From: an uncultured Desulfobacterium sp.
GTDB lineage: Bacteria > Desulfobacterota > DSM-4660 > Desulfatiglandales > Desulfatiglandaceae
DNA length: 44,368 nucleotides
Direction: 5' to 3'
Assembly: GCA_900258555.1 (NCBI GenBank)
Contig: LT984854.1
Coordinates: forward strand, 1,557,681 to 1,602,048
Part shown: one piece after another, positions 1 through 44,368 of the stretch
How the letters are laid out: every line of letters starts with the position of its first letter
How positions within the stretch are numbered: position 1 is the stretch's first letter
The notes under the pieces: generated by a model
What the model saw: the letters and a program-made list of their open reading frames with translations, nothing else
Told to the model about the DNA's origin: nothing
Databases searched by the model: none
Translations under genes and position numbers: made by a program

Positions 1-93
1 AAAAGCAAGAAGGGGAGCCGATTCCTGATGATAGTCGATTTGAAATCGACCCCTCATAAAACCCCTCGACTTATAGTCGAGGGTGGTTTAGTT
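1..93 (+). mobile_element. IS200/IS605-type element, right end (partial copy 1)
   Basis: This stretch is nearly identical to 40966-41058, the right part of the complete copy at 40745-41058. It encodes the last residues of an IS200-type TnpA (ending EGEPIPDDSRFEIDPS, then stop) and then a subterminal hairpin with arms CCCTCGAC and GTCGAGGG (about 63-83), the usual right-end palindrome of this family. The left part lies outside the window, so it is unknown whether this copy is full-length or carries the same internal deletion as copy 2. Confidence 0.85.
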
Positions 94-214
94 TTGAATT
101 AATTTTGAATTAAAAAGGAATCATCTTTTACATATTATCAATACTAGCCCCGAATCTAAAAACAATTTTTGCTGTTTCCGCTCTGGTATTACATTACCAA
201 GGAGATTAAGTAAC

Positions 215-682
215 ATGAAAAAAAAGTTTATATCCCTTATGGTGAATGGTGAATCGTATGATGTCGCTGTCCATCCCCATCAGACACTCCTTGAAGTCCT
301 TCGTGAGCAACTGGGCCTTACAGGTACTAAGGAAGGTTGCGGTAAAGGCGCGTGCGGGGCCTGCACAGTTTTGATAGACGGTGAGGCGACGTTGGCCTGT
401 CTGACGCTGGTATTATCTGTTGAAGGAAAGAGTATTATTACTGTAGAAGGCCTGGCAAGGGCACAGGAATTGACACCGCTGCAAGAGTCATTTGTAGAGC
501 ATGGTGCTATACAGTGCGGATTTTGCACACCAGGAATGTTAATGGCCTCAACCGCCCTGCTTTCAAAAAACCCTCAGCCGGACGAGGGGGCTGTTCAGAG
601 GGCAATTTCCGGAAACCTGTGCCGCTGTACAGGATATGTAAAGATCGTTGAAGCAGTGGTTTCAGCAACTAAGGCAACGTAA
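215..682 (+). CDS. 2Fe-2S small subunit of a xanthine dehydrogenase-family molybdenum hydroxylase
   Basis: This 155-residue protein has the two-cluster architecture of CoxS/HcrC/XdhC-type small subunits. The plant-type ferredoxin loop GCGKGACGACT lies near residues 41-51, and the second cluster motifs QCGFCTPG and CRCTGY lie near residues 100-107 and 136-141. It passes electrons from the molybdopterin subunit to an FAD subunit or an external acceptor, in the cytoplasm. An AAGGAG ribosome site sits 9-14 bases before the ATG. The large subunit follows 235 bp downstream, while the FAD-binding middle subunit usual in this family is absent from the window. The substrate cannot be inferred from the sequence alone. 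Confidence 0.93.
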   Translation: MKKKFISLMVNGESYDVAVHPHQTLLEVLREQLGLTGTKEGCGKGACGACTVLIDGEATLACLTLVLSVEGKSIITVEGLARAQELTPLQESFVEHGAIQCGFCTPGMLMASTALLSKNPQPDEGAVQRAISGNLCRCTGYVKIVEAVVSATKAT

Positions 683-765
683 TAGATATCGGACGATTTT
701 TATTGATTGTTGGCCAATGGCATTAACTTAACGATTCTTAATAAGCCAGAGAATTTGAACCGCAG

Positions 766-858
766 AATATCGAACAAGGAATGTCGAATGTCGAAGTAAT
801 GAATCACCTTTTTTTCTTGAGCCCTTACTTCTTCATTCGTAATTCCTTGTTCGATATT
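766..858. repeat. Inverted repeat in the gap between the hydroxylase subunits
   Basis: The arms AATATCGAACAAGGAAT (766-782) and its exact reverse complement (842-858) flank about 59 bp. The pairing continues imperfectly inward (TCGAA / TTCAT-type segments), so the unit could form a long hairpin. It splits two genes that are normally adjacent. I recall similar dispersed repeats in Desulfobacterota genomes, but other copies cannot be checked here. Confidence 0.75.
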
Positions 859-917
859 GGATATTCCCTTGAATTAATGACATTGAATTTTATGCAGCAG
901 AGGAGCGACGATATCAC

Positions 918-3284
918 ATGGGCAAACCAGATTATTCAGTAATCGGCAAGAGAAAGCCAAGGATAGACGCCGTAGCAAAAGTAACAGGCGAGGCAACGTA
1001 TACAGATGACATGTCATTTCCAGGGATGCTGTATGCGAAGATTCTCCGAAGTCCCCATGCCCATGCGCGTATTGTCCATATTGACACCGGCCGTGCTGAA
1101 CGTCTTCCCGGGGTAAGGGCGGTAGTAACCGGAAAAGACACGCCGGGCATTGCTTATGGGGCGGTGGATACAGAAAGATATCTTCCCCCTCATATGGCAG
1201 GACAAGTCCCTGTTTACCCTAATGACAAACATCCGCTTGCCATGGAAAAGGTGCGTTACATCGGCGATGAGGTTGCGGCCGTTGCAGCAGTTGATGAGGC
1301 AACGGCCATTGAGGCACTGGAATTGATTGATGTAGTATATGAGACATTGCCCGCTGTCTTTGATCCTGTAACGGCAATGGCAGATGATGCACCTAAGATC
1401 CATGACTTCGCCGAAAAAAATATCTGCAACAAGATCTACTGGGATTTTGGCGATGTGGAAAAGGGTTTTGATAAGGCTGATCATATACGTGAAGACCGGT
1501 TTACCACTGGTCCAGTAACACATACGCCCCTCGAGCCCAGGGGATGCGTAGCGCTGTTTGACCAGTCCGGAAAGCTGACCGTGTGGACTTCAACCCAGTC
1601 GCCCTATATTCGGAGGCAGCAGTTGTCAAAGGCCCTGAATATGTCCGAAAGCAGTATCAGGGTCATCACCCCCTGTGTTGGCGGCGGATTCGGGGGGAAG
1701 GTCTGTTTTTGCGAACCGGATTTTCACGCGGCCCTGCTTTCACGCATAACCAGAAAACCTGTTAAGATCACCTATACGCGAGAAGAGGAATTCATTGCCA
1801 CATCCAGGCGACATCCCATGATTATTGAGCTGAAAACAGGAGTCACAAAAGACGGCAGCCTCACGGCCATCCAGTGCCATATCATCGCTGACGGCGGCGC
1901 ATATACACACACTGGCCCTGTGGTGATGTACCTGGCCGGCGCATTTCTGGCAACCGCCTACCGTTTGCCCAATATCAGGTTCAGCGGTTTAAGGGTATTT
2001 ACCAACAATATGCCGTGTGGTCCCCAAAGGGGCCATGGCGCTGTCCAGCCACGATTTGCTGCTGAGTCTCAACTGGACATGATTGCAGAAGATTTGGGGA
2101 TTGATCCTGCGGAGATCAGATTGAAAAATATCCTGCAGCCTGGAGATACCACAGCCAACAAATTTCTTGTAAGGACATGCGGGTTAAAAGAATGTATCGA
2201 ATTAAGCTCAGAGCAGACCAATTGGAAACAACGTCGTGCAGCGCCTGTACCAGATAAAGGCATCGGCATTTCTGTAGGGGCGTTTATTTCCGGAATGGCC
2301 ATTCCGCCCCATACCTCCAGTGGAGCTTTGGTAAAGCTGCATGAGGACGGGGCAGTAACACTGTTAACAGGGGTAACGGATATCGGTCAGGGCTCCGACA
2401 CCATTCTGGCCCAGATCGTGGCCGACGAACTTGGTGTGGCCTTTGAAGATGTTCGGGTTATATCAAGTGATACAGAACTTACCCCTGTCCATGCAGGCAG
2501 TTATTCCAGCCGGGGTGCTTACTGGGGTGGTAAGGCGGTAAAGGCAGCGGCGCTGGATGCAAAAAGGCAGCTCTTTCAGGTGGCGGCCTCTTTGTTGGAA
2601 GCAAATCCGGATGATCTGGAGGCCCGTGACAGGATGATTTTTGTAAAAGGATCTCCAGACCGGGCAATCCCCACCAAAGGGGTCGTCCTGGCCAGTATGA
2701 TGGAAAGCGACGGAAACCCCATTATGGGAAGGGGATTTTATAAGGCCAATGTAGATTATGTCAACTTTGAGACCGGAGAGGGAAACGTCACCGGGGCCTA
2801 CAGCTTTGAATCTCAAATAGCGGAGGTTGATGTGGATTTCGAATCCGGAAAGGCCAGGCTTTTAAAAATGACCATCGGGCACGACACAGGCACAACGATC
2901 AATCCCATGTCCGTTGAGGGCCAGTTGGAAGGGTCAGTATCCATGGGCATGGGGCAGGCACTGTTTGAGGAATCCGTCAGTAGGGAAGGGCTTATAATGA
3001 ACCCGTCTTTTGTTGAGTACGGACTTCATACGGCTATGGACATGGCAGATGTAGCTTGCATACTGGTGGACACGGAAAATCCCGATGACCCGTTTGAGCC
3101 CAAGGAGGCCGGAGAAGGCACACAAGTGGCCACGCCCTCAGCCATCGCTAATGCCATTTATAATGCAACCGGTGTAAGGATAAAAGAACTGCCCATAACC
3201 CGTGAAAAGATATTAAGGGAATTGAGGATAAGGCACATTAAAATTACATGCCAGGTGGGATCGTCCATAAGCATTTTTGTTTAG
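918..3284 (+). CDS. Molybdopterin-binding large subunit of a xanthine dehydrogenase-family hydroxylase
   Basis: The protein has 788 residues, close to the family norm. The N-terminal a/b-hammerhead domain begins with the segment containing DAVAKVTGEATYTDD and RSPHAHARI. The molybdopterin-binding domains follow, with GGGFGGK, GPQRGHG and a C-terminal EAGEG segment whose glutamate matches the catalytic base of this family. It hydroxylates or dehydroxylates an aromatic, purine or aldehyde substrate using a molybdenum cofactor. The ATG follows an AGAGGAG ribosome site. The last 15 or so residues (rich in I, V and S) extend past the usual end and may be divergent or reflect loss of the native 3' end. 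The partner small subunit lies upstream; no FAD subunit or cofactor-maturation gene is seen nearby. Confidence 0.92.
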   Translation: MGKPDYSVIGKRKPRIDAVAKVTGEATYTDDMSFPGMLYAKILRSPHAHARIVHIDTGRAERLPGVRAVVTGKDTPGIAYGAVDTERYLPPHMAGQVPVYPNDKHPLAMEKVRYIGDEVAAVAAVDEATAIEALELIDVVYETLPAVFDPVTAMADDAPKIHDFAEKNICNKIYWDFGDVEKGFDKADHIREDRFTTGPVTHTPLEPRGCVALFDQSGKLTVWTSTQSPYIRRQQLSKALNMSESSIRVITPCVGGGFGGKVCFCEPDFHAALLSRITRKPVKITYTREEEFIATSRRHPMIIELKTGVTKDGSLTAIQCHIIADGGAYTHTGPVVMYLAGAFLATAYRLPNIRFSGLRVFTNNMPCGPQRGHGAVQPRFAAESQLDMIAEDLGIDPAEIRLKNILQPGDTTANKFLVRTCGLKECIELSSEQTNWKQRRAAPVPDKGIGISVGAFISGMAIPPHTSSGALVKLHEDGAVTLLTGVTDIGQGSDTILAQIVADELGVAFEDVRVISSDTELTPVHAGSYSSRGAYWGGKAVKAAALDAKRQLFQVAASLLEANPDDLEARDRMIFVKGSPDRAIPTKGVVLASMMESDGNPIMGRGFYKANVDYVNFETGEGNVTGAYSFESQIAEVDVDFESGKARLLKMTIGHDTGTTINPMSVEGQLEGSVSMGMGQALFEESVSREGLIMNPSFVEYGLHTAMDMADVACILVDTENPDDPFEPKEAGEGTQVATPSAIANAIYNATGVRIKELPITREKILRELRIRHIKITCQVGSSISIFV

Positions 3285-3352
3285 TATCCTTTCACACAAC
3301 TTGAGCATATTGACCCGAGTCATGCCAATTAGAAGAATTAAGGGGTTTTGAC

Positions 3353-4813
3353 TTATCCGTTCCGCCGGATTCCGCCTTTAGGGGTAAAGGCTGTAACAAC
3401 GAGACCTACAACAGCAGCCGCCAGGGCAGCTACGAATACAGATTCGACAGCACCTGTGAGTGCCCCGCGCAACGTTGCATCTGCTGCGGCTGCACTGGTG
3501 CTAAAAGGCTTCATCAGATCTTGCAGCGACATTACCTCCGGATGTACTCCAGCCGCCTTTAAATTTGCGGCCAGTCTTACACTTAGGATCAGGCCCATGA
3601 CGCTTACGCCCAAAGCGCCCCCGATTACGCGCGAAAACTGAAGGGTCGCCGTAGCCGTGCCAAGCTTATTGCGATCAACACTGTTTTGAATGGCAATCAT
3701 AAAGGCCGGTACAGTCAGTCCCATGCCGACACCCATTAAAACCATGTTAAGCATTACTCGTATAATGGATGTGTCAGTGGTAACAAGGGACATGAATAGT
3801 GCGCCCAGTGTGAGCAAGACCATACCAACCAGGACAATCGTTCGATAGCTATAATGCAATAGGAGCCTGGTGCCTATGACGCTTGAAAAGACCCATCCCA
3901 GCATTTGCGGGGTCAAGGCGCTGCCGGCGACTGTGGCGCTCTTTTCCAGTGATAATTGCACAAACAGGGGCACAAAGGAAGTACTGCCAAACAGGACCCA
4001 ACCGGCGAGTATGCCGTGAGCAATTCCTACTGCAAAGAGACGCTCTCGAAACAGTGTCAGAGGCAAGATCGGGTCAGCCGCTGCTCGTTCGGCAACAACG
4101 AGTGCAATAAAGAGTATCGCGGATGAGATAAGCAATACCAGGCCTGAGAATGTTCCAAGCTGAAAGAGGCTGAGCAGTAGAACCACGACACCGGAGGTCA
4201 AAAGGACGGCTCCAAGGTAATCAATCCGCGGGTGTGCCTTTTTTTCATTCCCCTCTCGCAGGCCGGCCAATAACAGGATGCTTGCCAGACATCCCGGTAG
4301 CAGGTTGACATAGAAAACCCATCGCCAGGATAATTTATCCACCAGAAACCCGCCCAATAGCGGGCCGACTATCGAGGCAAAGCCCCAGACACCTGAAAAA
4401 AAACCCTGCATCCGAGCGCGCTCTTCAAAGGAAAACATATCGCCGATGATGATAAAGGAAAGTGGCATAAGTCCTCCTGCACCCATGCCTTGCAGGGTTC
4501 GAAAGCAAATCAGTTGATCCATGCTATGAGATTGACCGCTGAGCATTGATCCGGTAAGAAAGAGGGCCATAGCGATTAGAAAAATGGTTTTGCGGCCATA
4601 GGTATCTGAAAATTTGCCATATATCGGTATAGTTGTAGTAGAGGCCACCATGTAAGCTGAAAAGACCCAGCTATATCTATTCAAACCGCCCAGTTGGTTT
4701 ACGATAGTGGGCATGGCTGTTGCGACCACCGTCATTTCGATAGCAGACATAAACAGACTGAGCATAACACCGAGGGTGACAATGGCAACTTTACTGTCAG
4801 ACATTTCTTTCAT
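3353..4813 (-). CDS. MFS drug-type exporter, DHA2 (14-TMS) family
   Basis: This 486-residue, highly hydrophobic protein has the layout of EmrB/QacA-type transporters. The first helix ends with the MTVVATAMPTIV segment (motif D-like), the loop GKFSDTYGRK is the MFS motif A, and RTLQGMGAGG matches motif B. About 14 membrane segments can be counted. It would export drugs or other hydrophobic compounds by proton antiport across the inner membrane. The gene converges with the hydroxylase large subunit (69 bp apart). Start could be the first ATG (4811-4813) or a second one three codons later. No periplasmic adaptor (EmrA) or outer-membrane channel is adjacent. A 16-bp palindrome 90 bp upstream may be an operator. 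Confidence 0.9.
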   Translation of the reverse strand: MKEMSDSKVAIVTLGVMLSLFMSAIEMTVVATAMPTIVNQLGGLNRYSWVFSAYMVASTTTIPIYGKFSDTYGRKTIFLIAMALFLTGSMLSGQSHSMDQLICFRTLQGMGAGGLMPLSFIIIGDMFSFEERARMQGFFSGVWGFASIVGPLLGGFLVDKLSWRWVFYVNLLPGCLASILLLAGLREGNEKKAHPRIDYLGAVLLTSGVVVLLLSLFQLGTFSGLVLLISSAILFIALVVAERAAADPILPLTLFRERLFAVGIAHGILAGWVLFGSTSFVPLFVQLSLEKSATVAGSALTPQMLGWVFSSVIGTRLLLHYSYRTIVLVGMVLLTLGALFMSLVTTDTSIIRVMLNMVLMGVGMGLTVPAFMIAIQNSVDRNKLGTATATLQFSRVIGGALGVSVMGLILSVRLAANLKAAGVHPEVMSLQDLMKPFSTSAAAADATLRGALTGAVESVFVAALAAAVVGLVVTAFTPKGGIRRNG

Positions 4814-4899
4814 TAGATCAGGACAAATCTAAGGGTTATTAAAATCAATCAAAACAAAATATGTTACGCCGACAACCTGGGCCTGCTTCGGTATTCAGC

Positions 4900-4915
4900 C
4901 TACTCACCTGAGTAG
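4900..4915. promoter_or_regulatory. Possible operator palindrome upstream of the MFS gene
   Basis: CTACTCACCTGAGTAG is a perfect two-arm palindrome (7-bp arms, 2-bp centre). On the minus strand a TTGACT sequence overlaps its edge, which could be a -35 box. A TetR- or MarR-type repressor site is one reading, but no regulator gene is adjacent. The remainder of the gap 4814-5208 holds no convincing gene. Confidence 0.3.
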
Positions 4916-5208
4916 TCAAATTAAAATTAAAGTTGAAATAAACTGGTCTGTCAATCTTGATGATCTCGTAAAAAGTCAAAAATCACCTTTTTACTCTTAA
5001 TGGGTCTTGTGTCTTATCGCTGTTGAGGTCGGAAGGAAAAAGGAAGGAAATCTAAGGTAGAATCCCATGGCACAGCTTTCACAATCTATCTTATTCTTTA
5101 TGTTTCTGAATGGCTTGAAAGGTGGAAGGCTTTCCACTGTCACAAACCCATCAAACGAAAAAAGAGCAAACCAGACATTTTCTAACTTGCTCTTATCATT
5201 CGTATTTC

Positions 5209-5284
5209 TGGTGGAGCTGATCGGGATCGAACCGACGACCTCATGACTGCCAGTCATGCGCTCTCCCAACTGAGCTACAGCCCC
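5209..5284 (-). tRNA. tRNA-Ala (anticodon GGC)
   Basis: Read on the minus strand this is a complete cloverleaf: acceptor GGGGCTG pairs with CAGCTCC, the D arm contains AGCTCAGTTGGGAGAGC, the anticodon arm is CATGA-CTGGCAG-TCATG with anticodon GGC, the T arm contains GGTTCGATCCC, and CCA is encoded. Length is 76 nt. Confidence 0.95.
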
Positions 5285-5295
5285 AAAATTTTTTT

Positions 5296-5325
5296 AACCT
5301 ATCAGATGCTGAATGATAAAGTCAA
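5296..5325 (-). promoter_or_regulatory. Promoter for tRNA-Ala
   Basis: On the minus strand TTGACT (5320-5325) and TAGGTT (5296-5301) are separated by 18 nt and lie 12 nt before the tRNA-Ala 5' end. The -35 is near consensus, the -10 weaker. Confidence 0.6.
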
Positions 5326-5332
5326 TATGCTA

Positions 5333-5362
5333 TTGACATAGGTTTTAGGTTTTAATTATAAT
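5333..5362 (+). promoter_or_regulatory. Consensus promoter for tRNA-Leu
   Basis: TTGACA (5333-5338) and TATAAT (5357-5362) are both perfect sigma-70 hexamers with an 18-nt spacer, 13 nt before the tRNA-Leu 5' end. It forms a divergent pair with the tRNA-Ala promoter. Confidence 0.85.
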
Positions 5363-5375
5363 TTTTTGATTAAAT

Positions 5376-5463
5376 GCCGGAGTGGTGAAACTGGTAGACG
5401 CGCTGGACTCAAAATCCAGTGGACCTTGCGTCCATGTCGGTTCGATTCCGACCTCCGGCACCA
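5376..5463 (+). tRNA. tRNA-Leu (anticodon CAA)
   Basis: The 88-nt gene has acceptor GCCGGAG pairing with CTCCGGC, an anticodon arm CTGGA-CTCAAAA-TCCAG with anticodon CAA, a long class II variable arm, a T arm with GGTTCGATTCC and an encoded CCA end. Confidence 0.95.
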
Positions 5464-5483
5464 ATAAATCTTAAGACAACCAA

Positions 5484-5512
5484 GAGGGGTTCACCATTCA
5501 GGTCAACCCCTC
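5484..5512 (+). terminator. Rho-independent terminator after tRNA-Leu
   Basis: The arms GAGGGGTT and AACCCCTC form an 8-bp GC-rich stem, extended inward by ACC/GGT after a mismatch, followed by a short T-rich run (gattatttt). It lies 20 nt after the CCA end. Confidence 0.75.
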
Positions 5513-5534
5513 GATTATTTTAGGCTTGCTTATT

Positions 5535-6563
5535 ATGAAGATAACAGACGCCGTAGTCAGTGAGACAATATACCTGGCACTTAAAGGACTTATACTTACA
5601 ATCAGGCTTACACCTCACACAATAGCCATGACCGTTGGGAGAATCCTGGGCCTGCTTTTTTTTCTGGTCAGTCCGTACTACAGGAAAATGGTCGCTCTTC
5701 AGATGAAAGCCGCCTTGGGACCTGTTTACAACAAAAAACTCCTTTTTAAGGCCTTCCTTCACTTCGGCATTCTACCTATTGAGATGATAAAATTCGTCTA
5801 CCTTGATGATGCTGAAGTAAAAAAGAGGCTGGTTGTGCATGGCACAGAGAATGTGGAAGCGGCGCTTAAAACAGGCAGGCCCATCATGGTCATAACCGGC
5901 CATATAGGCAATTGGGAGATCCTTCCCAATATTACCAGATACATAGGCGGAAAGATTCATATTGTAATGGACATCAGGAGAGACCCGAAACAAGAGGGCA
6001 TTATAACCGATATCCGCTCGCACATCCCCGATATTGTCATTCTCCCCCCAAAAGGAGGTGTGATTTCAATGTTAATCGGGGCACTCAAGGAGGGAAAGCG
6101 CGTCGGAATGATGGTTGATCAGAGGCACATGCGCAAGTACGGGCTGGTTTGCGATTTCCTGGGAATGCCTGCACCCACAACGCCGGCACCCGCATTTATC
6201 GCTCTAAAGGCGGATGCATTAATTCAGCCGGTCTTTATGAAGAGAAAAGCGGGGAAGATGTATTCCGTGTTTTTTGAAAAGCCGGTTGACCCCCGCGATT
6301 TTGGAGCATTTGACAAGAACATTGTAAGGTTGAGTGACGGCGCGAAAACAGAGGCCGTTCAAAGATTGAGTAATCATATACAATCTCTGGTAAGCTCTGT
6401 AATAATGGCCACCCCTGATCAGTGGCTTTGGCTGCATGGCCGATGGTTGAGGCGTAAGGACATGAGAGAAGTCATAAAAAAAGGACTTGATTTCAAAACA
6501 ATTGTATCTGAGCAGGCTGAACAGATCAGGCGAGGGAAAATGCCTTCTGAGGATGAAAAATAA
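5535..6563 (+). CDS. LpxL/HtrB-type lysophospholipid acyltransferase
   Basis: The family transfers an acyl chain to a lipid A precursor or a related glycolipid at the inner membrane. Motifs visible are an N-terminal hydrophobic segment (about residues 20-50), the catalytic HxxxxE box in GHIGNWEIL, and a MMVDQRH segment followed by FLGMPAPTTPAPAFIALK, typical of the LpxL/LpxM superfamily. Length (about 342 residues) is close to the family norm of about 300, with a basic C-terminal extension. I chose the ATG at 5535; a TTG three codons upstream is also possible. The gene begins just after the tRNA-Leu terminator and is followed 20 bp later by the DsbA-like gene, so the two may be co-transcribed. 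The precise acceptor is not determinable. Confidence 0.88.
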   Translation: MKITDAVVSETIYLALKGLILTIRLTPHTIAMTVGRILGLLFFLVSPYYRKMVALQMKAALGPVYNKKLLFKAFLHFGILPIEMIKFVYLDDAEVKKRLVVHGTENVEAALKTGRPIMVITGHIGNWEILPNITRYIGGKIHIVMDIRRDPKQEGIITDIRSHIPDIVILPPKGGVISMLIGALKEGKRVGMMVDQRHMRKYGLVCDFLGMPAPTTPAPAFIALKADALIQPVFMKRKAGKMYSVFFEKPVDPRDFGAFDKNIVRLSDGAKTEAVQRLSNHIQSLVSSVIMATPDQWLWLHGRWLRRKDMREVIKKGLDFKTIVSEQAEQIRRGKMPSEDEK

Positions 6564-6583
6564 AATACCGTATGGAGACAATG

Positions 6584-7219
6584 ATGGAATATCCGGTGCT
6601 GGATGTATTTTTTGATTATGTTTGACCCTGGTGCTACTTCATTACTGGACGTATTGATCGCCTTAAAAAGAATTATGAAATTGAGATAAGACTGGTCGCC
6701 TTTCCACTCAGGCCTGATACCCCTCAGGAGGGGACCAGCATTGAAAAAATAATGTTAGATCGAGGCGCTGATCCTGCTGTGGTACAGGCGCGGCTGGAGC
6801 AGGTTGCGAGTCTGGAGGGTCTGGCCTTTGGAAAGCGGTCAATGACTTTCAACAGCCGCCTGGCACAGGAGGTGGGAAAGTGGGCCGAATGCATGGGACG
6901 GGGAGAAGAGTTTCATAATGCTGTGTTTAAGGCATGTCTTGTGGAGGGAAAAAACATAGCCCTTGCCTCCACCTTATTGGATGTGGCCGTCTCAGCAGGG
7001 CTTTCCGAGGTAGAAACCGAAAAGGTGATAGAGAAAAGACAGTTCAAAGGACAGGTGGAATCGGATTGGTCACATTGTAAGATGATGAATGTTATAGTGG
7101 TTCCTACTCTGGCATTGGGAGATAAAACGCTTGCAGGTGCACATCCGTATGAAAAAATGGAAAGGTTTTTAAGAGATAATAATATAAGACATCGTAATAT
7201 AACAGATAAAATATGCTGA
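6584..7219 (+). CDS. DsbA/FrnE-like oxidoreductase, probable selenoprotein (UxxC active site)
   Basis: From the ATG at 6584 (GGAG ribosome site at 6574-6577) the frame reads MEYPVLDVFFDYV, then TGA (6623-6625), then PWCYFITGRIDRL and onward to the stop at 7219, about 211 residues. The TGA falls exactly on the first active-site cysteine of the CPWC motif of DsbA/FrnE-type thioredoxin-fold proteins, and the frame on both sides is family-like (AFPLRP, AGLSEVETEKVI, VVPTLALG). The same window carries the selC tRNA, so recoding as selenocysteine (UPWC) is the best reading. The protein would be a thiol-disulfide oxidoreductase. A conventional gene caller would start at 6752 and lose the active site. 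I could not fold a convincing bacterial SECIS hairpin by eye. The alternative is a nonsense-mutated pseudogene. Confidence 0.8.
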
Positions 7220-7234
7220 AAAATAGAAATGGAT

Positions 7235-7498
7235 TCAGTTCCCCCAGATATATTCCCAGAGTTCTTCCTGTTCCCGCAATATTTCTTCTTCAATTGAATA
7301 ATTTCTGTTGAAGGCCTTCATCTTTCTTTCATTCGGATCGTATTTGTTTCCCTTGCTGTCAAAAAGAGTTTTACATACAGGGCACTTGAGACTTTTTTGC
7401 TCCTCATAACCGCTCTGCACCAGGACAGGATGCGTGGGGCAGGCAGGGCATCTTGGTTCAGTGCTGTTTCGCCCGGCATTATCTTTTGTCCACCACAT
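7235..7498 (-). CDS. Small zinc-ribbon protein of unknown function
   Basis: The 87-residue protein has two CxxC pairs, CPAC near residue 17 and CPVC near residue 39, 19 residues apart, consistent with a zinc ribbon. A charged helical C-terminal half follows (EEEILREQEELWEYIW). It is not a member of a family I can name. It lies on the opposite strand to the DsbA-like gene, converging with it 15 bp away, and downstream of the SprT-like gene on the same strand. No strong ribosome site is visible before the ATG. Confidence 0.6.
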   Translation of the reverse strand: MWWTKDNAGRNSTEPRCPACPTHPVLVQSGYEEQKSLKCPVCKTLFDSKGNKYDPNERKMKAFNRNYSIEEEILREQEELWEYIWGN

Positions 7499-7527
7499 GT
7501 GAAATTACCATGAAAAAGCAACAGGAT

Positions 7528-8640
7528 TCAGTTCAGAAGTCTGATTTCAGTGTTTCTGTGCACAATGCCTTTATGAATGACAAGTTCTTTACCAGCACTT
7601 ATCCCATCTTTCAATACAGATTTATCGTTTCTAATCGCTCTGCCTCTCACGGTTGATACCCTGGGATATTTATAATGAATATGTTCTTTAAGCTTAGCAT
7701 CAAGGATAACCGTCATGCATTTGGTATTATGTGATTTTATTTTGCTAGATACATCTTGGTTCAGCTTTGAACGAAATCCTTCAATAATGCCCACCGCAAA
7801 ATCGGTCATGCGGAAACGGTTGAGACGCCTCTTTCTGTTGTATTCCGTCCATTGGGAGGAAATGAAACGCCTGATAAAGTCATAAACATAACACGCGATT
7901 CTCACATTTGATCCTGTGCCGCTTATCTCAAGGACGCGACCCATGTTACCTTTTTCGAGGACATAGGAAGGGACCCAGATTCCGTAAACAAAATAAAAGT
8001 CCTGGAGCAGCCCTGCAAGATGATAGTCTTCCCTGAAATGTCGCAAGGCAGGGGTTCCGACAAACACGGTTATGATATCATGATTGTCATGGCTTTCAAT
8101 CAGCTCGACATTATATTTTAAAATCAGCTCGTGGGCCTTGAGCATTGCTGCTTCGGCCTCAAACCGGTTTTGGCTCTGGGCCAGGGCTATCAGTTTTTTA
8201 ACCCTTATCAGGATCTTGTCCTCTGATGTATAAGCAGATATCCTTTGATCAAGAAGGGCATAATTGCCTGAGGCCTTGGGATTGGCCCTCAACAGATGAC
8301 ACGCCTTTTTAAACTTTGGTCCATGCGGAGGCTCCAGACGGCCATCCAGCAATTGTTCGGTAAGCTGATGGGCCATTTCGTGGAGCAGGATCTCGCGGAC
8401 CGCATCCCAGGAATGATTAAGAACAAGATCCTTGCTTATGGAAATTTCATTCTTTTCACAGGACCAGGAGCCCCATCTGCCCTTCATGTCGCAGATGCTG
8501 AATATAGGTCTTTTTATGGCCAGTCTTAGGGAAGATTCAAGAACCCAAATGGCATTTTCCCACTCACAGGCAAGACCGTGCAAAATCCTGCGGCAAAGAT
8601 CTTCTTCTACGGCGATATGAGATGGTTTTTGATGTGCCAT
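7528..8640 (-). CDS. SprT-like metalloprotease fused to a DUF2786-type domain
   Basis: The N-terminal third is a SprT-like zinc peptidase domain. The HExxH motif appears as LLHEMAHQL, followed by a further conserved HGPKFKKAC segment in which the histidine is a likely third zinc ligand. The middle contains a DUF2786-like helical region (KKLIALAQ then FEAEAAMLKAHELILKYN), and the C-terminal part is a conserved domain usually found after DUF2786. The combination is known among bacterial and phage proteins of unknown substrate; relatives of SprT act on DNA-protein crosslinks. I chose the ATG at 8640; a TTG six codons upstream keeps the frame open. Expected location is cytoplasmic. Confidence 0.8.
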   Translation of the reverse strand: MAHQKPSHIAVEEDLCRRILHGLACEWENAIWVLESSLRLAIKRPIFSICDMKGRWGSWSCEKNEISISKDLVLNHSWDAVREILLHEMAHQLTEQLLDGRLEPPHGPKFKKACHLLRANPKASGNYALLDQRISAYTSEDKILIRVKKLIALAQSQNRFEAEAAMLKAHELILKYNVELIESHDNHDIITVFVGTPALRHFREDYHLAGLLQDFYFVYGIWVPSYVLEKGNMGRVLEISGTGSNVRIACYVYDFIRRFISSQWTEYNRKRRLNRFRMTDFAVGIIEGFRSKLNQDVSSKIKSHNTKCMTVILDAKLKEHIHYKYPRVSTVRGRAIRNDKSVLKDGISAGKELVIHKGIVHRNTEIRLLN

Positions 8641-8667
8641 GCGGCTCAGATCATTCAACCTAAAAAA

Positions 8668-8815
8668 AAGCAGTTAGCAGTAAGCTCTTAGCTATCAGGC
8701 ATGGAATTTCGATATGTTGACAATTCCATAGTTGCACCCAATAGGTGAAAATATGAATTGGGCAATATTTTGAATTCCTTAAGCTAAAGGCTAATTGCTG
8801 ACAGCTAACAGCTTT
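8668..8815. repeat. Imperfect inverted repeat between the SprT-like gene and rlmKL
   Basis: AAGCAGTTAGCAGTAAGCTC (from 8669) and the region 8782-8815, which reads as its approximate reverse complement (AGCTAA, TTGCTGACAGC, TAACAGCTTTT), flank about 90 bp. The arms themselves are built from short AGCTAA/TTAGC units. This resembles a small non-coding mobile repeat. Confidence 0.55.
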
Positions 8816-8902
8816 TATCAGTATTAAAATTCTTGCGGGCCGGAGCTTAAGTGATATAGCATCAGAATTCAAGTATGATGTGGGAAAGGCTAAGTCATTA
8901 TT

Positions 8903-11056
8903 ATGAAATTTAAATGCTTTGCAACATGTCCAAAAGGCCTTGAGGAACTCCTGGCTGCTGAGCTTGAGGCCCTTGGGGTTGAAGGCCCCAGACAGACGCG
9001 GGCCGGCGTGCATTTTGAAGGAGACCTTACGACCGCCTATCGTGTCTGTCTCTGGTCTCGTCTTGCCAACAGGGTGTTTATGCCGCTCGCCGATTTCACT
9101 GCCAAGACCACTGACGAGCTTTATGAACAGGTGCGACTGCATGTCAATTGGTATGATCACATGGATGTCGGGGGCTCGCTTGCGGTGGATTTTTCGGCTG
9201 CAGGCTCAAATCGCTTCCATTCCCATTATGCTGCACTCAGGATAAAAGACGCAATAGTTGACCAGTTCAATGACCGTTTCGGAAGGAGGCCATCGGTTGA
9301 CACGGAACGGCCTGATATCAGGATAAACGTCTATATGAAGCATGACAGTGCAACCCTCAGCCTGGACCTTTCCGGGGACAGTCTTCACAGGAGGGGTTAC
9401 AGGACAGAGGCAGGCGCAGCGCCCATGAAGGAAAATCTCGCTGCCGCAGTATTAATCCGAGCAGGCTGGCAGGAGCTTGCAAAAGGGGGCGCAGCCCTGG
9501 TGGATCCCATGTGCGGATCAGGCACACTCTTAATCGAGGCGGCGATGATGGCTTTGGATATCGCGCCCGGGCTTAACAGAAAATACTTTGGTTTTATCAA
9601 CTGGAAACAGCACGATCAGGCCTCATGGCGATTATTATTGCAGGAGGCCAGAAAAAGGGCGAGGGCAGGGGCAACAGGAGCGCACCCGGTTTTTGTCGGC
9701 TCGGATTCTGACCCTGATGCAATAAGGCTTGCACGTGCCAATTCACAAAGGGCGGGTCTGTCTGAGTACATTTCACTTGAAAAAAAAGATCTGTCTTTAC
9801 TCAATGCACCTGTAGGAGTTCAACAAGGCCTTGTTGTTGCAAATCCGCCTTATGGTGAGCGTCTGGGTGAAAAACAATCCCTGGTCTCGCTTTATCGCCT
9901 GCTTGGAGAGCGATTAAAGGACGGGTTTGTCGACTGGCAGGCCGCGATCCTTACGGCAAATCCGGACCTGTGCAAGAATATGGGCATAAGGTCAAAAAAA
10001 CATTATCAATTCTATAACGGTGCACTTGCGTGCAGGCTTCTTAATTTTGAGGTTAATGAATCATGGTATATGCACGAGAAACCTTCCCGTATATCGGGAC
10101 CGATGGCCACGATAGCCCTTGACACGGGCTCTGAGATGTTTGCTAACCGCATTAGAAAGAATATGAAAAATATCGGCAGGTGGGCGGCAAGGGAGGGAAT
10201 CAGTTGCTTCAGGCTGTACGATGCGGACATGCCCGAGTATGCCGTAGCCATTGATCTATATAACGACTGGGTTCATGTACAGGAATATCAGGCCCCTGAA
10301 ACTATTGACCCGGCGGATGCAAAACGCCGGCTTAATCAGGTGATCACGGCCTTGAGACAGGTATTGGATGCGCCTGCCGACCACATCATATTAAAGATCA
10401 GGAAGAGGACAAGGGGAAAGGATCAATACCAGAGGCTTAATGATTCTGAAAGGTTTTTCGAGGTGCAGGAAAACGGCCTGAAATTTCTGGTTAATCTTAC
10501 GGACTACCAGGATGCAGGGCTTTTCCTGGATCATCGTATTGCCAGACAGATGATCAGAAAGTATGCAGAAAAAAGGCGGATGTTGAACCTTTTCTGTTAC
10601 ACCGCTACGGCAACCGTATACGCAGCAGCAGGAGGAGCAACTCATACCACAAGTGTAGATATGTCTTACGGCTATCTCGAATGGGCGAGGAAGAATCTGG
10701 CGCTCAATGGATATGACACCAAAAACCACCTGCTGATTCGGGATGACTGTCTAAAGTGGGTCTGCAACCACAAAGACCGTTATGACCTGATCTTTCTTGA
10801 CCCCCCGACGTTTTCAAATTCAAGGAGAATGGAAGAATCATTTGATATACAGAGGGACCATGTCAAACTGATCAGCCAGGTTATAAGACTGCTCGCCCCG
10901 GATGGGCTTTTAATTTTCTCCTGCAACAGACATAAATTCAGGTTGGAGACAGATGCCCTCAGCGGGCTTCAGATAAAAGATGTAACTCTTGACACCATCC
11001 CAAAGGATTTTGAGAGGAATAAACGCATCCATCATTGTTTTGAGATCAGAAATTGA
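8903..11056 (+). CDS. rlmKL: Bifunctional 23S rRNA methyltransferase RlmKL (m2G2445 / m7G2069)
   Basis: At 717 residues this matches the fused RlmL-RlmK enzyme. Order of domains: a THUMP RNA-binding domain in the first 160 or so residues, a first methyltransferase with the catalytic NPPYGERLG motif near residues 311-319 (guanine N2 methylation), then the RlmK methyltransferase with LFCYTATATVYAAAGG (SAM site) and FLDPPTFSNS near residue 635. It modifies 23S rRNA during large-subunit assembly in the cytoplasm. The ATG overlaps by ATGA the end of a short upstream open frame (8817-8906). A spaced AAAGG is the only ribosome site visible. Confidence 0.95.
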   Translation: MKFKCFATCPKGLEELLAAELEALGVEGPRQTRAGVHFEGDLTTAYRVCLWSRLANRVFMPLADFTAKTTDELYEQVRLHVNWYDHMDVGGSLAVDFSAAGSNRFHSHYAALRIKDAIVDQFNDRFGRRPSVDTERPDIRINVYMKHDSATLSLDLSGDSLHRRGYRTEAGAAPMKENLAAAVLIRAGWQELAKGGAALVDPMCGSGTLLIEAAMMALDIAPGLNRKYFGFINWKQHDQASWRLLLQEARKRARAGATGAHPVFVGSDSDPDAIRLARANSQRAGLSEYISLEKKDLSLLNAPVGVQQGLVVANPPYGERLGEKQSLVSLYRLLGERLKDGFVDWQAAILTANPDLCKNMGIRSKKHYQFYNGALACRLLNFEVNESWYMHEKPSRISGPMATIALDTGSEMFANRIRKNMKNIGRWAAREGISCFRLYDADMPEYAVAIDLYNDWVHVQEYQAPETIDPADAKRRLNQVITALRQVLDAPADHIILKIRKRTRGKDQYQRLNDSERFFEVQENGLKFLVNLTDYQDAGLFLDHRIARQMIRKYAEKRRMLNLFCYTATATVYAAAGGATHTTSVDMSYGYLEWARKNLALNGYDTKNHLLIRDDCLKWVCNHKDRYDLIFLDPPTFSNSRRMEESFDIQRDHVKLISQVIRLLAPDGLLIFSCNRHKFRLETDALSGLQIKDVTLDTIPKDFERNKRIHHCFEIRN

Positions 11057-11116
11057 CAAGGGCTGGTATTGTTTTTACATTTGAAAATTAAATACGTTAC
11101 CCAAAGGAGATATTGA

Positions 11117-11866
11117 ATGAATGGTCTGATACAAAAAGGTTCACAGATGATCAAAGAGGCCCAGAAGATACTGGTTTTCACAGGGGCCGGTTTGAGCACA
11201 GAATCAGGCATACCTGATTTTAGGAGTCCAGGCGGGCTGTGGGAGAAATATGACCCCACGGATTTTTATTACCAGAAAATTATCTCAGATGAAGGCGCAA
11301 GGACAAAATATTGGGCGATGATCAAGGATGTATACAGCATCCTGGCCAAGGCCGCCCCGAACCGCGCCCATATGGCTATCAAGACCCTGGAGGATCAGGG
11401 AAAGCTCCTCTCCGTTGTCACTCAGAACATAGACGGCCTGCATCATGAGGTGGGCCACTCCCCTGAAAAAATAATTGAAATACACGGTACTGTCGCCACC
11501 ATTTCCTGCTTGAGCTGCGGGAGGCAATATATGAAAGATGAGATCATCCTGCGGCTCAACTCAGGGGTAAAGCTTCCATGCTGCGATCAGTGCTCTGGGA
11601 TACTGAAACCCGATAGTGTCTCGTTCGGGCAGGCCATGCCGGAGGATAAGATGACCCTTGCGATTATGCATGCGCGTGAATGTGACCTTTGTATTGTTGT
11701 CGGCTCTTCCCTGGTTGTCTATCCTGCCGCCTCCATACCGGATTATGCGGCTCAGAGTGGGGCCAGGTTAATGATCATTAACCGGGAGCCTACCCCGCTT
11801 GATCGCTCGGCAGATCTGGCAATACGCCAGTCTGTCTCCGTGCTTGCAGATATGGTCGGCATGTGA
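11117..11866 (+). CDS. Sir2-family NAD-dependent protein deacylase (CobB type)
   Basis: The 249-residue protein shows all sirtuin signatures: GAGLSTESGIPDFRSPGG, TQNIDGLHHEVG, the catalytic histidine in EIHGT, two cysteine pairs of the zinc module (CLSCG and CDQCSG, the second preceded by another cysteine), and VVGSSLVVYPAA for NAD binding. It removes acyl groups from lysines using NAD. The start is supported by an AAAGGAGA site 6-8 bases before the ATG. It sits 60 bp after rlmKL on the same strand and may be co-transcribed with it. Confidence 0.94.
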   Translation: MNGLIQKGSQMIKEAQKILVFTGAGLSTESGIPDFRSPGGLWEKYDPTDFYYQKIISDEGARTKYWAMIKDVYSILAKAAPNRAHMAIKTLEDQGKLLSVVTQNIDGLHHEVGHSPEKIIEIHGTVATISCLSCGRQYMKDEIILRLNSGVKLPCCDQCSGILKPDSVSFGQAMPEDKMTLAIMHARECDLCIVVGSSLVVYPAASIPDYAAQSGARLMIINREPTPLDRSADLAIRQSVSVLADMVGM

Positions 11867-11965
11867 TTTTTTCCTTGAAGTGTTGTTTTTACTACCTTAT
11901 TTTAAAGGAATTATTTTTGCGGTTTCCAAGTGAATCTGACATTTGAATTTTAAGGAGAGAGCATC

Positions 11966-13081
11966 ATGTTACGTGTAGGTTTAGTCGGTTGGAGGGGTAT
12001 GGTCGGATCTGTCCTGATGAGCAGGATGGTGGATGAAAAAGACTTCAGGGGCTTTGAGCCAACGTTTTTTACTACTTCCAATGTCGGGGGAAAGGGCCCC
12101 AATATAGGGCTGGACATACCTCCTTTAAGGGACGCCTTTGATATTGATTCACTGTTCAGCCAGGAAATTATTGTCACATGCCAGGGCGGCGACTACACCA
12201 AAAAGGTTTATCCTCAACTGCGCAATGCAGGTTGGGACGGCTACTGGATAGATTCCGCCTCAGCATTGCGGATGAGCGATGAAAGCATCATCGTTCTCGA
12301 CCCCGTTAACCGCTCGGTGATAGACTTCGGGCTCTCCGCCGGAACAAAGACCTTTGTCGGAGGCAATTGTACGGTAAGCCTCATGCTGATGGCCCTTTCA
12401 GGGCTGTTTGCCTCAGGCCATATTGAATGGATATCCTCCATGACCTACCAGGCCGCATCGGGCGCAGGTGCAAAGCACATGAAGGAACTGATCTCTCAGA
12501 TGGCCGTAATAGGGGAGGTTTCAAAGCCCCTGTTGAATGATCCTGCATCAACCGCCATTGAACTGGATGATATTGTAACAAAGAAGATGAGGGGACTGGC
12601 CTTTCCTGTAGAAAATTTTCTGGCGCCCCTGGCCGGCAGCCTTATCCCTTGGATAGATACTGCCATGGAATCCGGTCAGACCAGGGAAGAGTGGAAGGGC
12701 GGTGTTGAGGCGAACAAGATCCTGCAGACAGAAAAACCGATCCCGGTGGATGGCTTATGCGTCCGCGTTGGCTCAATGAGGTGTCACAGTCAGGCCCTTA
12801 CCATAAAACTAAACAAGGATGTGCCCCTGGATGAGATTGCCGACATGATCTCAAAGGGAAACGAGTGGGTTAATCTGGTGCCGAACAACAAAGAAGCCAC
12901 CCTGAAATCACTGACACCTGCCGCGGTTAATGGAACACTTACCGTCCCCATTGGCAGGCTCAGAAAGATGCTGATGGGCCCCGAATTTGTCACTGCATTC
13001 ACTGTGGGGGATCAACTCCTGTGGGGCGCTGCTGAGCCTATTCGAAGGATATTAAGGATTATTGTCGAGCGTCTAACCTGA
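11966..13081 (+). CDS. asd: Aspartate-semialdehyde dehydrogenase
   Basis: This 371-residue enzyme reduces aspartyl phosphate to aspartate semialdehyde with NADPH, the branch-point step to lysine, threonine, methionine and diaminopimelate. Visible are the Rossmann motif VGLVGWRGMVGSVL at the N-terminus, the catalytic cysteine in GGNCTVSLML near residue 134, and the QAASGAGAKHM loop. The length and GWRGMVG form are those of the Gram-negative Asd type. An AAGGAGAG ribosome site precedes the ATG. It is the last chromosomal protein gene before selC. Confidence 0.95.
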   Translation: MLRVGLVGWRGMVGSVLMSRMVDEKDFRGFEPTFFTTSNVGGKGPNIGLDIPPLRDAFDIDSLFSQEIIVTCQGGDYTKKVYPQLRNAGWDGYWIDSASALRMSDESIIVLDPVNRSVIDFGLSAGTKTFVGGNCTVSLMLMALSGLFASGHIEWISSMTYQAASGAGAKHMKELISQMAVIGEVSKPLLNDPASTAIELDDIVTKKMRGLAFPVENFLAPLAGSLIPWIDTAMESGQTREEWKGGVEANKILQTEKPIPVDGLCVRVGSMRCHSQALTIKLNKDVPLDEIADMISKGNEWVNLVPNNKEATLKSLTPAAVNGTLTVPIGRLRKMLMGPEFVTAFTVGDQLLWGAAEPIRRILRIIVERLT

Positions 13082-13161
13082 AACAAAATAGTGGTTTGAT
13101 AGAGGCATTGACAATCCAGGAGCCCTGCTCTATATACCACAACAACTATGCCTTTCTGTTC

Positions 13162-13259
13162 GGAAGTGGAAAGCTCACTGGTGGGGCTCCCGGACTTCAA
13201 ATCCGGCGTAACGGGCTAAAACCTCGTTAGGTGGGTTCGATTCCCATGCACTTCCGCCA
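13162..13259 (+). tRNA. selC: tRNA-Sec (anticodon TCA); island attachment site
   Basis: The 98-nt gene has acceptor GGAAGTG pairing with CACTTCC, a discriminator G and encoded CCA. The anticodon arm CCGGA-CTTCAAA-TCCGG carries TCA at 13197-13199, there is a long variable arm (CGTAACGGG to CCTCGTTAG), and the T arm has GGTTCGATTCCC. Long arms plus a UCA anticodon are diagnostic of selenocysteine tRNA. Its 3' end is the insertion site of the downstream island. Confidence 0.95.
13236..13259 (+). other. attL core: selC 3' end
   Basis: The segment starts TTCGATTCCCATGCAC and runs to the CCA end. A near-identical segment lies at 44218-44239, with a two-base (TT) difference. Integration into the 3' end of selC by a P4-type integrase preserves the tRNA, which is intact here. 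Confidence 0.75.
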
Positions 13260-13292
13260 ATTATAATCCAAAAAAATCCAAAGAAGTACAAT

Positions 13293-13318
13293 AAGCCTTG
13301 ATTTATCAGGGCTTTTTT
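13293..13318 (+). terminator. Rho-independent terminator after selC
   Basis: AAGCCTTGA and TCAGGGCTT form a 9-bp stem (one G-T pair) with a 4-nt loop, followed by TTTTTT. It lies 33 nt past the CCA of selC. Confidence 0.85.
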
Positions 13319-13370
13319 GTTATATAGCATCCAAGGATGTCCGGCGGAATCCATCCACATCCCGACTTTT

Positions 13371-13420
13371 TGGGGGTATTATTACATTGAAATACCCCCA
13401 AGAATAATTGGATACCCCCA
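13371..13420. repeat. Three TACCCCCA octamers in front of the integrase
   Basis: TACCCCCA occurs at 13393-13400 and 13413-13420, and as its reverse complement at 13371-13378; the outer copies extend to arms TTTTTGGGGGTA / TACCCCCAAAAA. A fourth copy lies downstream of the integrase at 15103-15110. Arm-type integrase sites or an operator for the integrase promoter are plausible roles. Confidence 0.5.
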
Positions 13421-13458
13421 AAAAGGTGAATCTGATAACCCATAGAGGAGAAAACCCA

Positions 13459-14700
13459 ATGCCAAAAAGGATAATCCCGCTTTCTGATGTTAAGGTTAGA
13501 AATGCAAAACCCAAAGAAAAGGATTACAAGCTAACCGATGGCGGTGGTCTTTATCTGCTCGTCTCTTCAACAGGGGGAAAATTATGGCGGATGAAATATC
13601 GCTTCGGAGGCAAAGAAAAGTCGCTTTCTTTCGGATCTTATCCTGTCGTCTCTCTGATCGAAGCACGGCAGCGTCGGGACAATGCAAAGCAATTGCTGGG
13701 AAAAGGCGTCGATCCGTCCATTCATCAAAAAGCTGTGAAAGCGGCAAGGAATGAATCCATAGCAAATAGATTTGAAACTATCGCCAGGGAATGGCACGGT
13801 CACAAACAAGTTGAGTGGTCAATAGATCACGCAGCAACTATCATGACACGCTTAGAAAAGGATATCTTTCCATGGATCGGTGGTACACCTTTAACAGACG
13901 TGACTGCCAGAGATATCAAAGGTGTTGTGGATCGCGTCAAATCCCGTGGGACAATAGAAGCAGCCAGACGATTGTTGACGATTATCAGTCAAGTATTTAC
14001 ATATGCTATTTTCACCGATAGGGCTAACTTTAACATAGCTGTGGGATTAAAAGGTTACCTTCCGCCTTCCAGCAAGACCAAGAAGCACATGGCGGCAGTT
14101 ATAGATCCCAAGGAGTTGGCTCCTCTTCTCCGCGCCATGGACAGCTATCAAGGCGGCTTCGTTGCACAGTGTGCCCTTAAACTGCTTCCTCTCTTCTTCT
14201 GTCGTCCTGGGGAACTACGACATATGGAATGGCACGAAGTTGATTTTGAAGCCGGGCAAGTTAATATCCCAGGCTCTAAGATGAAGATGAAATCAGATCA
14301 CATTATACCCCTTTCGACGCAAGCCATAGCCATATTGAAAGAACTACAACCGCTTACCGGACATGGTAGGTATGTATTCCCATCAACCAGGTCATTTTCA
14401 CGCTGTATGTCGGACAATACTATCAATGCGGCTTTGCGGCGTATGGGTTTCGACAGTGATACGGTAACCGGTCATGGATTCCGGGCAACTGCTCGGACAC
14501 TGCTTCATGAGATCTTACAAGTAAGTCCTCATGTTATAGAAGCGCAACTGGCCCATAGAGTTCCTGATACCCTTGGCGCGGCTTACAATCGAACAACCCA
14601 CATTTCCGAACGCAGGAAGATGATGCAACAATGGTCGGATTATCTTGATGGATTAAAGGTCGGCGCTGTGGTGATACCAATCAGGACAGCAAAGGGGTAA
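13459..14700 (+). CDS. int: P4-type tyrosine recombinase (integrase)
   Basis: This 413-residue protein has the N-terminal DUF4102/Arm DNA-binding domain (LSDVKVRNAKPKEKDYKLTD, then GGLYLLV and LSFGSYPVVSL), a SAM-like core-binding domain, and a C-terminal catalytic domain with the RxxELRHMEW arginine, HGFRATART (HxxR) and the nucleophile region HRVPDTLGAAYNRT. It catalyses site-specific integration and excision at tRNA genes. I chose the ATG at 13459 because AGAGGAG lies 9 bases upstream. The gene is 200 bp from selC, in the usual arrangement for a genomic island, and is likely responsible for the island at 13260-44239. Confidence 0.93.
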   Translation: MPKRIIPLSDVKVRNAKPKEKDYKLTDGGGLYLLVSSTGGKLWRMKYRFGGKEKSLSFGSYPVVSLIEARQRRDNAKQLLGKGVDPSIHQKAVKAARNESIANRFETIAREWHGHKQVEWSIDHAATIMTRLEKDIFPWIGGTPLTDVTARDIKGVVDRVKSRGTIEAARRLLTIISQVFTYAIFTDRANFNIAVGLKGYLPPSSKTKKHMAAVIDPKELAPLLRAMDSYQGGFVAQCALKLLPLFFCRPGELRHMEWHEVDFEAGQVNIPGSKMKMKSDHIIPLSTQAIAILKELQPLTGHGRYVFPSTRSFSRCMSDNTINAALRRMGFDSDTVTGHGFRATARTLLHEILQVSPHVIEAQLAHRVPDTLGAAYNRTTHISERRKMMQQWSDYLDGLKVGAVVIPIRTAKG

Positions 14701-14774
14701 CGGAGGGGTCTTGGGAGTGACAGAACAGGTAAAAGGGGTGTTATTCGTGTTTTTGTAGGCTCGGCTATCACAAC

Positions 14775-15010
14775 CGCTCAACTGCGCGTGGTTTCCGAGC
14801 GCTGGCGAGCACGATTCTGAACGAAACGGGCTTTCGGCCGGATGTCATCGAACGCAACTCGCCCATGTTGAACGGAACAAGGTCCGGGCGGCCTACCACA
14901 GATCTGAATACTTGGATGAACGCCGAAGGATGATGAACTGGTGGGGAACCTACATCGAATCCATGTCCAAGGATCAAAAACTTGTTCTCCGCCGGAGGAA
15001 GCCAGTATAA
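14775..15010 (+). pseudogene. C-terminal remnant of a second P4-type integrase, frameshifted
   Basis: The frame reads RSTARGFRALASTILNETGF then RPDVIER up to about 14860, where a single base appears lost. In the next frame it continues LAHVERNKVRAAYHRSEYLD, then ERRRMMNWWGTYIESM, to a stop at 15008-15010. This is the HxxR-to-tyrosine end of a different integrase: it matches the family consensus but is clearly not a copy of the intact one upstream. The GHGFR histidine position now reads R. N-terminal parts are missing. Confidence 0.85.
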
Positions 15011-15545
15011 GCAGTTGCCAGTAGTACCGTAGGTTCATTCCGGCGGGGATACTTAACTGTAATTACAACTTGTTCTGTACTTTCTGTTTAGGTTGAATCA
15101 GTTACCCCCAAAGTTGCCCCTTTTTTTAAAATCCTACCCATTTTTTGCTCCCGTCTACCGTGGTTACCCACGTTTCAAGACACAATCACGGGCTTTCGAA
15201 AAATTGAGGATAACACGTTTCTTATCACAGGATTGGCTGGGGTTGTGATCTCCTATCAGAATCACAGGTTAGTTCTGAGCGTTCAAATTGATATCTCTGT
15301 TCAAACCCAACACGAATGTTCCACCGCGTCCTTTGGGGTCAGGGGGCGAGAATTCAGTTTACCAGCTCCTTCCTCTGCCCTGTCTTTCAACTATTTTTCA
15401 ACTAAAAAAATATAGTTCATCAAAACATAGTTAAAAACAATTCTAGTATATTCAGTTCGTTATTAGGCTTGGCCCTTAAGTGGTAAAAAATATTTTAACT
15501 AACTGAAGGATATCTTAAGCACAAAAATATTTGATGCCCGCTGCA
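15011..15545. other. Gene-free stretch with degraded remnants
   Basis: No convincing gene is visible in these 535 bp. A TACCCCCA octamer is at 15103-15110. Bases 15207-15262 are about 75% identical by eye to 19586-19642, so both derive from a common sequence. The rest is AT-rich with no clear structure. Confidence 0.5.
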
Positions 15546-17210
15546 TCAGGGCAGTTTCCATACGGCTGACCTTCTTGGTCCGGTAGCATAAATCGTCTTG
15601 TCTTTGTGGGACATCTCGAACAACAAATTTGCTATCCGGTTTTGTTTTTGTTTTTCACCTAATGCATCTGAAATTTTGTCCATGAGCAGTTTATCGATAT
15701 CTCCACGCTTTGCCCCTCCAAATTGTTCCAGATAGGCAATAACCATTTTCTTATAGTGTTCCTTATCAAACGCTCGATGCCTAATGTAAGCTGCCTTATC
15801 CCCGGTTACAGACGCAATCTTTGCGGAGACAAAAAGGTTCGGACGACGGCCCTCTATGAGTTTTTGTTTTTGGAGGCTTTTGAACTCCTCGTTTGTGATC
15901 CGATGTTTTTTTTGGACCTTATCCAGGGCCATTACATCCAAAAGGCTGAGATCGGCTTTCTCAATTAGCAGACGGGTATAGTTCTCATCCAATATTTTTC
16001 CAAACAACCGCACTCTCACGCGCTCAGGTTCATTCAAGTCGTAGTCCGGCATTGGGAAAAATCTTTCTCGCTGTTTCAAGAACATCCGTTTGATTCCGCT
16101 TCCAATGGTATCTATCATATTGAGGTTTACCATGGCCTGAGCCAAAAAAGGGTTTCGGTACTGTTCGGGCGGTGCGTCGCGATGAAGAACTTCTTCTACC
16201 GATCCGGGCATAAAACGCCCAAGATTTGTTACCAACAGAGACTCCGGCTCTTCCACCACATTAATTCGGCCGAGTCGACTATAGTCCTGGTGCGCAATGG
16301 CATTGTGCAGAATTTCTCGTATGACCCATGGATCATATTGGCTGACTTCTAATGGGAACAAACTTGCATTCGGAATATAGCGGTAAGTAAGGTTTCGGAT
16401 TCTTTCAAATACCCGACCCACTGATAGGATCAAAGGTGGACCGAAATGTTTATAGTCTTTTTCCACACCTTGAGAATCCTTAAGCACCCATGTTATCTGG
16501 GCAATCGCCGGGGAAAGAAGAGGCACAGCCTCCTCTCTCCCAAGGAGCAGAATGCCTGCGTGGGTCATCTGCCCGCTGATGCAGACCTTGGCCTTGTTTA
16601 AGAATGTCAAGTTGTCCCACTGTTCAATTTCTTCTGCCTGACCAGGATGTTTTTTCTTATATTGCTTTCTGGCAAACTGGATCGCAGAAGGGTCAAGGTC
16701 ATTTAATGTTGCTTGTTGGCAAACTTGGGCGGACCAATCTTTACTCAACGCTTGACTCCGGATTTGCTCGATTTCCCCAAGGCTGAGCGGTCCGAGAGAC
16801 TCACCATTGCGCCCGAAAAAATGGCCTTTCCAAGAGGTGGGTATCCCAGGTAAGGCGGGTGGTATTTTGAACATTAACACCCGTCCATCAGGCATAGGCA
16901 GTTCATAGATTTCAGTAAATGTGATCCGGTTGTTTGTCTGCTCTGCAACCCCCTGTTTCAATTGGTCAAGGGACCCGGGCTCGTCTCGATATGTGGTTCC
17001 AACAATCCCTCTTGGCTTCTCCCTTACCCCCAGCACAAGCCACCCACATTCTTTTGATTTCAAATTGGCCTCATTGCTGAGGGCCGAGAAGTATTTTCCT
17101 AAATCGTCAAAATCGATGTTGCGCTTTGCCTCCTTGAACTCAACCCACTCGATTTCATTTGGAAGGTCCATGAGTTCATTTAGTTTCCTTTGCATGTCAG
17201 TCGGGGTCAT
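15546..17210 (-). CDS. AlbA_2-domain ATP-binding regulator (RecG-like C-terminus family)
   Basis: This 554-residue protein starts with a Schlafen AlbA_2 domain (EWVEFKEAKRN near residues 20-30, then ALSNEANLK and GWLVLGVRE), followed by a domain ending in ILLLGREEAVPLLSP. A GHKL-type ATP-binding region appears next (REILHNAIAHQDYS, NLGRFMPGSVEEVL, NPFLAQAMVNLNMIDTIGSGIKRM), and the C-terminus is winged-helix-like. Such proteins are often annotated as transcriptional regulators or putative DNA-binding ATPases and are frequent in defence islands. Its ATG overlaps the stop of the truncated YhaN frame by ATGA, so translation is probably coupled to the yhaO/yhaN genes upstream. Confidence 0.85.
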   Translation of the reverse strand: MTPTDMQRKLNELMDLPNEIEWVEFKEAKRNIDFDDLGKYFSALSNEANLKSKECGWLVLGVREKPRGIVGTTYRDEPGSLDQLKQGVAEQTNNRITFTEIYELPMPDGRVLMFKIPPALPGIPTSWKGHFFGRNGESLGPLSLGEIEQIRSQALSKDWSAQVCQQATLNDLDPSAIQFARKQYKKKHPGQAEEIEQWDNLTFLNKAKVCISGQMTHAGILLLGREEAVPLLSPAIAQITWVLKDSQGVEKDYKHFGPPLILSVGRVFERIRNLTYRYIPNASLFPLEVSQYDPWVIREILHNAIAHQDYSRLGRINVVEEPESLLVTNLGRFMPGSVEEVLHRDAPPEQYRNPFLAQAMVNLNMIDTIGSGIKRMFLKQRERFFPMPDYDLNEPERVRVRLFGKILDENYTRLLIEKADLSLLDVMALDKVQKKHRITNEEFKSLQKQKLIEGRRPNLFVSAKIASVTGDKAAYIRHRAFDKEHYKKMVIAYLEQFGGAKRGDIDKLLMDKISDALGEKQKQNRIANLLFEMSHKDKTIYATGPRRSAVWKLP

Positions 17211-17425
17211 AATGCGGCAACCTTTGTTTTTTTATGCTCTAGAGATAAATCATTCGTTCGATCCGGCATACCAAAGAAAAAAGAATCGAGTGCACGGAGG
17301 GCGCTGCTCTTACCAGCCTCATTAAGTCCATAGACAATGTGCAGTCCAGGATATTCTGAAGAAAAGTCTAGCACGTTGTCGGTAAAGGGACCGAATGCCC
17401 TCAGATCGAGTTTTTTAATCCTCAT
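17207..17425 (-). pseudogene. YhaN-type AAA ATPase cut to its first 72 codons
   Basis: The 72 residues start MRIKKLDLRAFGPFTDNVLD and contain a Walker A motif GLNEAGKSS, matching the N-terminus of YhaN/SbcC-like ATPases (AAA_27), whose members are usually around 900-1100 residues. All coiled-coil and Walker B parts are missing, so it cannot be a functional ATPase. The start overlaps the end of the YhaO gene by 11 bp, as in normal yhaO-yhaN pairs. The frame ends precisely at the ATGA overlap with the AlbA_2 gene. A deletion that joined the two genes is likely. Confidence 0.8.
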
Positions 17426-18677
17426 AACGGTCTTCCTGTCGCAACATTCTTCCGGTTAGGAGTTCTTTAATATCTTCACATAGAGCCTCCATCTTTTCCT
17501 CATCAACATTAAAAGGATCATCATCGCTGATAAGGTCGGGCGGAAGTTTACTTCGCAACTGCTCAAGTTCCGGGATGAGATCCAGGAGTTGAAATTTTCC
17601 AAGTCTAAAATTTTCAACAGCTTGATTGAGGACGGATATGGGGGTACCGACCCCGGAAACCTCTTCCAGAGAGGCATTTTTGCGAGTGTGAAAGAGAATT
17701 TTTTCAAGCCACACCTCGACCAGGCTTGCTGAAATGGCCTTGAATTCCTCCATCCAATGGAACGACTTTTCGTGGAGTTGCCTATGAAGAGACGTTACAC
17801 CTTCTAAAACCAGCCGAACTGCAATTGGACGCCCCTCAGCTCTGATAAGTTCGTCTTCCATGGACTGTCGCACTCGATCGAGACATTCTTCATGTGTTTC
17901 ACACTCGTTTAAGTCCACCCGACAAACTGCCCAGCGTAAGACGTCAATATCATGATGCTGGACTTCCAATACCTGCCCCTCGTCTACAGTCACCATCGTA
18001 CAGCCCTTAGGCCCTGTTTCACGAATATGCCTTCCTTGGATGTTACCTGGAAAAATAACCCATGGTTCCTGGGATACTTCTTCACGCTGATGAACATGCC
18101 CCAAAGCCCAATATTGATATCCCTTTGACCGCAATGCATCCAATGTGCATGGGGCGTAAGGCTCATGGCCCGGTCTTCCTGTCAGAGCCGTATGCAGGAG
18201 GCCAATATTGAAAAGGCCATATTCTCCTTGAGGGTAAAATTGCGTCAGATCTTCGCTAACTATCCGTGAGGGGAAACTCTGTCCGTGAATAGCCACATTG
18301 AGGTCTTCAAGAATCATGGTTTCAGGTTTTTTATGAGAAAGCAATCTTACGTTGTCAGGAAGATGGAGGGCGCGAGAAATTTGGCTGGCTGCATCGTGGT
18401 TTCCGGATACAATAAAGGCATGAATACCGGCCTCCCTTAGCAATCCCATACGATTTATGAAATAAAGGCCGGTGTTGTAATCCTTCCAGTCACCATCAAA
18501 GAGATCACCGGCTAAAAGAACAAATGCTGCATCTTCCTGGATAGCAAGATCCACAAGATTATCAAAGGCACGTCTAACCGCACCTCTGATCTGATCTACA
18601 GGGGCATCCTGGTAGACCTCAAGCCCTTTCAAAGGACTGTCAAGGTGAATATCGGCGGCATGTAAAAATCTAAACAT
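17415..18677 (-). CDS. YhaO/SbcD-type DNA repair metallophosphoesterase
   Basis: This 420-residue nuclease has the calcineurin-like metal motifs in order: ADIHLD (near residue 9), LLAGDLFDGD (near residue 55), SGNHDAAS (near residue 95), LLHTALTG and ALGHVHQRE. The family (YhaO, related to SbcD/Mre11) works with a YhaN/SbcC-like ATPase to process DNA ends. Here the partner is reduced to 72 codons, so the pair is probably inactive or uses another ATPase. A GAGGGGAAC ribosome site precedes the ATG. The C-terminal part is charged and leucine-rich, as in the family. Confidence 0.9.
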   Translation of the reverse strand: MFRFLHAADIHLDSPLKGLEVYQDAPVDQIRGAVRRAFDNLVDLAIQEDAAFVLLAGDLFDGDWKDYNTGLYFINRMGLLREAGIHAFIVSGNHDAASQISRALHLPDNVRLLSHKKPETMILEDLNVAIHGQSFPSRIVSEDLTQFYPQGEYGLFNIGLLHTALTGRPGHEPYAPCTLDALRSKGYQYWALGHVHQREEVSQEPWVIFPGNIQGRHIRETGPKGCTMVTVDEGQVLEVQHHDIDVLRWAVCRVDLNECETHEECLDRVRQSMEDELIRAEGRPIAVRLVLEGVTSLHRQLHEKSFHWMEEFKAISASLVEVWLEKILFHTRKNASLEEVSGVGTPISVLNQAVENFRLGKFQLLDLIPELEQLRSKLPPDLISDDDPFNVDEEKMEALCEDIKELLTGRMLRQEDRYED

Positions 18678-18714
18678 GTTGTTCCCCTCACTGATGTAAT
18701 CACTTTACCGAATA

Positions 18715-19131
18715 TCACGCATTATAACGGTGTTCGCCTATTTCCATATAATCCAGAAATCGGTGTGTATCGATTCCCTGGAAACGAGCGCAGCGAATGA
18801 CGACATCAGGAAAAAGGCGATGGCGGTTTTTCCCAAAAACTAACACCGCACCAAAAGTGGGGATACCCTTCCCCCCCTGACTGACAATGAGGCCGAGAGT
18901 TTTGCTTATTGAAGGGGTCAATTTCCGGGAAACGGATGCAAAGAGCTCGGAAGCAGCTAGGAAGTCAATATCTTCCGAGTTAATTTCTGTGCAAGGCTGC
19001 TCATCAAACGAAATATTCCGTGCCAGATGGCGAATCGCTTCGATTCCCGTACTATTCCAGGTAATTGTCAGTCTTTTCATAATGATACCAGTGAACAAAT
19101 ATCCATTAAGACATTCAATCAATTCAATCAA
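18715..19131 (-). pseudogene. Internal remnant of a second AlbA_2/RecG-like regulator
   Basis: The 138-codon frame contains IEAIRHLARNISFDEQP and LGLIVSQGGKGIPTFGAVL, followed by FGKNRHRLFPDVVIRCARFQ. These are the segments that follow the AlbA_2 domain in this family. The AlbA_2 domain before it and the ATP-binding part after it are missing. It is not a copy of 15546-17210; the sequences differ strongly. It lies directly upstream of the YhaO gene, same strand. Confidence 0.7.
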
Positions 19132-19182
19132 TATTGATTGAGGCTCTTTCTCGTATTGATTGAATGAAGCAATTGAAAATTA

Positions 19183-19479
19183 TCAAACTTCCTCAATTTG
19201 AAATGCGCTAATATAAACCACACATTCATCAACTACGCTACCTTCCCAATCCTCTCGTAGACGCATACAGATTTCACAAAGGCTATCTTTTCTATCCCTA
19301 TAGATGCCGAGCCGCGGACCAATCAGGCCGTTCCTGAATACCCGATAATAATATATGCGACAGCATTCCAGAGTGAAAAACTTTAATCCTCTGATGCATT
19401 GAGGGTGTTCATTTAAGATCTTTTCAGCAAGCCACAGGTGCTTATCGCTTTGGGTTGAGACCATATTATCGCTTCCCAT
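19183..19479 (-). CDS. Small protein of unknown function
   Basis: The 98-residue protein is not recognised. It has an AAAAGG ribosome site about 6 bases before the ATG, six cysteines including ECC and CEIC, and an acidic C-terminal end. It has no signal peptide or membrane segment. It sits alone between remnants of two genes, so it could itself be a remnant. Confidence 0.45.
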   Translation of the reverse strand: MGSDNMVSTQSDKHLWLAEKILNEHPQCIRGLKFFTLECCRIYYYRVFRNGLIGPRLGIYRDRKDSLCEICMRLREDWEGSVVDECVVYISAFQIEEV

Positions 19480-19549
19480 TAGTGCCTTTTGGTTGAATTA
19501 TTCGGCCCATGACATCCCCTGCATTATCATCTCTAGCTCTAAGCAATTA

Positions 19550-20097
19550 TCTTATCGGTATCTCAAACTTTCAGTATGTTGGGATCACACGTTTCCTCTC
19601 ACAGGTTCAGGCGCAGCTGTGATCTCTAGGCGATATCAAAAAGTCAACGCATCCGAGGGGAAAGAATATGGCCGGATCTACATTGATTTCGATGCTGAAG
19701 GCTCGCTTTCAAGGCCTGGTGTTTCGTCCAACGAATTTGGAAATGAGGCCAACATCGCCCATGTAGCCTTCAGCCGCGCTACCATGGAATTCTATCTCCC
19801 TACAGACTTCAAAGGCATTCTTACAGCTGAATGGCAGGTGGCCATCAAGCAATATGAACTAATCCAAAATCCCAAGACCTCCCATGCCCATAGGACCAGA
19901 CGCGCGAAAGGAGTATCCCTTGGCTATTCAGGCCCCCGATCCAGCCAACTAATGACCTAGGCCTTACAGCCCTAGGTGCCCCGTGAAAAGCCTTTCAAGG
20001 TCGGGAATAGGATGCGTACTAGTCACGGCCCAGGCACCGTAGTAGAAGTCGATGGCGAGAAATATCTCATGGATATAGACGGACAGGCGCGGCTAAG
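19550..20097 (+). pseudogene. 3' remnant of a UvrD-like helicase
   Basis: One reading frame, interrupted by stops at 19958 and 19973, reads GNEANIAHVAFSRATMEFYL then PTDFKGILTAEWQ. This resembles the helicase motif VI region (VAxTRA) of UvrD-type proteins. After the stops it continues with KPFKVGNRMRTSHGPGTVVE and VDGEKYLMDIDGQARL, a C-terminal small domain I associate with such helicases. The frame then runs into the 3' end of the converging ATPase gene at 20098, so the helicase end has been cut off there. The upstream helicase domains are absent. Confidence 0.65.
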
Positions 20098-23000
20098 TCA
20101 CCCTAACGTGACACCTCCGTCAAGTTTTTGGACGCGCTGCAGAAATTCCTTCCTGGCCTTTGCCGGCAATTCCTTGAATTTCTCAAGCAACCACTCAACA
20201 CTCAGGGCATCCAACCGCGCCTGCACTTTCCTAACTACAACTGCTGCACGCTTAAGATGCGGAGCTGTCACGACTGGGGGAGGAGTGCTCACTCGATTGT
20301 GGAAACGATTGGCTTCATCTGCCGGCATGTCCAGAATATTTTCAACTTGGGATTCTATCGATTCAATCCATGATGTGCTAGTTTGCTTGCGACGTTTCGA
20401 AATGGCCTGGACAAAACCATCCATTGTGTCTTCAGGTACCCAGGGCGGCTCTTCTTCTCCAAGGGTAGCGGCCCATTCATTTCTAATCTCTTCAGCTAAT
20501 GTCTCGAACTCATCCCAATTCAAGTTATCGTCAGAGAGGCGTGTATAATCTTTCTGGTAGAGCCTGAGGGCACGTCGCATAAGCTGGAGGTCCTCAAGAT
20601 CTCGAGGTAAGCTCTCAAACGCACCAACCAAGGACTCCACCTCCCCGAGTATAGGGTCTATGTCTGTCTCGGTTTGGATCTTGGTTAGCCAGATGCGAGA
20701 TGCACGTTTCATGGTCTCGCTTTCTGCATTCTTAAGTTTTGCTTGGAACCCTGAAAGCTTTGTACGCGTCTCGACAATCTCGGGTATCTGTATGCGTCCC
20801 GCGATACCCTGTAACTTCCTAGAATAGTCGTTGCCGACCTCAACAAGTCCTCGTATTTCCGCAATACGCACAATGCGAAAGGCATTGCCATTTGTGGTCA
20901 GCCAGGAATTCACATCTCGCAGAAGCTGATGGGCTTCTGCTATCGTTTCTGCTTTTCGGATCACCTGAAGTGTGTGCATCTCTAATTCTTGAAACTGCGG
21001 CTCCAGTCCCATTTTTTTGAGGTTTCCTCCTACTAGACGAAGCATTTTGTGTTTGAAGTCACCTACTGATTCAGGGGCATCGTTCCTAGGTGTCTGTTGG
21101 ACGAGCCAGTCCGGAAAAAATACGATGGTGCCCTGGCGAGCCCTCTCGTAGTGAGGTTGGACTTCCGCGATCTGGGAGTCGGTCCAAAGAGGTTCCTCGG
21201 CAGCCATTTTCTCACAGAGCTCTTTGAGCGCCACACCTCCCCACGCCAACTTGCTGACATCACCATATTTCGCTCCTTGCTCTACCTTCGATATAGCTTC
21301 ATCCTGGGCTCTCTCCATTTTTTCCATGGCTTCCGCAGACGCCAACGCCTGCTCGCGTAGATGCACCTCTCGGTACCCCAATGAAGGCGGAACTGGCACG
21401 CGGTTTTTTAGCTCAAATGACCGTTCTAGGCAGCTCTTGCGTGCAAGATGGCTTTCGGCCTGTTCCCATTCGTCTAAGAGCGTTTCCCATTCCGAGGACG
21501 CCTCGCCACGAAGAATAAGGTCCACACCATGAAGAGCTGATAAGTCAATAAACTTGCCTCGGAAAACCCCTTCCTGCACCCATTGGGAAACGGCTAGTTG
21601 CTGCCCGTCGCGCACGGCGACGAGTTTCTCCGCACGTGGCGCAACAAAAACACTTAAGAGAAGCCCCGCTGAAGCAATATTCCCCCCGTACGGAGGACGG
21701 CAAAGTTGACGGATAACATCCGCAACGGGCAATCGCCGTTCATCTGCGGCCAAAGCGTCATCCCATTTTTCCGTGATCGCACGGACGGACGGATACGCAG
21801 GCCGCCTAGAAACATCGCCGTTCTTTGTGAATATTCCCCACGATTCCTTCAAAACCGTTACAGCCCTGTTCTTTGACTTAACCGGCTTTGCAATCGCCCC
21901 ATCGTAATCAAGCTTACCAAGAAACAACTCGATCGTGAGCTCCTGGCAAGTGTCAGCAGCATTCCCTTTTGCCGTACTGAAGCCATCAAAGGGAAAAGGT
22001 ATCGGAGTCTTGTATATTTTCGTGAACAACTCAGTCCCTGCTCGGCTAAGTCGATGCGTCTCCAATTCTTCTTTGAGTCCGGTAAGATAGCGCCTTTGCT
22101 TCATCATGTTTTCGACTTGGTCCCGGATCACTTGCTGCAACTTTTCTTTGTGGGCGCCGATCAAATTGCCGAACTTCACACGGTCCTCTTCACTGAGTGA
22201 TTCCTCAAGTACAGCAAACTCTGCCAAAGCCTGTCCTAATGTGCCATTCTCGTCACACAAGAGTACAATTAGAATTGGCAAAACTGGCACTGCGGATTCC
22301 CGCGCCACGGTCTTCAAAAGCTTCTTGGTGTCCGACACAATAGCTACAGGGTCCCGGCTTTGCTCCACATAGGTATAGATTATCGTGCCCCGGGGATCAT
22401 CTACCGCTAAGGCTCCCGCCCAACGATTGCTGGCAATCATGATCTGCTGAGGGAGATAGTCCAGATTGGATGTTACGGCTTGATAACGCCATTCTCGTGT
22501 TGTGATTCTGTTCTCTTCTGCGAAATCGCAATCTAGATCACTGAGCAGCTCGCACCATTCGGCACTCTTGCTGGCGAACAGCTTTGCCTTTCCAGCTTCG
22601 TCATAGGAGCTCGCAACTCGTTGGCGAACAAAAGAGAGAAATTGGGTGCGGGGAACCGCATCACCAAGAATGTCGAACGCTTTAAAGGCCTCGTCCCATT
22701 CTAGGACGTTGTACTCTTCCTGTAGGAGCCGGATGCCGTCATACGCATCACTGCTTTTCAGACCCGACAGTTCCCCCAACGCATCGATTGCGTCGTCTTT
22801 GCTTGTTGCTTGGAGCCCGAGCTTCGATGCCAAGACAACAGCGCAGAGGAGAAGCTGCAATCTCGAAGACAGACGTGATCCATGCCTTGCAATAACTGAA
22901 GCGTAAGCGTGTGCAATGGCCCCTTGCTGGCCAGTCTCCTCAGAAGTTATGAGTTCCTGTTGAAGCGCATCCGACCACAAGTCGGCTGGCGACAGCGACC

Positions 23001-24396
23001 AATTCCCATCGTCGGGTACTTCGACATTCTCGTAACGGTGAAAAACATCGCCCAACAAGGCAAGCGCAGATCGCTCCTGGAGGTGCTTTCCAGCGGATGC
23101 AAGATAGAAGAGAAACCACGTAGAATACGGCGACAGTGGCCAGCACCCCTTGCGAATTACAGCATGAAACTGATCAGAATCGCCCCAAAGCCTGTGGTTT
23201 CTTGACTGGGGAAACCATCGGGCAAGATTCGCCATGGTGACTTCAGAATCGCCTTGGGCTCTTCCACCGTCAAACCATCCATCTATTATGTTATCTTCAC
23301 GCTTCTCAATAAGGCTGGCTATCAACGTCTCTAAGTTGATGGACAGGTAAACCCTATTGGCCGATTGGTAACGAGTCACGTACCTCAGAATCTCATTCTT
23401 GTGTTCCGGGGCTACTCGCTGCACGTATGCGTTCAGCTCAAACTGGATAAAGCCCAAGAAGCATGCGCTATTTGCGTTCGCCTGTATTGCCTCAAACAAG
23501 TCCTGCAAAACCCCACTGCCCGCGATCTGGCTGCGAACCGTTGCGAACTCGGTATACTTCCCAAATTCATCAAATAGTACTAGAAGGCATCGATAGGGCT
23601 TTCCTGTTCCACAAAACTCGCGAACCGTGACGTCAATGACATCCCGAACGGATTCTCCACCAAGCACCCTAATGGGCATTCCCCGCTCGGCGAAGAAATT
23701 GTGTACCTTTGTGTACGCTTGTTCATCATGTTGCTCCAACCCAGTGAGAAGATCATGGGCGCTGACGGCTTCACACGTTGTCACAAGTTCATTGATGATT
23801 TCCTCATTCGACATTCGGATTAGGCTCGCTGCCTGACCAAATCTGGGCCGGAGATCATCCAAGGGCTTTGGGTCAAGTCCGTCGACTTTGAGGGTACGCA
23901 CAATCTGCTTTGTGATCTCGGCGGTAAGGTCAAAACTCTGCATTCCGTTCAGAGTGAGCGCTAGACAGGGTTGTCCTGCTTCGTGCAACAATGCCCGGAT
24001 GTCGCCTCCTATTCCGGCATCTGCGGTGTCGATGGCGGAAAGGACATTCTGGGCGATCTCTCCATCGGGCGCACCGACTAGACTCGCGAGCGTTAGCCCC
24101 AAATGCGATTTGCCGGTGCCATATCCGGCTATAGCCAGCGTAAACGGCTGATCCTCCAAGCCATAGCATCTTCGAACTACGGCACGGGCCAGGCTTGCCG
24201 TATCCATGAGGCGATGTCCGTGTCCAATTCCTACATCACCCTGCTGCACTCCGTGGTACTTCGGCCCATGGAAAACGAATGCTTGGCTGGCAGCTTTGGA
24301 TTTTTCTTCATCCGCCCCAAACCAACTGATGCTGACCGCTCCATGGAACAGGCGATCCCCTCGGAAACGAACGATGTCATTGAGCCGTTGAGGCAT
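20098..24396 (-). CDS. Large P-loop ATPase of the block B operon (1432 aa)
   Basis: The Walker A motif GYGTGKS is near residues 91-97 and a Walker B-like LLVLFDEFGKYTEF is near residues 265-280. After this come an ARYQ/NRVYLSINLETLI segment and a long helical body with many charged stretches. The DEFGK form after Walker B parallels DELGK in the 1169-residue ATPase at 37235-40744; both have a P-loop in the first 100 residues and the same order of elements, so I regard them as distant homologues. Each also follows a DUF4007-type gene. I chose the ATG at 24396 since AAAGGAGG precedes it; a GTG five codons upstream is an alternative. It is the last gene of the operon. No nuclease or methyltransferase motif is visible. 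Likely role: a nucleotide-driven sensor or remodelling subunit. Confidence 0.8.
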   Translation of the reverse strand: MPQRLNDIVRFRGDRLFHGAVSISWFGADEEKSKAASQAFVFHGPKYHGVQQGDVGIGHGHRLMDTASLARAVVRRCYGLEDQPFTLAIAGYGTGKSHLGLTLASLVGAPDGEIAQNVLSAIDTADAGIGGDIRALLHEAGQPCLALTLNGMQSFDLTAEITKQIVRTLKVDGLDPKPLDDLRPRFGQAASLIRMSNEEIINELVTTCEAVSAHDLLTGLEQHDEQAYTKVHNFFAERGMPIRVLGGESVRDVIDVTVREFCGTGKPYRCLLVLFDEFGKYTEFATVRSQIAGSGVLQDLFEAIQANANSACFLGFIQFELNAYVQRVAPEHKNEILRYVTRYQSANRVYLSINLETLIASLIEKREDNIIDGWFDGGRAQGDSEVTMANLARWFPQSRNHRLWGDSDQFHAVIRKGCWPLSPYSTWFLFYLASAGKHLQERSALALLGDVFHRYENVEVPDDGNWSLSPADLWSDALQQELITSEETGQQGAIAHAYASVIARHGSRLSSRLQLLLCAVVLASKLGLQATSKDDAIDALGELSGLKSSDAYDGIRLLQEEYNVLEWDEAFKAFDILGDAVPRTQFLSFVRQRVASSYDEAGKAKLFASKSAEWCELLSDLDCDFAEENRITTREWRYQAVTSNLDYLPQQIMIASNRWAGALAVDDPRGTIIYTYVEQSRDPVAIVSDTKKLLKTVARESAVPVLPILIVLLCDENGTLGQALAEFAVLEESLSEEDRVKFGNLIGAHKEKLQQVIRDQVENMMKQRRYLTGLKEELETHRLSRAGTELFTKIYKTPIPFPFDGFSTAKGNAADTCQELTIELFLGKLDYDGAIAKPVKSKNRAVTVLKESWGIFTKNGDVSRRPAYPSVRAITEKWDDALAADERRLPVADVIRQLCRPPYGGNIASAGLLLSVFVAPRAEKLVAVRDGQQLAVSQWVQEGVFRGKFIDLSALHGVDLILRGEASSEWETLLDEWEQAESHLARKSCLERSFELKNRVPVPPSLGYREVHLREQALASAEAMEKMERAQDEAISKVEQGAKYGDVSKLAWGGVALKELCEKMAAEEPLWTDSQIAEVQPHYERARQGTIVFFPDWLVQQTPRNDAPESVGDFKHKMLRLVGGNLKKMGLEPQFQELEMHTLQVIRKAETIAEAHQLLRDVNSWLTTNGNAFRIVRIAEIRGLVEVGNDYSRKLQGIAGRIQIPEIVETRTKLSGFQAKLKNAESETMKRASRIWLTKIQTETDIDPILGEVESLVGAFESLPRDLEDLQLMRRALRLYQKDYTRLSDDNLNWDEFETLAEEIRNEWAATLGEEEPPWVPEDTMDGFVQAISKRRKQTSTSWIESIESQVENILDMPADEANRFHNRVSTPPPVVTAPHLKRAAVVVRKVQARLDALSVEWLLEKFKELPAKARKEFLQRVQKLDGGVTLG

Positions 24397-24407
24397 GGGG
24401 CCTCCTT

Positions 24408-25256
24408 TCACAGCATATCGTCATAGATGTGTCTCCAGGTCTCATCGGCATCTGCTTTCGGAATGAGAAGCCAGGGTTCCATATGTCTGTCAACCTCAAT
24501 CAATCCCTTGCGCTCAACAAGTTCTAGCGCCCTCTGCAGGCTAGAGATATCCCACCCGGGAATTGTGCGCCAACCCGCTGTAGCGTCGAGGTCAGTGATC
24601 GGTACCTGGCGCCGTTTGGGGAAATGATCCCTCATCAACTGCAGCATCCAAGCGCCATAACCAAGACCAAGCTCGTCTGCGATAGGTGCTGGCCGTCGCA
24701 CAACCGTACCACCAATTTCAGACAGCACACCACACATTTTGAAGGCCGCATCATCCTCGTATGTTCCAATCAGAGGGCCTATGAGCCCACTTCTCTCGAC
24801 GCCATAAATGACATTCAAATAGGTCTCAAGCTTTGCCCTAGCAAAGTTCATACCGAGGGCCTGCATCCCGGCAAAGAAAATGTGGTACCATACGTCTGCT
24901 CCCACAGTAGGACTGCATAGGTTGAAGTGTGCTATCCACTGGCTGACCCTGGTCTTCAAATAAGGGTCTTCAAGAAGGACGATTCGACCTAAAGGCGTAA
25001 GCTCGGGCTTCTTCGTTGAAGAACGTTCCTGTCCTGCCAATCGTATCAGGCCCATCCCTCTGCAATAGTCCAAGATAGCTGGCACTTTTCCGCTCGATGT
25101 ACCCGTCGGAATTCCCGTAGCAGCAGCAATAGCCCTATAGTCTCCCTTCTCGCCGGAGGCCGCATATCGCAACATGGCGTTGATGTACTGGCGCTCAGGT
25201 TTGAATGTCTTGTGGAAGTTCCGCGGCAGGCGACTATGCTGGGTTTCGTCAGGCAT
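24408..25256 (-). CDS. Divergent DUF4007-like protein (block B)
   Basis: The 282-residue protein reads NFHKTFKPERQYINAMLRYA near its start, a helix-turn-helix-like YRAIAAATGIPTGTSSGKV, then LTPLGRIVLLEDPYL followed by SQWIAHFNLCSP. The last two segments parallel LGEDGWDPFLENPSSLWLLH and WNLFKP of the DUF4007 protein at 41053-41973, so I call it DUF4007-like from this pattern. Winged-helix-like segments near the C-terminus (LQRALELVERKGLIEVDRH) suggest DNA binding. The ATG at 25256 overlaps the HerA-like gene end by 8 bp; a TTG at 25289 is possible but has no ribosome site. The ATPase gene starts 12 bp after its stop. Confidence 0.7.
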   Translation of the reverse strand: MPDETQHSRLPRNFHKTFKPERQYINAMLRYAASGEKGDYRAIAAATGIPTGTSSGKVPAILDYCRGMGLIRLAGQERSSTKKPELTPLGRIVLLEDPYLKTRVSQWIAHFNLCSPTVGADVWYHIFFAGMQALGMNFARAKLETYLNVIYGVERSGLIGPLIGTYEDDAAFKMCGVLSEIGGTVVRRPAPIADELGLGYGAWMLQLMRDHFPKRRQVPITDLDATAGWRTIPGWDISSLQRALELVERKGLIEVDRHMEPWLLIPKADADETWRHIYDDML

Positions 25257-28200
25257 GGGCCGTCCGTTTTGCAAGGGAGGTGATGCCAATTCGGAATGCT
25301 TTGACTTCCAGCTTGCCGGTTGCCTCGTTCAAGCTAGGCCCCAGCGAGTAGCACTCAGCCTTCTTCAAACTAGCGAGTCTCTTCAGCCAGACATCGGGTT
25401 TCTCACCGGTGCTCACCGAGGCAATTTCCGCGTATGTACGCATTTCAGTATCGGCCGGGCGGAAAAACAGCTTGTGTGCGGCATTGAAAAGCCTATCTTT
25501 TTCGTCTTTTTCAAGATTGCTCATGATCTGCGTCGCGAGGATGAGGGAAAATCCGAACTTGCGTCCTTCGCGAAGGAGCTGAGCTAGAGGGCTCTCCTCA
25601 CGATGGTCCAGGTTCTGAACTTCGTCTAGTACGACTACTCGGGGGGAGTGTTGTGTTCCGCGACTGCGATAGAACCAGTAGAGATCGATCAAACTGAACT
25701 CGGTCACAAGCCTTGCCGCGTCCTTCATGAATCCCGCCAACTGAACGATATGACATCGATGTGTGGTATCAGTGAAAAGGCGTTCCCAACTCTCGGGATC
25801 CTCATCCCCAAAAGGGTTCTGGTCGATAAAAGGAAGAATCTTGCTCGCTACGCTGCTGGCCGATTGACCTACCGTGCCTTTTTGTTCTACGAGCTCCTCC
25901 AATCTGGGAATCAGGTCACCTAGGGTCATAGCTGACGCAGCGTTTTGCTCCAGACCCGCCTTGACTGCTTGATACAGTGCGGACTTCTGTTGATCTCCGA
26001 AACGATATACCTCAGAAAATACACCGCTGACCCTCTGTGCGGTGGTCGATGCAGATTCCGGCAGCAACTCCCCGGCTATGGGCTCAGCCTGCTTGCGAAA
26101 GGGGTTTATCGAAAGCGGCTGTTTGCGAATGATATGCTGGACAGGGTGCAGCCGGCCTCTAAACTCGTCTTCCAATTGGTTATCGAAAAATCCTTTGGTG
26201 TAGTCGACAATCAGAGAGTTCTGACCGTTTCGACCGAGTTCGAAGAGGAGGCATTGAATCGTATAGGTCTTTCCCATTCCTGAAGACCCGAAAATTAAAA
26301 TATGTCGGTTGTTCAGCTCGCTGTGGCCGAACTCCCAGTACACTTTGCGTGATCCAGGCACCGTCACACCAAGGAGTATCCGCTCAGGGACATTTATGGT
26401 ATCAGTCGGCCACTCGCCCTCGGAGCCGGCTTCAGGAACACCCGACAGCTCACTACCTAATTCAGAGGGAGTCTGTCCTTTAAGTTTCTTTAGCACAAAG
26501 CCTCCGTCTTCATCCGCACCATTCCCACTGTCATCAGGCGCGCCGGTATCGAGAGGATGAGCTGCTGCCTCGAATAAGGCTGAGGTATTAGTCCAAGGTA
26601 GTGAGAACCGTTCATTCTTTTCGCACAGCAATCGCACGAACTCACTCCCACTCGATACCACTCCAATGCCGACTTCCTGCCCCTCAACGGAATACGGCCA
26701 GATGTCCACCTGGGAAATTCCAGATGCGTTCTGATCCGTCCAGAAGGTCAGTGCCGCGGCGCGCCACTCGACGTCGAACTCACCCTCGGCAAGACGTTCC
26801 AATGCAGAAAGAATGCGCCCCTGGTCACGTCCCATGATCTCGGATTTGCTGGAAATGAGGCGGTGAAGCTGCAGCCACCAGTACCGCTGATCCAGACGCT
26901 CATCTTCGACACGCATCTCGTCCGAATAAGGCATGAACACGGAGACAAGATGACGAAGGCCGTTCTCCAGTTGCTCCCTGGCCTTGTCCAGATGCACGTC
27001 GGACATCTTCGCAAGCTTGCATTCTATCAGTCGCATATCCAGGTGCAGCCGTCCAGTCTCCCCAATCTTAGCCGTTAGCCAAAGAAGGTCGGGTCTCGTA
27101 TCCGTTTCCGCGGAATCGAACCAATGACGAAATGCGTCCAGCGACACCAAATGATCGCACAGAATGTCCTTACCCGCCTTCAGGAGCTTTCGAGTCAACG
27201 AATAAGCCATGAAGTCCCGCACGTACTGGCCGATACCAGTGGCGCGGACCAGAGAGAGCCCGGAGAGGTGGTGAGACTCTGCCAAGACGCATTCAGCAAC
27301 ATTCCGAAATGTATCCGGCGACCAACCACTGTACACCTCGCCAATCGACGTCGTGAGCTTGTGAAGGACATCGGACAACCGAAACTGCTCGGTAGAGATC
27401 GTATAGTTGGACTCGCCGTGTGTGCCGACTCCCGAGCCGAATCCGATGATCTCCCTTGCTTCTTGAGTATCGCGCGACTTCTCCGCGACTAGGCGCTCGT
27501 CGACGTTGGGGTCAATGCACACGACCCACTCTGCCCGTTGATGCAGGGCATCGATGACCCCCTGCCATGGCGCGTAATCCCCATAACCTAAAACCACGTA
27601 GTGCGTATTCTGGGGCGTTCCCTTGTTTTTAAGGCGGGCCATGACATCCGCATGATGGGTGGTTATCCGGAATTGCCGATTGCTGATCACACGAGCCCTC
27701 AGCAAACGTCTCCCTGGATCCCGAAATGAGCAGAACGACTTCTCAAGAATCGGGAACTTTAATGTGCGGATGGTGACGTCGTAGGGTCCGACGAGTTCGA
27801 AATCGTTGCCCTGCGATCCGGCTCGGATAAAGCCATTGAGTATGGCCACATCGACGTCCAAGCTCTTCATCACGAGCTCAACGAACTGCCGATAGTGATT
27901 CTCGGAAGAAACAATACAGTGCGCAACGGAGAGCTGTGCCCTCCTGTAGTGAGCTAACGAGCCCTGCGTCTCTGCTGCTTCCCAACGCTCTTTCCACTGG
28001 GCAATCCAACGCGCGACGCTGCTGTCGTCGCTAGACTCCGTGAACACGGTAACTGACATGGCATATGGTTTGGCACTATCCGCGCGACCGCGGCAAACAT
28101 CCACCAGGAACTCGTCTACCGCCGCAATGACCGGTTGAATGTCCTGGTTCTGATAAACCGCAATTCCGAGCCCATCCTCTGCATGCGGGTGAAGTTTACG

Positions 28201-30507
28201 GTAGTCGCGCAAAACGTTTGACATAAGGGTTGATTCCCGACTGCTTCGGAACAGTTCTGCGTCGGAAATATCCTCCTCCTCGAACGCGTCATAGCGCAAC
28301 AGCAACCGTGTGGTCAGGGGAGCCTCGGTCTCCCCGACGGTCCCGATGCGATGAATGAGCCCGTTTCCTCGGATGTCTGTGTCCAGAATCCGATCGCGAT
28401 CCTTGAGTAAGCCGGACAGTGGCGTTTGGATTGCGGCAAGGTCTACGTAGCCTTGCCAGAAACTTTCGCGGAAAGACCGCACTCCGGGGGAGCGCAGCTC
28501 GCGGCCTGCGATGGTCGAGAAAGCTGTTAACAGATAAACAATGTGCGCCTGGAGCATCTCCAAAAGTGCAGGATGCAGCATGGTGACTGCAGATGATGGC
28601 TCGAAGGCATCCCAAACCCACCGATCCGATTCAAAAGCACGCCGCCGCGCAATAATCAGGAAGGCTCTGAAGAGCATCGACGCCACGGGACTGTCGGCAC
28701 AGGCAGGATCGAGCAGATAAGCATCAGCGGCCTTCTCATACGCCTTCCGCAGCTCATCCCAAGCATCCAGCAGAGCAGCATGGATACCATTGGTTTTGGC
28801 CAATTGCATGAACCGATCGTATTCGAACGCTAGTTTTTGAACCGCCGGCAGCAAGGGATCCTTTGCGTCGAGTTCTCGTGCCTTCAGTAGGTTGTTTACG
28901 CCATCTCCTTCGTCGTGGATGCATTGGAGGAGCACTCTTCGTGTCTCCTCATCGTCCTTAGCGAGAATCAGCTCTTCATAGTAAGGTACATGAAACACGG
29001 GGAGACAGTATCCATCAGCACGGGAGATGCTGTCTGCAGCCCACTGAACTAATTCGTCAGCAACACGGTAAGGATGAATCTCCGGCAGACGCCACGCAAA
29101 CTGCCGCGTTACAGGCTCATCCCATCCATGGCCCTCCAGAACTACCGTGAACTGGAGAAAAGGTTCTGACGTGCGCGCAGACTGACATTCCACCTCTCGA
29201 CGGAACAGCTCGGATTTCACGGAGACGCTCTGGCCCTCAGAGCACATCCGGGTCGTGTCGATCCACTTCTCGAGATAGCGATCGACGCCGCCCAGCAGCT
29301 TGGCCAGATAAACGACGGCCCGTTGAGCTCGTTCTTCGGCTGATTCGCCTTCACAGTCGTGTTTAAACAGGCGGGACTCAAACCGAATGCCCGCTAGGGC
29401 CTCATGGGCAAATACACCCCGGCCATTCGACACACGCTTGAACTCACCAAGAGTGGTCCAGAGCGCACTCAAGGCGACCTCGATCGGACCGCCACTCAGC
29501 TTGGAGACGGTTTCCTTTTTGGGCTTCGGTTCTCTCGGGGCCCTAAATCCAAGGATGCGGTCCCGGATCGTCACAAAATCGCAGCTCAGCAACTTATTGC
29601 GAGTCAGAGCATCGCCCTTCCCGATATACTCCCTCAGTGCATCCACAAACCCCTGGTCTGAAGCAAAGGGGCTTCTCTCCGAAGGATCAAAGACCTCACC
29701 AAGGGGGTTGTTTTCGACAAATGCGTCAATTGCCTTGAGAGCCTTAGTGCGGTTGCGGTCCTCCATGAACGCATCGTAGGCGAAGAAGGCGATGGCATAG
29801 TCTAGGTAGGTGCCGAAGGCCCGGGGGGTTGAGAACTTGAAGGACTCGAACTCTGGGAGTCCAAATCTGCCAAGGCTGGATAGCAGCACCCTCTCTGCAT
29901 CACGTCCGTCCTGAGCCGCGCTGAGATCAAGATTCTGCAAGAGAGAGCTGACCTGGAGTACGTCCGCAAGGCCTCGTTCCACGAGAGGTTGCAGAACCCA
30001 GTCGAAGTGCTGAATCGTATCCTCCTCGTACCCGACACGTGCATCCAAGGCCGCGCGAACCCACCGGCTGAAGCTGCCAGCTAGCTCGCGTTCCCAAACT
30101 GTTTGCAAATCGCAGTGGTGAAAATCAGCCATGCTTGCCGCGTCGGTAACCCGATCGACGCCAATTAGTAGAACGAGGGCGGTTTTTCCTTCATCTGAGA
30201 TGATGTTGCGGTATCCGGTCAGGTTCTCTCTATCATCGCACCATCCCTTCTCGGATAGCTCCCGTTGGAGGTCTCGAATCTCTGGCCTGACAGACGTCTG
30301 CCAATCTTGCACGAGGGGGGTAGCCACCTTAATGATGAGTTGAACGGCATCCGGACGCCTGGTGCAATATGACGTCATACCGTCTGCCACGTCCTTCACT
30401 ACCTGCGGCGGCAGCGACGGCATCATAAAGAGCATTTTGCCGTTACCTTGCTGCTGCTCTGCCTGGCGGCAAACGTAGTCGAGGGCGCTCTGTGCGAAGA
30501 ACTTCAT
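25249..30507 (-). CDS. 1752-residue protein with C-terminal HerA/FtsK-like ATPase
   Basis: Only the C-terminal quarter is recognisable. It has Walker A FGSSGMGKTY near residue 1404, preceded by NNRHILI, then a Walker B VVVLDEVQNLDH near residues 1622-1634, and LREGRKFGFSLILATQIMSN, the pattern of HerA/VirB4-type hexameric ATPases. The first 1400 or so residues are alpha-rich with no motif I recognise. The size and layout recall DptH of phosphorothioate-dependent restriction and other very large HerA-fused defence proteins, but this is a resemblance only. The ATG overlaps the upstream gene by ATGA, and the end overlaps the DUF4007-like gene by 8 bp, so translation is coupled. Likely role: DNA translocation or restriction complex. 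Confidence 0.75.
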   Translation of the reverse strand: MKFFAQSALDYVCRQAEQQQGNGKMLFMMPSLPPQVVKDVADGMTSYCTRRPDAVQLIIKVATPLVQDWQTSVRPEIRDLQRELSEKGWCDDRENLTGYRNIISDEGKTALVLLIGVDRVTDAASMADFHHCDLQTVWERELAGSFSRWVRAALDARVGYEEDTIQHFDWVLQPLVERGLADVLQVSSLLQNLDLSAAQDGRDAERVLLSSLGRFGLPEFESFKFSTPRAFGTYLDYAIAFFAYDAFMEDRNRTKALKAIDAFVENNPLGEVFDPSERSPFASDQGFVDALREYIGKGDALTRNKLLSCDFVTIRDRILGFRAPREPKPKKETVSKLSGGPIEVALSALWTTLGEFKRVSNGRGVFAHEALAGIRFESRLFKHDCEGESAEERAQRAVVYLAKLLGGVDRYLEKWIDTTRMCSEGQSVSVKSELFRREVECQSARTSEPFLQFTVVLEGHGWDEPVTRQFAWRLPEIHPYRVADELVQWAADSISRADGYCLPVFHVPYYEELILAKDDEETRRVLLQCIHDEGDGVNNLLKARELDAKDPLLPAVQKLAFEYDRFMQLAKTNGIHAALLDAWDELRKAYEKAADAYLLDPACADSPVASMLFRAFLIIARRRAFESDRWVWDAFEPSSAVTMLHPALLEMLQAHIVYLLTAFSTIAGRELRSPGVRSFRESFWQGYVDLAAIQTPLSGLLKDRDRILDTDIRGNGLIHRIGTVGETEAPLTTRLLLRYDAFEEEDISDAELFRSSRESTLMSNVLRDYRKLHPHAEDGLGIAVYQNQDIQPVIAAVDEFLVDVCRGRADSAKPYAMSVTVFTESSDDSSVARWIAQWKERWEAAETQGSLAHYRRAQLSVAHCIVSSENHYRQFVELVMKSLDVDVAILNGFIRAGSQGNDFELVGPYDVTIRTLKFPILEKSFCSFRDPGRRLLRARVISNRQFRITTHHADVMARLKNKGTPQNTHYVVLGYGDYAPWQGVIDALHQRAEWVVCIDPNVDERLVAEKSRDTQEAREIIGFGSGVGTHGESNYTISTEQFRLSDVLHKLTTSIGEVYSGWSPDTFRNVAECVLAESHHLSGLSLVRATGIGQYVRDFMAYSLTRKLLKAGKDILCDHLVSLDAFRHWFDSAETDTRPDLLWLTAKIGETGRLHLDMRLIECKLAKMSDVHLDKAREQLENGLRHLVSVFMPYSDEMRVEDERLDQRYWWLQLHRLISSKSEIMGRDQGRILSALERLAEGEFDVEWRAAALTFWTDQNASGISQVDIWPYSVEGQEVGIGVVSSGSEFVRLLCEKNERFSLPWTNTSALFEAAAHPLDTGAPDDSGNGADEDGGFVLKKLKGQTPSELGSELSGVPEAGSEGEWPTDTINVPERILLGVTVPGSRKVYWEFGHSELNNRHILIFGSSGMGKTYTIQCLLFELGRNGQNSLIVDYTKGFFDNQLEDEFRGRLHPVQHIIRKQPLSINPFRKQAEPIAGELLPESASTTAQRVSGVFSEVYRFGDQQKSALYQAVKAGLEQNAASAMTLGDLIPRLEELVEQKGTVGQSASSVASKILPFIDQNPFGDEDPESWERLFTDTTHRCHIVQLAGFMKDAARLVTEFSLIDLYWFYRSRGTQHSPRVVVLDEVQNLDHREESPLAQLLREGRKFGFSLILATQIMSNLEKDEKDRLFNAAHKLFFRPADTEMRTYAEIASVSTGEKPDVWLKRLASLKKAECYSLGPSLNEATGKLEVKAFRIGITSLAKRTAHA

Positions 30508-32147
30508 TCGGAAACCTCCCCGCCATCAAAGGGGTTCAGGACAAGAGAGCAGGAATCCGAAAGGCGGATCAGTACGCCGGATGCCTCAAGCATTTCGGTC
30601 AGCCATTCGTCCGTTTTGCCCCCAAGGGTTGTCAGGCGCGATGTTCCTGACCATTCACAAGATGAAGCAAATCCTTCATCGTCGACCGTGATTCCGTAGT
30701 GAGCCAGCAAAAGCTTTTTGAAAGACTCGTAAGTAACACGCTCTCCAGGCCGCAGCACGGATAATACAAGGAACCTGAGAAGTCTGTCGTTGAATACGAA
30801 GCGGGTGCCGGCCCCCCGTTTAGGGACGATAAGACCTATTCGCTTTGCCACCGTCAAGAATAGTTTGTGCCCATAGCGTTTGTCCATATCGTTAATGACA
30901 TTCTTTAATTCTTTGGGGCTCAAGGTATTCAAGCCCTTGTGTAGATCGGGATGCCTTACAGCATCGAAGATCAGTCGCTGAACCGCATTCACATTGCGCC
31001 GCGATATCTGCTTAACCACGGTCTGATCGCCTGCAGGGTCGGAAATCGCCCACACATAACCTAAGGACCCTATTCCGTCCGTTCTCTGAGCACTACGTTG
31101 CGCATAGCGTGCACTCTGGGCGCAAAGGCTTCTGAGCACCTGCATCGCGCAGGCAATCTCCAGCATCTCCAAACGCTCGATGGGGTCGATGACAGCTTCG
31201 CAAAGGCGCAGAAGTTCGATTGCGAAGAGTAGGCCTTCAGGCCAGCTCTCCGCAGGACACCAGCCGCAGGACGCGAAGCGCGGCTTATCGGTGCCGGCCT
31301 GGAAATCTGTCTGCTTCGCGGTCTCGGAATCGACCCCAGTATCCAGAAAATCAGCTAGTCTGCCTACTGTCTCAGGGCATGAATCAAGGACTGATTCAAG
31401 AGCGCGCTCGAGCGCTGCAAGTAACTCAGACGGTGAGGACTCCCTCTGCGTGAGGCTCAAGCTCGCAGCATCGGCCCATGATTGGATATCTGCCTGATCC
31501 TGTCTCAGCGCGTTACAGACCTGAAGGTACAGGAGTGCTCCGCTACGAGCAAGAAAGACCTGTTGCGTGTGAGAGAAGTACTCAAGAGCACTTTCCCAGT
31601 TCTCAACTCCTTTGGCTCTTGCCGCAGTCTCTCTCCAGATGCTTTCATCGGCAATAAGTTGTCTGGAGATGGGAAGAAAACTCGCAGCGCACCAAGTGCG
31701 CTGTCCCCCTACGCTTTGGAAGCCGAGGAATAGATTCTCCAAAGTCTTGAGTACCTCGTCCTCATCAAGCGATCCTGGGTTCAATTTCTCAGGAGAACGC
31801 ATGTCACGAATCAGGGCCCGATAGTGCTGCCTATGGCTTTCATGCCGGGTATCTAGTTTCGAAGCCCCAAGAAATGCGAACAACTTGAGATTGAGTCTTA
31901 CCTTTGGCGAATACTCCAGGCCACATCCAGTGGGCCATGAATGCAATCGATTCATCTCCGGCAAGATTGTTGAGAAAGGACTTTCCTCGCCGGCTATTCG
32001 CTTCTTTGACACTGCAACCAGAAGGAACTCAAGGAGTAGTTCAGGAACTGTTTGGTCAACGAATAGGCGCCTACCAAATAACCGTATCGCCGGATTCCGA
32101 TCGAGAGTGTTTTGCCGAAGTCCAATGAGAGGAAACTGTTCAGGCAT
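30504..32147 (-). CDS. Unrecognised 547-residue protein of the block B operon
   Basis: I do not recognise a family. The sequence is mostly helical, with a cysteine pair CGWC near residue 300, several further cysteines, and a C-terminal region (GLIVPKRGAGTRFVFNDRLL, then VTYESFKKLLLAHYGI) compatible with winged-helix folds. No catalytic motif is visible. It overlaps the kinase gene by 8 bp upstream and the HerA-like gene by 4 bp downstream (ATGA), so it is surely expressed with them. It may be a scaffold or adaptor between the kinase/ATPase and the HerA-like protein, by position only. Confidence 0.75.
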   Translation of the reverse strand: MPEQFPLIGLRQNTLDRNPAIRLFGRRLFVDQTVPELLLEFLLVAVSKKRIAGEESPFSTILPEMNRLHSWPTGCGLEYSPKVRLNLKLFAFLGASKLDTRHESHRQHYRALIRDMRSPEKLNPGSLDEDEVLKTLENLFLGFQSVGGQRTWCAASFLPISRQLIADESIWRETAARAKGVENWESALEYFSHTQQVFLARSGALLYLQVCNALRQDQADIQSWADAASLSLTQRESSPSELLAALERALESVLDSCPETVGRLADFLDTGVDSETAKQTDFQAGTDKPRFASCGWCPAESWPEGLLFAIELLRLCEAVIDPIERLEMLEIACAMQVLRSLCAQSARYAQRSAQRTDGIGSLGYVWAISDPAGDQTVVKQISRRNVNAVQRLIFDAVRHPDLHKGLNTLSPKELKNVINDMDKRYGHKLFLTVAKRIGLIVPKRGAGTRFVFNDRLLRFLVLSVLRPGERVTYESFKKLLLAHYGITVDDEGFASSCEWSGTSRLTTLGGKTDEWLTEMLEASGVLIRLSDSCSLVLNPFDGGEVSE

Positions 32148-35100
32148 CGGTCACCTCTAGGCGTCCATTGCGGACAGCAAAGATCTGTCGGCGAAACGTG
32201 TTGTTGGTTCGTAAGCGCACAAGCATAATGTCGTCCATTTTCCGTACCGTTGCATGATGAATCAACTGGCCTTTGAAACGTTCGAGACGGTCAATATACG
32301 AAGCCTGCAGAGCTTTTCCGATCTCACCACGATTCCGGAGCATCACATAGTCCAAGAAGGGAAGAGACAGAGAAAGATTCAGACCACCACTGTTTGGGGA
32401 GCCTTCCAAAAAAAGATCGCGCCGGATGCCACCCGCTGGACTATCTGCCGTGCGCAGGACGATGCGGAAATCATCTTCAGGGTAGCGTGCAAGCACCACC
32501 TGTGCACTCTGCCTCACGTCATGAGAGTGCCTGCTCAGTGTCACGAAGAGATATCGGTCGGACGATGCACCTTCAGGAAGCCTGACGCCCGTGAAGTGCT
32601 CCTGAAGTACGTGCATGATGCGTTTGTGCAGCGAGTTGGACTCCTGAAGGCTCAGTATCTCCCCGTCCAGGCTCTGCCACCGCACGAAGTCCAGAATCAT
32701 GTTTGACCTAAGAAAAGCACGAAGGAATTCGTTGCCCTCGTCTGCACCGAAATCATGCAGAAAGAAGACCGCCCTTCGGATTTGGTCGCGCGCGTCGGAG
32801 CTGGAAATCGTGTCGTCGATCAGCAGGCCTGCACCGTATCGCCGCAAGGTTTCGAAGTCATTCGGGGCCGTTGCAGACTTCAATTGGAACGAGTGCCCCC
32901 GGCTTCGAAGCCAGAGGTAACGCTCCCAGGTGGGACAGGGCTGCAAGCCGAATCCCTGCCCCCGTACCGCCTGAACGCCTCGTAGCTGTGCTGCAAAGGG
33001 ATCCGGGGTGCTACCGTTATCTCCAAAGAAACGGTTGAAAAACATGAACTCCGCCATCAAAGGTGGCTTGGCCCTCTCCGCCATTTTCTTGATGTCAGCG
33101 TATTCCAAGCCCGAGGTAACCATGTAGGCCATATGAGCACATAACTGGCGAAGAGTGAGCCTGATGCCATACTCATACATGCGCCGGTATGCAAGAAACA
33201 GCCGGTCGCGTATACGCGGAAGGTTGGCTTGCATCAAACTTACGTTCCGAAAGATGGGACACTTCTCCCCGCATGACGCAGAATGGCAAGGTGCCCATCT
33301 CTCCTCGGCGAGCATCCGCTCGAAGATCTGACTGGCGATTTTCAGGTTGTCCATCATGGCCACATTGACCAACACAAATTCAGCACCTTGGAACGTTACG
33401 GAGGCAGGTTTAAGGCTGTTCATTGAGCCGAGGAGATTGCTCTCTACTCCTACCCAGTTTCCGCCCATCGCCTTCTCTTGAGCTTTGAAGGTGTCTAGCA
33501 ACGTGCCCGTGTTGGAAATGAGTAGGAACCGGGAGCCCTCGGCATCTAGCATTTCGTGCATCAGGTCCGCGCGCTCGGAAGGAGACCACTCGCTGAAGTC
33601 TTTCACAAGACTGACGGACCCGAGAATTTCGCGACGCTGCAGGTTATCCGTAAGCGTTTGATTTGCCGGCAGATTCTCCAGCCGTCTGAAGATATCAACG
33701 GCGATTGTCGATTTGCCGTCCCCCGCATGCCCAGTGAGGACGACATGTTTCTTCTCCTCTCCTGTCAGAATGCCGTAAATGACATCGGTAACAGGATGAG
33801 GCACATGGATATGGCCAAAGAATGGGTTTCGCACCTGGGATTCGGCCAGGGTGTTCTCGTTAGCCGCACTGCGGCTATGCAGTGAGTTGAGGTAAGTCAC
33901 GAATGGGTTCGGGGCCGCATTGGCAGGTATAGAAGCTACGGTCAGCCGCTCGGGTTGCGCGGGCTTTGTTTCTTCGGCAACAGCGAGGGTCGCCTCGGTT
34001 TGCAACCCGGCTTCCGGACCTTCAATCGGCTCAGGTTGGACCAAGGCTGAATGCAGTGCCGACTTCATCTCTTGGGCAGAGGGATATCGATAGCCGGCGT
34101 CAGGCGAACACCCCTTATGTAGCCATTCCGCGATCGCAACAGGTTTAGCGTCGTCACCCGAGGTCTCTGCCCCAGGCCTGCATCCTAGGAGCCACTCATG
34201 AAGACTAATTGACAAGGCGTATAGATCGCCATCCACGCTGTACTTTCGGTCCTTTCCTAGCCGTAGGTCGGGCGCCACGTACCCTTCCGTCCCTTCATAC
34301 GTGCCTATATGGGACTCCGACGCCGACCCGAAGTCTATCAGCACTAGGCGGCGAGCATGCCCCAAAAGAATGTTCTCAGGCTTGATGTCATTGTGAAGGA
34401 TCGGGTTCGGCACGCCGTCTTCGGCATTCAGGTGAAGAGACGATATGGCGTCGAGGAGTTGCTCAGCTCCCCGCACGAAGCTGTTGATATCGGGACGAAC
34501 ACCATCGTCAATCTCTTCTCGAAGGCTCCTCTCAGAAGCCCAGTCAAATGCGATATAGTAGCGACCATCGCTCCATTGGCTATAGCTGTCCACCCGAACT
34601 AAGCTAGGATGATGGGCCGCTGCGGCGTAGCTCTGCTCGTCAACAATCCGCGGCAGTGGCACATCGCGATTGAAGAGCTTCAGAGCCACATTCTTTCCAC
34701 GGACTCCGGCCGCACGGTAGACCTGGGACTCTGCGCCTGATGTCACGAAATATTGGATGCTGTATAGACCCGATTGTGCTCCTTCGGGCAAGCGAGGATT
34801 GGTTTCGATACCGAAAGGCAGCGTCAAATGGCCTGTGCACTCATCTAAGGCTGCAAGAACTTTGTTGGCATCGGCAATCCGATCGGAAGGGTTCTGGCGA
34901 ACCAAGGCACAGACAAGATCAACCACACAATCCGAAACGCCTTCGACCTGCCGCAGCTTTTGTAGATGCTCCTCCGGTAGTCGCCCATTGGAGCGTTCGA
35001 GGTCGGTGGAACAGCCAAAAGGACACTGACCAACAAGCATTTCATAGAGAATTACGCCGAGACTGAACAAATCGGTCGTTGCTTCTGGAACGGTACCTCT

Positions 35101-36246
35101 GACATAGATTTCCGGGGCGATGTACGGTGAACGTTTCAGCTTGGATGCGTCAGGGATCACCGTTACCCGGTTATCTTCAAGCTGAAAGGAGAGATCGAAA
35201 TTCATCAGTTTGGGCGTGTCGTTCACCATGAGAATATTGTCCGGCGACAGAGCCCGGTGGACAATGCATTGGGAGTGCGCCGCCTCAAGTCCACGAGCGA
35301 GACCTGCAGCAATGGCCAAAGCCTTCCCTGAATCTAATGGACCTGATCTGTCTAGGCAGTCCCTTAGCGTTCCTGTCTCCGACCAATCACTTCCTTCAAC
35401 GAGGTAGCTGTTCTCGTTAGGGATATCCCACACCTTCAAGATATTGGAGTGGTCCCCGATCTTCTCAACCGCATTTAGCGTCGCGGTAGCTTTCTCCCTG
35501 GCGTGTTGATCTCCCGATGTGAGAAAGAAAATTCGCAAGCGGCTGAGTCTCCGGTGCCGGATGTCCGTCCTTCGCGCTACCACCTCGGCTCGGTCCTCGT
35601 ATTGGTAGAGCCTTTCGACGATTTCGTACCCTGGGAATACGAAGTCACGCGGAGGACCAACGGTGTTTAGCTTCTGTATGTATTCCGCGAATGCCTGACA
35701 CTGCAAGTCTGAGAGTTTCTCTTCCTTCGCTTCTCGTTGCCACTTCAGGTACTGCAGGAATCGGTCAATGCTTTCTAAGGTTGGATTGTTTGCCGTAGTC
35801 TTGGGAATAGCACAACCGATAACTTCGGCATCGGAGTTCGTAAGAACGACGACCGATTCAAAGTATACCGGCGGAAAACTCGGGAATTTCCGATCGTAGA
35901 GGCCCCGCAAAAGCTTTGCCTTGAAATTGTTTGCTTTGTGTGGATCAGGCTTGAAAAACGATCGGTTTTGCAACCAGCAGTTCGGCCTAACCTCGATTCG
36001 CCCACTCCAATGCTTCAGTTCCACTACGTAGACCCCGAATCGCGAGACAACGACAAGGTCTGTCTCGAAGTAACGGTTCGATTGCTTATCGTATAATTCA
36101 AGATTTCTCAGGGTTGCTCCGAGCCTGTGCGCTTCGACATGATGCGCGATTGCATCAAGTGCTTCGTCTTCGTGAGCAAAAAGGGAATAATTAGATCTCT
36201 CTTCGCGAATTTGATTGTCTGGTATCTTATCTACAATTTTGCGCAA
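32140..36246 (-). CDS. NERD - pseudokinase - kinase - P-loop ATPase fusion (1368 aa)
   Basis: Domains in order: a NERD nuclease-like domain (residues about 20-140, with D63 and the ELK pair E76/K78 of a PD-(D/E)xK-like core); a first protein kinase fold (about 205-415) whose catalytic loop reads HRALSPDN (330-337) in place of HRDLKPEN and whose DFG reads NFD (349-351), so it is a predicted pseudokinase; a second kinase (about 495-695) with VALK (K523), HNDIKPEN (618-625), DFG (638-640) and an APD in place of APE, predicted active; and a P-loop ATPase, GHAGDGKST (839-847). Three cysteines at 987, 992 and 996 may bind zinc. Start is a TTG, chosen because GGGAGG lies 9 bases before it and no ATG is nearby. 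It is the first gene of the operon. Confidence 0.85.
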   Translation of the reverse strand: MRKIVDKIPDNQIREERSNYSLFAHEDEALDAIAHHVEAHRLGATLRNLELYDKQSNRYFETDLVVVSRFGVYVVELKHWSGRIEVRPNCWLQNRSFFKPDPHKANNFKAKLLRGLYDRKFPSFPPVYFESVVVLTNSDAEVIGCAIPKTTANNPTLESIDRFLQYLKWQREAKEEKLSDLQCQAFAEYIQKLNTVGPPRDFVFPGYEIVERLYQYEDRAEVVARRTDIRHRRLSRLRIFFLTSGDQHAREKATATLNAVEKIGDHSNILKVWDIPNENSYLVEGSDWSETGTLRDCLDRSGPLDSGKALAIAAGLARGLEAAHSQCIVHRALSPDNILMVNDTPKLMNFDLSFQLEDNRVTVIPDASKLKRSPYIAPEIYVRGTVPEATTDLFSLGVILYEMLVGQCPFGCSTDLERSNGRLPEEHLQKLRQVEGVSDCVVDLVCALVRQNPSDRIADANKVLAALDECTGHLTLPFGIETNPRLPEGAQSGLYSIQYFVTSGAESQVYRAAGVRGKNVALKLFNRDVPLPRIVDEQSYAAAAHHPSLVRVDSYSQWSDGRYYIAFDWASERSLREEIDDGVRPDINSFVRGAEQLLDAISSLHLNAEDGVPNPILHNDIKPENILLGHARRLVLIDFGSASESHIGTYEGTEGYVAPDLRLGKDRKYSVDGDLYALSISLHEWLLGCRPGAETSGDDAKPVAIAEWLHKGCSPDAGYRYPSAQEMKSALHSALVQPEPIEGPEAGLQTEATLAVAEETKPAQPERLTVASIPANAAPNPFVTYLNSLHSRSAANENTLAESQVRNPFFGHIHVPHPVTDVIYGILTGEEKKHVVLTGHAGDGKSTIAVDIFRRLENLPANQTLTDNLQRREILGSVSLVKDFSEWSPSERADLMHEMLDAEGSRFLLISNTGTLLDTFKAQEKAMGGNWVGVESNLLGSMNSLKPASVTFQGAEFVLVNVAMMDNLKIASQIFERMLAEERWAPCHSASCGEKCPIFRNVSLMQANLPRIRDRLFLAYRRMYEYGIRLTLRQLCAHMAYMVTSGLEYADIKKMAERAKPPLMAEFMFFNRFFGDNGSTPDPFAAQLRGVQAVRGQGFGLQPCPTWERYLWLRSRGHSFQLKSATAPNDFETLRRYGAGLLIDDTISSSDARDQIRRAVFFLHDFGADEGNEFLRAFLRSNMILDFVRWQSLDGEILSLQESNSLHKRIMHVLQEHFTGVRLPEGASSDRYLFVTLSRHSHDVRQSAQVVLARYPEDDFRIVLRTADSPAGGIRRDLFLEGSPNSGGLNLSLSLPFLDYVMLRNRGEIGKALQASYIDRLERFKGQLIHHATVRKMDDIMLVRLRTNNTFRRQIFAVRNGRLEVTDA

Positions 36247-36444
36247 TTCCGAGAGCCTCCCAATTAATAGCTACTTCTCCTGTTCAATCCTAAAGTGGAT
36301 GTTTAATCTCCTTGCGATTACAAACAAGCATTGTCCCTCAGGTATATAACCACATTTTTAATCGACCGTGCTACAACATTGGCAATCCTACATTGTGTCC
36401 ATCCGTCCGAAGCCAATTCGTATCGTGAAATTTGCATCCTCACG
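36247..36444. other. Gap between blocks A and B
   Basis: No gene is supported in these 198 bp. The block B ribosome site GGGAGG is at 36256-36261 on the minus strand. No clear -35/-10 pair is visible, so whether block B has its own promoter is open. No strong terminator for block A is seen either. Confidence 0.4.
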
Positions 36445-37242
36445 TCATAAGTTGCAGACAAAACAGAAATCCTGAGTTTCGTCATCAAGAGCAAAGTCGA
36501 AAACCTCAATGAGAGGCCTGTTTGGGTGATTCTTCTTTTTCAGTTTCATGATCTGTTTGTGGTCTGTAAGTATCTTATCTTTCCTCTCAATCAGTTCAGT
36601 CAACGATTCCTCTTGGTTCCAGTAATATCTCCTGCCATCAGAATGTTCCTGTTCATATTTGACGGCCTCTTCAAAGAGGTCACGGTGGGTCTCGTACAGC
36701 CTTACCCACTCAACTTTTCGCTGAAAGAAGCAGAAAAAACAGCCAGACCTCGAACGCCAACTATAATACCTAGGCGTGCCGATTCCGCTTTCTTCGATAA
36801 TCCTGAATATGTCCTTTTTTACAAGGCCATCCCTCATAAAAGGGAATACCGGCTTAATGTTAGGTTTTGTCGAGATATAACCAACTCTATCTTCGTCCGC
36901 CCTTATAGCAATATAGCTGACAGTCTCATCATCACCGACAAATTTCTCCAGCGGTTCGATCTTTAGCTTCTTTGTGCACCATCTTGACCGGCGATTTGGC
37001 AGGAATCCATCGAATATATCCAACCAATGGTCAAATCCCCTTTGAGCTTCAAGCCGATTGATTTCTTTACCGAGAAGGATTTCTAGCTTATCAATATATT
37101 CATATGTCTCGGGAAGCTCTTTATGTGTATCGCAGAAAAAATACTCGATGTCTGGAATCTCATTTTTCAGATACAATGCAAGAGCAGTGCTATCTTTTCC
37201 GCCCGAAAGACCGAGTATGTGCCGGAACTTCTTTTCAGACAA
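36445..37242 (-). CDS. DndC-like PAPS-reductase-family protein (265 aa)
   Basis: The PP-loop SGGKDST at residues 13-19 identifies the adenylate-forming ATP-pyrophosphatase fold of PAPS reductase, DndC and ThiI-type enzymes. Cysteines in RWCTKK, GCFFCFF and the C-terminal FCFVC could bind an iron-sulfur cluster or carry sulfur. In DndC/SspD this chemistry puts sulfur into the DNA backbone, so a modification role is plausible; assimilatory sulfate reduction is unlikely given the neighbours. Start is a TTG with a perfect AAGGAG at 7 bases, and it overlaps the ATPase end by 8 bp. No cysteine desulfurase, DndD or DndE homologue is in the window, so sulfur would come from a host IscS-type enzyme. 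Confidence 0.85.
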   Translation of the reverse strand: MSEKKFRHILGLSGGKDSTALALYLKNEIPDIEYFFCDTHKELPETYEYIDKLEILLGKEINRLEAQRGFDHWLDIFDGFLPNRRSRWCTKKLKIEPLEKFVGDDETVSYIAIRADEDRVGYISTKPNIKPVFPFMRDGLVKKDIFRIIEESGIGTPRYYSWRSRSGCFFCFFQRKVEWVRLYETHRDLFEEAVKYEQEHSDGRRYYWNQEESLTELIERKDKILTDHKQIMKLKKKNHPNRPLIEVFDFALDDETQDFCFVCNL

Positions 37243-40200
37243 TCTTTCGCTCCTTTTTCAGTTCTTGGCTTTCGACCCTTTCACCGCCTTTGTAAAAAAT
37301 TTTCTCGATCAGCGCAGCTGTCACAGCCTGCTTCAGTATCATATCATCATTCAGATTGTATTTTTCGATAATCTGCTCGGCGATCTGCTTGATATTTTCC
37401 TGCTTATCACGGTCGATCCAGAGCATCTGATGGATTTCTTTACCGTCAGGATATGTGAGGGTGATTCTCCTTGCATCGATGCCTTCGCTCGGAATAGCGA
37501 TCTCCTTTTGCAGCGCCTCAAGATTTGCGAACCTTCTTGCGAGATTGCTAAGTTTGGTTTCGAAAATCAACACGTCTTCGTCTGTCCACGATTTCGGCGT
37601 CTTGTTCAATATTATCAACAAGATCGATTCTAGCCAAGATCTATTATCTGCTTCTGCACCCGCTGCAGCAAGGATGAAGCTTTTCATCTGGGTCTCCATC
37701 ACTTGAGATGAAAGATTCATCGCTCGATAACGTAAATTCTCACGAAATTCTGCTGTATGTATCCTTATTGCAAACGAATTCTTTATCAGCTTCTCACAGT
37801 CTCCGAGCATGTCATCATAGGCAGCCTGAAGCGAACTGAGAGCTAACGCCAGTTTTTTCCGGAATCGTTTGACAAGGTTTCTGTCTTGATCATCACCCGC
37901 AACGATAGGAGGAAGGCCGCAGGCTCGTGGCAGGGCCGTAAACAGCAATTCATCAGGCTCTTTCGCTTCAAGCAGCGCCCTACGGACTGCCTTGGCCTCG
38001 TCAGTGACCCAGTTGTTTGTTAAGAGGGTGAATTTGGGCAGCCTTTGAGCGAAGCCGACAAGAGGTTTTACGATACTTAGGATCGTCCTGTTCCTGAAAG
38101 TTTGGTCTACATGTGACCTATCCGAAGAGAGGATTTTTCCAAGCTCTTGGAAAATTTCTGCTCTGAGGCCTGACATTTCGAAATACTTTACCGAGAACCT
38201 TTCAGGCTTTTTTACAAGGAGTTCGAAATGTTCAGGACCAAGGACAGGAATGAATGTTCCATCTTGATAAACGCTCACATACTCGCTCTGATATAGCAGA
38301 ACCGATAAGAGCAGGACCGGAATGATTCCTTGTTTTGAACCATAAGGTGGTTTTTCAAGCAGATCATACAGGATGCTTATGTTCTTTGGTTCTTTGCTGG
38401 CTTTCTTGCAGAAATTTTCAATTGCAATCCACACATGATAGATTCCATCGTCATTTTCCGGTGGCCTTGAAAATACCCAACCGTCTTTCGATTCTACATA
38501 CAAGCCGGTCTGGATAAGGACAGATTCAAACACACTGTATTCCGGCCCGTTACCGACGATTCCCAGTCTCGGCTGGCCGATATTTTCAAGCATCGTTGTC
38601 AGGAGCTTGGTTCGTGCTGCTGCTCCCTGTGAAGTGAGTTCTCTTCTGTTAATAAGTTCATTCCATAGGCACGGACCTTTAATGTAAACCTCGTCGCAAA
38701 GATGGGAAAGGTAACCCTGGAAATCAGCCCAGTTGCTAAACTTCATCTTATCGGTTAGGTCGAAATTGTTCACCTTCCCGGAGGCGATATCAAACGACCT
38801 TGATAGGGCATCATTCAGGAGCCTTTGTGCATATAGGACTCTTTGGCCGACTTCCCTTCGTGCAATACCGTCTGTCTGAAGCTGCGATGCATTTTTTAGG
38901 ACATTTCTTAATGTTACATATTCATCACAGGCTATCCGCAAGGCGCTAAGTTCAGATGCACAGATGACAATAAGAGGCTTACCGCTGAGCGTCTCGTGAG
39001 GTATATTATCAAGTTTTTTCAGATTCCTTTCATTTCCGACCCAATAGCAGATAAGCCCGTCGCTATCAGGAAGCTTGCATTCCAAGGACTCAAAGGATTC
39101 TGTTCTATCGAAATATTGCCTCTCAAAATACCGCAGTGTCCCGCAATTATAGCTGTGCTTCTGCGCTACAAGCGGCCTTAGAGGGGCATATTCATTCAGG
39201 AGATCTGCAAGGGATATGTTCAGCACCTCAGCCTGCTCTGAAAGCTCTTTTTCGATATCGAAATCAGAACCTTCCCATATCCGAAGTTCGTCTATACGCT
39301 TTCTCCAGATGATGAAGCCTTTATCTAGGAGTTCTTTTATCTTCTTATCCCAGTATTCGATCTCATCTCTGTCGTCCGGCTGATTGCACATCGCAAGAGC
39401 GACGGTCTTTTTAGAAGCTCTAAGTGAACCAGCTGTAGAGACGAGATTAAGAAGTCCGATTGTTTTCAATACGAGCAGGACATCAGGATCTAGATTGCTA
39501 GCATCAGACAACCGCGATTGGATCTCTATCCATCTCTGGAATTGTGGCCTAGCTGAAATCGACATACCAGCAGATTCTACGAAGTAGTCATATACCTTGT
39601 GCAGCTTGAATACCGGAAGCTTTTCCTGACTGAAATTTGATTGCGCCAGGAATGTTGAGAAAGAATCAGGTTCTCCGCTTGCAAGGAAGGTGAAAAGGGT
39701 CCGATCATTTTGGGAGAATTTCGTGCAAAGTATCGGCAGGATCAAGGCTGAAAGCGGATGAAGCGGGAAGATCGAGGGCAGGTCGCTTGTGGAAAAATAA
39801 TTCGACATTTCCGTATCAGATAGCACTGACTGCCACTTCTTTGTCCACTTGTTTACAGACGATTTGAATGGTGCTTCCGTCGATTGGTCAATTGCCTGAC
39901 CAATGAGCCGAACCATCTGATCTGCAGATTCAATGAATGGGATGTCTTCAAACCTGCCCTGGATCTTTGCCCATTCGTTTCTCTGAGCTGATGCTATTCC
40001 GTGGGCATAGTCTATGAATGATTGGTGCAAAAGACCGAATATAGACACATTGAATCCATCCCGGTTCGGGGGCATTTCAGCGATCTGTTGAAGAAGATAA
40101 AGGTCATCCATGGACTGGTTTTGGGCTGAAAATTCTAGGTTCTTTCCTAGCTCATCGATAATGAGCAATATGCCGGCCCAAGATGATTGAGCCAATGATT

Positions 40201-40744
40201 CCAGCACTTGCACCAGATGGTTGTTGTCTATCGACGCCCCTTTCTGTGATTTCAGATAAAGCTCATTTAATTCGCTTATGACACCGGGTCTCGGCCCCCG
40301 CCTGTTATGCCAGTATAATGTGACGCCGGCGTTTAGCGCCCTTATGACGGTCTTTGCGATCGGCTCTCGCTGAGCTGTTACGACGGCTCTGATAAGACCT
40401 GATTCTGGAAGCCTGCCCTTGATCTGCCTTTGTAGTGAATTGGATTTTTCTGTCTGTTTGATTATCTGGATCGCACACTTAAAGATCTCATCATCCTGGG
40501 GTGAACAGAGGGCTGTCAGGAAATTAGCGAATGCCGATTTGCCAGTTCCATATAATCCGGTCAATGTCCAGGCCCGGACGGAATTGTCGAACGCAAAGGA
40601 TCGCAGAAACCTTTCAACGCTATCCATAGCCCTTGAAGTCGGGATATAACCGAGCAGGCTATCGGGAATTCCAAAATCGCGTTCGAGATTGACCGATCTT
40701 GAGTACCTCCTCTTAATCGTTACGAATTCCGATAGAGCCGGCAT
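37235..40744 (-). CDS. Large P-loop ATPase of block A (1169 aa)
   Basis: The Walker A motif GLYGTGKS is at residues 63-70 and Walker B ILLIIDELGKNLEF near 192-205, giving an AAA/STAND-like ATPase with a long helical remainder and no recognised effector domain. The element order resembles the 1432-residue ATPase of block B. The context, a DUF4007 gene before and a PAPS-reductase-family gene after, is an association I recall from defence-island surveys. Start is the ATG at 40742-40744. The 3' end of the IS200-type element (read on the minus strand) directly precedes it and supplies an AAAGGGA ribosome site 8 bases before the ATG. The native leader has been replaced, so its expression may have changed. 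Confidence 0.85.
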   Translation of the reverse strand: MPALSEFVTIKRRYSRSVNLERDFGIPDSLLGYIPTSRAMDSVERFLRSFAFDNSVRAWTLTGLYGTGKSAFANFLTALCSPQDDEIFKCAIQIIKQTEKSNSLQRQIKGRLPESGLIRAVVTAQREPIAKTVIRALNAGVTLYWHNRRGPRPGVISELNELYLKSQKGASIDNNHLVQVLESLAQSSWAGILLIIDELGKNLEFSAQNQSMDDLYLLQQIAEMPPNRDGFNVSIFGLLHQSFIDYAHGIASAQRNEWAKIQGRFEDIPFIESADQMVRLIGQAIDQSTEAPFKSSVNKWTKKWQSVLSDTEMSNYFSTSDLPSIFPLHPLSALILPILCTKFSQNDRTLFTFLASGEPDSFSTFLAQSNFSQEKLPVFKLHKVYDYFVESAGMSISARPQFQRWIEIQSRLSDASNLDPDVLLVLKTIGLLNLVSTAGSLRASKKTVALAMCNQPDDRDEIEYWDKKIKELLDKGFIIWRKRIDELRIWEGSDFDIEKELSEQAEVLNISLADLLNEYAPLRPLVAQKHSYNCGTLRYFERQYFDRTESFESLECKLPDSDGLICYWVGNERNLKKLDNIPHETLSGKPLIVICASELSALRIACDEYVTLRNVLKNASQLQTDGIARREVGQRVLYAQRLLNDALSRSFDIASGKVNNFDLTDKMKFSNWADFQGYLSHLCDEVYIKGPCLWNELINRRELTSQGAAARTKLLTTMLENIGQPRLGIVGNGPEYSVFESVLIQTGLYVESKDGWVFSRPPENDDGIYHVWIAIENFCKKASKEPKNISILYDLLEKPPYGSKQGIIPVLLLSVLLYQSEYVSVYQDGTFIPVLGPEHFELLVKKPERFSVKYFEMSGLRAEIFQELGKILSSDRSHVDQTFRNRTILSIVKPLVGFAQRLPKFTLLTNNWVTDEAKAVRRALLEAKEPDELLFTALPRACGLPPIVAGDDQDRNLVKRFRKKLALALSSLQAAYDDMLGDCEKLIKNSFAIRIHTAEFRENLRYRAMNLSSQVMETQMKSFILAAAGAEADNRSWLESILLIILNKTPKSWTDEDVLIFETKLSNLARRFANLEALQKEIAIPSEGIDARRITLTYPDGKEIHQMLWIDRDKQENIKQIAEQIIEKYNLNDDMILKQAVTAALIEKIFYKGGERVESQELKKERKIV

Positions 40745-41058
40745 ATTAATGTCCCTTTCAGGGATGGTTGAAATCCCTCGCCTTTAGGCGAAGAAAAGTT
40801 AATACATGTCGCTATGCGACGTTATCAACTGGGTGCCCATACCAAAACAGACCTCAAAGTCCACCAAATCTGGCTTCACAAATATCTGAAGCGCGGAATG
40901 GCTGGTGCGGTGGCGATACGGACTCGTGATGTTTTGCACGGACGAAATGATCCAGCAATATTTTCAAAAGCAAGAAGGGGAGCCGATTCCTGATGATAGT
41001 CGATTTGAAATCGACCCCTCATAAAACCCCTCGACTTATAGTCGAGGGTGGTTTAGTT
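40745..41058 (+). mobile_element. IS200-type element with internal deletion (copy 2, complete)
   Basis: This 314-bp unit has the left hairpin CCTCGCC-TTTA-GGCGAAG (40775-40792) and the right hairpin CCCTCGAC/GTCGAGGG (41028-41048) of IS200-type elements. It holds a deleted tnpA on the plus strand. Left junctions of copies 2 and 3 share ATTAAT, perhaps the target; right ends of copies 1 and 2 both finish at GGTTTAGTT. There are no terminal inverted repeats or target duplication, as expected for this family. It is non-autonomous and would need TnpA from another copy. Confidence 0.85.
40814..41024 (+). pseudogene. tnpA remnant inside the IS200-type element
   Basis: The N-terminal 42 or so codons read MRRYQLGAHTKTDLKVHQIW, then up to RTRDVL. 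After a deletion the C-terminal part is in another frame: TDEMIQQYFQKQEGEPIPDD followed by SRFEIDPS and a stop at 41022-41024. The IQQYFQ tyrosine corresponds to the catalytic tyrosine of TnpA, while the HUH motif lies in the missing part. From the ATG the frame actually stops at 40993 after 59 codons. No functional transposase can be made. Confidence 0.85.
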
Positions 41059-41973
41059 CCTTTTTTTGTAATAACTAGTTAGAATTCTTTCAGATATTTT
41101 TAATGGGTCGTCATAGTAGGCGAACTGGATCATCCCAGCGGTGTCGGTTAGGAATATATCCTTGGCCTTCAAAGAGACGGTTTCGATGGCATCGCTAAGA
41201 GAGCTTTCCGTAAGCTTGAAGGCTTGACCAGGGCTCCCGGCATCGTAAAGCAGCCGCGATATGGAAATGGTTCTCGCATCATCCTGGAATGACCGTGCGA
41301 ATTCAAGGCAAGCTGCAACTGTTATTTCAGGCGGCAGGGTTGGCTTGTTTCCGAAATTGAAAGTGAATCTCTTGGAATCAGTGTAAGCATTGATGATCCC
41401 TAGCTCAGTGAAGGGACAATCAAGCGAATCTTCTTTGAGGTTCTTTGGACCGGTCCTTTCGACATACATCCTGATCAGGCAGTTCACATCCTTGTTCAAT
41501 GATGAATCTAGAATCTTTCTGCTCGGAAACTGCCTGTCCCTGTATTCCCGCAAGGAAAATAGGAGATCATGTGGCGAAAAATCGATCTTGTTCAGCTCAT
41601 TAAAGGTGAAAAACCATGCCGGAGCATAGCAGGGTGGCTTAAACAGATTCCAATGAAGCAGCCAAAGAGATGACGGATTCTCAAGAAAAGGGTCCCATCC
41701 GTCTTCACCTAGGAGCTTTTCAGAAAATTCCGTGGGGTTATGGACATATTTTCCATCAGTTCTGGTCTCATCTACGACTTTGAACGCGATGCACCAGTAC
41801 CTGATGGCCTTGACCATGTTTTTCCCGACACCCAAGACCACCGGTGCGGATTCCTTTGAAAATACTGCATTATCCTCTGTCGCCTTGTCAAATCCCTTCT
41901 TCAACCAGCCGAATCTCGGGTGAAAGGTCTCATGGCGCGCAAAAATAGGGTGAATGGTCGCATCCTGTGCCAT
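41053..41973 (-). CDS. DUF4007 family protein (block A)
   Basis: The 306-residue protein begins MAQDATIHPIFARHETFHPR and contains GVGKNMVKAIRYW, LLGEDGWDPFLENPSSLWLL and HWNLFKP, which I recognise as DUF4007, a family found beside PAPS-reductase-like proteins and ATPases in defence islands. A winged-helix-like DNA-binding function is plausible but not shown. I chose the ATG at 41971-41973 because AAAGGAG precedes it by 5 bases; an ATG five codons upstream includes that site. Its stop codon TAA falls in the right end of the IS200-type element, so the original last codons may have changed. It is the first gene of block A. Confidence 0.85.
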   Translation of the reverse strand: MAQDATIHPIFARHETFHPRFGWLKKGFDKATEDNAVFSKESAPVVLGVGKNMVKAIRYWCIAFKVVDETRTDGKYVHNPTEFSEKLLGEDGWDPFLENPSSLWLLHWNLFKPPCYAPAWFFTFNELNKIDFSPHDLLFSLREYRDRQFPSRKILDSSLNKDVNCLIRMYVERTGPKNLKEDSLDCPFTELGIINAYTDSKRFTFNFGNKPTLPPEITVAACLEFARSFQDDARTISISRLLYDAGSPGQAFKLTESSLSDAIETVSLKAKDIFLTDTAGMIQFAYYDDPLKISERILTSYYKKRN

Positions 41974-42005
41974 CAATTCTCCTTTCATTTGTATAAGCTA
42001 TTTTA

Positions 42006-42033
42006 CCTATAGCTTTTTCGGGAATTTTGTCAA
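42006..42033 (-). promoter_or_regulatory. Promoter of the block A operon
   Basis: On the minus strand TTGACA (42028-42033) and TATAGG (42006-42011) are 16 nt apart, about 32 nt before the DUF4007 start. The surrounding 41989-42180 is AT-rich and holds no gene. Confidence 0.65.
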
Positions 42034-42202
42034 TAGCAAACACATCATATTGTATTTTTTTTCGGATAGTAAATATATATTGTAGTTTAAACGCTTACGT
42101 GAGAAATTAATAAATTAGTCTATTTTTCATATTTACATGCATTATATTATCCAAATTTGGAGTGTTTAGTTGCATTTTCTTAAAAAACTCCGCTTCACCG
42201 TT

Positions 42203-43132
42203 TCACCCATTCACCACTTCAGACTTTACCGCCAAACGTGTTGCAAGGTCACCAAGATAATCGGTCTTCTCTATACAATTGATCCAGGACTCAGGAATCG
42301 CTTCCACTCCAAGGTATGCTCCACTAATGGAACCACCGATGCAGGCGATGGAATCGGAATCCCCATTTGTATTGGCGCCCCTGATAACGACCTTTTTATA
42401 ATCGTCCGGGTATCGAAGAAAACAATAAAGTGCCAGTGCCACTGCTTCTTCTCCGATCCAGCCCTCTCCCAAATATTTCAGTGCCTCTTCTTCATCCTCC
42501 CAGTTGAGACATTCTTCAATCCTGAGGATTGCGTTATCAAATTCTCTGGATATGCCCTTTGTGAAAGAAAGCAGCTCAGGAATCATTTGGTCAGGAGAAA
42601 TGCCGTCAAGGGCAAGTTTGACGAGGTATGCTGCCCCGATACATGCGGCATCCGCGGTCGGGTGCCTGTGGGTGCATATGCCGGAGGATTTTGCCACCTC
42701 TTTCAGCTTGTCAGGGTCTTTCTGATACAGATAGCCGATTGGCGCAACCCTCATGGCAGAACCGCGGCCTTTTGATCCCGTGACTCCACTTTCGGCCCAG
42801 TGAAGCCCTTTTTCCATGTTGGAAATGCCTGTTAAGCAGGCATTACCGGGAGCGCGATTGTTTTCAGGTGAATGGCGCCATTTGATGAATTCATCCCGCA
42901 CCGCCGTCATAATTGAAGCAATGTCCTGATCCCCTGCCTTGATCAAGGCCTCGGCTATGGCGATGCTCATCTGGGTATCGTCTGTGTACAGGGCTGGGTC
43001 CGGCAAATCTGTGATGCCATCTCTTCCATATGCTGACTTTATCTGAGGAAGGGATTTGAACTCGGTAAGCCTTCCAAGTGCATCACCGATAGCCAGACCA
43101 TAAATAGTCCCTTTGGCCTTTTGAAGGTCCAT
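42203..43132 (-). CDS. ADP-ribosylglycohydrolase family protein
   Basis: About 309 residues with the DraG/ARH signature: LAIGDALG near the N-terminus, LYTDDTQM (metal site) near residues 49-56, GSAMRVAPIG, HRHPTADAACIGAAY, and the C-terminal ANTNGDSDSIACIGGSISG. These give the two-magnesium active site that removes ADP-ribose from proteins or nucleic acids. It is encoded inside the island upstream of block A with no overlap and its own start (ATG at 43130-43132; a TTG precedes it). It may reverse ADP-ribosylation by phage or host enzymes, but it could equally be a housekeeping cargo gene. Separation from block A by about 230 bp argues against strict co-transcription. Confidence 0.9.
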   Translation of the reverse strand: MDLQKAKGTIYGLAIGDALGRLTEFKSLPQIKSAYGRDGITDLPDPALYTDDTQMSIAIAEALIKAGDQDIASIMTAVRDEFIKWRHSPENNRAPGNACLTGISNMEKGLHWAESGVTGSKGRGSAMRVAPIGYLYQKDPDKLKEVAKSSGICTHRHPTADAACIGAAYLVKLALDGISPDQMIPELLSFTKGISREFDNAILRIEECLNWEDEEEALKYLGEGWIGEEAVALALYCFLRYPDDYKKVVIRGANTNGDSDSIACIGGSISGAYLGVEAIPESWINCIEKTDYLGDLATRLAVKSEVVNG

Positions 43133-43135
43133 CAA

Positions 43136-43459
43136 TTCTGATTATTAAAAGGTTCCAGAGGATTTCTGCACGGAGTCGTGACATGCTTACAATAATCCTG
43201 CATAAAAATCCAACAATTTCTGACTAATTTTTCGTGCTGCCGGATTCTCCTAAATTTAATAGCCGCCACTTCCATGTAATGTTAAGGGCATCCGGGTCAA
43301 TAAAGACGGGCCATGAATTTTAAACTCATGTGAATTCAATCAACGACTTAAATCTCTTCCCGGTCTTTCTCCTAATACCGGCGCGGCCGGCCAACCTTCT
43401 ATTTTAGACGACAAAGACTGTTATGGGACTATCGACCTCAGCACCGGTAAAAAAATTTC
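43136..43459. other. Intergenic stretch without genes
   Basis: About 320 bp between the divergently placed ADP-ribosylglycohydrolase and MerR-type genes. I see no gene, clear hairpin or repeat, apart from the promoter/operator at its right edge. Confidence 0.4.
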
Positions 43460-43497
43460 TTGACAATGACACTATAAGTGTTAATATTTAGTGTCAT
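43460..43497 (+). promoter_or_regulatory. Promoter and autoregulatory-type operator of the MerR gene
   Basis: TTGACA (43460-43465) and TAATAT (43482-43487) are 16 nt apart. A perfect dyad ATGACACTA (43466-43474) / TAGTGTCAT (43489-43497) covers the spacer and the start region, its right arm ending inside the ATG. With the ATG only 8 nt past the -10 box, the transcript would be leaderless or nearly so. Confidence 0.75.
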
Positions 43498-43930
43498 GAA
43501 AAAGGAACAAAAAACATTCTCGTTAGAGGAACTCTGCACGCTTGTTGAGATGAACAAACGGAAGATCCGTTTTTACATCCAGAAAGGCCTGGTTGACAGA
43601 CCGCAAGGGACCGGCAAGGGTGCTCATTACACTCATCGGCATCTTGAGCAGCTCCTGGGTATCCGCAAATGGAAGGAGGCCGGTTTATCCCTTGAGCGGA
43701 TACAGGAACTGCTGGGGGATGAAAACAAGACAGCCGATTCCAGCAGCCTCATTCCTCCGCCACGGCCAAGAAGGCCCGGTTCGATCGAGGTTTGGAGCCA
43801 CCTGCATATTGAAGACGGGATAGAGCTGCATATTGAGCCGCAGCGTTCTGGTTTGACCCCTGAGCAGGTTCGCGCCCTGTGCAAGATGATCATCGAACAA
43901 TATGAAAAAATCAAGAAGGAGGAAATCTGA
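43496..43930 (+). CDS. MerR-type regulator
   Basis: The 144-residue protein begins with a winged helix-turn-helix of MerR type: FSLEELCTLVEMNKRKIRFY, then IQKGLVDRPQG, then HYTHRHLEQLLGIRKWKEAG and LSLERIQELLG. The C-terminal part (IHIEDGIELHI-like) has no cysteine ligands of metal sensors. Start is ATG 43496, inside the operator dyad; a GTG six codons upstream is less likely. It is followed 2 bp later by a VIT-domain gene start with an AAGGAGG ribosome site at 43916, so it probably controls that operon. Confidence 0.85.
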   Translation: MKKEQKTFSLEELCTLVEMNKRKIRFYIQKGLVDRPQGTGKGAHYTHRHLEQLLGIRKWKEAGLSLERIQELLGDENKTADSSSLIPPPRPRRPGSIEVWSHLHIEDGIELHIEPQRSGLTPEQVRALCKMIIEQYEKIKKEEI

Positions 43931-43932
43931 CA

Positions 43933-44091
43933 ATGTATGAACAAATGGCCCATGGGCTGCAAACAGCCGCCGGGAAAAATATTGCATTGCGATCAGTCAG
44001 CGCTGAGGTAGTTTTAAACAATCTCCTCAGATATTTCGACCACCACTCCTTGCAATTTCCTTTCGCCGATGGTGATTTTTACGCCCAATAA
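43933..44091 (+). pseudogene. VIT-domain protein gene, 5' part, disrupted by an inversion
   Basis: From the ATG at 43933 the frame reads MYEQMAHGLQTAAGKNIALR then SVSAEVVLNNLL, and then loses homology and stops at 44089-44091. The minus strand of 44031-44179 reads SEAYLTQVYQNQEEKPIEAV, then YTFPLPSRAVLLGV, a classic VIT (inter-alpha-trypsin) domain. Turning this segment round rebuilds one continuous frame that gives the expected VIT order. Even then the frame stops at the second repeat, so the large von Willebrand-A part usual for these proteins is missing and the gene is truncated at the island end. Confidence 0.75.
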
Positions 44092-44202
44092 TACAGCCCG
44101 GCTGGGCAAAGGAAAGGTATAGACCGCTTCAATCGGTTTTTCCTCCTGGTTCTGATAAACCTGAGTCAAGTAGGCCTCACTGAGGAGATTGTTTAAAACT
44201 AC
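44008..44202. repeat. 23-bp perfect inverted repeats flanking a 149-bp inverted segment
   Basis: Arms at 44008-44030 and 44180-44202 are exact reverse complements (23 of 23) that begin GTAGTTTTAAAC and end TCTCCTCAG. The enclosed 149 bp carry VIT-domain coding sequence on the opposite strand to its gene start. Confidence 0.9.
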
Positions 44203-44217
44203 TAATTGTATCAGTAA

Positions 44218-44239
44218 TTCGATTCCCATGCACCCGCCA
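44218..44239 (+). other. attR: imperfect copy of the selC 3' end
   Basis: TTCGATTCCCATGCAC is identical to the selC T arm and acceptor stem (13236-13251) and is followed by CCGCCA, lacking only the TT of the selC end. The rest of a tRNA is absent. It marks the distal end of a roughly 31-kb island in selC. Confidence 0.75.
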
Positions 44240-44277
44240 TGATTAATTATGGTCTCCAGAAAAACAAAAACTAATTG

Positions 44278-44368
44278 ATTAATGTCCCTTTCAGGGATGG
44301 TTGAAATCCCTCGCCTTTAGGCGAAGAAAAGTTAATACATGTCGCTATGCGACGTTATCAACTGGGTG
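44278..44368 (+). mobile_element. IS200-type element, left end (partial copy 3)
   Basis: Identical as far as can be read to 40745-40835 of copy 2, with the left hairpin CCTCGCC-TTTA-GGCGAAG and the first codons of tnpA (MRRYQLG). Runs off the window end. Same orientation as copies 1 and 2. Confidence 0.85.

Follow-up and report, generated by a model that had tools for sequence, protein, structure and literature searches.

The locus examined here raises the question of how an in-frame TGA in a DsbA-family gene is read: as a stop, as the remnant of a cysteine codon, or as an amino acid, and if so which one. The gene lies in the window, the whole stretch of 44,368 nucleotides of an uncultured Desulfobacterium sp. 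that was analysed. Read-through translation of the plus-strand frame 6584–7216 encounters one internal stop only, the TGA of codon 14; the sequence-only reading had named other disruptive mutations in this frame as a refutation, and none lies ahead of the terminal TGA. The features on which the argument turns are as follows.

6574–6578, plus strand: GGAGA, likely ribosome-binding site, 5 nt upstream of the ATG at 6584
6584–7219, plus strand: predicted selenoprotein coding sequence from read-through translation, 211 codons (residues), stop TGA 7217–7219
6623–6625, plus strand: in-frame UGA, putative Sec codon 14, the U of U-P-W-C; TGA at the same codon in homologues
6632–6634, plus strand: codon 17, predicted resolving cysteine, the C of U-P-W-C; invariant column (C17)
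6639–6657, plus strand: putative SECIS hairpin, from consensus fold, compensatory pairs and a constraint on codon choice over codons 19–25
7103–7105, plus strand: proline codon 174 in a V-P-T motif; invariant (P174)
13162–13259, plus strand: tRNA-Sec gene, anticodon UCA, discriminator G73 and then CCA; ARAGORN and Rfam RF01852 (72.4 bits)

The Pfam profile PF01323 (DSBA) matches residues 6–196 of the read-through product (E 8.9e-28) on both flanks of the UGA, so that the TGA does stand, as first proposed, at the active-site cysteine position with family sequence on either side. The ribosome site claimed ahead of ATG 6584 corresponds to the GGAGA and its 5-nt spacing; two further ATGs, at 6572 and 6581, are in frame. 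Standard ORF calling returns only 6752–7219 (155 aa) and misses the active site, and the warning that a later start would lose it was thus justified: annotation from ATG 6752 drops this part of the enzyme here and in many relatives.

The UGA is shared widely among homologues. Among the homologous loci from genome_contigs, which were picked by similarity and whose counts are not population frequencies, 79 are readable at codon 14; 78 of them have TGA and one has TGC. Sharing on this scale lies far beyond chance. A homologue was matched in 27 of the 99 genomes searched (the organism's own and related ones), 20 of which, its own included, carry a single in-frame TGA at this codon, and a fragment in genome G080 likewise starts with the UGA site. 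An alignment of Cys with Sec homologues, suggested beforehand as a check, indeed contains both, with TGT or TGC at codon 14 in six homologues (five among the 99 genomes, one from genome_contigs). Loci L033, L034, L035, L040 and L041, all of one genus, have TGT or TGC there, and their Cys paralogue clade (DCTCPWCYF) is limited to that genus of the same family. Both a Sec copy and a Cys copy are present in each of the genomes G029 and G037. UGA homologues in other genomes are 44–54% identical to the window protein, which keeps 34 of 36 near-invariant residues and occupies a long branch in the tree (0.89). Desulfobacterota MAGs make up most of the hosts by record title (some titles mislabel their MAGs); the others come from Nitrospirota, Alpha- and Betaproteobacteria, Planctomycetota and SAR324. 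The hits include the cultivable relatives Desulfonema magnum, Desulfosarcina widdelii and Desulfofustis glycolicus. One homologue (L042/L038, G080:C55) begins at the UGA site, meets TAA soon afterwards and resumes at the C-terminal part, which suggests a decaying copy with an internal deletion.

The sequence downstream of the UGA is constrained as RNA as well as protein. The consensus of 78 aligned sequences, 14–32 nt past the UGA, is a stem interrupted by one U-U or G-U mismatch, with 3 bp on either side of it, and capped by a loop of 5 nt. Specifically, the window pairs 6639–6641 with 6655–6657 and 6643–6645 with 6651–6653 around a U-U mismatch (6642/6654), and its apical loop UGGAC (6646–6650) includes two conserved G positions; within the hairpin it departs from the consensus at no more than two positions, both in the loop and both synonymous. 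Of the 78 sequences, 70 have U-A and 8 have C-G at column pair 21–31, and column pair 19–33 occurs as AU, GC, GU, UG or UA, with zero mispairs in either. Covariation reaches 0.115, compared to 0.051 ± 0.005 after shuffling (none of 500 shuffles reaches this value); when the partners are shifted by 1–3 columns, the proportion of paired cells falls from 91% to 17–53%. RNAalifold recovers the hairpin without guidance, and it matches the fold of the window's own minimum-energy structure; folded as a single sequence, it has an unremarkable energy (z –0.3 to –0.7). A competing helix between columns 5–11 and 21–27, preferred by single-sequence folding in several homologues, was rejected because its covariation is no higher than that of the shuffles. 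Codon choice is restricted over codons 15–25 (mean excess constraint 0.90 bits versus 0.10 elsewhere, Mann–Whitney p = 1e-4), where Arg23 is invariably CGT and the Phe19 codon invariably ends in C. When the window's PWCYFITGRID is recoded synonymously, all six pairs survive in only 1.5% of cases. The element at 6639–6657 is thus predicted to be a bacterial SECIS, the conserved, covarying hairpin 3′ of the TGA that had been sought in homologues, and the family supplies a clean collection of natural SECIS elements in which compensatory changes occur.

The remaining machinery was located in the same genome, which encodes selA (627 bits), selB (382 bits) and selD (385 bits); the bacterial-selenoprotein gene set selA, selB, selC and selD is complete. 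The earlier claim of a tRNA-Sec within the window and the proposed search for the three protein genes were both borne out. The selD gene (L011, G000:C3:391262–392185) has an in-frame TGA of its own and is probably a selenoprotein gene as well. With selA present in 87 of 99 relatives, its co-occurrence with the UGA gene carries no information; selA was not seen in two UGA genomes (G004 and G075), both of which are draft assemblies. The NCBIfam model for the Rcas_1661 selenolipoprotein scores 21.4 bits, far below its 190-bit cut-off. About 150 bp past the tRNA-Sec gene, a tyrosine integrase begins (13408–14700), which suggests an island inserted at selC; a search of the genome for a second copy of the 19-nt tRNA 3′ end with up to 2 mismatches returned none, bar one unrelated 2-mismatch site. 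Behind the integrase lie phosphorothioate-type (Ssp) defence genes (20098–41988), with strong matches to SspD (36445–37242, E 1.5e-110) and SspB (41053–41988, E 2.1e-116) and weaker SspC-, SspB- and SspG-like ORFs.

From features each established by sequence analysis (reading frame, family membership, conservation of the UGA and of the hairpin, machinery genes), we infer actual insertion of Sec at UGA 6623, and assign a probability of about 0.92 to the reading that the UGA at 6623–6625 of this cytosolic FrnE-type DsbA-family gene is decoded as selenocysteine. In this scheme SelA would load the tRNA-Sec encoded at 13162–13259 with Sec, using selenophosphate from SelD, and SelB would bind the hairpin at 6639–6657 and bring Sec-tRNA to the UGA. 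In the resulting U-P-W-C selenenylsulfide/dithiol centre, Sec14 would attack and Cys17 resolve, and the centre may reduce or isomerise disulfides in cytosolic substrates.

The predicted structure is consistent with such an enzyme. The best PDB relatives by profile are Deinococcus radiodurans FrnE (E 3.1e-26) and Streptomyces coelicolor SCO1869, and the AlphaFold model (pLDDT 93.3, pTM 0.88) superposes on FrnE 5cp1 with Z 26.9 and rmsd 1.8 over 202 residues; structural scores for YjbH, kappa GST and periplasmic DsbA are well below those for FrnE. Profile and predicted structure alike uphold the FrnE-like assignment made at the outset. Residue 14 caps the first helix at its N-terminus, and strand 1 begins at residue 5, which seems to leave too little space for a signal peptide. 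P174 of the V-P-T motif is presumably the cis-proline expected to face the active site in thioredoxin folds. A DsbA-like thioredoxin domain with a (C/U)PWC site is present, in keeping with FrnE chains as the top PDB matches; the C-terminal CXXXXC is absent, the protein ending in NITDKIC. FrnE proteins are described as cytoplasmic thiol oxidoreductases with reductase/isomerase activity (PMC8945050), and since some lack the C-terminal CXXXXC (PMC8945050), this motif does not define the family. Most likely the product is a thiol-disulfide oxidoreductase of the FrnE type that acts in the cytosol and uses Sec as its attacking residue. We infer the disulfide reductase/isomerase direction, the substrate and the cytosolic location, the last from the lack of an N-terminal extension before strand 1 in the model. 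Gene neighbours give no function because the neighbourhood is not conserved: within 4 kb at the genome_contigs loci, no ORF cluster recurs in more than six loci and none is common with the window, and the lipid A acyltransferase-like ORF directly upstream (5526–6563) was rejected as a conserved partner.

A second UGA-reading system may operate in the same genome. A second selB (selB*, 303 bits, C1:1451941–1453836) lies ~60 bp downstream of a second tRNA-Sec-like gene (selC*) with anticodon UCA, U73-CCA, an 8-bp acceptor stem and a 4-bp T-stem, GG-A-GG, with a bulged A. In the corresponding locus (L004, G000:C1:1450441–1455336), the tRNA occupies 3449–3540 and SelB* 1474–3411, both on the minus strand, followed by an XdhC-like ORF and the start of a NifS-like ORF, not by cysS*. 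Published selC* tRNA-Cys genes, some with UCA anticodons, accompany selB* in Syntrophobacterales and Desulfobacterales and are marked by U73, an 8/4 structure, a T-stem A bulge and a UCA or GCA anticodon (PMC7609411); selC*/selB* has been posited to place Cys at Sec UGA codons under selenium scarcity (PMC9437257). By these sequence marks the second selC-like gene and second selB appear to be a selC* tRNA-Cys/SelB* pair. A selB* orthologue (about 46–71% identity) occurs in 12 of the 99 genomes, this one and 11 others, and ten tRNA genes were recovered next to selB*, nine of which end in U73-CCA and one of which is a base short in the ARAGORN call. A CysRS-like frame (L162, G000:C2:803602–804990; 790-aa open frame) scores above the TIGR00435 cut-off at 397.7 bits, is separate from the standard CysRS (L161), and could be a candidate partner of the selC* tRNA-Cys.

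The most serious alternative to Sec is accordingly Cys, placed at UGA 6623 by SelB*-delivered selC* tRNA-Cys(UCA). The pair with the traits of PMC7609411 in this very genome and the proposal of PMC9437257 both speak for it, as does the lack of a detected Cys paralogue of the protein in the organism's own genome. However, selB* was not seen in 15 of the 20 UGA-gene genomes, an absence that is weak evidence in drafts but that includes genomes estimated to be 98–100% complete and one in a single contig; the association of the UGA gene with selB* is weak (5 versus 2.4 expected, p = 0.06); the genome holds the G73 tRNA-Sec and full Sec machinery; and hairpins from genomes with and without selB* show no visible difference. 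Sec is favoured over Cys because of the missing selB* and the similar hairpins, and we regard an exclusive Cys reading as highly improbable. A compromise, in which one gene yields two enzyme forms with Sec or Cys at residue 14 according to selenium supply, is more plausible than that, although we still consider it doubtful. Under it, tRNA-Sec/SelB and selC* tRNA-Cys/SelB* would compete at the same UGA and hairpin, and the gene offers a concrete, short, readable target for probing whether selC*/selB* swaps Cys for Sec.

Termination at the UGA, with a 155-aa protein starting at ATG 6752, is what the standard ORF caller delivers. Such a protein would be missing the active site together with strand 1 and the first helix of the fold, whereas conservation continues across the UGA and termination leaves both hairpin and codon constraint unexplained; we hold this to be very improbable. 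Least credible of all is a pseudogene or a sequencing error at a former Cys codon. The long branch of the window sequence might hint at decay, but the same TGA recurs in independent genomes, so that we count this explanation as refuted by the homologues, and the near-invariant residues and the hairpin are intact in a frame with no other stop or frameshift. Selenocysteine thus remains our preferred reading of codon 14.

Comparison with known systems places the gene more precisely. D. radiodurans FrnE (5cnw, 5cp1; PMC8945050) has the same fold, and the protein studied here, like FrnE, probably lacks a signal peptide; the two are about 22% identical, with UPWC here in place of CPWC (Cys, not Sec) there, and the C-terminal CXXXXC of FrnE has no counterpart here. 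That Sec occurs in DsbA-like proteins was stated correctly by the sequence-only reading: UxxC proteins of COG2761 were catalogued in the 2005 Sargasso Sea survey (PMC1088965); Sec DsbA-like proteins were also reported from bacterial genomes, Deltaproteobacteria among them (PMC1794560), and from the GOS survey as 'DsbA 1' (PMC2398784), and a 2026 review (PMC13188914) lists 'DsbA-like form 1'. The gene shares with that group (COG2761/PF01323) the Pfam family, Sec as the first residue of UxxC, a SECIS just 3′ of the UGA and widespread Cys homologues; that it falls in exactly this subfamily is suggested by COG/Pfam, the motif and the similarity to FrnE, and this copy is long-branched. Its sequence clearly marks it as a well-supported further member of a selenoprotein family that has been on record since 2005. 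Insofar as the selC* tRNA-Cys/SelB* system of Mukai 2017 is described through PMC7609411 and PMC9437257, the second selC-like gene and second selB share the features given there, and differ in G1:C72 and in having xdhC- and nifS-like ORFs downstream instead of cysS*. Beyond the known family, the interest of this locus lies in the coexistence of its UGA gene with that selC*/selB* pair.

Follow-up and report, generated by a model that had tools for sequence, protein, structure and literature searches.

The five overlapping minus-strand genes analyzed here are a divergent SspFGH-type restriction module plus a second SspB-SspC pair, designated SspB2 and SspC2. They occupy positions 20098–36246 of the window, a 44,368-nucleotide stretch of contig LT984854.1 from an uncultured Desulfobacterium sp. 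The initial annotation could match their exact combination to none of BREX, Dnd/Dpt, Ssp, Pbe and MADS, and overlooked the complete phosphorothioation (PT) module, sspB-sspC-sspD (36445–41988), that lies directly upstream on the same strand. PADLOC gave family matches for all eight genes: the upstream three as SspB, SspC and SspD, F, G and H as SspF, SspG and SspH, B2 as SspB and C2 as SspC. These matches and the adjoining SspBCD rule out an independent new system unrelated to Ssp. The locus is probably an Ssp-type restriction-modification system based on PT, in which SspB2 and SspC2 would scan DNA for an F-G-H engine.

Genes and domains of the locus

All eight reading frames are open. The five downstream frames and their overlaps (8 bp between sspF and sspG, 4 bp between sspG and sspH and 8 bp between sspH and sspB2) were borne out, coordinates included. 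The last junction, first put at 12 bp, is an 11-bp gap by our count with the C2 ATG at 24396; an alternative GTG start at 24411 would give a 4-bp overlap. In the modification arm, sspB (DUF4007; 41053–41988, minus strand as for all features below) matches PADLOC SspB (2.1e-116), PF13182 (1e-95) and the solved SspB structure 6juf (3.4e-57). The Orc/Cdc6-type AAA+ ATPase gene sspC (37235–40744) matches PADLOC SspC with E = 0 and 1304 bits and overlaps by 8 bp sspD (36445–37242), which encodes a PAPS-reductase-like sulfurtransferase (PADLOC SspD, 1.5e-110). The window operon has no gene for an SspA/IscS cysteine desulfurase, and four class-V aminotransferase genes are found elsewhere in the genome. 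Promoter and terminator scans gave no more matches than expected by chance. A search for an attachment-site repeat of tRNA-SeC found no further copy, either across the window (24 bases, allowing 3 mismatches) or genome-wide (17 bases, allowing 1 mismatch).

The domains called in the initial annotation held up. SspF (1368 residues; 32140–36246, TTG start) is a fusion in which Pfam finds NERD and Pkinase domains ahead of an SspF P-loop core. The NERD nuclease domain (residues 40–136; 35839–36129; PF08378, 1.6e-15) has an intact D + ELK motif, with ELKHW invariant in 10 of 10 NERD rows. The pseudokinase K1 (residues 207–470; 34837–35628) has HRA or HRN instead of HRD and NFD instead of DFG in most rows, and the kinase K2 (residues 491–760; 33967–34776) retains the ALK lysine, HND and DFG. 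The core (residues 780–1368; 32143–33909) contains the Walker A sequence GHAGDGKS and matches PADLOC SspF at residues 780–1078 (6e-26). The window sspF has a start codon of its own, accompanied by the Shine-Dalgarno-like sequence GGGAGG.

SspG (547 residues; 30504–32147; PADLOC SspG, 2.8e-19) has a predicted DndG-like fold. Its AlphaFold model (pLDDT 85.5) aligned to DndG 7exx with Z 17.1 in VIA-align, the next row scoring 3.5; the Foldseek match to DndG was only weak (E 0.049). SspH (1752 residues; 25249–30507) matches the PADLOC DndH profile over its HerA part only (2.2e-59) and the SspH profile at residues 973–1260 (3.4e-23). It carries a PD-(D/E)XK nuclease motif, RPDL..(x)n..ECK (residues 1138–1164; 27016–27096), of which PDL or PDI and ECK are present in 27 of 27 aligned SspH proteins, followed by a HerA/FtsK translocase domain (residues 1373–1716; 25360–26391; PF01935, 3e-11) with Walker A GSSGMGKT and Walker B VVVLDE. 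Catalytic motifs are intact in both SspF and SspH of the window.

SspB2 (282 residues; 24408–25256, ATG at 25256) contains a DUF4007 domain (PF13182, 1.3e-7, above the family cut-off) and a conserved signature of its own. Its AlphaFold model (pLDDT 92.2) has the SspB fold (Z 20.5 to 6juf), hence its description as a second SspB-fold DNA-binding protein. SspC2 (1432 residues; 20098–24396) is a second Orc/Cdc6-type AAA+ ATPase (PADLOC SspC, 5.8e-9) with intact Walker A GYGTGKS and Walker B LLVLFDEFG, and it forms its own clade in the ATPase tree. Both are assigned to the restriction arm.

Conservation, coevolution and exchange of gene blocks

The gene neighborhood is conserved: the whole gene set was found in about 30 genomes spread over many phyla, with identities of 33–88% for the five proteins, and hence is not a chance assembly, although this version of the cassette is rare and widely scattered. 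Every locus with a long enough contig shows B-C-D-(A)-F-G-H-B2-C2, all in the same orientation, several relatives having sspA between sspD and sspF. Wherever a related locus continues beyond sspH (27 loci), SspB2 and SspC2 are present. In contrast, B2 and C2 are absent from eight canonical SspFGH loci, whose F-G-H operons also have none of the NERD-kinase parts. Distance matrices compared across 16 loci gave correlations (r) of 0.83–0.93 within the set F, G, H, B2 and C2 (permutation p 0.002) and 0.70–0.86 within B, C and D, whereas the correlation of either B2 or C2 with B, C or D was only −0.01 to 0.22. The initial view of one conserved defense cassette combining kinase, nuclease and translocase components is thus borne out, its genes coevolving as a unit.

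Blocks of the locus have nevertheless been exchanged. Two Pseudanabaena plasmids are 84–95% identical in DNA across sspB-C-D and the flanks but differ in the restriction segment, one having B2-C2-PglZ-BrxL and the other a canonical F-G-H. The window itself is mosaic, with B, C, D, B2 and C2 similar to those of one relative and F, G and H to those of another, and with breakpoints near both ends of F-G-H. As F-G-H was exchanged against B2-C2 here, the link between the two is not absolute. A second pair of this kind also occurs in BREX-4-like loci, whose C2-like ATPases score 132–150 bits against the C2 profile but give no match to the C profile. The tree places these ATPases on the side of C2, but the C2 branches leading to them are long and the placement carries a warning of long-branch joining. 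The second DUF4007 protein of T. roseum showed no clear preference for the B2 profile (28–32 vs 30 bits). The clade also suggests that effectors of the SspFGH and BREX-4-like types can both be combined with related scanning pairs.

The N terminus of SspF also varies. Most SspF proteins of this clade carry an N-terminal sulfur-binding domain (SBD), some carry NERD-pseudokinase-kinase, and natural variants of the gene set exist with and without each of these modules. Pfam does not detect the SBD on single SspF proteins, but profile search against the PDB does, the SBD of SspF relatives matching 8h0l at 5e-36 with the pocket residues kept. Its conserved residues include His, Lys and Pro, and locus L018 is among those whose SspF carries it. 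No report of an SBD on SspF was found in the literature searched. The domain is present in all eight other complete NERD-kinase SspF proteins, the window SspF being the exception; a search of the rest of the host genome for an SBD gave no match, a weak negative since the search had no positive control. As the window SspF has lost the SBD, self-recognition here must either depend on other components or be compromised.

Possible roles of the second pair

From their position, coevolution and fold we infer that SspB2 and SspC2 are best read as a scanning pair reserved for restriction. In the proposed mechanism PT would be placed at a short motif of host DNA by SspB, SspC and SspD, for which a gene elsewhere in the genome would supply the cysteine desulfurase. 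SspB2 and SspC2 would recognize target sites, load on the DNA and scan, and the PT signal would presumably act such that it is unprotected DNA, perhaps that of phage, that is passed to the F-G-H engine. Within the engine SspG would bind DNA, SspH would translocate (HerA) and cut (PD-(D/E)XK), and SspF would be a nucleotide-dependent regulator, the SBD of most relatives reading PT and most likely gating cutting. An extra regulated effector may be formed by the NERD, pseudokinase and kinase fused to SspF, providing, for example, backup DNA cleavage or phosphorylation of putative targets. It is an even call whether SspB2-SspC2 serve restriction alone as an exchangeable pair for target recognition and loading, common to effectors as unrelated as F-G-H and PglZ-BrxL. 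If so, some PT systems would use two separate DNA readers, one writing PT and one choosing what to cut, and the SBD on SspF is a third check of the PT mark.

The SspB fold of B2, the homology of C2 to SspC with its intact Walker A and the single sspD, which could be common to both pairs, would also fit a second modification specificity, in which SspD is steered to another motif to give two host PT motifs. We consider this unlikely because B2-C2 coevolve with F-G-H rather than with B, C and D, because the Pseudanabaena pair keeps B-C-D while its second DUF4007 protein and ATPase travel with PglZ-BrxL, and because none of the related B2-C2 loci has a second sspD. It also seems improbable that the pair is an infection sensor or regulator that switches on the F-G-H effector rather than a target scanner. 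SspB-fold and AAA+ proteins can act as switches, and the kinase in SspF presumably needs a trigger, but B2-C2 are equally present where SspF lacks kinase or NERD (loci L018, L026 and L027), and hence are no switch for the kinase in particular. An ordinary SspBCD-SspFGH system beside unrelated SspB- and SspC-like genes would account for the PADLOC matches of F, G and H and the adjoining B-C-D, but is already disfavored and highly improbable given the constant presence of B2 and C2 past sspH, their coevolution with F-G-H and the distance of F, G and H from the canonical proteins (78, 71 and 22 bits).

The remaining alternative concerns the window copy, which might be a decaying mosaic, partly inactive since recombination removed the SBD of SspF. 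The missing domain and the breakpoints flanking F-G-H point this way, whereas the eight open frames, the intact catalytic motifs and the start and Shine-Dalgarno-like sequence of sspF argue against it, and we regard it as possible but doubtful. It is compatible with a scanning pair reserved for restriction, a reading that concerns the family, and both can be true together.

Comparison with known systems

PglW resembles the window SspF in having NERD followed by an inactive and an active kinase, and MAD6 gives a kinase match, but the C-terminal half of the window protein is SspF. Assignment to type-2 BREX (PglW, 176.6 bits against a curated cut-off of 990) or to MADS (MAD6, 329.8 bits against 460) was rejected. 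The F architecture is that published for DndFGH, a wHTH-NERD-inactive kinase-active kinase-P-loop core (PMC10853773, Rakesh et al. 2024), and SspG has the DndG fold and the HerA part of SspH is closest to DndH. However, F and G match Ssp profiles with no Dnd profile among the matches listed, and the modification arm is SspBCD rather than DndBCDE; none of the window proteins scanned was DndB, DndD or DndE. B2-C2 and the sulfur-binding identity of the F domain are not reported in the consulted sections of PMC10853773. The NERD-kinase-kinase-DndF fusion is thus already described, and no description of the F-G-H-B2-C2 cassette was found in the literature searched.

With type-4 BREX the window shares DUF4007, an SspC-like ATPase and a PAPS reductase, and the BREX-4-like loci of T. 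roseum (L038) and Pseudanabaena (L041) have sspB-C-D genes, a second DUF4007 and a C2-like ATPase. The effectors there are PglZ and BrxL, whereas the window has F-G-H and no PglZ or BrxL among the proteins scanned. The SspABCD-SspFGH system (PMC8092258, Wang et al. 2021) has the same arrangement of SspB-C-D adjoining SspF, SspG and SspH, the Walker A of F and the HerA/FtsK-like end of H. The window differs in the lack of sspA from its operon, in its very divergent F, G and H and in adding B2-C2 and NERD-kinase parts to the canonical restriction module, which consists of F-G-H only; the clade as a whole adds B2-C2, an SBD in most F proteins and NERD-pseudokinase-kinase in some. How SspFGH and DndFGH discriminate PT-marked from unmarked DNA was discussed without an answer in PMC8092258, and the clade offers two candidate parts for this discrimination, the dedicated SspB2-SspC2 pair and the SBD on SspF.

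Five restriction genes and the upstream ssp genes

The five minus-strand genes at 20098-36246, which the initial annotation had proposed as an undescribed large defense system, proved to be intact open reading frames with the domain content it had assigned, as judged by PADLOC and Pfam matches. The overlaps of 8, 4 and 8 bp were correct, but the last gap is 11 bp rather than 12 bp, and the operon as drawn missed three upstream genes of the same strand that form the phosphorothioation (PT) modification arm: sspD (36445-37242; PADLOC 1.5e-110), sspC (37235-40744, overlapping sspD by 8 bp; PADLOC E-value 0) and sspB (41053-41988; PADLOC 2.1e-116). Directly upstream of sspB, also on the minus strand, is an ADP-ribosylglycohydrolase gene (42203-43135; PF03747, 7.4e-72); a weak match of this type likewise lies upstream of sspB in the Desulfobacteraceae locus L018.

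The first gene encodes a fusion of NERD, pseudokinase and kinase domains with an SspF core (F; PADLOC SspF 6e-26, residues 780-1078). Upon alignment the NERD ELK motif was invariant among relatives of the same F architecture. In nearly all rows the first kinase domain has HRA, HRN or similar in place of HRD and NFD in place of DFG. The second retains the lysine and HxD throughout; its DFG is intact in the window and in the majority of rows, and altered in three. The second gene is sspG (PADLOC 2.8e-19), and the protein model (pLDDT 85.5) matched solved DndG with Z 17.1, the next row being 3.5. The third protein, SspH, has an RPDL..ECK nuclease motif, the acidic and ECK residues of which are present in 27 of 27 aligned relatives, followed by HerA with Walker A and B motifs. 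B2, the fourth protein, adopts the SspB fold (model pLDDT 92.2; Z 20.5 to 6juf at 16% identity) and the fifth, C2, is a distant homologue of SspC (PADLOC 5.8e-9).

At 13162-14700, the gene directly after tRNA-SeC encodes a P4-like tyrosine integrase that has an Arm-DNA-binding domain, and the region to the right may be an integrated island; a search of the window and genome for a second copy of the tRNA-SeC end found none. The segment 15546-19131 encodes a Schlafen/AlbA_2 protein that weakly matches models associated with prokaryotic Argonautes. Beside it are a calcineurin-like (SbcD-like) nuclease and a protein of 138 aa, the latter with a marginal match to Argonaute (0.0018).

Conservation and co-evolution of the cassette

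Scanning 84,980 species with SspG gave 29 loci from Desulfobacteraceae, Atribacteria, Bathyarchaeota, Verrucomicrobia, Cloacimonadota, Spirochaetes, Acidobacteria, Armatimonadetes, Anaerolinea and others, which form one clade by construction because they were collected via SspG; many are metagenome bins, the organism labels of which may be wrong. Every locus on a long enough contig had the single-strand order B-C-D-(sspA)-F-G-H-B2-C2. H was followed by B2 and C2 in 24 of 24 sufficiently long loci and in three further genomes of the window's phylum, and at least sspD lay 5' of F wherever the contig permitted. The C2 profile matched 4 of 395 genomes of that phylum, all four with the complete set. 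By this sampling the gene set is rare, with the scattered distribution expected for horizontally moved defense genes. In the Desulfobacteraceae locus L017, an apparent 3'-end remnant of the cysteine desulfurase gene sspA lies between sspD and sspF (about 900-1200), as if sspA had been lost. A canonical SspG (2.4e-135; 18261-19790 of contig C11) and the F-G-H-B2-C2 type (contig C18) occur together in one genome.

Pairwise distances over the 16 loci having all eight genes, calculated with the F core, were mutually correlated at 0.83-0.93 among F, G, H, B2 and C2 and at 0.70-0.86 among B, C and D. Between the two groups, values were -0.01 to 0.22 when B2 and C2 were compared with B, C and D, and 0.04 to 0.36 for F, G and H, several of these being nominally significant, although weak. 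These correlations support the grouping of the five genes as one unit and argue that B2-C2 belong on the restriction side.

Apparent exchange of F-G-H and the sulfur-binding domain

The window has a mosaic composition. For B, C and D, identity to the L017 and L018 proteins is 71-79%, and no other locus exceeds 55%; for B2 and C2, identity to L017 and L018 is 83-88%. In contrast, F, G and H have 46-49% identity to L017/L018 versus 77-80% to L009 (labelled Atribacteria). DNA similarity to L017 spans 20761-25362, reaching just into the 3' end of sspH, and resumes from 36451, whereas that to L009 extends up to 36188. Given this pattern, F-G-H appear to have been swapped inside a B-C-D/B2-C2 frame. 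The pattern also shows that B2-C2 can pair with quite different F-G-H proteins. The G+C step in the window (42-46% in B-C-D versus 52-55% in the five genes) is uninformative on the exchange, as the step is similar in L017 and L018. The roughly 200 bp between sspD and sspF (36246-36445), at the exchange junction, lack similarity to L009, L017 and L018.

Among F proteins whose start is complete, 22 of 26 have at the N terminus a domain of some 145 residues; its profile matched PDB 8h0l (SBDHga1), a sulfur-binding domain (SBD), at 5e-36. At the positions that correspond, by motif, to ScoMcrA H116, R117 (as Lys), P165, L169 and W175, all aligned rows with coverage agree; H116, R117 and P165 form the ScoMcrA sulfur pocket and R117K is tolerated (PMC6224610). 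Rakesh et al. (PMC10853773) place a wHTH before NERD in DndF and equate the ScoMcrA SBD with a wHTH that they identified; we infer that the DndF wHTH and the F SBD are the same domain. The SBD occurs in each of the eight other complete NERD-kinase F proteins, and three F proteins (L027, L036 and L037) lack both SBD and kinases. The window F lacks the SBD, with only about 200 bp between F and sspD; the upstream exchange junction is the site where it is missing.

The SBD on F would read the PT mark. PT at the SBD may either block or trigger cutting: SspE is triggered by PT and SspFGH is not. In Vibrio, SspFGH attacks DNA that has no PT and is harmful to hosts lacking PT (PMC8092258); on this basis, the F-G-H engine would cut unmarked DNA. 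B2-C2 corresponds to the modification pair B-C and would provide target recognition and loading for restriction. In the simplest view the NERD and kinase parts would be an additional effector, as Rakesh et al. (PMC10853773) propose for DndF.

Comparison with known systems

SspFGH (PMC8092258), DUF4007 in type-4 BREX (PMC12839542) and the NERD-kinase-kinase DndF (PMC10853773) are already published; the open-access papers searched gave no description of the F-G-H-B2-C2 cassette or of an SBD on F. Canonical SspFGH plasmid loci (L040, L049-L055) are without B2, C2 and SBD. A Treponema plasmid (L039, 18985-29153) encodes a DUF4007 protein, an SspC-like ATPase, a cysteine desulfurase, a DEAD/DEAH helicase and a phospholipase-D-family protein, a different effector set beside an SspB-C pair and without F-G-H.

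Two BREX-4-like loci, on plasmids of Thermomicrobium roseum and Pseudanabaena galeata, combine PglZ and BrxL with SspB-C-D, a second DUF4007 protein and a C2-like ATPase. The two C2-like proteins scored 132 and 150 bits with the C2 profile and nothing with the C profile, and fall on the C2 side with full support for the split, in a quick tree in which their branches are long. The P. galeata plasmid (L041) and that of Pseudanabaena sp. ABRG5-3 (L049) share the sspB-C-D segment (84% DNA identity) and flanks (about 90-95%), yet the segment between differs: B2-C2-PglZ-BrxL in the former and canonical F-G-H in the latter, within an SspFGH-DUF262-kinase restriction segment. We interpret this pair as a natural cassette exchange, in which restriction segments were swapped beside the same SspBCD and flanks, and which argues that the second pair moves together with the effector.
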